41,832 bases of DNA, from positions 1-41,832 of IMG/VR virus record IMGVR_UViG_3300010373_000080. One strand, written 5' to 3'. The stretch comes from a virus. Shown here one piece after another: positions 1 through 41,832 of this stretch. The notes beneath the pieces are model-generated. The model did no database searches and had not been told where the DNA came from. It saw nothing but the letters and a program-made list of their open reading frames with translations. The stretch's first letter is position 1. Each line of letters begins with the position of its first letter. The translations under genes and the position numbers were made by a program.

Positions 1-129
1 AACCATCTTTGGAGCGCAGCACAGTTCAATAATGCCGATCCGAAGAACAGGACGGATTGCGATATCCCTCTCCACGCCCCACTCCCCGCTCCTCCCTCCC
101 GATCAGAAGAAGGGAGCGATAAGCCATGA
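1..129 (+). CDS. C-terminal fragment of an unidentified phage protein (5' end outside window)
   Basis: Frame 1 is open from the first base for 42 codons and ends in TGA at 127-129. That stop overlaps the ATG of the next gene as ATGA, the coupling seen throughout this phage. The fragment is proline-rich near its end and shows no motif I recognise. It is supported by the overlap and by the lack of room for another gene before 126. The start and function lie outside the window. Confidence 0.5.
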   Translation, partial: NHLWSAAQFNNADPKNRTDCDIPLHAPLPAPPSRSEEGSDKP

Positions 130-482
130 GCACCGTTCAATGCTGCATGTGCGGCAAGAAGGATCTGTCGACAATCGAAGGCGACGGTGGAACGGAGTGC
201 GAGCTTTCGGATGGCCGCTGGACGTGCGGCATAGATTGCTATGTCCGCGCGACGGAAACTCCTATGGAGGAAGGGCTCTGGCGGTTCTGGAACGAGAAAG
301 CCAAGACATACCTCGCCGAACGAGACTCCCTCAAGGCCCTGTGCGACGAGATGGCGAAGGCGCTGGAGGAAGCCAAGTTTGCGCTTTTTTCCAGCGACAT
401 GACGATCAAGGATCGGGCAGACCAATCTATGCGCCTGGCGCTCGCTGCCCTTGCTAAGGCAAAGGAGGCGGACCATGGTTGA
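126..482 (+). CDS. Small hypothetical protein with an N-terminal cysteine cluster
   Basis: 118 residues. The N-terminus carries CCMCGKK followed about 20 residues later by TCGIDC, which could form a zinc knuckle. The rest is predicted helical and charged. An AGGGAG-like ribosome site precedes the ATG, which overlaps the upstream stop. The stop overlaps the next gene by eight bases, so this is one gene of a compact plus-strand operon leading to the integrase. Metal binding is inferred only from the cysteine spacing; I do not recognise the family. Confidence 0.7.
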   Translation: MSTVQCCMCGKKDLSTIEGDGGTECELSDGRWTCGIDCYVRATETPMEEGLWRFWNEKAKTYLAERDSLKALCDEMAKALEEAKFALFSSDMTIKDRADQSMRLALAALAKAKEADHG

Positions 483-921
483 CAAGAAAACCGCCGTCCT
501 CGACCTGCTACGCCTCAGGGCCAAGACCATGAACGGCGCTCATCCTGTAGGCGCTGGTGACGGCAACACCTATGTCCCGAATTATTACGGGGCGAGCGAT
601 GCGCGGCTCGACCTTCAGGCTATCGAGGTCATCGAAGAACTTGAACAACAACTTTCCAGCGCGCGCGAGGCGAACCGGAAACTTCATCGTCGCGCCCAGA
701 TCGGGGAAGGACTTTTCGCAACCGTCAAGTTTGATCTCGAAATGTGGATCACCACACTCTCATCGCCGCCGCGCGACACTTCCTCATGGATTTTCAGGTA
801 CGCGCTTCGGCATATGGAACGCAGAGTTCGCCGCTATCGAGAAAAGATCCGCGCCCTCTCGGAATCCTCCCCCAATCCTTTGCAAGAACAAAGAGACAAC
901 ATCGGCAAGGAGGGCGAATGA
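475..921 (+). CDS. Hypothetical early phage protein
   Basis: 148 residues starting at the ATG at 475. This start is chosen because AGGAGG sits about six bases upstream, whereas the in-frame start at 451 has no such site. The middle contains a helical stretch rich in E, Q and L, followed by an Arg-rich C-terminal half, which could bind nucleic acid or a partner protein. Its stop overlaps the next ATG as ATGA. No family is recognised. Its place in an operon with xis and int suggests an early or lysogeny-related role, but that is context only. Confidence 0.7.
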   Translation: MVDKKTAVLDLLRLRAKTMNGAHPVGAGDGNTYVPNYYGASDARLDLQAIEVIEELEQQLSSAREANRKLHRRAQIGEGLFATVKFDLEMWITTLSSPPRDTSSWIFRYALRHMERRVRRYREKIRALSESSPNPLQEQRDNIGKEGE

Positions 922-1310
922 GCGGGAGCCCTGTTGATATCGGGGATGATGATCCCGTCACCCTTGATGATGCCTGCCATTTGTTCTTCCGTGGTAGGTT
1001 GACGAAATCCTCGCTTCGCACAGAAGCCCGAAAAGGCAATCTTGAACTCATCAGGATAGCCAATAAGGATTTCGTCACCCACAACGGAGTGAAGAGGATG
1101 ATCGAAAAATGCCGCAAAAACGAAAGCCGCCAAGGCTCTACCTCAGAAATGAAGGTGCCCGGAAGCTCTGGATCATCAGAGACGGAACAACCAATATCCG
1201 CACAGGATGCGGTGAGGATGAGGCTGCAGAAGCGCAAAGAAAGCTCCATGAATATCTTGCCGAAAAATTCGAGCCCAAGCGCGGCGGTCGTTCCGCTGAG
1301 ATCACGATAG
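918..1310 (+). CDS. Excisionase-like DNA-binding protein
   Basis: 130 residues starting at an ATG that overlaps the previous stop (ATGA). Residues about 10-70 resemble the winged-helix excisionase-like proteins found beside rhizobial phage integrases: a helix with DDACHLFFRG, then SSLRTEARKGNLEL and a strand before KRMIEKC. The C-terminal third is Ser/Pro-rich and probably disordered. It overlaps the integrase by 202 bases in another frame, an unusually deep overlap for same-strand genes. A role in directing excision together with the integrase is inferred from fold resemblance and position. It could also regulate int. Confidence 0.72.
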   Translation: MSGSPVDIGDDDPVTLDDACHLFFRGRLTKSSLRTEARKGNLELIRIANKDFVTHNGVKRMIEKCRKNESRQGSTSEMKVPGSSGSSETEQPISAQDAVRMRLQKRKESSMNILPKNSSPSAAVVPLRSR

Positions 1311-2164
1311 GCGATATTATTCTCGTCTATCTGGATGAAAAATCTGGCGGAACGGCGCGGCCCAAGGAAACGGAAGCCGCGCTGGGACGCCTTAATGATT
1401 TTTTCGGGAAGATGACGGTCTCTGAAATTCGTGGCAAGACATGCCGAGCCTACGTTGATCACCGCGGCAACACGGGCGGCGCGCGTCGAGATCTTGAGGT
1501 TCTTCGTGCTGCGGCAAATTATTACCATGCCGAGCACACACTCGATATGCTCCCAAAGATCACGCTGCCTGAAAAGAGCCCTCCTCGTGAACGGTGGCTG
1601 ACCCGCAAGGAAGTCGCAGACATGATCAGGGCCGCGAGGAAGCTCAAGCAGTGCGGTCATATCATTCGGCTGATGCTGATCGGCGTTTATACCGGAACGC
1701 GCCTGACGGCGATGCTCGGGCTTCAGTGGATGCCAAATACTTCGGGGGGATGGGTCGATCTTGAAAAAGGCGTCCTCCACCGTAAGGCTCAAGGCGAGCG
1801 GGTGGCGCACAACAAGCGCAAGACACCAATGCGGATACCGCCTCGGCTTGTGACATTCTTGCACTATTGGAAGGCGGCGGATGCGAAGATCGATAAGAAG
1901 TCGCCGACGTTGAATGTCATCAACTATTATGGCGCAAAGGTAATCAAGCCACATAAGGCATTCAGGGCCGTTCGCGGAGAAGCTGGTCTTGGGGAAGATG
2001 TGACACCGCATACCCTGCGCCACACCAGGGCTACTTGGCTTGCGAATGCTGGCGTAGACGTCCAGCAAGCGGCTTCATCGCTCGGAATCACGACAGACGA
2101 GTTCGAGCGGACGTACCTGCACAATGATCCTGAGTTTCAGGAAAAGGCTGCCAACGCTTACTGA
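1109..2164 (+). CDS. int: Tyrosine-family site-specific integrase
   Basis: 351 residues. It catalyses integration and excision of phage DNA by breaking and rejoining strands through a phosphotyrosine. The N-terminal ~150 residues form the arm/core-binding part. In the catalytic domain, Arg198 (TGTRLT), a lysine near 236-238, the HxxRH box at 301-305 (HTLRH) and the nucleophile Tyr336 (RTYLHND) are visible. The usual LGH of box III is LGI here, a substitution I recall in related rhizobial integrases. ATG at 1109 fits the conserved-looking start (MPQKRKPPRLYL). The gene ends 68 bases before the tRNA-like att core. Confidence 0.95.
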   Translation: MPQKRKPPRLYLRNEGARKLWIIRDGTTNIRTGCGEDEAAEAQRKLHEYLAEKFEPKRGGRSAEITIGDIILVYLDEKSGGTARPKETEAALGRLNDFFGKMTVSEIRGKTCRAYVDHRGNTGGARRDLEVLRAAANYYHAEHTLDMLPKITLPEKSPPRERWLTRKEVADMIRAARKLKQCGHIIRLMLIGVYTGTRLTAMLGLQWMPNTSGGWVDLEKGVLHRKAQGERVAHNKRKTPMRIPPRLVTFLHYWKAADAKIDKKSPTLNVINYYGAKVIKPHKAFRAVRGEAGLGEDVTPHTLRHTRATWLANAGVDVQQAASSLGITTDEFERTYLHNDPEFQEKAANAY

Positions 2165-2165
2165 A

Positions 2166-2185
2166 GCTGTGCGGAAACTGTGCGG
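2166..2185 (+). repeat. Left pair of CTGTGCGG direct repeats (putative integrase arm sites)
   Basis: Two copies of RCTGTGCGG lie at 2166-2174 and 2177-2185, exactly 11 bases apart, immediately after the int stop. The same tandem pair recurs on the other side of the att core at 2361-2380 in the same orientation. The roughly one-helical-turn spacing and symmetric placement fit arm-type integrase binding sites. Confidence 0.6.
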
Positions 2186-2232
2186 TTTTCATATTTCATG
2201 GTAATGTCGGGAACATAAGTGCTTGAAAAGAC

Positions 2233-2311
2233 TGGTCGGAGTGGAGTGATTCGAACACTCGACCCCCACGTCCCGAACGTGGCTTTGGCGCTCCAACGCG
2301 CCGCAGTTCCG
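2233..2311 (-). other. Degenerate tRNA-Pro(CGG)-like sequence, putative attP core
   Basis: On the minus strand, 2282-2233 gives a good 3' half of tRNA-Pro: an anticodon arm CCACG/CGTGG with loop TTCGGGA (anticodon CGG), a T arm GAGTG-TTCGAAT-CACTC and CACTCCG-A-CCA. The 5' part resembles a tRNA (CGGA, then GGCGC-GTTGGA-GCGCC), but only four of seven acceptor pairs form and extra bases sit before the anticodon stem. It is therefore not an intact tRNA. This is what is expected of attP for an integrase that targets the 3' half of a host tRNA-Pro gene. Confidence 0.65.
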
Positions 2312-2360
2312 GGCTTTTCGGGTGCTTGCCCCGATGTTTGTTCCAACTATGTTCCGCGAA

Positions 2361-2380
2361 ACTGTGCGGAAGCTGTGCGG
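2361..2380 (+). repeat. Right pair of CTGTGCGG direct repeats (putative integrase arm sites)
   Basis: ACTGTGCGG at 2361-2369 and GCTGTGCGG at 2372-2380 are again 11 bases apart. They match the pair at 2166-2185 and bracket the tRNA-like core. The pair lies directly upstream of the gene at 2389 and could also affect its expression. Confidence 0.6.
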
Positions 2381-2388
2381 AGAGAACA

Positions 2389-2835
2389 ATGAATGGTTTC
2401 GTCTACGTGATTCAGTCTAGCGATCACACGGTGAAAATTGGCTCATCATCAAGCCCAAAATCCAGACTTTCTTCAATGGCAAGCGGAACCGCCGCTGAAC
2501 TGAAGCTGATAGCTTCGATTGAGTGCGATGACCGAAAACACGCCTTCGCGGTCGAGAAGGACGTCCGAAGACAATTGAAGCCAGTTCATATGCGCGGAGA
2601 ATGGTTCAAGATTAATGCTCACCAAGCCGCGCATATTGTGAAACTTGTAAGGACTGGGAAAGATCTAGAATGCATTGCGGAAATTGTTGAGGTTGATCGC
2701 CTCTATTCTCTCCCCGACCACGAAGGCACAAAGCGAGCCCACGAGATTAAGCAAAAACTACAGCGCGAGGGGAAGTGGGCAAAATCTCCGATGGCCATTA
2801 TGTGGGAGGAGAAAACTGGAACTTCATTATATTAG
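2389..2835 (+). CDS. GIY-YIG superfamily protein (T5orf172/Mug113-like)
   Basis: 148 residues. The N-terminus reads FVYVIQSSDHTVKIGSS, the YVI...KIG form of the GIY-YIG motif used by T5orf172/Mug113 proteins. RLSSMASGT and a central E in FAVEKDVRRQL follow, matching the family's Arg and Glu. The start at 2389 has GGAGAG six bases upstream; an earlier in-frame start would run through the repeats. The family's molecular role is poorly defined, and a DNA nuclease is plausible. It lies just past the attP-like region and is probably transcribed separately from int. Confidence 0.8.
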   Translation: MNGFVYVIQSSDHTVKIGSSSSPKSRLSSMASGTAAELKLIASIECDDRKHAFAVEKDVRRQLKPVHMRGEWFKINAHQAAHIVKLVRTGKDLECIAEIVEVDRLYSLPDHEGTKRAHEIKQKLQREGKWAKSPMAIMWEEKTGTSLY

Positions 2836-2898
2836 AAACCGATGGAACAAAGCGAGAGTTGCAAAACATTTCTCGCCCATTTTGCAAGGAGACCACCA

Positions 2899-3576
2899 AT
2901 GCATATGATTGAGAGAGTCGCGCGGGCGATAGATCCCAAGCTTTGGAGGGCTGTCGAGACCGGTAGGAATTTTGTTCAAAGCGCCGGCCGCCAATGGGAA
3001 GGATCTTGGGAGCAGAAAACCATCGAGAAGAAACTTGTGCTATCTCGGAAAAGAGCCGAGGACGCGATAGATGCCGTCGATGGTGAAATAGACTTCGGCG
3101 TCGAATGGCAGATGGATTGGGGAGAAAAGAGAAATCTGGAGCGCCACCCAGAACGCTACGAAATGATGTTCGAGGAAAATCGGGCATTGTCCGAACTTCT
3201 TCACGAGCAAGTCGTCTTCCTAAACTCATATTGGTGGGAAAAGGAGCTGCCCGAACACATTCAGGGATCTATCACGGTTTCGGTGCAATGCAGTGATGTC
3301 TTCGCGTGGGCGTGTGCGGACGCCGAATCTCTCCCCTACGATCAGATCGAGCGCCTTTGGCGCATGTGGAAGAAGGACGAGCATTGGGGGGCGGCGGTCT
3401 GGTGCATGTTGCGTCGTAAGCAGATGCCGCAAAAGCCCGTGGAAGAAAAAATTCGGAGCGCTGGGATTTGGGATCTGGATTCGCTCAATCTGGATGACAA
3501 CACCCAAGACGAGTGGGTGCATGCGCAGTTTCGGCGGTATGCCGCCCTACAGGAGAGCAAGGAGACGGAAGGATAG
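2899..3576 (+). CDS. Hypothetical protein
   Basis: 225 residues from the ATG at 2899, chosen because AAGGAG lies seven to eight bases upstream; the frame is open back to 2842. The N-terminus (MHMIERVARAIDP) is like that of many small rhizobial phage proteins. The body is Trp- and Glu-rich, largely helical, with no recognisable catalytic motif. It is the last plus-strand gene of the left block, and transcription from the right converges on it. I cannot assign a function. Confidence 0.7.
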   Translation: MHMIERVARAIDPKLWRAVETGRNFVQSAGRQWEGSWEQKTIEKKLVLSRKRAEDAIDAVDGEIDFGVEWQMDWGEKRNLERHPERYEMMFEENRALSELLHEQVVFLNSYWWEKELPEHIQGSITVSVQCSDVFAWACADAESLPYDQIERLWRMWKKDEHWGAAVWCMLRRKQMPQKPVEEKIRSAGIWDLDSLNLDDNTQDEWVHAQFRRYAALQESKETEG

Positions 3577-3641
3577 CCACGCATGCACAGGTCTAGCGTT
3601 CATGCATAGTTCTAGATGTACGTTGGGGAGATTTTCGAAGC

Positions 3642-3788
3642 CTAAAGGTGGGGCGAGCTAATCGCGGGCTTCGGTTTGGCGTCTTCCTTGGGCGGAAGAT
3701 CGCAGACGGTGATCCGGTAGCGATCACCATCATGGGTACGGGCTAGACCCGACCCGTGGCATTTCGGACAATTGCGATCGCCGATCAT
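3642..3788 (-). CDS. Tiny zinc-finger-like protein (CPKCHGSG)
   Basis: 48 residues. The N-terminus has CPKCHGSG, the CxxCxGxG unit found in DnaJ-type zinc fingers, and a third cysteine follows near residue 29. The ATG overlaps the stop of the upstream gene as ATGA. It is the last gene of the minus-strand late operon, ending about 65 bases from the convergent plus-strand gene. The coding claim rests on the overlap and the cysteine motif. Confidence 0.55.
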   Translation of the reverse strand: MIGDRNCPKCHGSGLARTHDGDRYRITVCDLPPKEDAKPKPAISSPHL

Positions 3789-3961
3789 TCAACCCACCGG
3801 AGAGCGCCGGCAAGCTCTCGGATCATCTCGACAACCCATTGGGCAGAGACTTCGCCGTGGTAGGTTTTATCCTCCCACAGTTCATAGATGGGGGTTGAGC
3901 CGTTCATCTTGACGACGACCCGAAGACCTGGGCCAACTGTTCCTTTTAGCGACGAAGCCAT
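3785..3961 (-). CDS. Small hypothetical protein
   Basis: 58 residues from the ATG at 3961, which lies 16 bases inside the 3' end of the phosphoesterase gene. An AAAGGAA sequence inside the new gene is not usable as its RBS, so coupling to the upstream gene is likely. The sequence alternates strands and helices and has Trp residues (YELWED, QWVVEMI). It fills an otherwise empty interval and overlaps the next gene. No family is recognised. Confidence 0.5.
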   Translation of the reverse strand: MASSLKGTVGPGLRVVVKMNGSTPIYELWEDKTYHGEVSAQWVVEMIRELAGALRWVE

Positions 3962-5001
3962 GTGAGGTAATCCGCGCCTTTCTCGATGTCGACGAAGGCC
4001 GTCATGCGACCCGTGGATGTCTTCGAATTCGGGTCGAAGATCACGAGAACCGATTGGCCCTCTTCCTGCTCGTATTTTCCGATGCGCCGGGCATAGTCAT
4101 CTAGATGCTTGTAGCCACGTACGCGGATCATCAGCGGCGAATTGCCTTGCTCGGCCTGTTCCCATTGGCTGATGGCCCAATTATGCTTGTGACCGCAGAC
4201 AGCGACATCGATGTTATCCCCGAACTTGGCGGCCTTTACAGCGCCGTGGATCGGGTTCCACATCGAGTTGCCAGCAAAATCGTGAGCGGCGTTGATGCGA
4301 AATTCTGCCCCGTCTGGGAACTGCAGGATAAACCGGGCTTCCCAATCCAGCATCGGGACGTGCTGTGTGCCGTATCGCTTGTTCATCTCTTCATGAAGCG
4401 GCATAGAGCCGCCCATGTGCTGATGGTTGCCGTGAAGCCAGACTATCCAAGGAATCCCGCTTTTGAGCAGGAACCATTCCACCAGCCTGCGGGCGGTATG
4501 GACCGACGTGTCCTGGTCGGCATATTTCTTGATGAGCCTGCCGCCCCAATCGTTCGCGACGTCGCCGATATTCACCGCAAACATTCCTTCGGTGTTCTTG
4601 GCGATCTCGGCATGTCGGCGAAGGATGGGCCATGCACATCCATTATCATCGACGTGCGGATCTCCCACGAACAGTACGCCGATTGGCTTCTGCTCCATGA
4701 TGGCGATGGGAAACCATTTCCGGGCATCCTGAGCTTTTTTAGCTCGCTCGAAATTCTTGGACATCCGATCAATGATTTCTTCAATCGGCTCTTCTTCATC
4801 GCCCTCGGTAATGAATGTCGGCATCTCGACCGACTTCTGCATTTTCGTCTGCAGGTGGCGGCGCTCGGCTTCCTTCACCCGGCGCTGTATCCAATGCCAA
4901 CCTTTTCCCGATGCTTCGGCGGCTTCGACTGTGGTGGCATATTGATTTCGAAGCTTTACAGCTTCAATGCATTCTTCATCTGTAAATGGAGGTGTGGGCA
5001 T
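3946..5001 (-). CDS. Calcineurin-like metallophosphoesterase
   Basis: 351 residues. The two-metal site is visible in order: D114 and H116 (VGDPHVDD), D147 (GDVAND), N192-H193 (GNHQHM), H240 (AAHDF) and H271/H273 (CGHKHNW). The canonical GNHD/E is GNHQ here. Residues 1-55 look like a helix-turn-helix, and 70-95 form an acidic linker. Such phage proteins cleave phosphoester bonds in nucleic acids or nucleotides, but the substrate cannot be read from sequence. It lies after the lysis genes in the late operon, an unusual site for a DNA-metabolism enzyme. Confidence 0.88.
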   Translation of the reverse strand: MPTPPFTDEECIEAVKLRNQYATTVEAAEASGKGWHWIQRRVKEAERRHLQTKMQKSVEMPTFITEGDEEEPIEEIIDRMSKNFERAKKAQDARKWFPIAIMEQKPIGVLFVGDPHVDDNGCAWPILRRHAEIAKNTEGMFAVNIGDVANDWGGRLIKKYADQDTSVHTARRLVEWFLLKSGIPWIVWLHGNHQHMGGSMPLHEEMNKRYGTQHVPMLDWEARFILQFPDGAEFRINAAHDFAGNSMWNPIHGAVKAAKFGDNIDVAVCGHKHNWAISQWEQAEQGNSPLMIRVRGYKHLDDYARRIGKYEQEEGQSVLVIFDPNSKTSTGRMTAFVDIEKGADYLTWLRR

Positions 5002-5010
5002 TGCTTCGCC

Positions 5011-5331
5011 TCAATCCTGGGAATTGCGAGGGCGGCGTGCCGCGGGAATGCTTTGAAAGAGGCTGTCTATCCTGCCACCCAATCCCTCGATAGCTCGAAG
5101 GATCTGGTCCGTCGTCTCGCGATGGCCGGCTTTGCTGATGTAATGCTCAGCCATATGAATCTTGGTATCCGCCAGTTCTTTTCTGACGGCATCTGTTTCG
5201 CTGGCTGCCTCTTTTTCAACGGTCCTGATCTTGGCGTCCAGTTTCCACCAGATCCCGAAGCAGATCATTACGACCGTTGTTATGGCTCCTATGAGCCAAG
5301 ACAGGGTTTCCCACGTCACAGGACCGTTCAT
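5011..5331 (-). CDS. Membrane-anchored coiled-coil protein of the lysis region
   Basis: 106 residues. One transmembrane helix at about 10-30 (SWLIGAITTVVMICFGIWW) is followed by a charged helical domain with heptad character (KIRTVEKEAASETDAVRKEL) and a short polar tail. This is an N-in single-pass layout like inner-membrane spanins, though no outer-membrane partner is seen. GAGGGG sits about eight bases before the ATG. The position directly after holin and endolysin genes supports a lysis accessory role, which is inference. Confidence 0.7.
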   Translation of the reverse strand: MNGPVTWETLSWLIGAITTVVMICFGIWWKLDAKIRTVEKEAASETDAVRKELADTKIHMAEHYISKAGHRETTDQILRAIEGLGGRIDSLFQSIPAARRPRNSQD

Positions 5332-5366
5332 GCGCCGCGCCCCTCAAATTGATACATTATTTCGCC

Positions 5367-5450
5367 CTATGAAACAGAAAGCCACGCAAGCAGGATAAGA
5401 GCCGCAAGCATGGCGAATGACACAAAGAACATTAGAAGATAAAGGATCAC
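5367..5450 (-). CDS. Tiny single-pass membrane peptide
   Basis: 27 residues, almost entirely hydrophobic (LMFFVSFAMLAALILLAWL). The GTG start overlaps the stop of the upstream holin-like gene as GTGA, suggesting re-initiation. An internal ATG gives a 21-residue version. It occupies the gap between two lysis-region genes. A role as a small holin or antiholin-type peptide is possible but unproven, and ORFs this short can arise by chance. Confidence 0.35.
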   Translation of the reverse strand: MILYLLMFFVSFAMLAALILLAWLSVS

Positions 5451-5833
5451 TTCCGCGCCCAGGCACCGATCAATCGACCGGCGACGTCGGAAATTGTCTT
5501 AGATCCGAAGTAGAACCCCACAATCGCCAGCACGAGACCGCTGACTTGGGCGCCGGGGTTAGGCGTAACCCCGAGCTGCAGAACCGTGTCGTACACGACG
5601 ATCTTTGCCACATAGATGACTGCACAGAAGCCCATCAGCGATCGAGGGCTCCACCACCGGTCAGACTGCGCGGCTTGCGTCGCGAGGTTGATCTGGTCCT
5701 GGAAAAAGGCGATCTGCTTGTCGGCCTCGATGCGATCGGCATCGTTCTGAGCTTGCAGCTTGGACTTATAGGCGGCGTTTAGGCCGTCGATGATCTTGCC
5801 GAGCGGATTGATGAGACTGAGAAGCCATCCCAT
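5447..5833 (-). CDS. Holin-like protein (3TM gene-transfer-agent holin type)
   Basis: 128 residues from the ATG at 5833, which shares a base with the endolysin stop (TAATG). The order is an N-terminal amphipathic segment (LLSLINPLGKII), a charged helix, then two clear membrane spans (SLMGFCAVIYVAKIVVY and VSGLVLAIVGFYFGS). This matches the holin family with three membrane segments seen in alphaproteobacterial phages and gene transfer agents. It would permeabilise the inner membrane at lysis. The next-door endolysin supports the call. Confidence 0.75.
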   Translation of the reverse strand: MGWLLSLINPLGKIIDGLNAAYKSKLQAQNDADRIEADKQIAFFQDQINLATQAAQSDRWWSPRSLMGFCAVIYVAKIVVYDTVLQLGVTPNPGAQVSGLVLAIVGFYFGSKTISDVAGRLIGAWARK

Positions 5834-6564
5834 TAGAAGACACTCCATAACCAGTGCGTGATTTCGTGCCAATAGGCGTACAGCCCACCAGCAGCGACGA
5901 CAGTAGGAACGGCAACCCTTGCCACAGAGGAAGCTGTGGACGCGCTTGCAGGCTTTGGCGCGGGCGGTTGCGTGGCCTCGACTGGCGGTGTCTGTGCGGG
6001 CTGCGTATTGCCCTTCCCGCGCAGCGCAATCAGGATGGCCGCAGTCCCAAGTTGCTGATCAACGAAGTTCGGATCAAACTTCCCATCGGCTACATACTTG
6101 CCGCTGGTGTATTGATCTGTGCCAGCCCAGAGATACGGCGATGGTAGTCCCCGCTTGCGATAGCCGAGCCCATTGTAGCCCTCCAAGAGGTCCAGCATGC
6201 TGCCAAGAGACCAATCCGTATTCTTGCCGGCATATGGAGCGCAATTCATCAGCGCATCGAATGCTGCATCTTCCCATGTCGCGAACGGGCCGCGCCCTTT
6301 TGGGACCAGCGTTGTTTTCCGCCCGGTGCCGATGATCCTTTCGCCATTATGGAGAACACCCGCAAAACTGCACGACGATTCCCTATAATGAATAACCGCG
6401 ATTACGTCCCACGGAACTCCTGTCTTTGCGGAAACAGCCTCGTAGCGCGATTGGTTTGCCCTGATCTGCGCCGCCTGCTTTTCGATTTGTGTGGACCGCG
6501 TGAGGTTGGCCTTGTTCCATCTATCGATTTGTCGGTCCATATCGTCACTCTGTGGCGCCATCAT
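5833..6564 (-). CDS. Endolysin (lysozyme-like muramidase) with C-terminal membrane helix
   Basis: 243 residues from the ATG at 6564. The enzyme domain has the pattern IAVIHYRESS with Glu62 as the likely catalytic acid, then KGRGPFATWEDAA, NTDWSLG and YNGLGYRKRG. This is a peptidoglycan-hydrolase family I know from rhizobial phages. A Pro/Ala linker (about 180-210) leads to a hydrophobic helix (VPTVVAAGGLYAYW) near the C-terminus, so the protein may be membrane-tethered, which is unusual. The ribosome site is weak (GCGAG), and 6561 is an equal alternative start. The frame is open further back to the TnpB gene. Confidence 0.82.
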   Translation of the reverse strand: MMAPQSDDMDRQIDRWNKANLTRSTQIEKQAAQIRANQSRYEAVSAKTGVPWDVIAVIHYRESSCSFAGVLHNGERIIGTGRKTTLVPKGRGPFATWEDAAFDALMNCAPYAGKNTDWSLGSMLDLLEGYNGLGYRKRGLPSPYLWAGTDQYTSGKYVADGKFDPNFVDQQLGTAAILIALRGKGNTQPAQTPPVEATQPPAPKPASASTASSVARVAVPTVVAAGGLYAYWHEITHWLWSVF

Positions 6565-6649
6565 AAACTCGCGGCGGGGACCACGGCATTCATGCCGAGG
6601 AGGAGGCCGCGTCCCTTGTAAGAGTTGAGTGGAATTGCTATATTCCAGC

Positions 6650-7735
6650 ATGATTTTGACGTACCGATACCGCATCAAGGACGGCGCGAACGCGACGAAA
6701 CGCGCCCTTCAAAATCAGGCATCGGCAGTCAATTTTGTGTGGAATTTCTGTGTCGAAACTGATCGTATCGCGGCAGATCGTTACCGCGCTGGCCGCCATG
6801 TTAGTCGACCCTCCGCTTTCGATCTGATCAAGCTGTGCCTGGGTGCCGCCAAGGTACTCGGCATCCATTCCGATACCGTCAATGCGGTGTGCCAGACATT
6901 TACAGACGCCCGTCAGGCAATCTTTCCGAAGACACCTCGCTTTCGCAGCTATAAGCGTCATCTTCCGTGGATACCGGTCACGCGCCTCATCAAGGCAGCC
7001 AAACTAGACGATGGCACGCTGACTTTCCTCAAGCGCAAGTACCGTCTCTGGTACTCGCGTCCGCTTCCCGATGGTGCGAAGCCCAAGGCATGGAACATCG
7101 CTTGCGACGCGCGAGGCCGCTGGTACGTCAATATCCAGGCCGAAGTGACGGAGGGCGAGAAGCGCAGCGGAAAATCCGTTGGTATCGATCTCGGTTTGAA
7201 AACTCTCGCAACGCTGAGCGATGGCAGCAAGATCGAGCCGCCACAGTTCTATCGTAAGGCTGAGGCGCAACTCGCCAAGTTTCAGCGTTATGGACTCAAG
7301 AAGCGCGTCACGGCTCTCACGGCCAAGGTCGCCAATCAACGAAAAGATTTTCTGCACAAGGTGACAACGCGCCTTGTGAGAGATTATGCGCATATCGTCG
7401 TCGGAAATGTCAGCCCATCCAAGCTCGCGAAGACCAGAATGGCGAAATCCATTCAGGACGCGGGGTGGACTACACTGCGGCAACAGCTCTTGTACAAAGC
7501 TCTTAAGCTTGGCGCTGTTGTCGAAATCGTTTCCGAACGGCATAGTTCCCAAATGTGCTCGTGCTGCGGGATTATTCCCGTCAACAGCCCTAAAGGTATG
7601 GGCGCACTTGGAATAAGACATTGGGTTTGTCCCGGTTGTGGCTCATCGCATGATCGCGATGTGAATGCGGCTGTGAACATTCTTCGTGTCGGGCTGGAAC
7701 ATCAGCCTCCGGTTGCGGAAATCCTCGCCCTTTAG
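6650..7735 (+). CDS. tnpB: TnpB-family RNA-guided nuclease (IS200/IS605-type, lone tnpB)
   Basis: 361 residues from the ATG at 6650. TnpB proteins cut DNA guided by an RNA from the element's right end. The RuvC-I Asp180 is in VGIDLGLKTLAT. The RuvC-III Asp (335/337) is in SSHDRDVNAA. A zinc ribbon is formed by CSCC (303-306) and CPGC (327-330). The usual RuvC-II Glu (VVEDL) is replaced by VVGNVS at 250-255, while Glu296 in VSERHSSQ may serve instead. No TnpA is present. The gene lies on the strand opposite its neighbours, between the endolysin and a holin-like gene. The palindrome GGAATTGCTATATTCC precedes the ATG. Confidence 0.9.
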   Translation: MILTYRYRIKDGANATKRALQNQASAVNFVWNFCVETDRIAADRYRAGRHVSRPSAFDLIKLCLGAAKVLGIHSDTVNAVCQTFTDARQAIFPKTPRFRSYKRHLPWIPVTRLIKAAKLDDGTLTFLKRKYRLWYSRPLPDGAKPKAWNIACDARGRWYVNIQAEVTEGEKRSGKSVGIDLGLKTLATLSDGSKIEPPQFYRKAEAQLAKFQRYGLKKRVTALTAKVANQRKDFLHKVTTRLVRDYAHIVVGNVSPSKLAKTRMAKSIQDAGWTTLRQQLLYKALKLGAVVEIVSERHSSQMCSCCGIIPVNSPKGMGALGIRHWVCPGCGSSHDRDVNAAVNILRVGLEHQPPVAEILAL

Positions 7736-7752
7736 GGCGGGAAGATGTTAAC
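7724..7752 (+). ncRNA. Right-end hairpin of the TnpB element (candidate guide-RNA scaffold)
   Basis: The stop codon lies inside the stem-loop CGCCC-TTTA-GGGCG (7726-7739), followed by GGAAGATGTTAAC. TnpB elements of this kind overlap the tnpB 3' end with a guide RNA whose scaffold ends in such a hairpin. The bases after it, from about 7753, would be the guide. Transcription is not visible from sequence. Confidence 0.5.
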
Positions 7753-7780
7753 TATCGAGGTTGTCCAAGGCGAGGCACCC

Positions 7781-8101
7781 TCACTTATTCAAGGTGCGCC
7801 GGCGGGCGAACTCGGCTAGCACCAGGATTGCCAACGGGATAAACGGAACAAGCGCCGGGTTGACAGCGGAGAGTGCCGACTGAAGCGCATTCGCGATATT
7901 CGGGTCTCCGAGATAGGAGGAGATCGCGACAACTGCCGCGATAATGGCACTTCCAAGCGAACCGATCCGGGCGAGCGCGACCGTTGCCGAACTGTGGAAG
8001 GCCGTCATCAGCGCCGTACCCGGCGTCGAGCGATAGACCCGGACGGCGTCGAAAACGATGAACGCGGCGACGAGCACCGCAGCGAGAGCGATGTAGATCA
8101 T
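7781..8101 (-). CDS. Small membrane protein, second holin-like candidate
   Basis: 106 residues from the ATG at 8101, where GGAG sits about eight bases upstream; an in-frame ATG five codons earlier lies on the ribosome site. Three hydrophobic segments are visible: IYIALAAVLVAAFIVFD, SAIIAAVVAISSYL and LVPFIPLAILVLAEFA, with a basic C-terminus (FARRRTLNK). Size, topology and location upstream of the endolysin fit a holin or antiholin. It follows a terminator, so it is transcribed apart from rhuM or by read-through. The TnpB element now separates it from the endolysin. Confidence 0.65.
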   Translation of the reverse strand: MIYIALAAVLVAAFIVFDAVRVYRSTPGTALMTAFHSSATVALARIGSLGSAIIAAVVAISSYLGDPNIANALQSALSAVNPALVPFIPLAILVLAEFARRRTLNK

Positions 8102-8115
8102 GTGTGTTTGCTCCA

Positions 8116-8143
8116 ATAAAAAAGGGCCGCCGAAGCGACCCTT
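8116..8143 (-). terminator. Rho-independent terminator after the RhuM gene
   Basis: On the minus strand the stem AAGGGTCGC / GCGGCCCTT closes a TTCG loop and runs into TTTTTTATT. It has nine pairs with one G-T pair. It sits between the RhuM stop and the next gene's ribosome site. Confidence 0.85.
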
Positions 8144-8185
8144 GTCTCTGATATCTCAAAGTGGTGACTTAGTTGGCGAAGCTCT

Positions 8186-9328
8186 TCATGCATCTTCCAT
8201 CAGCAAGTCATCGTACTCGCCGTAAGCCAGCGCCTCTTCATCGTATTCGACGCCCATGGCTTCTATTTTCAGACGCTTCTTATAAAGTCCAAGCTCAACC
8301 TTGGCATGCTTTATCGCTTCATCCTTGATGTAATCCTTGTAGCCATCAAAGACCGGGTAATCGTTCAAGACCAGAAGCCTATCAAGCTGATCATGAAGCG
8401 ACTTCATCGTCATCTTCCGGCCGGCCAAGGCAGTCGACTCGGCATAGAGAAGGAACTGTTCCGAAAGAAGATGAAGCCGATAAAGCTCGTCTTCCCGCAA
8501 ATAGTTCTTCCCGGTCTTGGCATCATCGAACGTGGGCTTTGCACCTTCCATCGACCGCAAGCCCATGCTGGTTTCCCGATGGTCGGCGCGATCAAGGATA
8601 AGCTTCGAACTAGTCAGCCCCGTCACAGCATGGTGAAACTTGTCCTGCAGAAGGGCATAGAAGGTTTTGACCTGGCGCGCGCTCGGATCGTAATCAGAAG
8701 ACGATACTTTGAAGCACTCACGAACCTTGGCATAGACCTGCTTCTCCGAAGAGCGAAGAGCACGAATTTCGGCCGCAAGTTTATTCAGCTTCTCCGGGGA
8801 TTCCCGAAGAGCCTTTTCATTGATGACGTAGCCTTGCTCCAAATAGCTCCGGACGATCTTACTGGACCATTGCCGGAATTTGGTCGCCTCCTTGGAACTC
8901 ACTCGGTAACCGACGGCGATGATCGCGTCGAGGTTATAGTGGGAGGTCAGGTAGCCTTTGCCGTCAGAAGCAGTTATTCGGAATTTCCTAATAACTGACG
9001 TCTCATCCAATTCTCCAGCTTTCAGCAGGTTTTTGAGGTGCTCATTGATGGTCGGAACGGTTACTTGGAAAATATCCGCTATCTGAGCTTGGGTCGCCCA
9101 TATCTCATTTTCGCCGGGCTGGAATTCCAACTCTACGGTAGTTGAGTCATCTCGGTCGTATGCGATCTTCGTCAGGCTAGGCGCTATAGCTTTCGGCTCC
9201 TGAGGTTTGCTCCACCTCGCCTCGGCCGCTTTCCGCGCAATGTCTGCCCTCTGCTCTGCCGTGAGGCTTTCGGCGCGAGCTTTGCCACCGATTGCTTTCC
9301 CAGAAATTTCATCGTCGTCATTCGACAT
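8186..9328 (-). CDS. rhuM: RhuM family protein
   Basis: 380 residues from the ATG at 9328, with AAAGGA seven bases upstream; an ORF extension to 9409 lacks such a site. Residues about 10-40 hold a GGKARAESLTAEQRADIARK motif, a short conserved segment often placed at the N-terminus of mobile-element proteins. The rest is a typical RhuM body: IWATQAQIADIFQVTVPTI as a helix-turn-helix-like start, then ITASDGKGYLTSHYNLDAII. RhuM was named from a Salmonella pathogenicity island, and its biochemical role is not established. The gene has its own 3' terminator and a terminator just upstream, so it is an independent unit, probably cargo. Confidence 0.88.
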   Translation of the reverse strand: MSNDDDEISGKAIGGKARAESLTAEQRADIARKAAEARWSKPQEPKAIAPSLTKIAYDRDDSTTVELEFQPGENEIWATQAQIADIFQVTVPTINEHLKNLLKAGELDETSVIRKFRITASDGKGYLTSHYNLDAIIAVGYRVSSKEATKFRQWSSKIVRSYLEQGYVINEKALRESPEKLNKLAAEIRALRSSEKQVYAKVRECFKVSSSDYDPSARQVKTFYALLQDKFHHAVTGLTSSKLILDRADHRETSMGLRSMEGAKPTFDDAKTGKNYLREDELYRLHLLSEQFLLYAESTALAGRKMTMKSLHDQLDRLLVLNDYPVFDGYKDYIKDEAIKHAKVELGLYKKRLKIEAMGVEYDEEALAYGEYDDLLMEDA

Positions 9329-9443
9329 GCAAGCATCCTTTTGTTGATTGCTTGCATATGTGATCTGATTTGCGTGCTTTCGTAAAGAAATATCGTGCGG
9401 TGCTTGCACAAACCGCCAAAATATCCCCTCTATTCCCCCGAAA

Positions 9444-9470
9444 TAAAAAAGGCGCCCCGAAGGACGCCTT
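9444..9470 (-). terminator. Rho-independent terminator after the methyltransferase gene
   Basis: The minus strand reads AAGGCGTCC-TTCG-GGGCGCCTT followed by TTTTTA: a stable stem with one G-T pair and a T tract. It marks the end of the tail-fibre transcription unit and insulates rhuM. Confidence 0.85.
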
Positions 9471-9492
9471 GTGATTTTTGATAGTGGTTGGA

Positions 9493-10182
9493 TTAGGATA
9501 GTCGCCTTAGCGCGATGTCATGATAACCCCAGCCGTCAAGGGCTAGATGCGACACCTTGAAATTCTCGGCGAATACAAACTCGTTTACGGCTTGCATGAC
9601 GCCGTATGGATCGCCCTCTAACGGAGACCACACCGCATAGTCATTGCAGACGATATACCCACCAACCTTTACCTTCTGCTTTGCCACTTCGAGATCCTTG
9701 CGGACGTGCTCATAAATATGGCTTGCATCAATGTAGATCCACTCGAAATGTTGGTCTGGGAATTTTGAAAGTTCTTCCCATGAATATCCGGTGATCGTCG
9801 TCAGTCTGCCTTCATTAATAAAGGGCTGCAGAAGATCAAAGCGAAAAGGCCCATAATCAACATCAATCGTACGGAGACTGATGCTGGGGAGAAGGTTCAA
9901 AATAAATTCAGCAAAAAGCCCCGCTTGCGTCCCGACTTCGATCACCTCGCCAGCGCTAGGCATTTGGCGGATGATGTCCTTGCGGTTGCTCAATACCTTG
10001 CAACCATCGAGTTTTTCTTGTGGGATTGTAACCCGAGTGCCAGAATGGCCCATAAGGTAATCAGGCGGAGTGCCATCGGCAGCGATCGAGGCAGCCACAT
10101 CCTCTCTCAGGGCCGCACGAAACGTAAGGTATGCGTCTCTCGCTTTCTCGCGAATGGCGCGATGATTTACCAGATCTGACAT
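9493..10182 (-). CDS. Class I SAM-dependent methyltransferase (Methyltransf_24 type)
   Basis: 229 residues. The SAM-binding motif I is IEVGTQAG (81-88), followed by acidic D107 (RTIDVDYG) at the end of strand beta-2. IDASH at 151-155 is typical of the Methyltransf_24 group, which often acts on sugars or small molecules in glycan loci. It is the last gene after tailspike and glycosyltransferase genes, suggesting modification of a surface glycan or a virion part rather than DNA, although a DNA target cannot be excluded. Its GAGAGG ribosome site lies inside the 3' arm of a strong hairpin at 10185-10240, suggesting translational control. Confidence 0.8.
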   Translation of the reverse strand: MSDLVNHRAIREKARDAYLTFRAALREDVAASIAADGTPPDYLMGHSGTRVTIPQEKLDGCKVLSNRKDIIRQMPSAGEVIEVGTQAGLFAEFILNLLPSISLRTIDVDYGPFRFDLLQPFINEGRLTTITGYSWEELSKFPDQHFEWIYIDASHIYEHVRKDLEVAKQKVKVGGYIVCNDYAVWSPLEGDPYGVMQAVNEFVFAENFKVSHLALDGWGYHDIALRRLS

Positions 10183-10184
10183 TA

Positions 10185-10240
10185 AAGCCTCTCAGAAAAT
10201 GCAACACGGCGGAAGGTGTCGCATAGTTTCTGAAAGGCTT
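10185..10240 (-). promoter_or_regulatory. Long RNA hairpin sequestering the methyltransferase ribosome site
   Basis: In the minus-strand transcript, a 14-base arm starting AAGCCTTTCAGAAA pairs with TTTCTGAGAGGCTT at the other end. An inner nine-pair stem (ATGCGACAC with GTGTTGCAT) lies across a two-base bulge, with an eight-base loop CTTCCGCC. That is 23 pairs with two wobbles. The GAGAGG ribosome site of the gene starting at 10182 is within the 3' arm. No T tract follows, so this is not a standard terminator. Confidence 0.75.
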
Positions 10241-10290
10241 CAATCTCAAGGAGGGTTCCTCATCGGTTGTTGCAACTCTGTGACGCACTT

Positions 10291-12432
10291 TTATTGAGCC
10301 TCGTATGATCCGGAGATGCTAATGAAAGCGCCAGCGCCACCCGGATATGTGCCGTCATAATTTGTTATAGCAGCAATATTTGTGCCGAATCCGATAACCC
10401 CAACAACAGTTTTTGACGTCGAAATGAATGCCGATCCTGATAGTTGCGTTTGGGCTAGTGATGTGAAGGGCAGCGTCAATTTAACCGATCCGGCACACGT
10501 ACCATTTGTGGTGATTGAGGCCTGAACATTCACAAAGACAGTTTTCCCGATGATTTGATATCGACCACTAACGCCAGAGGTTGTCGTGACGGTTCCGCTT
10601 CCACAGCTAAATGTTGGAGTGAAACCAGTCCATGGTTGGCCCGCTGTCGACCCCGTGTTACTAAAAATCGTGTTGGTTGACGAGATCGCGGTATCAGCCA
10701 CGATAGTATTCGCGGCGGTTACGGATGCCAGATTATTGCCATAAATCAGAGAATTTACGACATTGGCACCGATCGAAACACCTTGCACCCCAGTTTCAAG
10801 CGGGCCAATAACGGTGTTTCCAGTAATGATCGCGCCGGTATTGTCTGAAATAGTATTTTGCAGCCTTATAGCGGCAACCGTTGGCTGATCCGCAATCGCG
10901 CCCAAAACAACCTGATTCCCCTCAAGCAGAAAGGTGTACTGTGAACGAAGATTTGGCTGGCTATCCGTTCCCCCTGGGTATCCCCATCCGTGGGAGCCGA
11001 TAAAATGATTGTTGCCACCGCCGGCAGCATAGAAGTTTGCGACACGCGCATTGACAGCCGTAGCCCCGAACTGATTGTCAGTGCCGGTTATCCACATGTT
11101 ATAATCAGGTAGATCAGCGGTAGTGTTGTAAAGCGTATGGCCGGCGTCATTGACATTTTCGAGCCGGTTCGAATTGTCGATTGAGGTTTCGTAGCCCGAT
11201 TGCTGAAAGTAGTTTGCACCATTTCCAGCAGCGGCGTTTCGCAGTACAGAGTTGCGAAAAGTCAACCCAACCGTGTAGACATTGTAAACGGTATATCGCG
11301 AAATTCCCCATCCATCGATCCGGACATTTTCAAATGTAAGCTTGTATGCGCTCTTGGTCTGTGTACCGAATGCAGCGCCCTCGATATACATCGTTGCGTA
11401 GAGCACAGCACCGCTTGAACATCCTGGCAATGCTCGTATCGTGGCCCCGCCACCGGCAGGGCCGACGACCCTAAGGCTAGCCGTGCCGTTCGCAACCTTC
11501 TGAGGACGGAAACTATCCGCGCACACATTATAATAACCAGAGGGCGGAGGCGGCAGGTAAAGCAAGCCAGCATTTGGACCCGTCGAAGAAGATGCTGCGG
11601 CTGCCGCGGCATTCAGGGCGGCGCTGTCATCGCCACCCGTGCCGGCAGATGCATTGAAGTCCTGCGGGGTGATTGCATAGTTCTGCCAGCGTGTTGCGCC
11701 CGTAAGAGAAACCGCACCGGTTCCGGTTCGGGTGTAATTTGTCTGAGCATCATTGATGCTCTTATTGGTCAGCGTGTCGGTCGTATTCCGCCCAATAAGC
11801 GTATCCGTGGCGGCGGGAAGCGTAAGCGTGCCCGAGGCTGCGGCAGATGGCTGAATGATCGTCGCACCCGACGTTGACCCGTTTAGTGTAGCGCCACCGC
11901 CCACAACGGGCGCCGTCAGCGTTTTATTGATCAACGTCTGAGTGTCAGTGGTGCCGACGATCACGCCCGACGGGAGCACTTTTCCGCTATCAACAAGACT
12001 GGTGCCAGACGTGTTGCCGAAGGTGGCAATATGGCCGATGGTCGAAGAGTTAGGACCGACTATGGTTCCGGCTCCGATTGGACCAAAGGTCATGTTTCCC
12101 GCTTGGTAGTACAGGCCAGAAGATGTCAGCCAAATATCGCCGTTGTTTGGAACATTAGGAGCAGTCCCGGTCAGGATACTGAAGCCAGCGGTTGAAGCGG
12201 TAGATCCAGTTGTCTTCAGCCGCCCGAGCATGGTATCCCCGGCACGGTTTACCGGCGTGAACCCTAGCGTATCCTGTTTTTGCTGAAACCAATTGTTCCA
12301 CTGACCAACGGTCGGAACCATCCCATAGGTCATTGCCGGGTTTGATGGAGCGGACTGAGCAAAAACAGGTCCAGAAAAAAGCGCAACGATAAGGGTGGCA
12401 GCTATGCTGCAATAGATTTTGAAATTTTTCAC
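10291..12432 (-). CDS. Tailspike/pectate-lyase-like beta-helix protein with N-terminal signal peptide
   Basis: 713 residues from a GTG at 12432, chosen because GAGGA lies about eight bases upstream, inside the glycosyltransferase stop region. Residues 1-25 form a Sec signal peptide: basic KNFK, a hydrophobic core (SIAATLIVALFSG) and an AxA-type site (VFA-QS). The protein continues with a fibre-like region (about 40-240), then the start of a right-handed beta-helix (ITPQDFNASAGTGGDDSAAL, near 255) and a C-terminal beta domain. It probably binds or degrades host polysaccharide. A signal peptide is odd for a virion part assembled in the cytoplasm. Confidence 0.8.
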   Translation of the reverse strand: MKNFKIYCSIAATLIVALFSGPVFAQSAPSNPAMTYGMVPTVGQWNNWFQQKQDTLGFTPVNRAGDTMLGRLKTTGSTASTAGFSILTGTAPNVPNNGDIWLTSSGLYYQAGNMTFGPIGAGTIVGPNSSTIGHIATFGNTSGTSLVDSGKVLPSGVIVGTTDTQTLINKTLTAPVVGGGATLNGSTSGATIIQPSAAASGTLTLPAATDTLIGRNTTDTLTNKSINDAQTNYTRTGTGAVSLTGATRWQNYAITPQDFNASAGTGGDDSAALNAAAAAASSSTGPNAGLLYLPPPPSGYYNVCADSFRPQKVANGTASLRVVGPAGGGATIRALPGCSSGAVLYATMYIEGAAFGTQTKSAYKLTFENVRIDGWGISRYTVYNVYTVGLTFRNSVLRNAAAGNGANYFQQSGYETSIDNSNRLENVNDAGHTLYNTTADLPDYNMWITGTDNQFGATAVNARVANFYAAGGGNNHFIGSHGWGYPGGTDSQPNLRSQYTFLLEGNQVVLGAIADQPTVAAIRLQNTISDNTGAIITGNTVIGPLETGVQGVSIGANVVNSLIYGNNLASVTAANTIVADTAISSTNTIFSNTGSTAGQPWTGFTPTFSCGSGTVTTTSGVSGRYQIIGKTVFVNVQASITTNGTCAGSVKLTLPFTSLAQTQLSGSAFISTSKTVVGVIGFGTNIAAITNYDGTYPGGAGAFISISGSYEAQ

Positions 12433-12443
12433 GGATATGTTCC

Positions 12444-13502
12444 TCAGAGTCCTAGCAGGACTTTGTCCCATTGGGCCATGGATGCGGAGTTGTACCGCTC
12501 GATATTCGCCTGATTGCGCTTGACGAGCCGCTTGGACCAGAATCCGAGCGCCTTATAGATCTTCCTCTCGATATCTGGCCGAGAGTTCGGGCGAGCCGCA
12601 CAGCAGCTCACGAGCCATGGCACTTCCGCCGATCCGATCACCGGGACGCCGGCGAAGACCGCATCAGCCAGGACGATATTGAAGGTCTCGGACAAGCTTA
12701 CTTGCATGACGAGATCCATCGTTCCGACCAAGGCGCGGAAGTCCTCTGAATCCATCCAGTTATGCTCGACAAGCTCGATGTCATCGCCACCATTCTGGAA
12801 GATGCTGCGGAGGTTCTTCAGGATCGGGCCGCCGTTGCCCTCGACGCGGTTCCCGTTGATGTGGAAGCGTAGATGGACATCGTTATCTCGAGCGAACTGG
12901 ATGGCTGCCAGAGCCTGGATGACGACGTTCTTGAGCGGCCGAACCGCCCCGAAGCAGCCGACGTTCAGTTCGCCCAGATGCGCCCATCTACTGGGATGGA
13001 CGACTTTCTTGTCGTGGGAATAGTAGTTCGGCAGATAGCGGAGCCTGTCTGGAGATATCCCCATTGCTCGCGTATCGCCGAGCATCCGCATGGAATTTGG
13101 AGCGATCAGGACATTCGGAAAATCCGCATATTCCTTCATCCAGCCAAAGGCGATCCCTTCCGAGGACAGGAAAGGCGTCTCGCTGTGGTTCCGGACGATG
13201 AACCGTGTTTTCGGAAGCGCCTTGAGCAGATCGCCGAACTTGTACGGCGGGCACCAGAACGCTTCAATGATGCAGACATCGGCCTTGAACTTCACGCATT
13301 CCCGATGAATGTCATTGCCATCCCTCACATGCACGATATCAGAGGCATAGCCGAGACGCTTCAGCATCTCGCAGGCCATGTTAGCGGAATTGAACAGACC
13401 GCTGCACAGGGGCTTCCCTGAGCCGCTATAGGACCAATCCTTATCGCAGACGTCGTAAGGCTGCTCTCTGTACTTGAGAACGAAGAGAACGCGGGGTTTC
13501 AT
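12444..13502 (-). CDS. Glycosyltransferase, GT-B fold (GT4-like)
   Basis: 352 residues. The C-terminal half shows GT-B hallmarks: NVGCFGAVRPLKNV at the start of the second Rossmann domain and SLSETFNIVLADAVFAGVPV, the region that binds the sugar nucleotide, with acidic residues spaced as in family GT4. The N-terminus (PRVLFVLKYREQP) is the first Rossmann strand. It transfers a sugar from a nucleotide donor; the acceptor is unknown. Lying between fibre-assembly and tailspike genes, it may alter the host O-antigen or capsule, or glycosylate the fibre. The next gene starts 11 bases on, so the two are translated from one message. Confidence 0.82.
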   Translation of the reverse strand: MKPRVLFVLKYREQPYDVCDKDWSYSGSGKPLCSGLFNSANMACEMLKRLGYASDIVHVRDGNDIHRECVKFKADVCIIEAFWCPPYKFGDLLKALPKTRFIVRNHSETPFLSSEGIAFGWMKEYADFPNVLIAPNSMRMLGDTRAMGISPDRLRYLPNYYSHDKKVVHPSRWAHLGELNVGCFGAVRPLKNVVIQALAAIQFARDNDVHLRFHINGNRVEGNGGPILKNLRSIFQNGGDDIELVEHNWMDSEDFRALVGTMDLVMQVSLSETFNIVLADAVFAGVPVIGSAEVPWLVSCCAARPNSRPDIERKIYKALGFWSKRLVKRNQANIERYNSASMAQWDKVLLGL

Positions 13503-13511
13503 GGGAGTTCC

Positions 13512-14045
13512 TTACGAAACGGTGGGCCAGCTTGCGGCGTCGATTTCGGCCGTTGTAGTGATCGTGCCGGCGATGATCTGCTTGTCGACTTCGCCTTCGG
13601 CGGCAAAGCTCGCCTGGACGTGAGCGCCGACCGTATTGGCGATAGCCGTCATCTGTGCCGCCGTCAGCTCCACAAAGCCGGCTGACGTCTTGAACTTCAC
13701 CGTCACGTCTGGGTTCGCCTGAACATAGTTGTAGGCTCCCGTGATGAGCGCCTGACTTTGCCGATCAGTGGCGACCTTCGAACCATCAACCGTAATGCCG
13801 CCAGTCTCGACGGCGTATCGCTTTGTGGCGGCATAGGTGAGAAGATCATCCGATGTCACAGCCGGTGCAACTGGTGCACTAAACGTCTTGCCATCATATA
13901 TGAAGCCCTGCTCAACTGTGGATTTACAGGGTACGAACGTTTGAGCCACATCGGCATAAAAGCAATCCGTCAGTTCGACGCCATCGGGTATCGATACTAT
14001 TTCCACAACGACACCATCGGCGATACGAGCAAAATTCTGGGTCAT
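13512..14045 (-). CDS. DUF4376-like tail-fibre-associated protein
   Basis: 177 residues. The N-terminal part (ARIADGVVVEIVSIPDGVEL) followed by FIYDGKTFSAP is typical of fibre-assembly or fibre-tip proteins, and the C-terminal half with KRYAVETGGITVDG and ATDRQSQALI matches DUF4376. These proteins sit beside phage tail fibres and are thought to help their folding or form an accessory tip. The gene lies nine bases after the glycine-rich fibre gene, which supports a partner role. Confidence 0.72.
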   Translation of the reverse strand: MTQNFARIADGVVVEIVSIPDGVELTDCFYADVAQTFVPCKSTVEQGFIYDGKTFSAPVAPAVTSDDLLTYAATKRYAVETGGITVDGSKVATDRQSQALITGAYNYVQANPDVTVKFKTSAGFVELTAAQMTAIANTVGAHVQASFAAEGEVDKQIIAGTITTTAEIDAASWPTVS

Positions 14046-14054
14046 GATAAGCCC

Positions 14055-15116
14055 TTAGTATTGGAGGATCACTGTGCCGGCAGCGCCACTGCCACCGGCA
14101 GCGTTCGAGGCCCAAGTCGCATTGTAGACGGAGCCGCCGCCAGAGCCCGGTGCGCGCCCATTCTGGACTGAGGTACTGAAGGCCAAGGCTGATCGACCGC
14201 CGCCACCCTGAGAACTTGACCCGCCATTGCCCCCATAATAGGCAACGCCTATGCCCCCGGAACCATCCGTACCGTTGCCACCAGCCTGATTTATTTGGCC
14301 CCCAATACCTAGCCCACCCGTACCGCCGAACGTACCAGCGGTAGTAGCGCCGCCGCCACTGCCGCCCGGTGCCGACATGAATGCGCCAATACTGGAGGTC
14401 CCTCCAGTGCCACCGTTGGTGCCATAGCTTCCTGCCGAACTGGATGATGAGGCCGCACCGCCCGTACCTGCCGCCCCGACAATGATAGTAATAGTCTGGC
14501 CCGGCGTGACACTTATCCAGCCACTGGATGTTCCACCGGCAGCGCCACCGCCTGCTGGATATACGACGCCATTGCCGCCAACACCCATGCCGCCAGCACC
14601 GCCGCCCCCGCCAACACACGTGCAGTTAATTTGGTATGTATTGGCCGGAACGGTGAAAGTGTAAGTTCCCGCCGCAGCATAAGACGTAAGAGAGGTCGCC
14701 TTCGGCGTAATCAGAACCCAATTTGCGGGCGAAACACCATCTGGATTGGTGGTGTTATTATCAGCCGTACTCATCCATATGACGCCGGTTGCCGTAGCAC
14801 TTGCTAGGATCGCGCCCTGCGGATAGCCTCCGATAGAAGCTGAAAAGCCAGAATCATAGACAGCGAGACCGCCAGCGCTTTGCCATTGGTTCCATTGTGT
14901 GATCTGCTTCAGAATGCCGTTGAAATCCTGGCCCCATGGCGGCGTTCCGCCAGCCCCCACAGGGAGAAATGTCAATGGAGGAAAGCCATCCGTCAATGAG
15001 GCGGCGCCATTGGTGACGCCGATTTGAGAGGCTTGCGGGATCGTTCGGATATAGCCAACACCTGCAGAGTTCGCGAACGGAATCGCGAACTTGCTCGGGA
15101 TCTGAGAAGCCTGCAT
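14055..15116 (-). CDS. Tail fibre with glycine-rich distal domain
   Basis: 353 residues. The N-terminal ~160 residues look like a phage fibre attachment part (TPPWGQDFNGILKQITQWNQW, seen in many collar/fibre proteins; conserved W and Q). From about residue 170 a TFTVPANTYQINCTCVGGG start leads into a low-complexity domain rich in GG, GGG and SG runs up to the end, closing with GTVILQY. Glycine-rich tips such as the polyglycine sandwich of some phage adhesins bind host receptors. This is probably the receptor-binding fibre. The repetitive DNA makes it a likely recombination site. Confidence 0.78.
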   Translation of the reverse strand: MQASQIPSKFAIPFANSAGVGYIRTIPQASQIGVTNGAASLTDGFPPLTFLPVGAGGTPPWGQDFNGILKQITQWNQWQSAGGLAVYDSGFSASIGGYPQGAILASATATGVIWMSTADNNTTNPDGVSPANWVLITPKATSLTSYAAAGTYTFTVPANTYQINCTCVGGGGGAGGMGVGGNGVVYPAGGGAAGGTSSGWISVTPGQTITIIVGAAGTGGAASSSSSAGSYGTNGGTGGTSSIGAFMSAPGGSGGGATTAGTFGGTGGLGIGGQINQAGGNGTDGSGGIGVAYYGGNGGSSSQGGGGRSALAFSTSVQNGRAPGSGGGSVYNATWASNAAGGSGAAGTVILQY

Positions 15117-15126
15117 TTGATTTTTC

Positions 15127-15876
15127 CTAGATGATGACGACCGAAGCGGCCACGCCAGTCGATTTCGGGAGCACGCCAGATTGCTGGACGATTGCTAGCT
15201 CGACGGGGGAAAGCTGGAATGTGAAGGTGTAGGTCATGACCATGGTCTCGATCGTCTGACCATTGTAGAAAGATGCCTGATTGAAGCCGAAGGCATTCTG
15301 AGATTCTGCAAACCCGAACCAGCTCCCGCCCTGAAAGCCATCCGTGACATACGCATTCCCCCGATTGGGAAAGAGCGTCATCAGAATTCGATTGATGGCC
15401 GGGATCGAGCCGTCCGTGATGTTCGCTGCGGCCTTTGCAAAGATGAGCTGCCGATAGCTTTCATCCGAGAGGGCGTAGTTCTCTGTCAGGGTCGATCCGG
15501 AGTAGAACGGGCCTTGTCCGAACGTGTAAGAGCCTGGGAGAGCTTCGTTGAAGCCGAACCAGTTGCCAGTCTCGACCTGCAGGACGCGATTGACGCCTAC
15601 TATTCTTCCCCAGCAGTCTAGACCAACTCCTTGAGCAGTATCAATGTTCCAGATCGCGTCGAAAAAAGTGTCAAAGTTTTTCGTTTGATCAAGATATTCG
15701 AAGATATTCTCAATCAACTGGATCAGGATCGGCGAATTTGCGTACTGGCTCAGTACTGTCGACCAAATCGAAAATGGCGGGATCGTCCCGAGAGGACTGA
15801 CGCCGATTTGGAATAAGCCAAGACCATTGGACCCCGGTTGTGGACCAGACGGATAGATTGGGCCTGTATCGGTCAT
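15127..15876 (-). CDS. Baseplate protein, DUF2612 family
   Basis: 249 residues. Motifs typical of DUF2612 are visible: NIDTAQGVGLDCWGRIVGV near residue 80, ESYRQLIFAKAAANITDGSI and the duplicated WFGFNEALPGSYTFGQG / WFGFAESQNAFGFNQAS segments. Members lie after the J-like baseplate gene in contractile-tail phages and take the place of gpI-type wedge proteins that connect the baseplate to the fibres. The gene starts four bases after the J-like stop and precedes the fibre, matching that order. Confidence 0.85.
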   Translation of the reverse strand: MTDTGPIYPSGPQPGSNGLGLFQIGVSPLGTIPPFSIWSTVLSQYANSPILIQLIENIFEYLDQTKNFDTFFDAIWNIDTAQGVGLDCWGRIVGVNRVLQVETGNWFGFNEALPGSYTFGQGPFYSGSTLTENYALSDESYRQLIFAKAAANITDGSIPAINRILMTLFPNRGNAYVTDGFQGGSWFGFAESQNAFGFNQASFYNGQTIETMVMTYTFTFQLSPVELAIVQQSGVLPKSTGVAASVVII

Positions 15877-15879
15877 GGC

Positions 15880-17316
15880 TTAGCTCAGCGTGACGATGAT
15901 GTTATTGGCCGAGATGGTTGGCACCTGATTGATGTTGACCGGGATATCAAAGAGGCTGGCCACGACCGATTTCATGGATTCCGATCCTACGGTCTGGCTA
16001 TTGCTAACGATGTATGTCCCCGTGCCGCCAGACCCGGTTCCAAGGGCTGTGATCCTTGTCCCTATAACCAGATTGCCAGTCGTGTCGGTGATAGTCTGCC
16101 CAACTGCCAATGTACCCGAAGCAACCGCCGAAACGGTCAGGGTTGAGCCAGAAATGGACCCGGTGAAGGATGCAGCCGGACTATTGGTAGATCCGACCTC
16201 AATAGAGATGATCTGCGCCCATGCCCCGAGAGCGGCGACTGGGGCATAAAATCGGCTTGCATAGAGCGTCACGCCGATCTTGGCTCTAGGACCGCCATCC
16301 CCGCCGGCGAAGGCGCTTATGATCGCATTCTGGATCTGTGTGGCAGCATCGGCGGGAACAAGAGAGCTGTTCGTGATATTCACTGCGAACAGGATCGGCA
16401 GTGGATCAGGGATTTCGAATTGAACCGTATATGTCGGATAAGGCGGCACGTAGCCGGTGCTCGTGTCCTGCACTTGAACCGATGTATTCCCATTATATGC
16501 ACAGCCAGGAGCTTTCTTTGACCAGATTGCCCGAGCGACGGCGGATGCGTCACCACCGACGACGGCGACATAGAGAGAGTTCGGAGAAAGCGTGACGCCG
16601 CCGATTGTAACCGGGCTATTGGTATCGTTTTCCGTTACATACGCGTCGATCACATTCGAGACCGTGAGGACTGCGCCTTTGACCGAAGGAAGGGAACCGA
16701 TCGAATTCAGCGCGACTGAGGCAGCGCGTCGTGCCTCAAAGGCCTGACGGCTCTCGACATTATTGCCAAGCACGCCATCCGATGGGTTGTTGATCGAATC
16801 CCAGCCAGGAATGGACTGATAGATCTGGTTCAACGTATCGGCCGGGCAAGGAATAGGACCAGGCACCAGGCATTCGAACGTCAATGTGATATTGCCGGAA
16901 ACCGGGATAGTTCCGGCTTCCGTGCAGATGTATTGATTGCCATCCGAAGCAAGCGCCAAGGCCCCTTCCGGGATGACAACACCCTCAAGGCCAGTACATA
17001 CGGCTTGAACGACTGTCGGCTGCGATGGGTTGCGCTCGATGAAATAGATACGTGCAATGCCGTCCTGCATGCGTCCCGAGGCATAGGCCGGGTCGACTTG
17101 CTGGGTGTATTTCAAGAAGGTCTGATTGACCTCATCGATGACAGCCGTTTCGCTCGATGCGAGCTGACCTTGCGGCGTCGTCAGATCGATATTCAGATTC
17201 CCGCCGAAAGCAGAATTGATATCCTCCAAGACGCCGGCAAGGACGGTTTCTGCCGAGGGTATAATAAACCCTGCATCCGTCCACGTCGGGGACGGGACGT
17301 TGGTTGTAACAGCCAT
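15880..17316 (-). CDS. Baseplate J-like wedge protein
   Basis: 478 residues. The N-terminus ([19 protein letters not shown]) and the central part ([20 protein letters not shown]) are typical of baseplate J/gp47-like proteins, which form the wedge ring of contractile tails. Near the C-terminus, residues 383-450, one copy of a beta-rich module is inserted ([16 protein letters not shown]...[13 protein letters not shown]). The same module occurs in the sheath, neck and cement proteins of this phage. Order gp25-like, J-like, DUF2612 supports the assignment. Confidence 0.9.
15967..16170 (-). repeat. Beta-rich module, single copy in the J-like protein
   Basis: Encodes residues 383-450 of the J-like protein with the pattern G-S-x-L-T-V-S-A-V, [17 protein letters not shown]. 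It is shared with three other virion proteins of this window. Confidence 0.7.
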
Positions 17317-17327
17317 TTATGGAACCC

Positions 17328-17681
17328 TTAGAAGGATGCGGCGGAAACCGTGCCGTCTTCAGCAGTTATCTGCACTTGACCAGTGACCACGCGATTATCC
17401 CAGGACGTGATGAAACATTGCGATGTCGCCACACCGGGAACGGTAAGGGCCGCCTCATTGAAATAGGCTTTCATCAGCGAGATCGGCGGTGCATAGCCGA
17501 GGATTTGCGAGAAGTAAGGAATACCAATCGAGGTATTGTAGAATACTTCGCCAGCGAATGTTCTGATCGCGCTCGCCGCGTCTTGCGCAAGCGCATAGGG
17601 TTCGCTGGCCACGGCGATATTGCCTGCGGTATCGACGGCCAAATCCCATGTGGCCGTGTCGAGCAAGAGCGTCGAAGACAT
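17328..17681 (-). CDS. Baseplate wedge protein, gp25-like
   Basis: 117 residues. The pattern WDLAVDTAGNIAVA, ALAQDAASAIRTFAGEVFYN and then GIPYFSQILGY matches short gp25/W-like wedge proteins of myoviruses, which contribute to sheath-baseplate contact. Only one base separates its start from the spike gene's stop, and the J-like gene follows after 11 bases, the expected baseplate order. Confidence 0.82.
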   Translation of the reverse strand: MSSTLLLDTATWDLAVDTAGNIAVASEPYALAQDAASAIRTFAGEVFYNTSIGIPYFSQILGYAPPISLMKAYFNEAALTVPGVATSQCFITSWDNRVVTGQVQITAEDGTVSAASF

Positions 17682-17682
17682 A

Positions 17683-18342
17683 TCATGTTCCTGGATTTGG
17701 CGGCGCTTCTGGACCCGGCGGGGTGGTTGGGTGCGTATGGTTCTGCAGGGTCACCGCATCGCCAGTACCGAAGCCGGCCGTGATGCCGCCTGTTACCGTC
17801 AAGTTTCCGGTCATTGCGATCGATCCGAGTTTGGTCTCGATGACATTGCCGTTCTTATCGGCCATCGTGATTCCGTCATCACGAAAATGGATGTATTGGT
17901 CTGGCGTATCCTGATTGAACAAGTTTCCGTGGTAGACACCGTCTGCCAAGTCATGCATGCGAAACGAGCCGGGGTTTGACTGCACCCCTTTGTTCGCCTT
18001 CAACGATGACATATCGCGGTCACCAATCGACATGTGGCCTAGGTCGTTGACCTTGGGATCATTGATGATCGTATTGCCACCGCCTTGGCTTCGGGAAACC
18101 GGGATGCCGTAAATGATCCCGTGCGGGGTTTGGTTACCCTGACCATCGATTTGATTGATGAGCGGCTGGACATCCACAGTCGGCGCCGGCCCTACCCCGC
18201 CACCATGCACTGCGATAATCTTGACCGGGACTAGCGTGCGGACTTCGCCCAGCTTCTGCCTGATATGGAAATCAAGGACATTATAGTCCGAGGAGTCGTC
18301 AAACGTGCCCTGCTGGCCAAAGAACTTCTCTGGAGCGGCCAT
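17683..18342 (-). CDS. Baseplate spike, Gp138 family
   Basis: 219 residues. The N-terminal ~110 residues match the Gp138 N-terminal domain (KIIAVHGGGVGPAPTVDVQP, an OB-fold), followed by a beta-structured needle region (KLGSIAMTGNLTVTGG). The C-terminus LQNHTHPTTPPGP contains an HxH pair like the metal-binding tip of membrane-puncturing spikes. It would cap the tail tube and pierce the outer membrane. It lies directly after the hub gene. Confidence 0.88.
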   Translation of the reverse strand: MAAPEKFFGQQGTFDDSSDYNVLDFHIRQKLGEVRTLVPVKIIAVHGGGVGPAPTVDVQPLINQIDGQGNQTPHGIIYGIPVSRSQGGGNTIINDPKVNDLGHMSIGDRDMSSLKANKGVQSNPGSFRMHDLADGVYHGNLFNQDTPDQYIHFRDDGITMADKNGNVIETKLGSIAMTGNLTVTGGITAGFGTGDAVTLQNHTHPTTPPGPEAPPNPGT

Positions 18343-18343
18343 G

Positions 18344-19204
18344 TTACTGAGTTCCCGTCGCGATCAGTTCGAGGACTTGGAACCACTTGCCCCCAGGGGT
18401 TTGGGATTCCAGTTCGTAAAAGATGCTTTTGACTTGCCATTTGCCATTTGCTGGCGTGAGATCGCTTTTGACCTCGACCAAGGAGAGCTGCTTGACAGCC
18501 GGATTAAACAGGCACCGCACTATGACGATGTTCTGATTGAACATCGGATAGCCGACTAGTCCGGTATCTGGGGAGATCAGGATAGCATCTCCCTGCCGCG
18601 GCTGACCGCGCGGGGAGATAACCATCTTGCTCGGCTCGTAGATCAGATCGATATTGCCATGGCGCGCGATTGCCATAGCCTGGGTCCACGCCGTACCCCC
18701 GAAATACGGGTTTGAGAGCTTGACGTTGACGCCGTTGTTTTCGAAGGCAAAACCCATCTGCTTCGCCAGGTTGCCCATCATGCCCGCCGCATCGGCCGAT
18801 CCCTTGATGCTGAGCGCCGGGACAGGCTTCACTGCTTGGAATGGACCGGGTGACGCTTCCACACGAAATGCCTCCTGAGGCATGCTCTGAGCATCGACGA
18901 AGGCCGAGAAGATCGTCCCGCCAAAGACGAGCGTCATACCCGTTTCATCATCCCCAGCCTCAACCGAGATGCTATTGAAGTAGCGAGCATTGGCCTGTGT
19001 GCCGACCGTAGAAAGCTGGTTCATCAAAGATAGAGGCAGACCATAGACCGCCAGGCGCATGGTATTACTGGACACGCCGCCGGTAGCGTCAATATTAGCC
19101 GAAGCCCTTAATCCGGTCACCGTGGCTGTGTTATTTTTGCCACTTCCAAAACTTCCGTTTGCCAAATTGAACTGGATCGTCAGTTTTTTCTCGGTAAATG
19201 ACAT
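18344..19204 (-). CDS. Baseplate hub protein
   Basis: 286 residues. The N-terminus reads as a beta-rich hub segment (KKLTIQFNLANGSFG, then MRLAVYGLPLSLMNQLS) and the C-terminus WQVKSIFYELESQTPGG resembles gp27/gp44-like hub folds of simplified contractile tails. It lies between the plug and spike genes, which is the position of the hub in such phages. The family is judged mainly from order and general pattern, so the call is firm as baseplate and less firm as hub. Confidence 0.75.
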   Translation of the reverse strand: MSFTEKKLTIQFNLANGSFGSGKNNTATVTGLRASANIDATGGVSSNTMRLAVYGLPLSLMNQLSTVGTQANARYFNSISVEAGDDETGMTLVFGGTIFSAFVDAQSMPQEAFRVEASPGPFQAVKPVPALSIKGSADAAGMMGNLAKQMGFAFENNGVNVKLSNPYFGGTAWTQAMAIARHGNIDLIYEPSKMVISPRGQPRQGDAILISPDTGLVGYPMFNQNIVIVRCLFNPAVKQLSLVEVKSDLTPANGKWQVKSIFYELESQTPGGKWFQVLELIATGTQ

Positions 19205-19259
19205 TTGGATGAATATCCCGCATCTTGCCTAGAGCGCGATGTGAGCGCATGTTTCTGTT

Positions 19260-19634
19260 ATGTTCATCGCGCCCCTGCTCATCGCCATCGTTCTCGTCAT
19301 CGCGTTTCCGCGTCTGATGAGATTCATTCTAAGTCTGTTGGCTTTCGGGGTGCTCTTTGTCGTGGCATCGTGCATTGACCACGCTAGAGCCGAAGGACTT
19401 TCAACGCGGGACGCGATGCGCAGATGTCTCGCAGTATACGCGCAGACCAATGCAAGCGATCTTCTCGCCATGAAGGCGTTCGGATCCGATCCATCACTCC
19501 CTCTGGCGCACGCGTGCGGCGGGTATGCTGAAACCTACATCACCCTGTGCCAACAGCGAGGTAATCCCGCTATAGAATGCTTGGATGATGTTCGCAAAGA
19601 TGCTGAGCAAGCGATTGCCCGACAGATCAATTAG
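19260..19634 (+). CDS. Plus-strand membrane/periplasmic moron protein
   Basis: 124 residues. Two hydrophobic stretches lie at the start (FIAPLLIAIVLVIAFP and FILSLLAFGVLFVVASC); the second could also end as a signal peptide (HARA-EG) if translation begins at Met20. The remaining ~80 residues carry four cysteines (RRC, HAC, TLC, IEC), a pattern suited to periplasmic disulfides. It fits exactly between two minus-strand baseplate genes and overlaps one by four bases. No family is recognised. As plus-strand cargo in a late operon it could act in the lysogen, for example in superinfection exclusion; that is inference. Confidence 0.7.
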   Translation: MFIAPLLIAIVLVIAFPRLMRFILSLLAFGVLFVVASCIDHARAEGLSTRDAMRRCLAVYAQTNASDLLAMKAFGSDPSLPLAHACGGYAETYITLCQQRGNPAIECLDDVRKDAEQAIARQIN

Positions 19635-19936
19635 GCTGACAGTTCTTCCGGCGTGAGGTAGGTCAGAAAATACCGAATTCCTAACCCGGTATAATCAGGG
19701 TCATTGCTGCCGTGGGTGTCAATGAAAGAGAAATCTCCTGAATAGCCTAGATAGGCCGACCGGATAATTCGGTTCTGGTTCTCGCAGATCACGCCACCGA
19801 TGATGAGGGTATTCTCCAGATAGATGTCAATGAACAGGCCGTTATAGGTCTGATAGATATTCAATTGCGTCACCTGACTGTTTAAGGTCGTGGTGACGGT
19901 TTGGTTCGGAATGGCCTGCAGGGGAACGATCAACAT
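19631..19936 (-). CDS. Baseplate plug protein, Pam3 gp18-like
   Basis: 101 residues. The sequence starts LIVPLQAIPNQTVTTTLNSQ and continues NIYQTYNGLFIDIYLENTLI, GGVICENQNRIIRS and FIDTHGSNDPDYTGLG, a pattern I know from the Pam3 plug gp18 domain family of small contractile-tail phages. The plug closes the baseplate below the tube. Its place between the upstream tail gene and the hub matches that gene order. Confidence 0.82.
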   Translation of the reverse strand: MLIVPLQAIPNQTVTTTLNSQVTQLNIYQTYNGLFIDIYLENTLIIGGVICENQNRIIRSAYLGYSGDFSFIDTHGSNDPDYTGLGIRYFLTYLTPEELSA

Positions 19937-19941
19937 GGTCG

Positions 19942-20583
19942 TTATGCCGCCTGTCTTCCGCCAGAGGATCGAATAGCGCCGGTCTGTGCTGCCTGTAGAG
20001 TGGTAGCGCTTACCGGTTGCACAGTGCCGCCATTAACCTGAGAAGCCGCTGTAGGGCTCGCTGTGTTCGACATAGCCTGTACGCCGGTCTCTCTCACCTC
20101 TTCCGTCCAGACGTCGACCGACAGCAAGCCGACACCATTCGTAGCGGTCTGCGAATAATCATAATGCGTCACATTCACGCTAGAATAGATCGCGATCGGC
20201 GTCACGATGGTATAGAGGTTCAGGTCCCCCGCAATCGCATCAATCGAGGCCAGAAAGGCTTCCTTGTTCGCATCCGATCCGCCGGCTGTAAAGCGAAAGC
20301 GCCCATCAAATGGAATGAACACCTTGTTGTATGAGGCGAACGCTCCCTTCTCGACCGGGAAATCAGAAATCGACCATTGCTTTCGCAGATCGAAGGAAAC
20401 GACATTATCTGCAAGAACGACCGGAGATCCGCCCAGATAGATACCCCATGGCTGTTGCAGAAATCCCCCTGTGAACAGGGAGGCCGCGTCTTTCGTCAAC
20501 AGCGATATGATCTGCCCGACACCGCCCGCAAAGAGGACGGACGGCACCCCCGGCACATTTGGAACATTGACCGGGAAAGCCAT
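19942..20583 (-). CDS. Tail/baseplate protein following the tape measure
   Basis: 213 residues. It begins with a hydrophobic, proline-punctuated stretch (VNVPNVPGVPSVLFAGG) and a middle with beta-rich SFDLRKQWSISDFP and RFRFTAGGSDANKEAFLASI; the C-terminal 40 residues are low-complexity and probably disordered. Its ATG overlaps the tape-measure stop. In contractile-tail phages this slot holds a tube-tip or hub-linking protein. I assign it by position, not by a recognised motif. Confidence 0.65.
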   Translation of the reverse strand: MAFPVNVPNVPGVPSVLFAGGVGQIISLLTKDAASLFTGGFLQQPWGIYLGGSPVVLADNVVSFDLRKQWSISDFPVEKGAFASYNKVFIPFDGRFRFTAGGSDANKEAFLASIDAIAGDLNLYTIVTPIAIYSSVNVTHYDYSQTATNGVGLLSVDVWTEEVRETGVQAMSNTASPTAASQVNGGTVQPVSATTLQAAQTGAIRSSGGRQAA

Positions 20584-22739
20584 TAGCGAGGTCCATAGTT
20601 AGCCGTGGCTGCCGCCGTTGAGCGCACCATGGCATCGGTGACTTTGTTCGCGATACCTTGGGCATCGGTTGCGTTCGGGGCATTCACTTGGATTGTGCCT
20701 ACCTGAAATGAATGCGAATTCGTCGCGCTGGATGAACGATTGTCATTCGAGATGTTTGACAAGGATGCCGACAGGCCGGCTCCAGTGGGGACGTTCAAGC
20801 CGGAAGGCTGATAGCCGCGAAGATAACTAGCGGCCTGAGCTGAGCGGCCTCTTTGGATGGGACCTCTATAGCCTTCAAATCGCTTGCCAATGGCATCAGC
20901 CTGCGAAAGATCAGACTGCTTTTTCCAACCGGGGATCATCTCCTCCGCTTCCATGGCGAAGTAATCGGTTTGGGTATCGAAATCCTTCCAGTCATTTCCT
21001 CGCAATTTTGCAAACTGCTTCAGACGCGCTAGACGGCTTCTGTTCCATTGGAATAGACCCCACGAACCACCAGGGACTTGAGGATCGCCCATTGTACCCG
21101 AACGAAAACCTGATTCGGCATTGGCATTCCCAGCGGCGATAGCTGCGGCTGCTGGTGACCATCCATGTTGAGTAACCAGGCGGTCCATGAGGCGCTTGGC
21201 TGATCCAGTCACCTTCCCAGACGGTTTCCCATTCGGAAGACCGGAGTCATCGACATCGAGCGCGCTAGAGCCTCGTCCGGACGCCGGTGCTGGGGCAGCA
21301 GAGGCGGTACCACCACCGAAGAGGCCGCCAATGAAGTTGCCAACGCTTTGCCAGAAGCCTCCGCCACCCGAATTATTGGCAGCGATCACTGGAACAGGGT
21401 TCGATTTCGATATGGGCCGACCGTCAACGCCGCCGAGGAAGGAATCCAAGGAAGAATCTCGACCATTACCAAGACCGCCGAAATTGTTCTGCAGGGCATC
21501 GGCATGGCCACTGGCATCAGTTGGGTCACGACCAAAGAGCATATCCCAGATGGAGCGACCAGATTTCTTGATCGTCTTCATATCCGGGGCTGCGGCAGTA
21601 TCCGTTAGGGCATAGGCAGCGCCCGCAATACCAAATATCTTCGCCAGAGAGCCAAGACCAAAGCCAGCAGCGGTTCCGGCTCCTGGTGATCCTCCACCGG
21701 TCGCAACCGCTCGAAGACTACCGAGCATTCCCAGAACCTTGCCCCCGGCCCAAAGACCAATGAGGAGTTCTGTCGCCTTAACCACGCCTCCCAGGGCATC
21801 GGCGACGGCCTTGGCATCGTTGCCGAAGTCTTTCAGACCTTGGCCGACGGCCTTCCAATCAATACTCTGCAGATAGTTCGCAAAATCCTTGACGCCCTGA
21901 ACGATGCCGCTCTTAAGCCAGTCCTGATTCTGCGTGATCCATTCCGTCATCTGGGTCAGAAGCTTGGCAAGCTCTGGTCCGAGAGTCTCGAGAACGGTAT
22001 TAGCCAGCGAAACAGCGGTCTGCTGAAGGGTTACCCACTTCTCTTGCAGTTGCTGCGCGGCTTTGATGGCGTCATTCTGCGGCGACAGTTTCTTGAGTTG
22101 ATCAATATAGGCCCCGATACCGTTGCCATATTTGATCATCACATTGGCGGTGGCATCATCGATGCCCATACCTTGGGCGATGAAGTGAACCTGTGAAGGA
22201 TCGATCTGGTTCAGGCGCTGGAGAGCCGTAGCGGTGTCCTGAAGGAACTTGTCGATCCCGTGATCACGGTCGATGTTCATCCCGCTCAGAGCTTGAAGCT
22301 GGCTATACTCCTTGGGAAGAGCCTGACCGTTACGATGAAGGTCATATAAGGCTTTGCCGAGACGCTCAAAGGTAGCCGCCGTCTGTTCGGATGACCCCCC
22401 GACACGTTCGGCCGCAGCGCCCCAAGCATAAAGGGTTTGCGGGGATGTGTTCAGATTGCGGGAGAACCTGCCAAGGGCCGCATCGGCACCGACTAGATCC
22501 CCGATGAACTCCTTGATGCCCCTAGCGCCAACGAAGACTGCGTAGAGACCGAGAACTTCGCGCGTGATCTTGCTGATGCTATCGGCGGTTTTCTTGGCCG
22601 ACTCCTCAATCGTCTTCCCACCCTTGACGACCGTATCAACGGTCTTATTGGAGGTATCGACAATATCCTTGCTGCCCTTTTTAAAGTCAGCAGGGTCGAG
22701 GCCTAATTTTACGATGAGGCTGTCGATCACGTTTGCCAA
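20583..22739 (-). CDS. Tail tape measure protein with phage tail lysozyme domain
   Basis: 718 residues from a TTG, chosen because AAAGGAGG lies seven bases upstream. The N-terminal ~350 residues are helical, with hydrophobic segments in the middle (ELLIGLWAGGKVLGMLGSL). Residues about 516-640 form a tail-lysozyme domain: HGWSPAAAAIAAGNANAESG with likely catalytic Glu542, then SWGLFQWNRSR. It sets tail length and helps open the cell wall during DNA entry. The gene follows the frameshifted chaperones, the standard order. Length is short for a tape measure, suggesting a short tail. Confidence 0.9.
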   Translation of the reverse strand: MANVIDSLIVKLGLDPADFKKGSKDIVDTSNKTVDTVVKGGKTIEESAKKTADSISKITREVLGLYAVFVGARGIKEFIGDLVGADAALGRFSRNLNTSPQTLYAWGAAAERVGGSSEQTAATFERLGKALYDLHRNGQALPKEYSQLQALSGMNIDRDHGIDKFLQDTATALQRLNQIDPSQVHFIAQGMGIDDATANVMIKYGNGIGAYIDQLKKLSPQNDAIKAAQQLQEKWVTLQQTAVSLANTVLETLGPELAKLLTQMTEWITQNQDWLKSGIVQGVKDFANYLQSIDWKAVGQGLKDFGNDAKAVADALGGVVKATELLIGLWAGGKVLGMLGSLRAVATGGGSPGAGTAAGFGLGSLAKIFGIAGAAYALTDTAAAPDMKTIKKSGRSIWDMLFGRDPTDASGHADALQNNFGGLGNGRDSSLDSFLGGVDGRPISKSNPVPVIAANNSGGGGFWQSVGNFIGGLFGGGTASAAPAPASGRGSSALDVDDSGLPNGKPSGKVTGSAKRLMDRLVTQHGWSPAAAAIAAGNANAESGFRSGTMGDPQVPGGSWGLFQWNRSRLARLKQFAKLRGNDWKDFDTQTDYFAMEAEEMIPGWKKQSDLSQADAIGKRFEGYRGPIQRGRSAQAASYLRGYQPSGLNVPTGAGLSASLSNISNDNRSSSATNSHSFQVGTIQVNAPNATDAQGIANKVTDAMVRSTAAATANYGPR

Positions 22740-22742
22740 AGA

Positions 22743-23374
22743 TCAGCCTCCTTTATTCTTCTGAATTTCGTTCATTATCCGCGCGTTGTGGCCGTCCACC
22801 ATCGCCACTTCGATGATGTCGTAGACGTCCTCGACGGATAGGAATTCGCCAAGATCTCTCAGCGCTGTGGTTTTGTTTTGGGAGAGTGAGAGAACCGTAC
22901 CGATGGATCTTGGGAGATTGGGGTATTCAAGGGGCTCGAAGCCGGCGACAAGTCGGCCGAGGTCGACGTCGACTGGCTGCCGCTCGGAGAAAAACCCATG
23001 TGGAGCATCAAGACCTCCTTGCGAAGGAGGATGATGGTTTTGACTTCCTCGATGTCATCTTCAAACAAAGGCCTAACGATCGCTGGGTTCTGCGGGTTCG
23101 GCTTGATACTGATGCATTCCAACATTTCATCCAGAAGCGGTTCCGCATCTGAATAGTCCATCTTGGTCAGAGCCTCGATCCCGAGGATGGCTAGGGCCTG
23201 CATTCCACCGGCAGCGACATCCACATTCCCGATATCCACGCCAGATTTGGCGGCTGCCAGAAATGCACGAGTAGCCCATTTTTCTGCCTTGAGTGCCGGC
23301 ATCTCACGAAGGTGATAGACCTTGCCCTTGTCTCTGCCGTCTTCTGTAATGGCGTAGTCGAGTTCCTTACGCAA
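22743..23374 (-). CDS. Tail assembly chaperone, long form made by -1 frameshift
   Basis: A second reading frame continues from the shorter chaperone. Slippage by -1 at the heptamer GGGTTTT (22991-22997, read G-GGT-TTT in frame) joins residue 128 to an 82-residue extension ending at 22743, for 210 residues. The extension is clearly protein-like (LGRLVAGFEPLEYPNLP, TTALRDLGEFLSVEDVYDII) and resembles the T-part of gpG-gpGT chaperones. The region just before the tape measure gene is where such frameshifts lie. The long form is thought to bind both the tape measure and tube subunits. Confidence 0.82.
22859..23374 (-). CDS. Tail assembly chaperone, short form
   Basis: 171 residues in the unshifted frame. 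The first 128 residues form the chaperone body (YHLREMPALKAEKWATRAFL, EALTKMDYSDAEPLLDEML). The last 43, after the slippery site, are a Ser/Pro/Thr-rich tail without apparent structure, as expected where a second frame constrains the DNA. It corresponds to gpG of lambda-like tails and is read most of the time. The start at 23374 lies 13 bases after the tube gene. Confidence 0.8.
   Translation of the reverse strand: MRKELDYAITEDGRDKGKVYHLREMPALKAEKWATRAFLAAAKSGVDIGNVDVAAGGMQALAILGIEALTKMDYSDAEPLLDEMLECISIKPNPQNPAIVRPLFEDDIEEVKTIILLRKEVLMLHMGFSPSGSQSTSTSADLSPASSPLNTPISQDPSVRFSHSPKTKPQR
22991..22997 (-). promoter_or_regulatory. Programmed -1 ribosomal frameshift site (GGGTTTT)
   Basis: The minus-strand heptamer GGGTTTT fits X-XXY-YYZ in the reading frame (codons GGT TTT preceded by the G of ATG). 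After slippage both tRNAs re-pair acceptably (GGG/GGT wobble, TTT identical). It lies upstream of an 82-codon open extension that ends just before the tape-measure gene. Confidence 0.8.
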
Positions 23375-23387
23375 AGGTTATCCTCCG

Positions 23388-23825
23388 TTACGCCACGACC
23401 GCAGTGACACTCTGCCACCGGATTAGCGCTTGGCGCGGAGCCAAGATCTTACCCGCAGCAGGAGCAGGAGCCCAACTAATCAACGCTCCATTGGTACAGA
23501 TGAAAGACCGGCCGATCGATTTCAGAGTGGTTTCGCCGCTGACACGAAAGGTATCGCGCTGCGTCAACATGTTCGCCGCCCACGTGTCAAAGATCACGTT
23601 TGCATTCGAATCTGCCTGAATGCTGAATGTTTGGTCGATCGGATTGAAAACGAAGCCGGCGGAAAGATAGCCGTCAACGCCCATCGCCGTTTGGTTCAGC
23701 TCCACTGTTGGCATTTCGTAGATATTGTCCGTTGTGAAGCCCTGAATTTGGACCGGAGAATTGAAAAGCCCCGGAATTGTAAGCGTGATGACTGCATTCG
23801 CCGCAGTAAGCGAGCCGAGGGCCAT
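23388..23825 (-). CDS. Tail tube protein, DUF3277 family
   Basis: 145 residues, beta-rich. ITLTIPGLFNSPVQIQGFTT, then PTVELNQTAMGVDGYLSAGF and FVFNPIDQTFSIQADS match the DUF3277 tube proteins that accompany DUF3383 sheaths in small contractile-tail phages. It forms the inner tube through which DNA passes. The gene follows the sheath by 25 bases and precedes the chaperones, the usual order. Confidence 0.88.
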   Translation of the reverse strand: MALGSLTAANAVITLTIPGLFNSPVQIQGFTTDNIYEMPTVELNQTAMGVDGYLSAGFVFNPIDQTFSIQADSNANVIFDTWAANMLTQRDTFRVSGETTLKSIGRSFICTNGALISWAPAPAAGKILAPRQALIRWQSVTAVVA

Positions 23826-23850
23826 GGTGATCTCCTATGGATTTCGGGAA

Positions 23851-25824
23851 TTACTGGACGAGGGTGCTGTTCAGCACGATCTGCTGGACGCTCTGACCAT
23901 CCATGTACCAGAAGTTACATGGCGGGCTGGTTCTCGCCTGTCTGACCTGCGGAGAGGCCGCGACGATCTGGAGATACCAACCCTGCTGGTAGAGCGCATC
24001 GCTTGCCTTCCCATTCGAAGACGTCGTGCCGGCTGCATTGTTGATGAGCGCGGCCTGCTGGGAAGAAAGAGGAACGCCAACCTTGATGGCTCCAAAGTTC
24101 AGCGCAGCATTGATCGGGTCAAAGCATGCCGCCTTGATGAGACCGTAGCCCTGATCATTGTAAGGCACGGAAAGGGCGTTCTGAAGCAACTCCATGAGGG
24201 CGAGCTGAAGGGCATTGTTCAGCCAGATCTGGTTGATATAGCTGTCCATCCACTGAAACACGCCCGAGACACCGCCTGGCTGCAATTCGGTGAACTTTTG
24301 ACTTGCCGTTGCAAATGCGGCATAGCAGTTGTAACCGTTGGCAATCAGGTTGTTGTAGCTTGTAGCATCCGTGACGCCGGCGATAAGGCCATCCTGCCCA
24401 CGGAATGCGAAGTCAGCACGTCCATTCGTCGCGGTAAAATCGATCGAAGCCGCAATGCCGCAGACAAACGCTGCGATATCGGCGGGCGACGACGCTCCCG
24501 ACGCTGGCTGATAAATCGCAAAAGTTCCGTCAAAATCCTCTGCTTGGATGATGTTGCCGAAGCTCGACGTTGCATTGTTGCTCTGGGTCGCCGTGATATC
24601 GGTATCCCAAGCAACATAGGCCCAACGCTTGTTCTGAGAATTATTCCACGACGCGAACGCCTGCTTTTGAACCGAGCCCGAGCCATCATCTGGATCAAAG
24701 ATCGTCATGAAGGTTGCCCAGTTCTGGTTGATCTGGGTCGCCTGGGTCATGAATGCGGAAGGTGTGGCAGCCACTGCACCCTGCGAAAGGGTTGCGCCGG
24801 TAGCTTGCGTCAAGAAGATGGGGGCAGCAATCGTACCAGTCGGGAAAGCAATGGTAGACTGAGCGCCCGGTGCGCCAGAGGCGATGATAAACCCGCCCGA
24901 GATGGAGTCGAATGACACGGCAAGAGCCGTACCGGTAGAGGTGAGCGCCCCACTTGTGACCGTCTGCGTCAGGTTGACGATATAGGTACCTGTGAGGCCC
25001 GTACCGGTGCCGAGCGCCGTGATGATCGTCCCAGCCGATGTCGTGCCGCCGGATACGGTCTGGCCGACAGACAACGTGCCAGAGCCGATCGCTGTGACCG
25101 TGAGGGTGCCGTAGGAGGCCGATATCGTCTCGCTCGCAACAACCTGCGTCTTGGTGACGGCATAGGTTCCAATGCCACCCGTAGTACCAGAGAGCTGCGA
25201 CGAGATCTGGGTTCCGGCCGTCACTCCAGTTCCGGAGATGACCGCGCCTGCGACAAGAGTGCCCGAGGCGACATTCGTCACATACATGACATTGCCGGAG
25301 ATCGAAGCTGTGACAGATGCGGTACCTGCTGCGATCGACCCGGTAAAGGATGCGGCGGCCGGCAGAGATGCATTAATCGCCGTCTGGATCAATGCGGCAG
25401 CGGCGGAATAGCTCGTCGCGCTCGATAGGTTGATGCTGGCTGCGGTGTAGGTGTAGCCATCGACAACGATAGTCAGCGATCCAGAAATCCCCTGAAGCTG
25501 AGGAATCGTAAGCTGATTGACCGGGCCACCTCGGAGATAGGCAGCAACGCCCGTCGAATTGTATTGGGCAAAATAGATATTTGCCGGCTTCTGAGACGAT
25601 CCGTTGAACCCATTGAAATAGACGTTCGCTATCTCAACTTCCGTGGCCGATGGGCCAAAGTAATCGGAGACGGAAACGCCATCGTTCGGCAGTTCAAGGA
25701 TTGTTCCGATGGGCACGCGAGTATTCAGGGTCAGCATCAGGCCGTTGAGGACAAGGCCATTGCCGCCGGCATTGAGCACGTTCGGATTGACGCGCACGAT
25801 TTGAGAGGCCGGTATGGTTACCAT
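23851..25824 (-). CDS. Tail sheath-like protein, DUF3383 family, with inserted beta modules
   Basis: 657 residues. The N-terminus ([50 protein letters not shown]) and the region around 380-600 ([25 protein letters not shown]) are DUF3383. Family members act as contractile tail sheath. Residues 159-295 hold two tandem copies of the beta module ([20 protein letters not shown], then [12 protein letters not shown]). The insertion enlarges this protein and would project from the sheath surface. Confidence 0.87.
24940..25350 (-). repeat. Two tandem beta-rich modules in the sheath protein
   Basis: Encodes residues 159-295 of the sheath protein. Each unit has an (I/T)-x-T-V-T-A/N-V core, a GTL-VGQ/AGA step and a GxGTYxV end, as in the neck, cement and J-like proteins. 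Confidence 0.7.
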
Positions 25825-25857
25825 AGACCTTATCCTTTCAAGCTAATTTTGAGGTGA

Positions 25858-26793
25858 TTACGTTGCGGGATAGGCCGCTTCGACATCGATCAAGGTGATG
25901 TCGAGTTCGTCTGCGAACTGCTGAGACGCACGGATGGTCTGATTGGCCTGCATGACGGCATCAATCACCCACCGGTTCTCGATCTGGGCGTTCTCGTTTT
26001 CGAAGGGTAGCTGCTTCGGATCGCTTGCGTAGAGCGGCGATACATCGAAGCCGGATGCCTTGAAGGCCTGGACCGCGAAGTCATCGCGAAACAGAGTGGA
26101 GATCGTCTGCGCATTCTCGGCACTGTTCGGGCCGTGCACATCCAATTGGACGGTGACCTTCGTGGGCTGAAGGAATATCTCGCCACCGGAGGCCATCTTG
26201 CGGGATGCGACGGTCTGAGATGGTGTCACCGTATAGGTACCAACCCCACCCGCGCCCGACCCGAGAGCGATTACCTTGGTCAGAACCGCGACCCCGATCC
26301 CGAAGACGATCTGCCCAACCGCAATGGTTCCGAATGCCACCGCAGAAACCGTCATGGTCGATCCGGAGATATCTGCGGTAAACGACACGTCCTCATAGCT
26401 ATCGACGTTCGTTTCGAGACGCGTTTGCATGAATGGCGTCATGGTCACGAAATCGGGCACAGATGGCTCGGGAACGCGATTGTCTTGCGCCTGCACGCAT
26501 TCCACGCCAGTGTACATTTTAGCGTTGGTGAGCGTCTGTGAGGCGCTGAGAGTGTATGTTCCTGTGCCACCCGCTCCCGTCATGAATGCTGTGATCATCG
26601 TGCCGGGAAGGACTCCCTCCCCGAGCACTGCGTCACCGATCGACAAGGCTCCTTGCTGAACCGCGGTCACCGTCAAGACCGTACCTGCGATAGAGCCGGT
26701 GAACACGGCGTTTCCGCTTGGCAGGACGGCAAGGATAAATTTTCTCAACGCAGTCAGGATATTCGACTGCGTCGGCGATGGAGCGAAACTCAC
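25858..26793 (-). CDS. Neck/tail terminator protein with inserted beta modules (LIC_12616-like)
   Basis: 311 residues. The parts outside the insertions resemble the phage neck terminator family: [20 protein letters not shown] at the start, a middle [20 protein letters not shown], and a C-terminal [20 protein letters not shown] followed by [10 protein letters not shown]. It would cap the tail tube and join it to the connector. Two copies of the beta module interrupt it at residues 30-96 and 137-202. It lies directly before the sheath gene, where a terminator is expected. Confidence 0.82.
26188..26706 (-). repeat. Two beta-rich modules in the neck terminator protein
   Basis: Copies encode residues 30-96 and 137-202, separated by conserved terminator sequence. 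Both end in GxGTYT(L/V) and start with a TGSI or ADIS turn. They are alike in outline to the other copies in this window. Confidence 0.7.
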
Positions 26794-27071
26794 CCTGCGA
26801 TCCTGTAGTAGGAGACGTTCAGAACAGGCGAACCGGTCTGTGCAATAAACTGGATACTCGCCAGCGGGCCAGAATATTCCAGCGGCGCACCCGTGTTGGA
26901 AAGCGGCATTCCAACCGAAGCTGTCGGGGCAACGCCATCATCGCGCCAACGCACTGCCGCCGTGTCGACTGCAATGATTGCGAAATTGGCACCAGCCGGT
27001 ACCGTCAAGCTAGACGCCCCCGATAGGGTGATCTGCTGATAGCCGAGCGCTGCAAACTGTTGGGCGAACAT
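26790..27071 (-). CDS. Small neck/tail structural protein
   Basis: 93 residues, mostly beta strand ([47 protein letters not shown]). The ATG has GAGGAAATATA upstream, and its stop overlaps the start of the next gene. Similar small beta proteins lie in the neck region of many phages, but I do not recognise a named family. Before the HNH gene inserted, it would have followed the 124-residue gene directly. Confidence 0.65.
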
Positions 27072-27089
27072 TATATTTCCTCGTCTGGC

Positions 27090-27683
27090 CTACCAAGAAT
27101 ATTCATTCTGAGGCATCTTGTTGTGTTTCGAGACATTCTCGAACGCGGTCAGGATTTGCAAATTGGTGTGGACATGCAGCCCGCAGCAGGTCTTCCCCTG
27201 AAGAGGATAGATGTGATCAACGTGATGTTTGATGCCAGTTGCCTGAGTTAAGCGTGCTGCCTCAGTATAAAACCATCGGATCTGCTCGATATCGGCCCAT
27301 GATGGAGTGGCCTGCATTTTTTTTGCATCACGTCGCCTGACCATTTCAACGCAACGCCCTGGATTATTTTGTCGCCATTCAGTGTGGCGTTCTGCTACGG
27401 ATTCTCGGTTGGCTTTGTGCCAATCACTCGCCATCTTTAGTCGGTGTTCCCGATTCTTTTTGTGATATTCTATGGCATAAGCAGTCTGCTGCTCTTTAGT
27501 GCCTTCACGTTGCTTCTTTTTCCTTGCCGCAATCTTTTCTTTGTTTTCTTCCTGATATTTTCGGCACGCAGCTCTATTGCATTCACGGCACAAACGCCTC
27601 TTGCGCATTACCGGTTTTTGATTGCACGGGCTAAAAGCAGAAGCATCTAGCTCCTGCTTGCAAATCGAGCACTTGAAATTCAT
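27090..27683 (-). CDS. HNH homing endonuclease inserted in the neck gene cluster
   Basis: 197 residues from the second in-frame ATG at 27683. The N-terminus has a zinc finger (CSICKQEL and CRECNRAACRKY) and a basic, helical middle. The HNH motif is at the C-terminus: HHVDHIYPLQGKTCCGLHVH then NLQIL. Such free-standing endonucleases cut intron- or insert-less relatives and spread by repair. It interrupts the run of neck genes, and its minor-groove-type helices are rich in K and R. It is probably a selfish element, not a virion part. Confidence 0.88.
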   Translation of the reverse strand: MNFKCSICKQELDASAFSPCNQKPVMRKRRLCRECNRAACRKYQEENKEKIAARKKKQREGTKEQQTAYAIEYHKKNREHRLKMASDWHKANRESVAERHTEWRQNNPGRCVEMVRRRDAKKMQATPSWADIEQIRWFYTEAARLTQATGIKHHVDHIYPLQGKTCCGLHVHTNLQILTAFENVSKHNKMPQNEYSW

Positions 27684-27685
27684 GG

Positions 27686-28060
27686 TCAGTTCTGCAGCAC
27701 ACAGGCGCACTTACACCACTGGGGCCAGGTCTCCAGCACTTGGATCACGAGCCAATTCCCGACATTCGGACCATCGGTCAGGGTGATGATATCGCCGCCC
27801 TTGGCCCTAGTTCTTAGGACGCCTTGGATATCGCCGTAGAAATAGATGCCTCTTGCCGCGCCGTTCTGATTGAGACCGTCGATCTGCTTCAGATCTTTGA
27901 ACGTGAGAGCCTGGACCTGGGCAGTTCCGGTCACCGTGTTGTAGGTTGGCGTGCGCGAGCCATCGGGGTTTGTGACTGACCCCATGCTGACCTGCATGGA
28001 ACACGGCACGTTCGGATTAACCGATCCGATGATTGGCGCGACAATGCCGTGCAGATTCAT
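27686..28060 (-). CDS. Head-tail joining (stopper-like) protein
   Basis: 124 residues. A beta-rich protein with SVNPNVPCSMQVSMGSV, TAQVQALTFKDLKQIDG and a C-terminal Trp/Cys region (QVLETWPQWCKCACVLQN). Its ATG overlaps the upstream stop (TAATG). Location between the gp10-like and terminator genes is that of a stopper protein. No named family was recognised, so the function is from position. Confidence 0.65.
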   Translation of the reverse strand: MNLHGIVAPIIGSVNPNVPCSMQVSMGSVTNPDGSRTPTYNTVTGTAQVQALTFKDLKQIDGLNQNGAARGIYFYGDIQGVLRTRAKGGDIITLTDGPNVGNWLVIQVLETWPQWCKCACVLQN

Positions 28061-28497
28061 TAGAGAGCCACAGAGACGAAGCTGATCTTGATCGTGCCAT
28101 TCAAAGCAGCCGAAGCGTGAATATTCTGAACGATGATCACGATTGTATTGGCGGAGACCGTGGTCGTGGTGATGACCGGCGTTCCCGTCGTTGCAGTCCC
28201 GAGCTGAACGCTCGCAAAGACGAGATCTGTCGCAGCAATCGTGCTGTTGGTGATCGTCAGCGTATAGGTCGCGCCGGCTGCAGTCGTCAGCGCTTCCGAC
28301 GTGACGATGCCAGAACCCTTATTCAGGGTAGCCGCGCCAGCCGTAGCCGTGGCGGTTTTCGTGCCGGAATCCACGGTCAGGATTGAAAAGCCGCCGGTGG
28401 ACTGCGTAGTTGCGCCGATTGGCGTATTATCTATGGCATTCGGGTTGAGACCTGGGAAATTCACATCCCCACTGACAGGGGACCAGAGAACGGTCAT
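28060..28497 (-). CDS. Beta-rich virion protein with fibre-like repeats
   Basis: 145 residues of Thr/Ala/Val-rich beta sequence. TQSTGGFSILTVDSG is like the short turn motif of phage fibre proteins, and VSANTIVIIVQNIHASAALN ends in a surface-domain pattern I know from several phage structural proteins. Head- or neck-decorating adhesin is likely. Its stop overlaps the next start. It lacks the beta module found in its neighbours. Confidence 0.6.
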   Translation of the reverse strand: MTVLWSPVSGDVNFPGLNPNAIDNTPIGATTQSTGGFSILTVDSGTKTATATAGAATLNKGSGIVTSEALTTAAGATYTLTITNSTIAATDLVFASVQLGTATTGTPVITTTTVSANTIVIIVQNIHASAALNGTIKISFVSVAL

Positions 28498-28511
28498 TGG
28501 AAGCTCCTATG

Positions 28512-29051
28512 TTAGGATTTGACTTCAAAGTCCACCGACTGGAGCAAGTGCCCCGAGTCAACGAGTGGTTTGGTTGATACGCCTTCGGTGCTCTCGCCGG
28601 CTTTGACCCGACGCGCTGCCTCACCAACCGTCTTGCCAGTGACGACGAGATCCGGATCCTCTGCCCGCATCTTGCGAAGCATTAGGGTGACCTGGCTGAG
28701 CGGCGGATTGTAAGTATCGATTATGGACTGTTGAAGCTGGCCCTTGATGGCCGCGCCCGTTTGTCCAAGGGTTCTGGCAGCGTCATAGTCGTTGTTGATC
28801 AGCAAAGCGCCAACGGCATCGCCCCATTCCGGGCTCTTTTCCTCGATCATCGTCCTGAAGAATGGACGTGGTGGGATACCGGCCTTCGGGGCACCAAACT
28901 CCTGGATGGCCGCGACCATCGCTGTGTTCGTTCCGTCCGGATAAGTGGACCCTTCGAGAAACCCAACGTCTACGCTTGAGGCTTTGGAAACGTTTTTTGA
29001 TATCTCCGCAAGAGCAGCCGCGAGGCGGTCCCCACCCTTCAGCGTCACCAT
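28512..29051 (-). CDS. HK97 gp10-like / tail completion-type protein
   Basis: 179 residues. VDVGFLEGSTYPDGTN, then VAAIQEFGAPKAGIPPRPFF is the core pattern of HK97 gp10-like and virion-morphogenesis neck proteins (the IPPRPF motif is characteristic). The C-terminus KPLVDSGHLLQSVDFEV gives the family's closing strand. It joins or completes the tail-head interface. It begins on the base where the small upstream gene stops. Confidence 0.8.
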   Translation of the reverse strand: MVTLKGGDRLAAALAEISKNVSKASSVDVGFLEGSTYPDGTNTAMVAAIQEFGAPKAGIPPRPFFRTMIEEKSPEWGDAVGALLINNDYDAARTLGQTGAAIKGQLQQSIIDTYNPPLSQVTLMLRKMRAEDPDLVVTGKTVGEAARRVKAGESTEGVSTKPLVDSGHLLQSVDFEVKS

Positions 29052-29236
29052 TACGAATTTTCGCCCACAGAAGGCTCTGGAGACGATTTCTTGCCCTTCC
29101 CGCCGTCAGATGCCGGAACATCGCTTGCTGCGTTCTGTGCGGCCTCCAGAGCATCAATACGCGCCTCAAGGCGGTCGAGGCGATCTTTTGTCTCGGCTTT
29201 CTCAGCGCGGACTTCCTTGCGGAGTTCAATGTCCAT
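29051..29236 (-). CDS. Small coiled-coil protein
   Basis: 61 residues. The N-terminal 40 residues are a heptad-like charged helix (AEKAETKDRLDRLEARIDAL), followed by a Gly/Lys/Ser tail that looks unstructured. Both ends are tightly joined to neighbouring neck genes. No family is recognised. A scaffold or assembly role in the neck is possible. Confidence 0.6.
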   Translation of the reverse strand: MDIELRKEVRAEKAETKDRLDRLEARIDALEAAQNAASDVPASDGGKGKKSSPEPSVGENS

Positions 29237-29246
29237 TGATGGATTC

Positions 29247-29690
29247 CTATTGATTTAGCCACGGATTGAAATTGCGTCTTGGTCCGGGCAGATAACGCAT
29301 TGTGCGATAAGCTGCCGTCGCCTGCCAAAACATGGCCCCGAACTCGGTCTGGAGAAACCAAGCACTATTCGGAGTGCTCGGGAAATCAGCTGAAACCGAT
29401 ACGCTTCCTTCGGTGGCATCGCTGATGCGGCCGACAAGTTGCGTTCCACCCGACCCAGTGATTCCCGTTCCGTTCGGCCCGAACATCAATTGCGCGACAT
29501 GCGCCACCATGAGGTTCAACAGAACGGATTGGGTCTCGGCTTTACTCACTGGGCCGCCGCCATCATTACGGCAATAAATCTCAGCGATCGGCAGAATGAG
29601 ATTCGTGACCTGCGCTTGGCTGAGACCAGGAGAGAACTGTGGGAATGTCGCTGCCCAATTGGTGTAATCGAAGGTAACTTGCACGCCCAC
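29247..29690 (-). CDS. Head-tail connector, DUF4054 family
   Basis: 147 residues. FDYTNWAATFPQFSPGLSQA at the N-terminus, helical SVLLNLMVAHVAQLMFG, and near the end AMFWQATAAYRTMRYLPGP follow the DUF4054 connector pattern. It forms the ring between portal and tail. It is followed by the coiled-coil and gp10-like genes, the usual order of this phage type. Confidence 0.82.
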   Translation of the reverse strand: MGVQVTFDYTNWAATFPQFSPGLSQAQVTNLILPIAEIYCRNDGGGPVSKAETQSVLLNLMVAHVAQLMFGPNGTGITGSGGTQLVGRISDATEGSVSVSADFPSTPNSAWFLQTEFGAMFWQATAAYRTMRYLPGPRRNFNPWLNQ

Positions 29691-29708
29691 AGCAATCTCC
29701 TCCGGCTA

Positions 29709-30134
29709 TTAGGCCGCGTCCTGCTTGTAGGTCTGGATGTTCTTCGGCAGGTTGTTCGGATCGACTGGCTCGAAACCGCTACGCGTCGATTTGAACTCGT
29801 TCATCATGCCGCGAACCGTATCCTGCTTTTCGCTGGCGAAGATCAGCTTGTTCTTGACGGCGTCGTGATCCTTGTTCTGGACCAACCACTTGTCGAAGAA
29901 CTCCTTGTCCACGCCATGGGTAATGGCATAGCTCGAACCACGCGCCGGCATTGGCTGATCAGGGCGTTGCTTTTCGAGATATCCCCTGATGGTGACGGTC
30001 GTCTCCAGCGGTTCCGCACGTTTGACGGCTCGGATCTCGCCGAGAGCATTGCTTTCGACCGCGTCGACAATATTGAACAGGCGAAGTTCAAGGCCATGCG
30101 GGAGACGGCATGCCACGGAAACTGTAGCAGTCAT
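29709..30134 (-). CDS. Hypothetical virion protein between capsid and connector genes
   Basis: 141 residues from the ATG at 30134, preferred over 30146 because GGAG is six bases upstream. The first part is beta-like (TVSVACRLPHGLELRLFNIV), and a conserved-looking helical segment follows (DKEFFDKWLVQNKDHDAVKN). It lies 128 bases after the major capsid stop. I do not recognise its family. Position suggests head completion or decoration. Confidence 0.65.
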   Translation of the reverse strand: MTATVSVACRLPHGLELRLFNIVDAVESNALGEIRAVKRAEPLETTVTIRGYLEKQRPDQPMPARGSSYAITHGVDKEFFDKWLVQNKDHDAVKNKLIFASEKQDTVRGMMNEFKSTRSGFEPVDPNNLPKNIQTYKQDAA

Positions 30135-30262
30135 GGTAGGCTCCATAATGTTTTGGTTGAGAACGTCGGCGTCACGAGACAGACAGATATCGCGGGAAGA
30201 AGGACGAACCGTCTGGCCGTCTAGTCACTCGTCAGCGACCACCGACTTATTGGCAATGGGGA

Positions 30263-31375
30263 TTAAACCCCGAGCATCTGCGAGATGCCGCCAGGTAGGC
30301 GGATGATCGCGCCCCAAGAACCAGCAGTCATCTTCTTCTTCCACGAAGACATGGCGCGGATAATCGGGTGACTGCGAAGCTTCTCATTGAAGGCGCAGTA
30401 GCCGACATCTTGGCCATCGACATCATCAAGGATGAGCTGGACCAGATTGCCGCCGGCGATGCCAACCGGGTTGGTTGCACTCTGGGCACCATACTGGACA
30501 GCGGAGACAACCCGGAGGTTCGGGAAGTTTTCCTTGAGAAGCTGCTTGACATTGACGCCGAACGAGTTCGTAGCGGTCATGGCTACGAGCGATTCCGGGG
30601 ACAGCGCCAGCGTCATCTTGGCGTCGGCGTCGATCTGGTTCGGGGTCTGGCTGACACCGGCCGTCTGAGAAACCAGCTTGATCCACATGGCTTGGATATC
30701 GGCATAGATTTCATTCGCGGTAGCGACAATCTGTCCGTTGTTGGTCCACTTCACGCCACCGTATGCCTTGGCGGCGGGAGTGAGAGGTGCCGACAGGTTC
30801 GGATCATTCAGAAGACCGTAGTTCTGCAGGCCCTGAACGCCGAGGAAATAGGTCTGGTTCATGAAACGAGCGAGTACGGTCGTACCTGCTCCATCCACTT
30901 CACCGACCCAATTGACGCGGCCGAGGCCAGCGCGCTCGATTTCCAGCTCGCCGTATTCGGAGATGGTCTGGAAAAGGTAAGACTGGCGCTGCGGCCAGTT
31001 CATGTTGGCGCCGGACTTGCCATTGTCATTGTAATCGCCGTAAGACGACACTTCGCCGGTTGCTTCAATGACAGGGAACATCGCGGTCTGGTCGATCCAT
31101 GTACCCTTGCGCGTTTCGCCAAAGATTTCAGCGGCACGGGTCGGGGCGAAGACGACGCGATATACGTCGGGGTCGATGAGCGTGGTCAGAAATGCCGGGA
31201 TACCGGAGTTCGGGGCTGTGGAAAGCGTCGGCTGCGCGTCCATCGCCATGAAGTTCACCTTCACGTCAGACCACGTATAGGCCTGGGCATCGGGAAGATA
31301 GACGCCGGCCGCTTCGAACATCGGACGATGTGCATTCCAGGCAGCGGCAGCCTGATGGTAGTCATGAAATTCCAT
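30263..31375 (-). CDS. Major capsid protein (DUF2184 type)
   Basis: 370 residues. Sequence features of DUF2184 capsid proteins are present: VNFMAMDAQPTLSTAPNSGI, then FAPTRAAEIFGETRKGTW and WPQRQSYLFQTISEYGELEI. An HK97-like fold is expected. It is the subunit that forms the icosahedral shell. It follows the cement and protease-scaffold genes and precedes the connector, the standard head order. GAGGAG stands seven to nine bases before the ATG, and a stem-loop lies upstream. Confidence 0.92.
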   Translation of the reverse strand: MEFHDYHQAAAAWNAHRPMFEAAGVYLPDAQAYTWSDVKVNFMAMDAQPTLSTAPNSGIPAFLTTLIDPDVYRVVFAPTRAAEIFGETRKGTWIDQTAMFPVIEATGEVSSYGDYNDNGKSGANMNWPQRQSYLFQTISEYGELEIERAGLGRVNWVGEVDGAGTTVLARFMNQTYFLGVQGLQNYGLLNDPNLSAPLTPAAKAYGGVKWTNNGQIVATANEIYADIQAMWIKLVSQTAGVSQTPNQIDADAKMTLALSPESLVAMTATNSFGVNVKQLLKENFPNLRVVSAVQYGAQSATNPVGIAGGNLVQLILDDVDGQDVGYCAFNEKLRSHPIIRAMSSWKKKMTAGSWGAIIRLPGGISQMLGV

Positions 31376-31396
31376 TTTTGCATCTCCTCAGGGAGC

Positions 31397-31420
31397 CGCC
31401 GGCGCGGGATGCGACCGGCG
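31397..31420 (-). promoter_or_regulatory. Stem-loop upstream of the major capsid ribosome site
   Basis: The transcript can pair CGCCGG with CCGGCG across a 12-base loop, about 20 bases before the capsid start. There is no T tract. It could stabilise capsid mRNA or mark a processing site. A six-pair stem alone is weak evidence. Confidence 0.35.
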
Positions 31421-31449
31421 TTTAGGGTTGGGAATAATGAGGGTTGAAA

Positions 31450-32388
31450 TCAGCCCTGCAGCCAGGAACTGATCTTCATGAGTTCGCCCGGGAGAGCGGA
31501 CGAGCGGACAACGAACTTGGTTTCGACGTTCGTCGCACCCGTGATCGCGGTCGAGGAAACAACAGTGTTGTTATTGACGATGTATGTGCCAGCGCCGCCG
31601 GTGCCTGTGCCGAGCGCCGTGATGGCAGTGCCGGCAACCACGTTGGTTCCAGAAAGTGTCTGGCCAACGCCGAAAACACCGGAAACCGTGCCGCCAACGG
31701 TCAGAGTGCCGTAAGTGCCGCTGATCGTGGTCGAGGAAACGGTTTGTTCAGGAATGCTGACCGCATAGGTACCCACGCCACCGGCCGTGCCGGAGAGCTG
31801 AGATACGATCAGTGTGCCGGTGGCGACGCTTGTACCGGAGATCGTGCCGCCGGGGACAACAGTGCCAGAACCGACCGCGGTGACCGTCAGGACGTTGCCG
31901 GCGATAGAGCCGGTGACAGAGAACGTGGATGCAGCGATCGAGCTTGCCGAACCAGATGCGCCGCTCGGGCTGCCGGTAGCGGCTGCGGTGAACTTGCCAT
32001 CGGCAAAGTTGGCGTAAGCCTTCATGCCGGGGACAGCCTGCGTTGCACCGTTGTTCTTGACCCAGAAATCGCCATTGTCGAATACGGTGACCGGGAAGCC
32101 AGCCGGAACAACCATGGTCGATTCCTGAAGGTACTGCTGGATAAGGCCCTGCTGTTCGCGATGGGCTATGCCAGCGATGGCACCGGAGCCGAATGCGTTG
32201 GCAACAGCCGGAGCGCCATCGGCATCGATGAACGAGCTGGTAAGCCAGATGGCACGACCGATGATGAAGGAAGAACCGGCGACAAGGCCACCGGGGCCGG
32301 CAAGAACCACAGCGCGGGGATTGGTGCTGGCAAAGTCGCCTTCAACCGCCGGAGCCTGGTTATAATAAACCTGCGTCTGGAATCCCAT
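31450..32388 (-). CDS. Capsid cement/decoration protein (Gp24-like) with beta modules
   Basis: 312 residues. The N-terminal ~140 residues match structural cement proteins: YYNQAPAVEGDFASTNPRAV, then FIIGRAIWLTSSF, FGSGAIAGIAHREQQG and VTVFDNGDFWVKNNG. It would stabilise the capsid surface. Residues 156-284 carry two copies of the beta module, and a short C-terminal strand resumes the cement fold (FVVRSSALPGELMKISSWL). GAGGAG precedes the ATG. A terminator lies just upstream, so expression may start at a promoter in the 32.4 kb gap. Confidence 0.82.
   Translation of the reverse strand: MGFQTQVYYNQAPAVEGDFASTNPRAVVLAGPGGLVAGSSFIIGRAIWLTSSFIDADGAPAVANAFGSGAIAGIAHREQQGLIQQYLQESTMVVPAGFPVTVFDNGDFWVKNNGATQAVPGMKAYANFADGKFTAAATGSPSGASGSASSIAASTFSVTGSIAGNVLTVTAVGSGTVVPGGTISGTSVATGTLIVSQLSGTAGGVGTYAVSIPEQTVSSTTISGTYGTLTVGGTVSGVFGVGQTLSGTNVVAGTAITALGTGTGGAGTYIVNNNTVVSSTAITGATNVETKFVVRSSALPGELMKISSWLQG
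31537..31923 (-). repeat. Two tandem beta-rich modules in the cement protein
   Basis: Encodes residues 156-284. Both units have V(T/G)x-V-G-S/V-G, an SGT step and GVGTY(A/I)V, the same outline as in the sheath, neck and J-like proteins. Confidence 0.7.
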
Positions 32389-32404
32389 TGGGGAATCTCC
32401 TCAA

Positions 32405-32428
32405 AGAAAAAGCCGCTCTGAGGCGGCT
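32405..32428 (-). terminator. Rho-independent terminator after the protease gene
   Basis: In the minus-strand transcript AGCCGC pairs with GCGGCT over the loop CTCAGA, followed by TTTTCTTT. It lies in the 68-base gap between the protease and cement genes and probably sets relative levels of protease-scaffold and capsid proteins by partial read-through. Confidence 0.8.
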
Positions 32429-32456
32429 CTGTGGGTTGTGACTGGGATCGAGGCGC

Positions 32457-34250
32457 TTAGAGCGTCTTGACGATGTGCGACTTCGCTTCCGGGTAGAGTT
32501 CGTGGAAGGACGAAACCCCCTTGGCATCCATGGCGACCTTATTGGTGCGCTGCTGCTGTTGGGCATTGCTGCCCGGTACCGGCTGCGTCTTCAGAATTGC
32601 CCAGAAGGCAGACGGGTGAACGCCGGCGACATCGATGTTGAGACCGTCCAAGGCAACCTTATAGACATCGGCCGCGCTGTCGCAGGCCATCGGGACCTTG
32701 CCGATATAAGGACGAACGTTTTCCTTGGCTGCCTCGATTTCACGAGCAACCTTGCGCTCATTGGCGACGGCTGCCTTGATCGCAGCATCCATAGCCTTCT
32801 TGTCGACCATGTCCTTCTTTTCGTCCTTGTCCTCGTCTTCGGCCTTCTTGTCGTCTTCCTCTTCGGATTCGTCCTCGGCCTTCTTTTCCTTGTCGTCGTC
32901 CTCGTCCATGGCTTCCTGATCGTCTTCCATGTCCTGGTCTTCTGCCTTTGCTTTCGGCATGTCTTCGTCGAGCGCAAGGATGGACTTGATCACATCCTCG
33001 ATCTTGGCGTCCTGGGCAAGATTGCCCTCAAGTGCCTTGGTGAGCGCGGCCGTCCTGGCTTTGCTCTGTGCAATCTTATTAGCCATTCCGGCCTCCTGTT
33101 GTGGTTGAAGTTTCTCGTCGCCAACGACGACATCGCTTCCGGCCCTACCTTCGACTACGAGGGCCAAGTGATTTCCGCCGATGTTTCTCATGACGCCATC
33201 GTATCGCTGTCCATTGGCGATACCTGGGGTCATGTCCGCCTCATACCGATAGCCGCAGGACAGTTCCTTCTGCTTCTCGGTCTCGATCAGATCTATGGCT
33301 TCCCCATCCCAGATACTGAGAGGAGCCATGAGATACGGTGTTTTGAACTCGACATTGCTGCCGATTGCACCCACGACGATCTCTCTGGGGTGTTCATCCG
33401 CACTGACTGGCTTATGAATGATGAGGATCGGCTTGCCGGCAAAGGATGGGGCAGCCTTGGCCAACTCATCCGGGTCGCGGTACATCTGGTAAATTCGCTC
33501 GGGATCAAGACCAAGCCCCGCGGCATTCGGGATCTCCCGACCATAGTAGGGATTGACCACAGCCTTTGAGATCGGCGTCTCTTCCACGAAGAGGTGGCCA
33601 TCGGCATCGATACGACGAACGCTGCGGTCCATCGCAATCGCGTCCATCGCTCCCATCTCTTGGCCTTCCTGTTCATTAACCCATCTGACGAAGCCGACGC
33701 GAAACATTGCCCAATCTTCGGGTGTCAGTTCACCATAGATGCCAAGTCGGTTGCATAATGTGTCCATCACAGCCGGATGCATCGGCCCAGGCAGCATATT
33801 CAGCGGACACCATGCATATCCGGCGTGTTCATCGTTCAACTGCGGCACGAACTTCGAAGGCACCGACTGAGCGAAGGTATGAAATGCCATGCCTGTTGGC
33901 GTCACCCGGCTGTCGAGCAGCTTCATTGCCGTCGCGCTCTCGGGGATAAGCATCCCCATCTCTTCATGAGCTTCGCGATCAGCGGTCTGTTCGGGCGTCT
34001 CGCCTTCCTCGCCCTTGCCGCCCGGTAGAGCCCAATGGCCGGCATAGTTGGCTTCGGTCGAGGACCGACGAAGAAGCAGAACATCACCGTCCGGTGCGAC
34101 ATACAGCGTGCCAGCGGCGTGGCCATTAACGACATCTGCGGCGATAAACTCTTCGCCTACAGCTTTGGGAATACCCAAGGTGCTATGGCCGCGAGCTGCA
34201 GCCTCCATCGCACGCCTTTGCTTTTCACTGACCGGTGGCAACGTCGTCAT
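32457..34250 (-). CDS. Nudix hydrolase - DUF2213 prohead protease - scaffold fusion
   Basis: 597 residues from the ATG at 34250 (MTTLPPVSEKQRRAM, a common start for this family). Residues 78-100 form a perfect Nudix box, G-x5-E-x7-RE-x2-EE-x-G (GGKGEEGETPEQ through EEMGM). A DUF2213 phage-protease part follows at about 180-380 (SFAGKPILIIHKPVSADEHP and GCIA-type elements such as LSCGYRYEADMTPG). Residues 428-478 are an acidic run, then a helical C-terminus typical of scaffold. The Nudix domain would cleave a nucleoside diphosphate-linked substrate. The domain fusion is unusual. Confidence 0.85.
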   Translation of the reverse strand: MTTLPPVSEKQRRAMEAAARGHSTLGIPKAVGEEFIAADVVNGHAAGTLYVAPDGDVLLLRRSSTEANYAGHWALPGGKGEEGETPEQTADREAHEEMGMLIPESATAMKLLDSRVTPTGMAFHTFAQSVPSKFVPQLNDEHAGYAWCPLNMLPGPMHPAVMDTLCNRLGIYGELTPEDWAMFRVGFVRWVNEQEGQEMGAMDAIAMDRSVRRIDADGHLFVEETPISKAVVNPYYGREIPNAAGLGLDPERIYQMYRDPDELAKAAPSFAGKPILIIHKPVSADEHPREIVVGAIGSNVEFKTPYLMAPLSIWDGEAIDLIETEKQKELSCGYRYEADMTPGIANGQRYDGVMRNIGGNHLALVVEGRAGSDVVVGDEKLQPQQEAGMANKIAQSKARTAALTKALEGNLAQDAKIEDVIKSILALDEDMPKAKAEDQDMEDDQEAMDEDDDKEKKAEDESEEEDDKKAEDEDKDEKKDMVDKKAMDAAIKAAVANERKVAREIEAAKENVRPYIGKVPMACDSAADVYKVALDGLNIDVAGVHPSAFWAILKTQPVPGSNAQQQQRTNKVAMDAKGVSSFHELYPEAKSHIVKTL

Positions 34251-34476
34251 TCCCCTTGATACCGATCCAGTCACCGCCGCGGCCCGGGTTATCCCCAACG
34301 ACTATCAACCGAGGATCCGAACCGATCTCTTTCGCGAGAGTATCGTACTGTTCATCAATCGTGGCACCGGCAATCAGATATCCCATGTTCGTGAAGCCGT
34401 GCAGGATCATACCAAGCGTGCGAGGACCATGACGCGCAATCAGTTCATGCGCGAAGTCTTGAAGATGCGAAGGCAT
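34225..34476 (-). CDS. Small hypothetical protein upstream of the protease
   Basis: 83 residues. AGGAA lies about six bases before the ATG, and the gene overlaps the start of the protease by 26 bases. The sequence is helical with HLQDFAHELIARHG, a Gly/His-rich middle and a C-terminal VGDNPGRGGDWIGIKG loop. I do not recognise it. Reading of the late operon continues through it, and the plus-strand XRE promoter lies just upstream on the opposite strand. Confidence 0.65.
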   Translation of the reverse strand: MPSHLQDFAHELIARHGPRTLGMILHGFTNMGYLIAGATIDEQYDTLAKEIGSDPRLIVVGDNPGRGGDWIGIKGNDDVATGQ

Positions 34477-34507
34477 TCGTATTCCTCGCTACGATGTGCA
34501 GAATAAA

Positions 34508-34556
34508 CGGTTCAATATTGTACCGCCCCCAATAGGGATGGTATATATTGAAACCG
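34508..34556 (+). promoter_or_regulatory. Palindromic operator/promoter of the XRE island
   Basis: An imperfect inverted repeat (CGGTTCAATATTGTACC at 34508-34524 with GGTATATATTGAAACCG at 34540-34556; arms differ by one indel each) covers a TTGTAC (-35-like, 34518-34523) and a TATATA (-10-like, 34542-34547) spaced 18 bases. A start near 34554-34556 would leave almost no leader before the ATG at 34559. It fits an autoregulated repressor promoter. Confidence 0.6.
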
Positions 34557-34558
34557 TG

Positions 34559-34747
34559 ATGACCTCAGATGATCTCAAAGAATGGCGCAAGCGCCTGAAC
34601 TTATCCCTGGACAAAGCAGCCAAAGAGCTTGGCTGCTCCAAAGGTACTCTCATCGCCTATGAACGAGGGAGAAAGATCCCTCATTATTTCGCGCTTGCCT
34701 GCGCGGCCTACGCTTTGGGCGTCAAAGCTATAGGATCATACAAATGA
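34559..34747 (+). CDS. XRE-family transcriptional regulator
   Basis: 62 residues from the ATG at 34559. LKEWRKRLNLSLDKAAKELG, then CSKGTLIAYERGRKIP is a complete XRE-type helix-turn-helix; no further domain is present. The upstream inverted repeat overlaps the predicted promoter, so the protein probably controls its own operon. It is encoded on the plus strand in the middle of the minus-strand morphogenesis genes. Lack of a usual ribosome site suggests a leaderless message, as for lambda cI from PRM. Which genes it represses beyond its own is unknown. Confidence 0.82.
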   Translation: MTSDDLKEWRKRLNLSLDKAAKELGCSKGTLIAYERGRKIPHYFALACAAYALGVKAIGSYK

Positions 34748-35055
34748 CCAATCCCGGATCGTTAGTCGGCATGTTCTTTCTGCGCGACAACGGCGATACT
34801 TACCTAACCGGCGAAATCGTCGGGCAAGTTGGCAAGAACGCGTATCTTCTCAAGCCAGACAACATGAACTCATTGCCTGCAGAGCCGCCCCATGAATTGA
34901 TGGGCCTTGGGGACATGACCCGGATGAACGATTACGGCGCTCCCATAATGTCGCTGTTCCCCACCAGGGAGAACCTGTCCTCTTGGCTTGACTGGGTTGA
35001 GAGACCAGATATCGATCCGACCGGCGCCAAAATCATCAACCTCGTGAAGAAGTGA
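34744..35055 (+). CDS. Hypothetical protein, XRE island gene 2
   Basis: 103 residues. The ATG overlaps the regulator stop (ATGA). The sequence begins with a beta-rich part (SLVGMFFLRDNGDTYLTGEI) and has a C-terminal LSSWLDWVERPDIDPTG. No family is recognised. It is co-transcribed with the regulator by its overlap. Confidence 0.65.
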   Translation: MTNPGSLVGMFFLRDNGDTYLTGEIVGQVGKNAYLLKPDNMNSLPAEPPHELMGLGDMTRMNDYGAPIMSLFPTRENLSSWLDWVERPDIDPTGAKIINLVKK

Positions 35056-35062
35056 GATCAGC

Positions 35063-35347
35063 ATGATCAGCATCGAAGTCCCTAACCCCACCAACGGAGC
35101 CGCCTATCAGGTTCTGTTCGAGGCCGTTCAACCAGCATTCTGCACCACACGCGACAGGCAGGCCGAGATCAAAGCTGATTTCGATAAGGTCACCGAATGG
35201 GCCAAGACACAGCCGCCAGAAGTCTACGGCGCTTATCTCTGGGCCATCAAAGAGATTTCCAAGAGTATTGACCAGCGCATGGCTGCCAATGATCTGGGTA
35301 ATCAGGTTATTGCGGCGTACCAGTCAATTCCGAAGCCGGAGGTTTGA
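35063..35347 (+). CDS. Hypothetical protein, XRE island gene 3
   Basis: 94 residues. It starts eight bases after the previous stop with GAGATC in front. A helical, alpha-type protein (QAEIKADFDKVTEWAKTQPP, YGAYLWAIKEISKSIDQRM) with no motif I recognise. Its place between two tightly coupled genes supports it as real. Confidence 0.65.
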   Translation: MISIEVPNPTNGAAYQVLFEAVQPAFCTTRDRQAEIKADFDKVTEWAKTQPPEVYGAYLWAIKEISKSIDQRMAANDLGNQVIAAYQSIPKPEV

Positions 35348-35351
35348 AGAA

Positions 35352-35630
35352 ATGACCGACACTTCGCCGCAATATCTATTCGAGACCATCTTCCAAGAGC
35401 GGATCGCGCATCACCGCGCTCGCGCCGAATATCACAGGTCTGCCGGCCATTCCGAATTATGGGCGCTTCGCAGTGAAGCGAAGGCCGCGAAGTGGGAGGC
35501 CAAGATGAAAGAACATGTCATGTCCCGTAGAGAGGAAATTCTAGTCGATCTCTTCGCCCCCGGCATTCGATCATCTATTACCGATGACTTCCTCAATGGG
35601 AACGGCGGCAGCAACCGAGGGCTACTCTAA
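35352..35630 (+). CDS. Hypothetical helical protein, XRE island gene 4
   Basis: 92 residues from the ATG at 35352, which has TTTGAAGAA in front. The sequence is highly helical and charged (FQERIAHHRARAEYHRSAGH, SEAKAAKWEAKMKEHV) and ends in a short Gly-rich tail. No family is recognised. The stop shares a base with the next start. Confidence 0.62.
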   Translation: MTDTSPQYLFETIFQERIAHHRARAEYHRSAGHSELWALRSEAKAAKWEAKMKEHVMSRREEILVDLFAPGIRSSITDDFLNGNGGSNRGLL

Positions 35631-35815
35631 TGCTAGAAATCACTCCGATATCCACTTCACTAAAAGTCGGAGACATCATCACCATGGACGTTGTCATCGA
35701 CCGGCGTAACTGGTGGCAGCGTCATGCTCCAATGTGGCTCGGCGGCCAAGCACAGCCCACCCTCAAGCGTCAAACGTTCACAGTTACCCACCAAACTACT
35801 GGAGTATGGGAATGA
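35630..35815 (+). CDS. Hypothetical protein, XRE island gene 5
   Basis: 61 residues, beta-rich (ISTSLKVGDIITMDVVIDRR) followed by a basic, Trp-containing stretch (NWWQRHAPMWLGG). The ATG overlaps the stop of gene 4 (TAATG), and its own stop overlaps gene 6. I see no domain I can name. Confidence 0.62.
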   Translation: MLEITPISTSLKVGDIITMDVVIDRRNWWQRHAPMWLGGQAQPTLKRQTFTVTHQTTGVWE

Positions 35816-36126
35816 CCAAAGTCCCACTCCCCCTCGTGACTATCGATGTTTCAAAGCTCCGGTTTGATCCGGACCTCCCGACTGCAGAAGAATCCTTCCA
35901 CGAAATGCAACGTCAGCTCTACAGAATATCGCAAATAGCCTTAAGCGACCCATGGTTGCGCGACCAACTCGCCAAACTTGCCGAACTCGATGACCGCATA
36001 GCCCTCGGAGATATCGGCCTGATGGCGGAGCACAACGCTACGCTAATCGCCGTCTTTCGTCATATCGCTCCGACTGAAGAGTGGACGGCGGATTATCTCG
36101 CCATCCTTGAAAGGGAATCCCAATGA
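35812..36126 (+). CDS. Hypothetical protein, XRE island gene 6
   Basis: 104 residues from the ATG that overlaps the previous stop (ATGA). It is mainly helical (SFHEMQRQLYRISQIALSDP, LRDQLAKLAELDDRIAL). Upstream frames in this strand remain open but lack a ribosome site. No family is recognised. Confidence 0.62.
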   Translation: MTKVPLPLVTIDVSKLRFDPDLPTAEESFHEMQRQLYRISQIALSDPWLRDQLAKLAELDDRIALGDIGLMAEHNATLIAVFRHIAPTEEWTADYLAILERESQ

Positions 36127-36326
36127 CCGTAGCCGAACTCCGCAAGGCGCTCGAAGGACTGCCGGATGACGCTCCGGTAGTTTACGAATACGACGGCGGC
36201 ATCCTATTCTACGCTGATGAAATCCGCATTTCCAAATGTTCGCCCGATCCTCATCACGTCAGGGCCATATACGGGGATGCGGCCTATGACAGCGAGACAG
36301 GCGTAGCCCACTTGGTAATCAGCTAA
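36123..36326 (+). CDS. Hypothetical protein, XRE island gene 7
   Basis: 67 residues. MTVAELRKALEGLPDDAPVV, then an acidic beta part, is like the many short phage proteins beginning MTV(A/K)EL; no function is established for them. It overlaps the previous gene as ATGA and, at its 3' end, overlaps the convergent head gene by eight bases, which ends the island. Confidence 0.68.
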   Translation: MTVAELRKALEGLPDDAPVVYEYDGGILFYADEIRISKCSPDPHHVRAIYGDAAYDSETGVAHLVIS

Positions 36327-37131
36327 ACCCCTTAATGACCGGCCGGCCGACACATTTGCACCCCGGCTCTTCCGCTGGCTGAATGTAGCGACCAACCGCC
36401 GGATCATACCAACCCTGCGAGATCTTGTAGCGAGCCTTCCTCCGACCAGCCTCTACATGGGTTGGCCGGGGCTCTTTCGAGCCGTGACTGTGATGCCACT
36501 CAGCCTCGTCTAAGCCGAGTTCCAGCTCTCGCGCCCGCTTAAAGGCTGCTGTGGCCTTGTTGTTCTGATCTCTGGCGATAAAGGCCGCACGACGCCGTGT
36601 CACACCGTAGTGCTTCTGTAGATCTTCCGTCAGCGATCCTAGATCACGCCCGGCTTGTACCGATCGCATCACAGAGCCCTCGACGTCAGCGAGGTACTTT
36701 TGCGGGATGCTCTTGATCAAGGCCACATTGGCGTGGACGGTTGCGTCCGCGATATCCTTCATGGCTGGCGTCATCACAAAGCGGACAGTCCACCCACCGT
36801 CCTTCAAAATCTTCTTCATCGCCGCTGTAGACCGCTTCTCCACCGATTGGGTGAAGTATTCGGCCAACTTGCCCGACATCTGATCGAACCTGTCCAGCCA
36901 GCGCTTAGACAACTCTTTCATGGACCGCCGCAGCGCATCGGCCGGGCTTTCGTCCTCGGCGACAATGCGGTCTTCGTTCCGGCGATACGTGGCCTTGAGC
37001 AAGTAATCTACCGAGGCAGCCATTTCCTTTATCAGGGCATCAATCCGGCGCTGATAATCAGCTGTGATCCCGGCGTTTGGATGTATCGGCCTTAGAACGG
37101 TTTCTGCGGCCTTTGGCGTCTTCCGCCTCAT
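36319..37131 (-). CDS. Phage Mu F-like head morphogenesis protein
   Basis: 270 residues from the ATG at 37131. The C-terminal half has the Mu F-like signature RRRAAFIARDQNNKATAAF, then LDEAEWHHSHGSKEPRPTHV and a terminal GCKCVGRPVIKG with a Cys pair. The first half is a helical domain. Such minor head proteins attach to the portal and are injected or assist head assembly. Its place after the portal is standard. The upstream small gene overlaps its start. Confidence 0.85.
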   Translation of the reverse strand: MRRKTPKAAETVLRPIHPNAGITADYQRRIDALIKEMAASVDYLLKATYRRNEDRIVAEDESPADALRRSMKELSKRWLDRFDQMSGKLAEYFTQSVEKRSTAAMKKILKDGGWTVRFVMTPAMKDIADATVHANVALIKSIPQKYLADVEGSVMRSVQAGRDLGSLTEDLQKHYGVTRRRAAFIARDQNNKATAAFKRARELELGLDEAEWHHSHGSKEPRPTHVEAGRRKARYKISQGWYDPAVGRYIQPAEEPGCKCVGRPVIKGFS

Positions 37132-37237
37132 CCTGCTTGCCAACGGGCTTCTCCGGCTTCTCTAGGCTCTCTGGTAGCTCACCACGCGGTTTGGGCTCGC
37201 GAGAATTGATGACGCCCCATAGGGGAATATTGATCAC
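37058..37237 (-). CDS. Small hypothetical protein overlapping the Mu F-like gene
   Basis: 59 residues from a GTG at 37237, with AAAGG seven bases upstream. It starts INIPLWGVINSREPKPRGEL and becomes a charged Lys/Glu/Arg-rich, Pro-containing tail that is probably disordered. The last 74 bases share DNA with the Mu F-like gene in another frame. No family is recognised. Confidence 0.45.
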   Translation of the reverse strand: MINIPLWGVINSREPKPRGELPESLEKPEKPVGKQDEAEDAKGRRNRSKADTSKRRDHS

Positions 37238-37248
37238 GCAGTGGCCTT

Positions 37249-37416
37249 TCAGATCACGCCAAGGACAGTATGCCACAGCCAATAAGACCGTGGCTCACCG
37301 ATGAGCGCAAATCCATAAGACATTCCGATCGAGATCGCTAGACCAGTCAGATAGACCGACCAAACGAAAGGCTTTTCTCCGATCCGGTCGATGACGCTCT
37401 GACAGAGACGATCCAT
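37249..37416 (-). CDS. Small membrane protein downstream of the portal
   Basis: 55 residues. The ATG overlaps the portal stop (TGATG), and AAGGAAG stands seven bases before it. A single hydrophobic span (VWSVYLTGLAISIGMSYGFAL) is flanked by a basic N-terminus (DRIGEKP). A membrane protein between portal and head genes is out of place for morphogenesis; a small superinfection-control or host-interaction protein is possible. It is too short for many gene finders, so the claim rests on overlap and ribosome site. Confidence 0.55.
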   Translation of the reverse strand: MDRLCQSVIDRIGEKPFVWSVYLTGLAISIGMSYGFALIGEPRSYWLWHTVLGVI

Positions 37417-38990
37417 CACGCAGCTTCCTTATTGGTGGTCTCTTCAGCCTTGAACATCGAGCCGACTGCGCTACCGGCCCCCTTTGGGACCAAGCCTTCC
37501 TCTTCCTCATCCAACAGATCAGGAACGTCATCAACATCAATCGAGGAATAGTCAGAGCCTGCATCGTTTGCCACGCGCTTGCGGGATTCGTCAGGCGCAA
37601 TCACGCCGCTGTCGATCAGGATCTGATCGGTTTCGGCCTTCAGCTTTTCAACTTCGGCTTCGCTCTTCTCATCGAGGGAGAACAATGGCTTGAACTTGAA
37701 ATCGATATTCTCGTCAACCTCGCCCCAGAGCGAGATCATGACCAAGCCCATGAGACGGCGGATCGGGTTGCGAAACAGATGCTCTTGGTAAGCATGGATG
37801 TAATCGTAGAACACCCGCATCTGATCTTCGCTAGAGGCGTTCAGACCAGCCGGCTGGATGCCAAGGAGCTTGACGGTCGGGATATGCGAGACCGAGGCCA
37901 TGTGCTCCTGTGCCTGCGCCTGGAGTCCTTCTAGACCGGCTAGAGATGCGGAGACATTCTGAAACGTCTCGCTATCCTTGTCGATCATCATCAGCCCGCG
38001 GTTATCCCGCAGGTTGTTGAATAGCTCGGCTCGCTTGAACAATTGCTGCCCATCGGCTTGCAGCGATTCACCAAGGTTCGTTCCGAGCACAAAGACCGAG
38101 AAGGCCGAAATGATGTCGTTGACCGACTGGCGCGTCTGCAGCCAGTTATCCACATAGGGCTTTGCCATCTGGGACAGCGACAGTCCACCAAACGAATAGG
38201 TAGGCTTGAGCAGATCCGGGACTTCCCGGCCGATCAGCGTGATCAATCGCGAGGAATGAACGATCTTGGCCTGAACATACCAGCTATCGGGCCGATACCA
38301 ATTGTCCTTCAGCGGGTCATTCGAATTGTAGCTGGTCGGATAGCACCAAACTGCTTCGACGGTGCGCAGCGCCTTTATAGGCTTCTTGGACAGCTTTGCC
38401 CTGCTCAGCTTATCCCAGCCATCTCCGATCGATTGCTGCAGCTCTGTGGGGTCGTCAGTGTCCCCGGTATCGACGTAGATGTGGCCGCGGCCAAAGAACC
38501 CATCCTGTTGCGTGGCACGGGTAAACATGGCCGCCACATTGAGACGATTGAACTCCTCTTCGAGTTCCTTGATCCGCTCTTCCTTATCATCGTCATCTGA
38601 CGCGGTAGAAGTGAATTCGATCCACTCACGCGTCATTTCCGTGGCGATCGTTTCGGAGATCACCCGGTATTCCGGCCGCTGCGCCAATTCAGACAGATAG
38701 GCATAGCCGAGGAAGGTAATCCCCTCGGTCCAGAACCCATTGATGGCGAAGCTGTTGGCCCAGGCATTGTTCCCCGTAAGATCAGAGTCCATTGCCATGC
38801 CCGTTTCACCCGCAGGCAAAACGCCCGGAGGAACTGGGGGGAGATTGAACACCGGAACGGTTCGAGCTTGGTTAGGACGCGACCGAGACCCTACGATAGC
38901 ACCATCCGGCACGCGGAATGGCTTGCGCTCTTCGATCACAGCCGGTTCGGCCTTGACCTCTTTGCGCTTGAACCAATCTCGGATGCCCAT
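37416..38990 (-). CDS. Portal protein (DUF1073-like)
   Basis: 524 residues. GNNAWANSFAINGFWTEGIT, PEYRVISETIATEMTREWIE and KVKLLGIQPAG-type VKLLGIQPAGLNASSEDQMR follow the DUF1073 portal pattern, with QEHLFRNPIRRLMGLVMISL in the C-terminal helical part. It forms the ring through which DNA enters the capsid. The start overlaps the terminase stop by one base. The first 70 residues and the acidic C-terminus are probably disordered. Confidence 0.9.
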   Translation of the reverse strand: MGIRDWFKRKEVKAEPAVIEERKPFRVPDGAIVGSRSRPNQARTVPVFNLPPVPPGVLPAGETGMAMDSDLTGNNAWANSFAINGFWTEGITFLGYAYLSELAQRPEYRVISETIATEMTREWIEFTSTASDDDDKEERIKELEEEFNRLNVAAMFTRATQQDGFFGRGHIYVDTGDTDDPTELQQSIGDGWDKLSRAKLSKKPIKALRTVEAVWCYPTSYNSNDPLKDNWYRPDSWYVQAKIVHSSRLITLIGREVPDLLKPTYSFGGLSLSQMAKPYVDNWLQTRQSVNDIISAFSVFVLGTNLGESLQADGQQLFKRAELFNNLRDNRGLMMIDKDSETFQNVSASLAGLEGLQAQAQEHMASVSHIPTVKLLGIQPAGLNASSEDQMRVFYDYIHAYQEHLFRNPIRRLMGLVMISLWGEVDENIDFKFKPLFSLDEKSEAEVEKLKAETDQILIDSGVIAPDESRKRVANDAGSDYSSIDVDDVPDLLDEEEEGLVPKGAGSAVGSMFKAEETTNKEAA

Positions 38991-40492
38991 TAATTCCTCT
39001 TTGCAGATCGTTGCAGCACGGCATCACTGATGATTAGCGGCTGTTTAATTTTTAGTAGCTGCCCAAATGCACCAGAGGACGCGTCCACCTGGTCCTTGAG
39101 AACGGCGCCGGGGAAGGCACATAGCTCATCAATGTAATCTTGGTTCCATCCATCGTGTTTAAGAAGATAGACGTTCCCGGCGGCACACTGGGCCGCAAAG
39201 GGCTCGGCTCGGGTGAACTTGTCACCGCTTTCCGGTTCTGCGATCACCTTGTATCCAGCGAAGGCAGCGACGAAATCCTGAGCCTGCACCTTGCCCGCCT
39301 GCCCTGGATCCTGAGGGAGGGAGATCGTTACCTGCTTCCCATCCGTCTCGGCCGTGGCCTTGATGATCCTTCGGACAGTGCCGCCGTCCCATCGATCCTT
39401 GATGACGTGCCCGACGATAAACCGCCCGTCAGGTGTACGACCGAGCTTAACCCCAGCTGTACGGGCTCCTTGGCCCTTTTTAGTGGCCGCCAAGTCCCAA
39501 TGCCTCACCCAAACTGTTCCGGGCGGCGCTGCCTCAATGATCTGGTCTACGAACCATTCACGCTTGAACAGCCCACCTTCACGTGACGTAGGACGCTGTT
39601 GATACTGGCCGGCCCAAGAGAAGCTGATGCTTTTCAGCACGTCCACAGCGGACTGCGGCATACGAACCGGGTCCATCAGCTCGCCGTCATAGCTACGCGG
39701 GTCTGTCCACGGCAATGGGGTGGAGCAAGCCCGTTCAGGCTCGAACTCCATCGGGATCATGATGTGAACGAATCCGAGCTGCCTGGCGAGCAACGCCCCC
39801 GTCAGATCATTTTCATGCAGTCTCTGCATTACGACGACAATGGCCGACGTCTGCTGGTCATTCAGACGGTTCAAGCCGCCTTCGAGGAACAGCCTGACAG
39901 CTTCTGCTCGCTGCCTTTCGCTCTCCGCTCCCTCTAGGGAATGAGGATCATCGATCACGACTCTATCGCCGCGCTTACCGGTGATCGACGAGAACGGGAC
40001 GCCTTCGCGCGTTCCTGTATCTTTGTTGGCGAATGATAACTCAGCGGAGCGCTTCAACTTACCTAGCTCTGGCCATAGTGACTGATACCAGTCGCTTGCC
40101 ACCAGATCCCTGGTCTTACGCGTATCGCGCTTGACGTTCTCCAACTCAAAGGATGTCGTCAGGAATCGGTTAGATCGCTTGCCGCACGGCCCCCATTCCC
40201 ATGCTTGCCATAATACCGAGACAATCATGGACTTTGACGAGCCAGGCGGCACGTTGATAATGAGCCATGGGGATAGCCTGCCGAATGTCACCGCTTCGAG
40301 ATGGTCACACATGCACGCCATGTGCCAGGACCATTTCAGCGGCGTGTTCGGCTCTAGGACATGCCAAGCCTCTTTGACGAAGCCTGAGAACGTTCGGCAT
40401 CTGGCCCGAATGCGTTCAGCGTCCTTGTCAAGCTGATCCCGCTCAGCCTCCTTGATCCTCCTCGCCTTCTCCAGACGGATCAGTCTCACCAT
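38990..40492 (-). CDS. terL: Terminase large subunit
   Basis: 500 residues from the ATG at 40492 (MVRLIRLEK...); the frame is open to 40555, but that start would overlap the small-subunit gene by 113 bases. The ATPase P-loop is INVPPGSSKSMIV, Walker B is VVIDDPH, and the RNase H-like nuclease begins at RHWDLAATKKG, with the second acidic site in VIAEPESGDK. It pumps DNA into the head and cuts it. Headful or cos cleavage cannot be told from this alone. The 3' end joins the portal gene. Confidence 0.92.
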   Translation of the reverse strand: MVRLIRLEKARRIKEAERDQLDKDAERIRARCRTFSGFVKEAWHVLEPNTPLKWSWHMACMCDHLEAVTFGRLSPWLIINVPPGSSKSMIVSVLWQAWEWGPCGKRSNRFLTTSFELENVKRDTRKTRDLVASDWYQSLWPELGKLKRSAELSFANKDTGTREGVPFSSITGKRGDRVVIDDPHSLEGAESERQRAEAVRLFLEGGLNRLNDQQTSAIVVVMQRLHENDLTGALLARQLGFVHIMIPMEFEPERACSTPLPWTDPRSYDGELMDPVRMPQSAVDVLKSISFSWAGQYQQRPTSREGGLFKREWFVDQIIEAAPPGTVWVRHWDLAATKKGQGARTAGVKLGRTPDGRFIVGHVIKDRWDGGTVRRIIKATAETDGKQVTISLPQDPGQAGKVQAQDFVAAFAGYKVIAEPESGDKFTRAEPFAAQCAAGNVYLLKHDGWNQDYIDELCAFPGAVLKDQVDASSGAFGQLLKIKQPLIISDAVLQRSAKRN

Positions 40493-40829
40493 CGTCGCCG
40501 GTGATACTGGCAAGTCGACCGAAGACAAGTTCGAGGCGATTGAGGTCATCTTCACTCAGGTTCGTCAAGTCAACCGTTTGGATCGGGCCACCATCGGGGC
40601 CGCTGATCCCTTGCGTCACCTTGCCATCGAGACGATCAGCGATTTCCTTGATGGAGGCGACTTCTCCCATTTCGAGAAGCTGTCGAGCATTCCATCGGAG
40701 CGAGCCTTTCTTGGCGACGCAGCCCTCTCCCCGTTCTGCAGATAGCGCCTCCATTAGAAGGGCTTCCTTGAACGGTTTTGACTTGGGGCGCCCACCGGGA
40801 TTGCCACTCTTACCAGGCTCGAAAGGCAT
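40443..40829 (-). CDS. terS: Terminase small subunit-like protein
   Basis: 128 residues. FEPGKSGNPGGRPKSKPF at the start is typical of the DUF5681-type small-terminase proteins; the middle is a helical DNA-binding part (KEIADRLDGKVTQGISGPDG) and the end is a Glu/Gly-rich tail. It would recognise phage DNA and recruit the large subunit. It overlaps the terL start by 50 bases. Confidence 0.82.
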   Translation of the reverse strand: MPFEPGKSGNPGGRPKSKPFKEALLMEALSAERGEGCVAKKGSLRWNARQLLEMGEVASIKEIADRLDGKVTQGISGPDGGPIQTVDLTNLSEDDLNRLELVFGRLASITGDDGETDPSGEGEEDQGG

Positions 40830-40867
40830 TCGTTGTTCTCAATATTTATGTACGTTGAAGTCTAACG

Positions 40868-41035
40868 CTAATTATTAGCTTTTCGCGCCACAGTCACCAA
40901 CCGCCGGCAGTCCATGAGCGCTGAGTTGAGCGCCGGCCCGCAGGCTATACCGCCCGTCATCGGGTATGGCATGCCCTCTTGCTTTAGAACGGCTATGAGG
41001 TTGTCGACTTCGGCTTGCTTCTCGCGTTCGGTCAT
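40868..41035 (-). CDS. Small hypothetical protein upstream of terS
   Basis: 55 residues (MTEREKQAEVDNLIAVLKQE, then a Gly/Pro loop and a helical end with TVARKANN). AGGA lies ten bases before the ATG. It fills the space between terS and the next gene in the operon's strand. I do not recognise a family; the length is below many gene-finder limits. Confidence 0.6.
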   Translation of the reverse strand: MTEREKQAEVDNLIAVLKQEGMPYPMTGGIACGPALNSALMDCRRLVTVARKANN

Positions 41036-41090
41036 GGAATATTATTCCTGTCAGCCGGTGGGACCTGAGCATTTCGCGATATGGATTTTC

Positions 41091-41312
41091 TCAACAAGTA
41101 GCTATAAGCGCATACGGGCAAGCGACATTTCCACATGCTGTACCAGGCGCACAACTGCATTTTCTCTCACCAGCCAGCCACAGATTGAACAGAGACGGCC
41201 ATCCAAACGGCCCAACTGCCTTCTGCCGCACATTCACGATCCTGCATCGCCTATGGCAGCGGTTGACGGCGTTCTCGATCTCTAGCTTTGAGGCGTAATC
41301 GAGCTTTTCCAT
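41091..41312 (-). CDS. Cysteine-rich small protein
   Basis: 73 residues. Cysteines occur at 19 and 23 (NRCHRRC) and cluster near the end (CSCAPGTACGNVACP), a pattern suited to zinc binding. Its ATG lies beside the stop of the upstream gene (TGAGATG). There is no strong ribosome site, so coupling is likely. No family is recognised. Confidence 0.6.
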   Translation of the reverse strand: MEKLDYASKLEIENAVNRCHRRCRIVNVRQKAVGPFGWPSLFNLWLAGERKCSCAPGTACGNVACPYALIATC

Positions 41313-41313
41313 C

Positions 41314-41634
41314 TCACGAATCCAGCGACCGGTACTCGGCTTTGCCGAGGTCCATCATGGCTGATCCGGCGTCGAATGAGGTAGACCCAACCCCGCGAGC
41401 CATCGACTGACCGGAGCTGCAGGATACGACCGGCGATCCGCCGAAAACCATCGGATAATCCAGCCAGCGCCGATAAGGCTCAACATACCGATCGACAAAG
41501 ACCGGATAAGTAGTCACCGTCCCGTTGATCTCAGCCACGCGAGCCTTGATGCGCTCCCACTGCTTTTCATTTGGTGCGACTTCCAACGTTTCCGTGAAGC
41601 CTTCGAACCAAGCTTTGAATTCAGCGACGGTCAT
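41314..41634 (-). CDS. Hypothetical phage protein
   Basis: 106 residues. MTVAEFKAWFEGFTETLEVA is common for phage proteins that precede terminase genes, and the C-terminal half has a low-complexity Ser/Gly part. It overlaps the upstream stop as ATGA. Its function is not established. Confidence 0.7.
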   Translation of the reverse strand: MTVAEFKAWFEGFTETLEVAPNEKQWERIKARVAEINGTVTTYPVFVDRYVEPYRRWLDYPMVFGGSPVVSCSSGQSMARGVGSTSFDAGSAMMDLGKAEYRSLDS

Positions 41635-41832
41635 TGTGCAACTCCTACGGCTACACGGGCCAACTTTTCGCGAAGCAGATAACCTTCCAGCGCCCAGATT
41701 TTGTTCCGGGCATTGTCGCGGGCGATCTTGCGGCCGATTTCCTGATTGAAGTTCTCCGGCGATGCCGCAGCGCTCTCACCAGTCACGATGTAGCCGTTGC
41801 GCAGCGTGAGCGCGCAGACAGTCAGCGTCGTG
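41631..41832 (-). CDS. Gp49/gp66 family phage protein, C-terminal part (continues past window)
   Basis: The open frame starts at the window edge and gives LTVCALTLRNGYIVTGESAA, ASPENFNQEIGRKIARDNA and KIWALEGYLLREKL, the full signature of the N4 gp49/Sf6 gene 66 family. Its molecular role is unknown. The TGA overlaps the next ATG. Only the N-terminal few residues are missing, judging from the family. Confidence 0.88.
   Translation of the reverse strand, partial: TTLTVCALTLRNGYIVTGESAAASPENFNQEIGRKIARDNARNKIWALEGYLLREKLARVAVGVAQ

Follow-up and report, generated by a model that had tools for sequence, protein, structure and literature searches.

An antisense seven-gene cassette between the MuF head gene and the protease gene of a phage, compared with the same gap in related phages

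Described systems and the MuF-protease locus

Morons, antisense morons and phage cargo hotspots are already known. Tab of Pseudomonas phage JBD26 lies antisense within the late operon and has a promoter of its own. Expression of Tab from the prophage protects the cell by blocking the assembly of incoming phages (PMC10884400). The ant moron of phage P22 is the classical example of a regulatory block that changes fast at a fixed place of a late operon (PMC2629481).

We analyzed a 41,832-bp IMG/VR record, hereafter the window. Seven small genes on the plus strand (g1 to g7, 34559–36326) form an island in this DNA, and all neighbouring head genes are on the opposite strand. Like the Tab/anti-Tab locus, the island consists of small genes opposite the late operon in the packaging or head region, varies among related phages and would have its own promoter (PMC10884400). 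Tab is a single gene; it lies between the two terminase genes, its antidote is on the sense strand and its defence function has been tested (PMC10884400), whereas the window has seven genes, including an XRE regulator, between MuF and the protease gene. The adjacent 83-aa sense gene of the window is also retained by phages without the cassette.

The P22 immunity I region is likewise a fast-changing block at one place in the late operon that includes small DNA-binding regulators (PMC2629481). P22 has Arc and Mnt, of the ribbon-helix-helix type, and an antirepressor, adjoining the tailspike gene (PMC2629481). In the window, an XRE regulator is present instead and an antirepressor is not recognizable. 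The P2/P4 hotspots are similar in that cargo is swapped at a fixed place within a phage family, but they hold tested anti-phage systems near cos (PMC9122126), whereas the site in the window is the MuF-protease gap and holds no known defence gene. In the available part of the account of Pseudomonas Mu-like phages, accessory genes are found at fixed places between conserved genes, head genes included; that part mentions no antisense set headed by an XRE gene at a site flanked by the F-like and protease genes (PMC4378225). Within the limited set of open literature, we found no description of an antisense hotspot in the MuF-protease gap or of a cassette framed by XRE and g7 genes.

The same part of that account states that moron composition is usually unlike that of adjacent genes, which is not a requirement (PMC4378225). 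The cassette does not differ in this way. Its GC content is 53.7% versus 55.3% for the window, third positions are similar, and there is no compositional contrast with the phage.

Layout and coding capacity of the cassette

The coordinates of the cassette and its flanks are listed in Table 1.

Table 1. Positions of the cassette genes, the upstream inverted repeat and the flanking genes in the window.
Feature	Position	Strand	Description
NUDIX-DUF2213 protease gene	32457-34208	-	flank, beyond the 83-aa gene
83-aa late-direction gene	34225-34476	-	retained in relatives without the cassette
Whole insert	34477-36318		1,842 bp, between the 83-aa gene start and the MuF stop codon
Inverted repeat, left arm	34508-34525		near-palindrome CGGTTCAATATTGTACCG; contains -35-like TTGTAC (34518-34523)
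Inverted repeat, right arm	34540-34556		GGTATATATTGAAACCG; contains -10-like TATATA/TATATT (34542-34549), 9-11 nt 5' of ATG
g1	34559-34747	+	62 aa, mini-XRE regulator
g2	34744-35055	+	103 aa, gene finder; without family match
g3	35063-35347	+	94 aa, homolog in the L128 sense-strand array, same gap
g4	35352-35630	+	92 aa, gene finder
g5	35630-35815	+	61 aa, gene finder
g6	35812-36126	+	104 aa, 81% identical homolog in the L176 cassette
g7	36123-36326	+	67 aa, MTV-ELRK-LEG protein; closes the cassettes of the window, L171, L176, L111 and L026
Phage_Mu_F head gene (MuF)	36319-37143	-	35.0 bits, cut-off 29.6

The original prediction of a seven-gene plus-strand island opposing the head genes was borne out by the open reading frames and by a gene finder whose codon-usage model was derived from the whole window and which picked all seven island genes and no minus-strand gene there. 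Five overlapping junctions had been claimed; we counted four, namely ATGA overlaps at g1/g2, g5/g6 and g6/g7 and a TAATG junction at g4/g5. The g2/g3 and g3/g4 gaps are 7 nt and 4 nt respectively, and g7 overlaps the 3' end of MuF by 8 bp (36319–36326). The codon usage score of g1 was marginal (0.5, with an upstream start), which we counted against the best explanation given below.

Pairs of homologs were used to examine codon positions. Between g6 of the window and its homolog in phage L176, there are 8, 11 and 36 substitutions at codon positions 1, 2 and 3 (36 of 55 at the third), with a dN of 0.105 and a dS of 0.65. This third-position bias, with dN well below dS, indicates that g6 is a protein gene under selection. 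The g7 pair and the g1 pair have a similar bias, with dS saturated in both. Judged from these substitution patterns, g1, g6 and g7 are protein genes on the plus strand. For these three, spurious antisense frames were ruled out by the homologs with third-position bias in the plus frames. For the island as a whole, chance open frames opposite an unrecognized minus-strand gene are hardly credible: many frames are open in the window DNA, but the gene finder preferred the plus strand and the stretch is missing from relatives.

The first gene had been taken for a small XRE regulator. In agreement, g1 matched HTH_31 (37.1 bits) and HTH_3 (34.9 bits) above the curated cut-offs, with an HTH_31/HTH_3 E of 4e-9, and it has homologs in phage L171 (71% over 55 aa) and L176. 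Of 298 genomes from the family to which Mesorhizobium belongs, 24 have a member of the mini-XRE family. When g1 relatives elsewhere in phages were compared with other small genes of the same loci, both large neighbours were on the opposite strand in 13/19 (L171 and L176 included) versus 15/59 cases (p = 0.002), which suggests that the mini-XRE regulator tends towards islands facing the surrounding operon.

The other six genes were said to match no recognized family. This held for g2 to g6, for which Pfam, PHROGs, PADLOC and NCBIfam returned nothing convincing, whereas g7 had a weak N-terminal match to DUF6225 below the cut-off. Profile and structure searches of the six proteins had been proposed; the profile part gave that g7 match, but the predicted structures were too poor for use (pLDDT 65 for g6 and 56 for g2), and neither a PDB fold search with g6 nor a comparison of g2 with solved structures gave a match. 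Across 50,697 phage records, 72,556 plasmids and 397 genomes from the order to which Mesorhizobium belongs, no homolog of g2 to g7 was convincing; the empty result for the genomes is weak evidence, as that search lacked a positive control. A match of g2 in Sinorhizobium was weak (E 0.03) and had unnamed genes as neighbours, and a 20-aa stretch of g5 resembles a tape-measure motif of L021.

Several other features of the window were recorded. The DUF2213 head protease has an N-terminal NUDIX hydrolase domain, as it does in several relatives. A TnpB-type gene (OrfB_IS605 and Cas12f1-like TNB; 6650–7735, plus strand) lies inside the minus-strand lysis/tail region, and no TnpA was seen adjoining it. 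A RhuM-family gene (8186–9328, minus strand) and a methyltransferase gene (9493–10182, minus strand) are found among tail and lysis genes and may mark a second cargo zone.

The MuF-protease gap among related phages

The distance from the MuF stop to the start of the 83-aa gene is 16–17 bp in L005 and L095 versus 1,842 bp in the window. In L002 and L003, different small genes occupy the site on the sense strand. The island had been described as an acquired cargo cassette next to MuF, and a comparison of presence and absence between the same two genes had been suggested. Both fared well: the cassette is absent in four close relatives, the site being empty in L005 and L095 and filled with other cargo in L002 and L003, and more distant phages have other forms of it; cargo unlike that of the window is also present in L171. 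Location of these genes in the early region of close relatives would have spoken against the original interpretation and was not observed. We also considered displaced early genes and rejected them, as no second copy was present in the window or in the records of close relatives that we examined.

Two further phages carry the same layout. L171, found by a g1 search, has a MuF 68% and a portal 59% identical to those of the window. Antisense in its MuF-protease gap are an XRE gene, a pair of small genes unrelated to those of the window and a g7 homolog that overlaps the end of MuF by 8 bp. L176, found by a g7 search, is far more distant (MuF 24%, portal 28% and terminase 47% identical). Its gap contains, again antisense, an XRE gene, a g6 homolog 81% identical to that of the window, an 80-aa gene and a g7 homolog. 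Three phages thus share the gap, the orientation and the layout, with a mini-XRE gene first, variable small genes in the middle and g7 last. The searches used g1 or g7 only; the gap, the orientation and the kind of first and last gene were not search criteria. The antisense sets of L111 and L026 also end with a g7 homolog, and the 8-bp overlap of g7 with MuF is common to the window, L171 and L111.

Relatives of g1, g6 and g7 were therefore found antisense in the gap, and the g3 relative is found there in sense orientation (L128, 14463–14780). With g6 81% identical while MuF and portal are 24–28% identical, the cassette genes move between phages. In L176, 16 nt located 3' of g7 are identical to the MuF end of L005, half of them being the last codons of g7 itself (E 0.15). 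This match hints at a MuF 3' end scar left by transfer from a window-type phage and is too short to claim.

To quantify antisense cargo at this site, we compared junctions in 134 non-redundant MuF loci, counting antisense genes totalling at least 150 bp; of 571 MuF relatives, 80 were among the matches listed. Antisense genes were present in 17/118 MuF-protease gaps versus 4/351 other head junctions. Without the window and L171, the counts were 15/116 versus 4/351 (p = 6e-7). With a 250-bp threshold and two Mesorhizobium loci merged, they were 11/115 versus 3/351 (p = 3e-5), and for gaps >400 bp only, p was 4e-4; these p-values are approximate, because the loci share ancestry. Antisense genes in relatives were called by a simple gene finder of our own and individual calls may be in error; the same caller was used at all junctions.

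The cargo of the gap is diverse. Cargo in Mesorhizobium includes a HigB toxin (E 1e-16), which is paired with an HTH protein, and a membrane protein of the Transgly_assoc family. In Acinetobacter, an antisense Arc repressor lies beside a P22_AR_N antirepressor, and AntA is found elsewhere. The Acinetobacter prophage L088 (4040–5488) has a set resembling P22 immunity I, with an antisense Arc, an RHH protein and a P22_AR_N antirepressor. Further cargo includes ProQ, a pentapeptide-repeat protein and an ISL3 transposase. The phage family is widespread, with relatives in Mesorhizobium, Bradyrhizobium, Methylobacterium, Achromobacter, Acinetobacter and others, and the gap contents change fast among them. 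By these genome comparisons, the MuF-protease gap is a recurrent antisense cargo hotspot, and the island of the window is an inserted, recurrent, exchanged and protein-coding antisense cassette in it. Since relatives have different cargo at the same spot, the island looks like an add-on package for the dormant state.

The cassette could instead be silent mosaic cargo, that is, early-type small genes carried by recombination with little or no expression in the lysogen. The fast turnover of the gap contents is consistent with this, as is the fact that other phages have g7 and mini-XRE types in their early regions or at unrelated places; hits of the g7 motif (L178–L188) are mostly at early or unrelated loci. 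We regard silent cargo as unlikely, since g6 has a dN well below its dS, the first and last genes and the palindrome core are conserved, and the orientation is non-random.

Other inserts were seen around MuF. L128 has more than 20 small sense-strand genes after MuF (10792–19800, plus strand), including the g3 homolog, in a greatly expanded MuF-protease gap. L126 (12746–17548, plus strand) and L114 (12971–15211, plus strand) have unannotated frames of 1600 aa and 746 aa respectively after MuF, perhaps structural or decoration genes. L006 (175–1968), and also L007, has an intein-like insert near the MuF C-terminus (Intein_splicing 26.7 bits, below the cut-off), with the MuF tail resuming at 1927–1965.

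Expression and possible role of the cassette

The inverted repeat lies directly 5' of g1. As single-strand DNA, it folds with a z of -4.0, and 1/200 dinucleotide shuffles was equally good. Tests of the palindrome alone were modest, with 72/2000 equally good shuffles for the window, 14/2000 for L171 and 146/2000 for L176. L171 retains the core CGGTnCAATATTGnAC and has the -10-like hexamer at the same position. The original prediction placed the promoter of the island within an inverted repeat. Palindromic sequence does lie over the putative promoter, but the hexamers are weak and a consensus scan calls no promoter. As the -10-like hexamer is 9–11 nt from the ATG, an mRNA starting there would be nearly leaderless. 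Overall, the partly conserved inverted repeat probably overlaps a near-leaderless promoter of g1. A minus-strand promoter for the 83-aa gene in the palindrome (TACAAT) was considered and rejected for want of an acceptable -35, and an Rfam search of the window gave no match.

No terminator was seen between g7 and MuF, which overlap, and weak terminator-like sites are present inside MuF only. The RNA of the cassette might then continue into MuF and portal and act as an antisense regulator that damps late expression, the proteins being secondary. The 8-bp overlap in the window, L171 and L111 would fit such a role, but the cassette genes show selection at the protein level and relatives function although their site is empty or its cargo lies on the sense strand. 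We consider this reading very unlikely.

The probable explanation, in our view, is that the island is an antisense moron operon: exchangeable, autoregulated from its own promoter, expressed in the lysogen and transcribed against the late genes. By binding the inverted repeat that covers its promoter, the XRE protein g1 would keep expression of the operon low and self-limiting in the lysogen. The mRNA would begin at the first ATG or within a few bases of it. During lytic growth, transcription of the late genes would pass through the cassette in the antisense direction and counteract its expression. We infer autoregulation by g1 and activity in the lysogen from the orientation of the cassette, from the repeat covering its start and from Tab as a precedent.

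In the lysogen, the products of such a moron operon would serve the prophage or the host, and control of superinfection or immunity is their most likely role, as other phages of the family keep a toxin-antitoxin pair, Arc with antirepressors and ProQ in the gap. A special case of the moron operon is a superinfection-immunity or anti-phage defence cassette, in which at least one of g2 to g6 blocks incoming phages and g1 keeps the level tolerable. The placement follows a logic like that of Tab (PMC10884400), and toxin-antitoxin and P22-type antirepressor sets are found in the same gap of other phages. However, PADLOC defence models matched nothing in the cassette beyond generic HTH components for g1. 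Toxin families had no match among g2 to g7, and P22_AR_N, AntA and BRO antirepressor domains had none among g1 to g7. The cassette thus has no recognized antirepressor of the P22 immunity I kind, toxin of a type II toxin-antitoxin system or known defence or immunity gene. We regard a defence cassette as possible, though clearly less probable than the moron operon in general.

More tentatively still, cassettes framed by mini-XRE and g7 may form a distinct class of horizontally exchanged prophage operon, in which the middle genes are interchangeable effectors and represent a new kind of superinfection control or defence; the gap may be a general antisense site where such effectors can be collected. 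If the moron-operon explanation is right, the MuF-protease gap would be a cargo address that can be read across the genomes of a widespread phage family, and the antisense strand would flag cargo intended for the lysogen. It would also give a simple handle on new prophage effectors, together with a defined seven-gene cassette and two natural variants.
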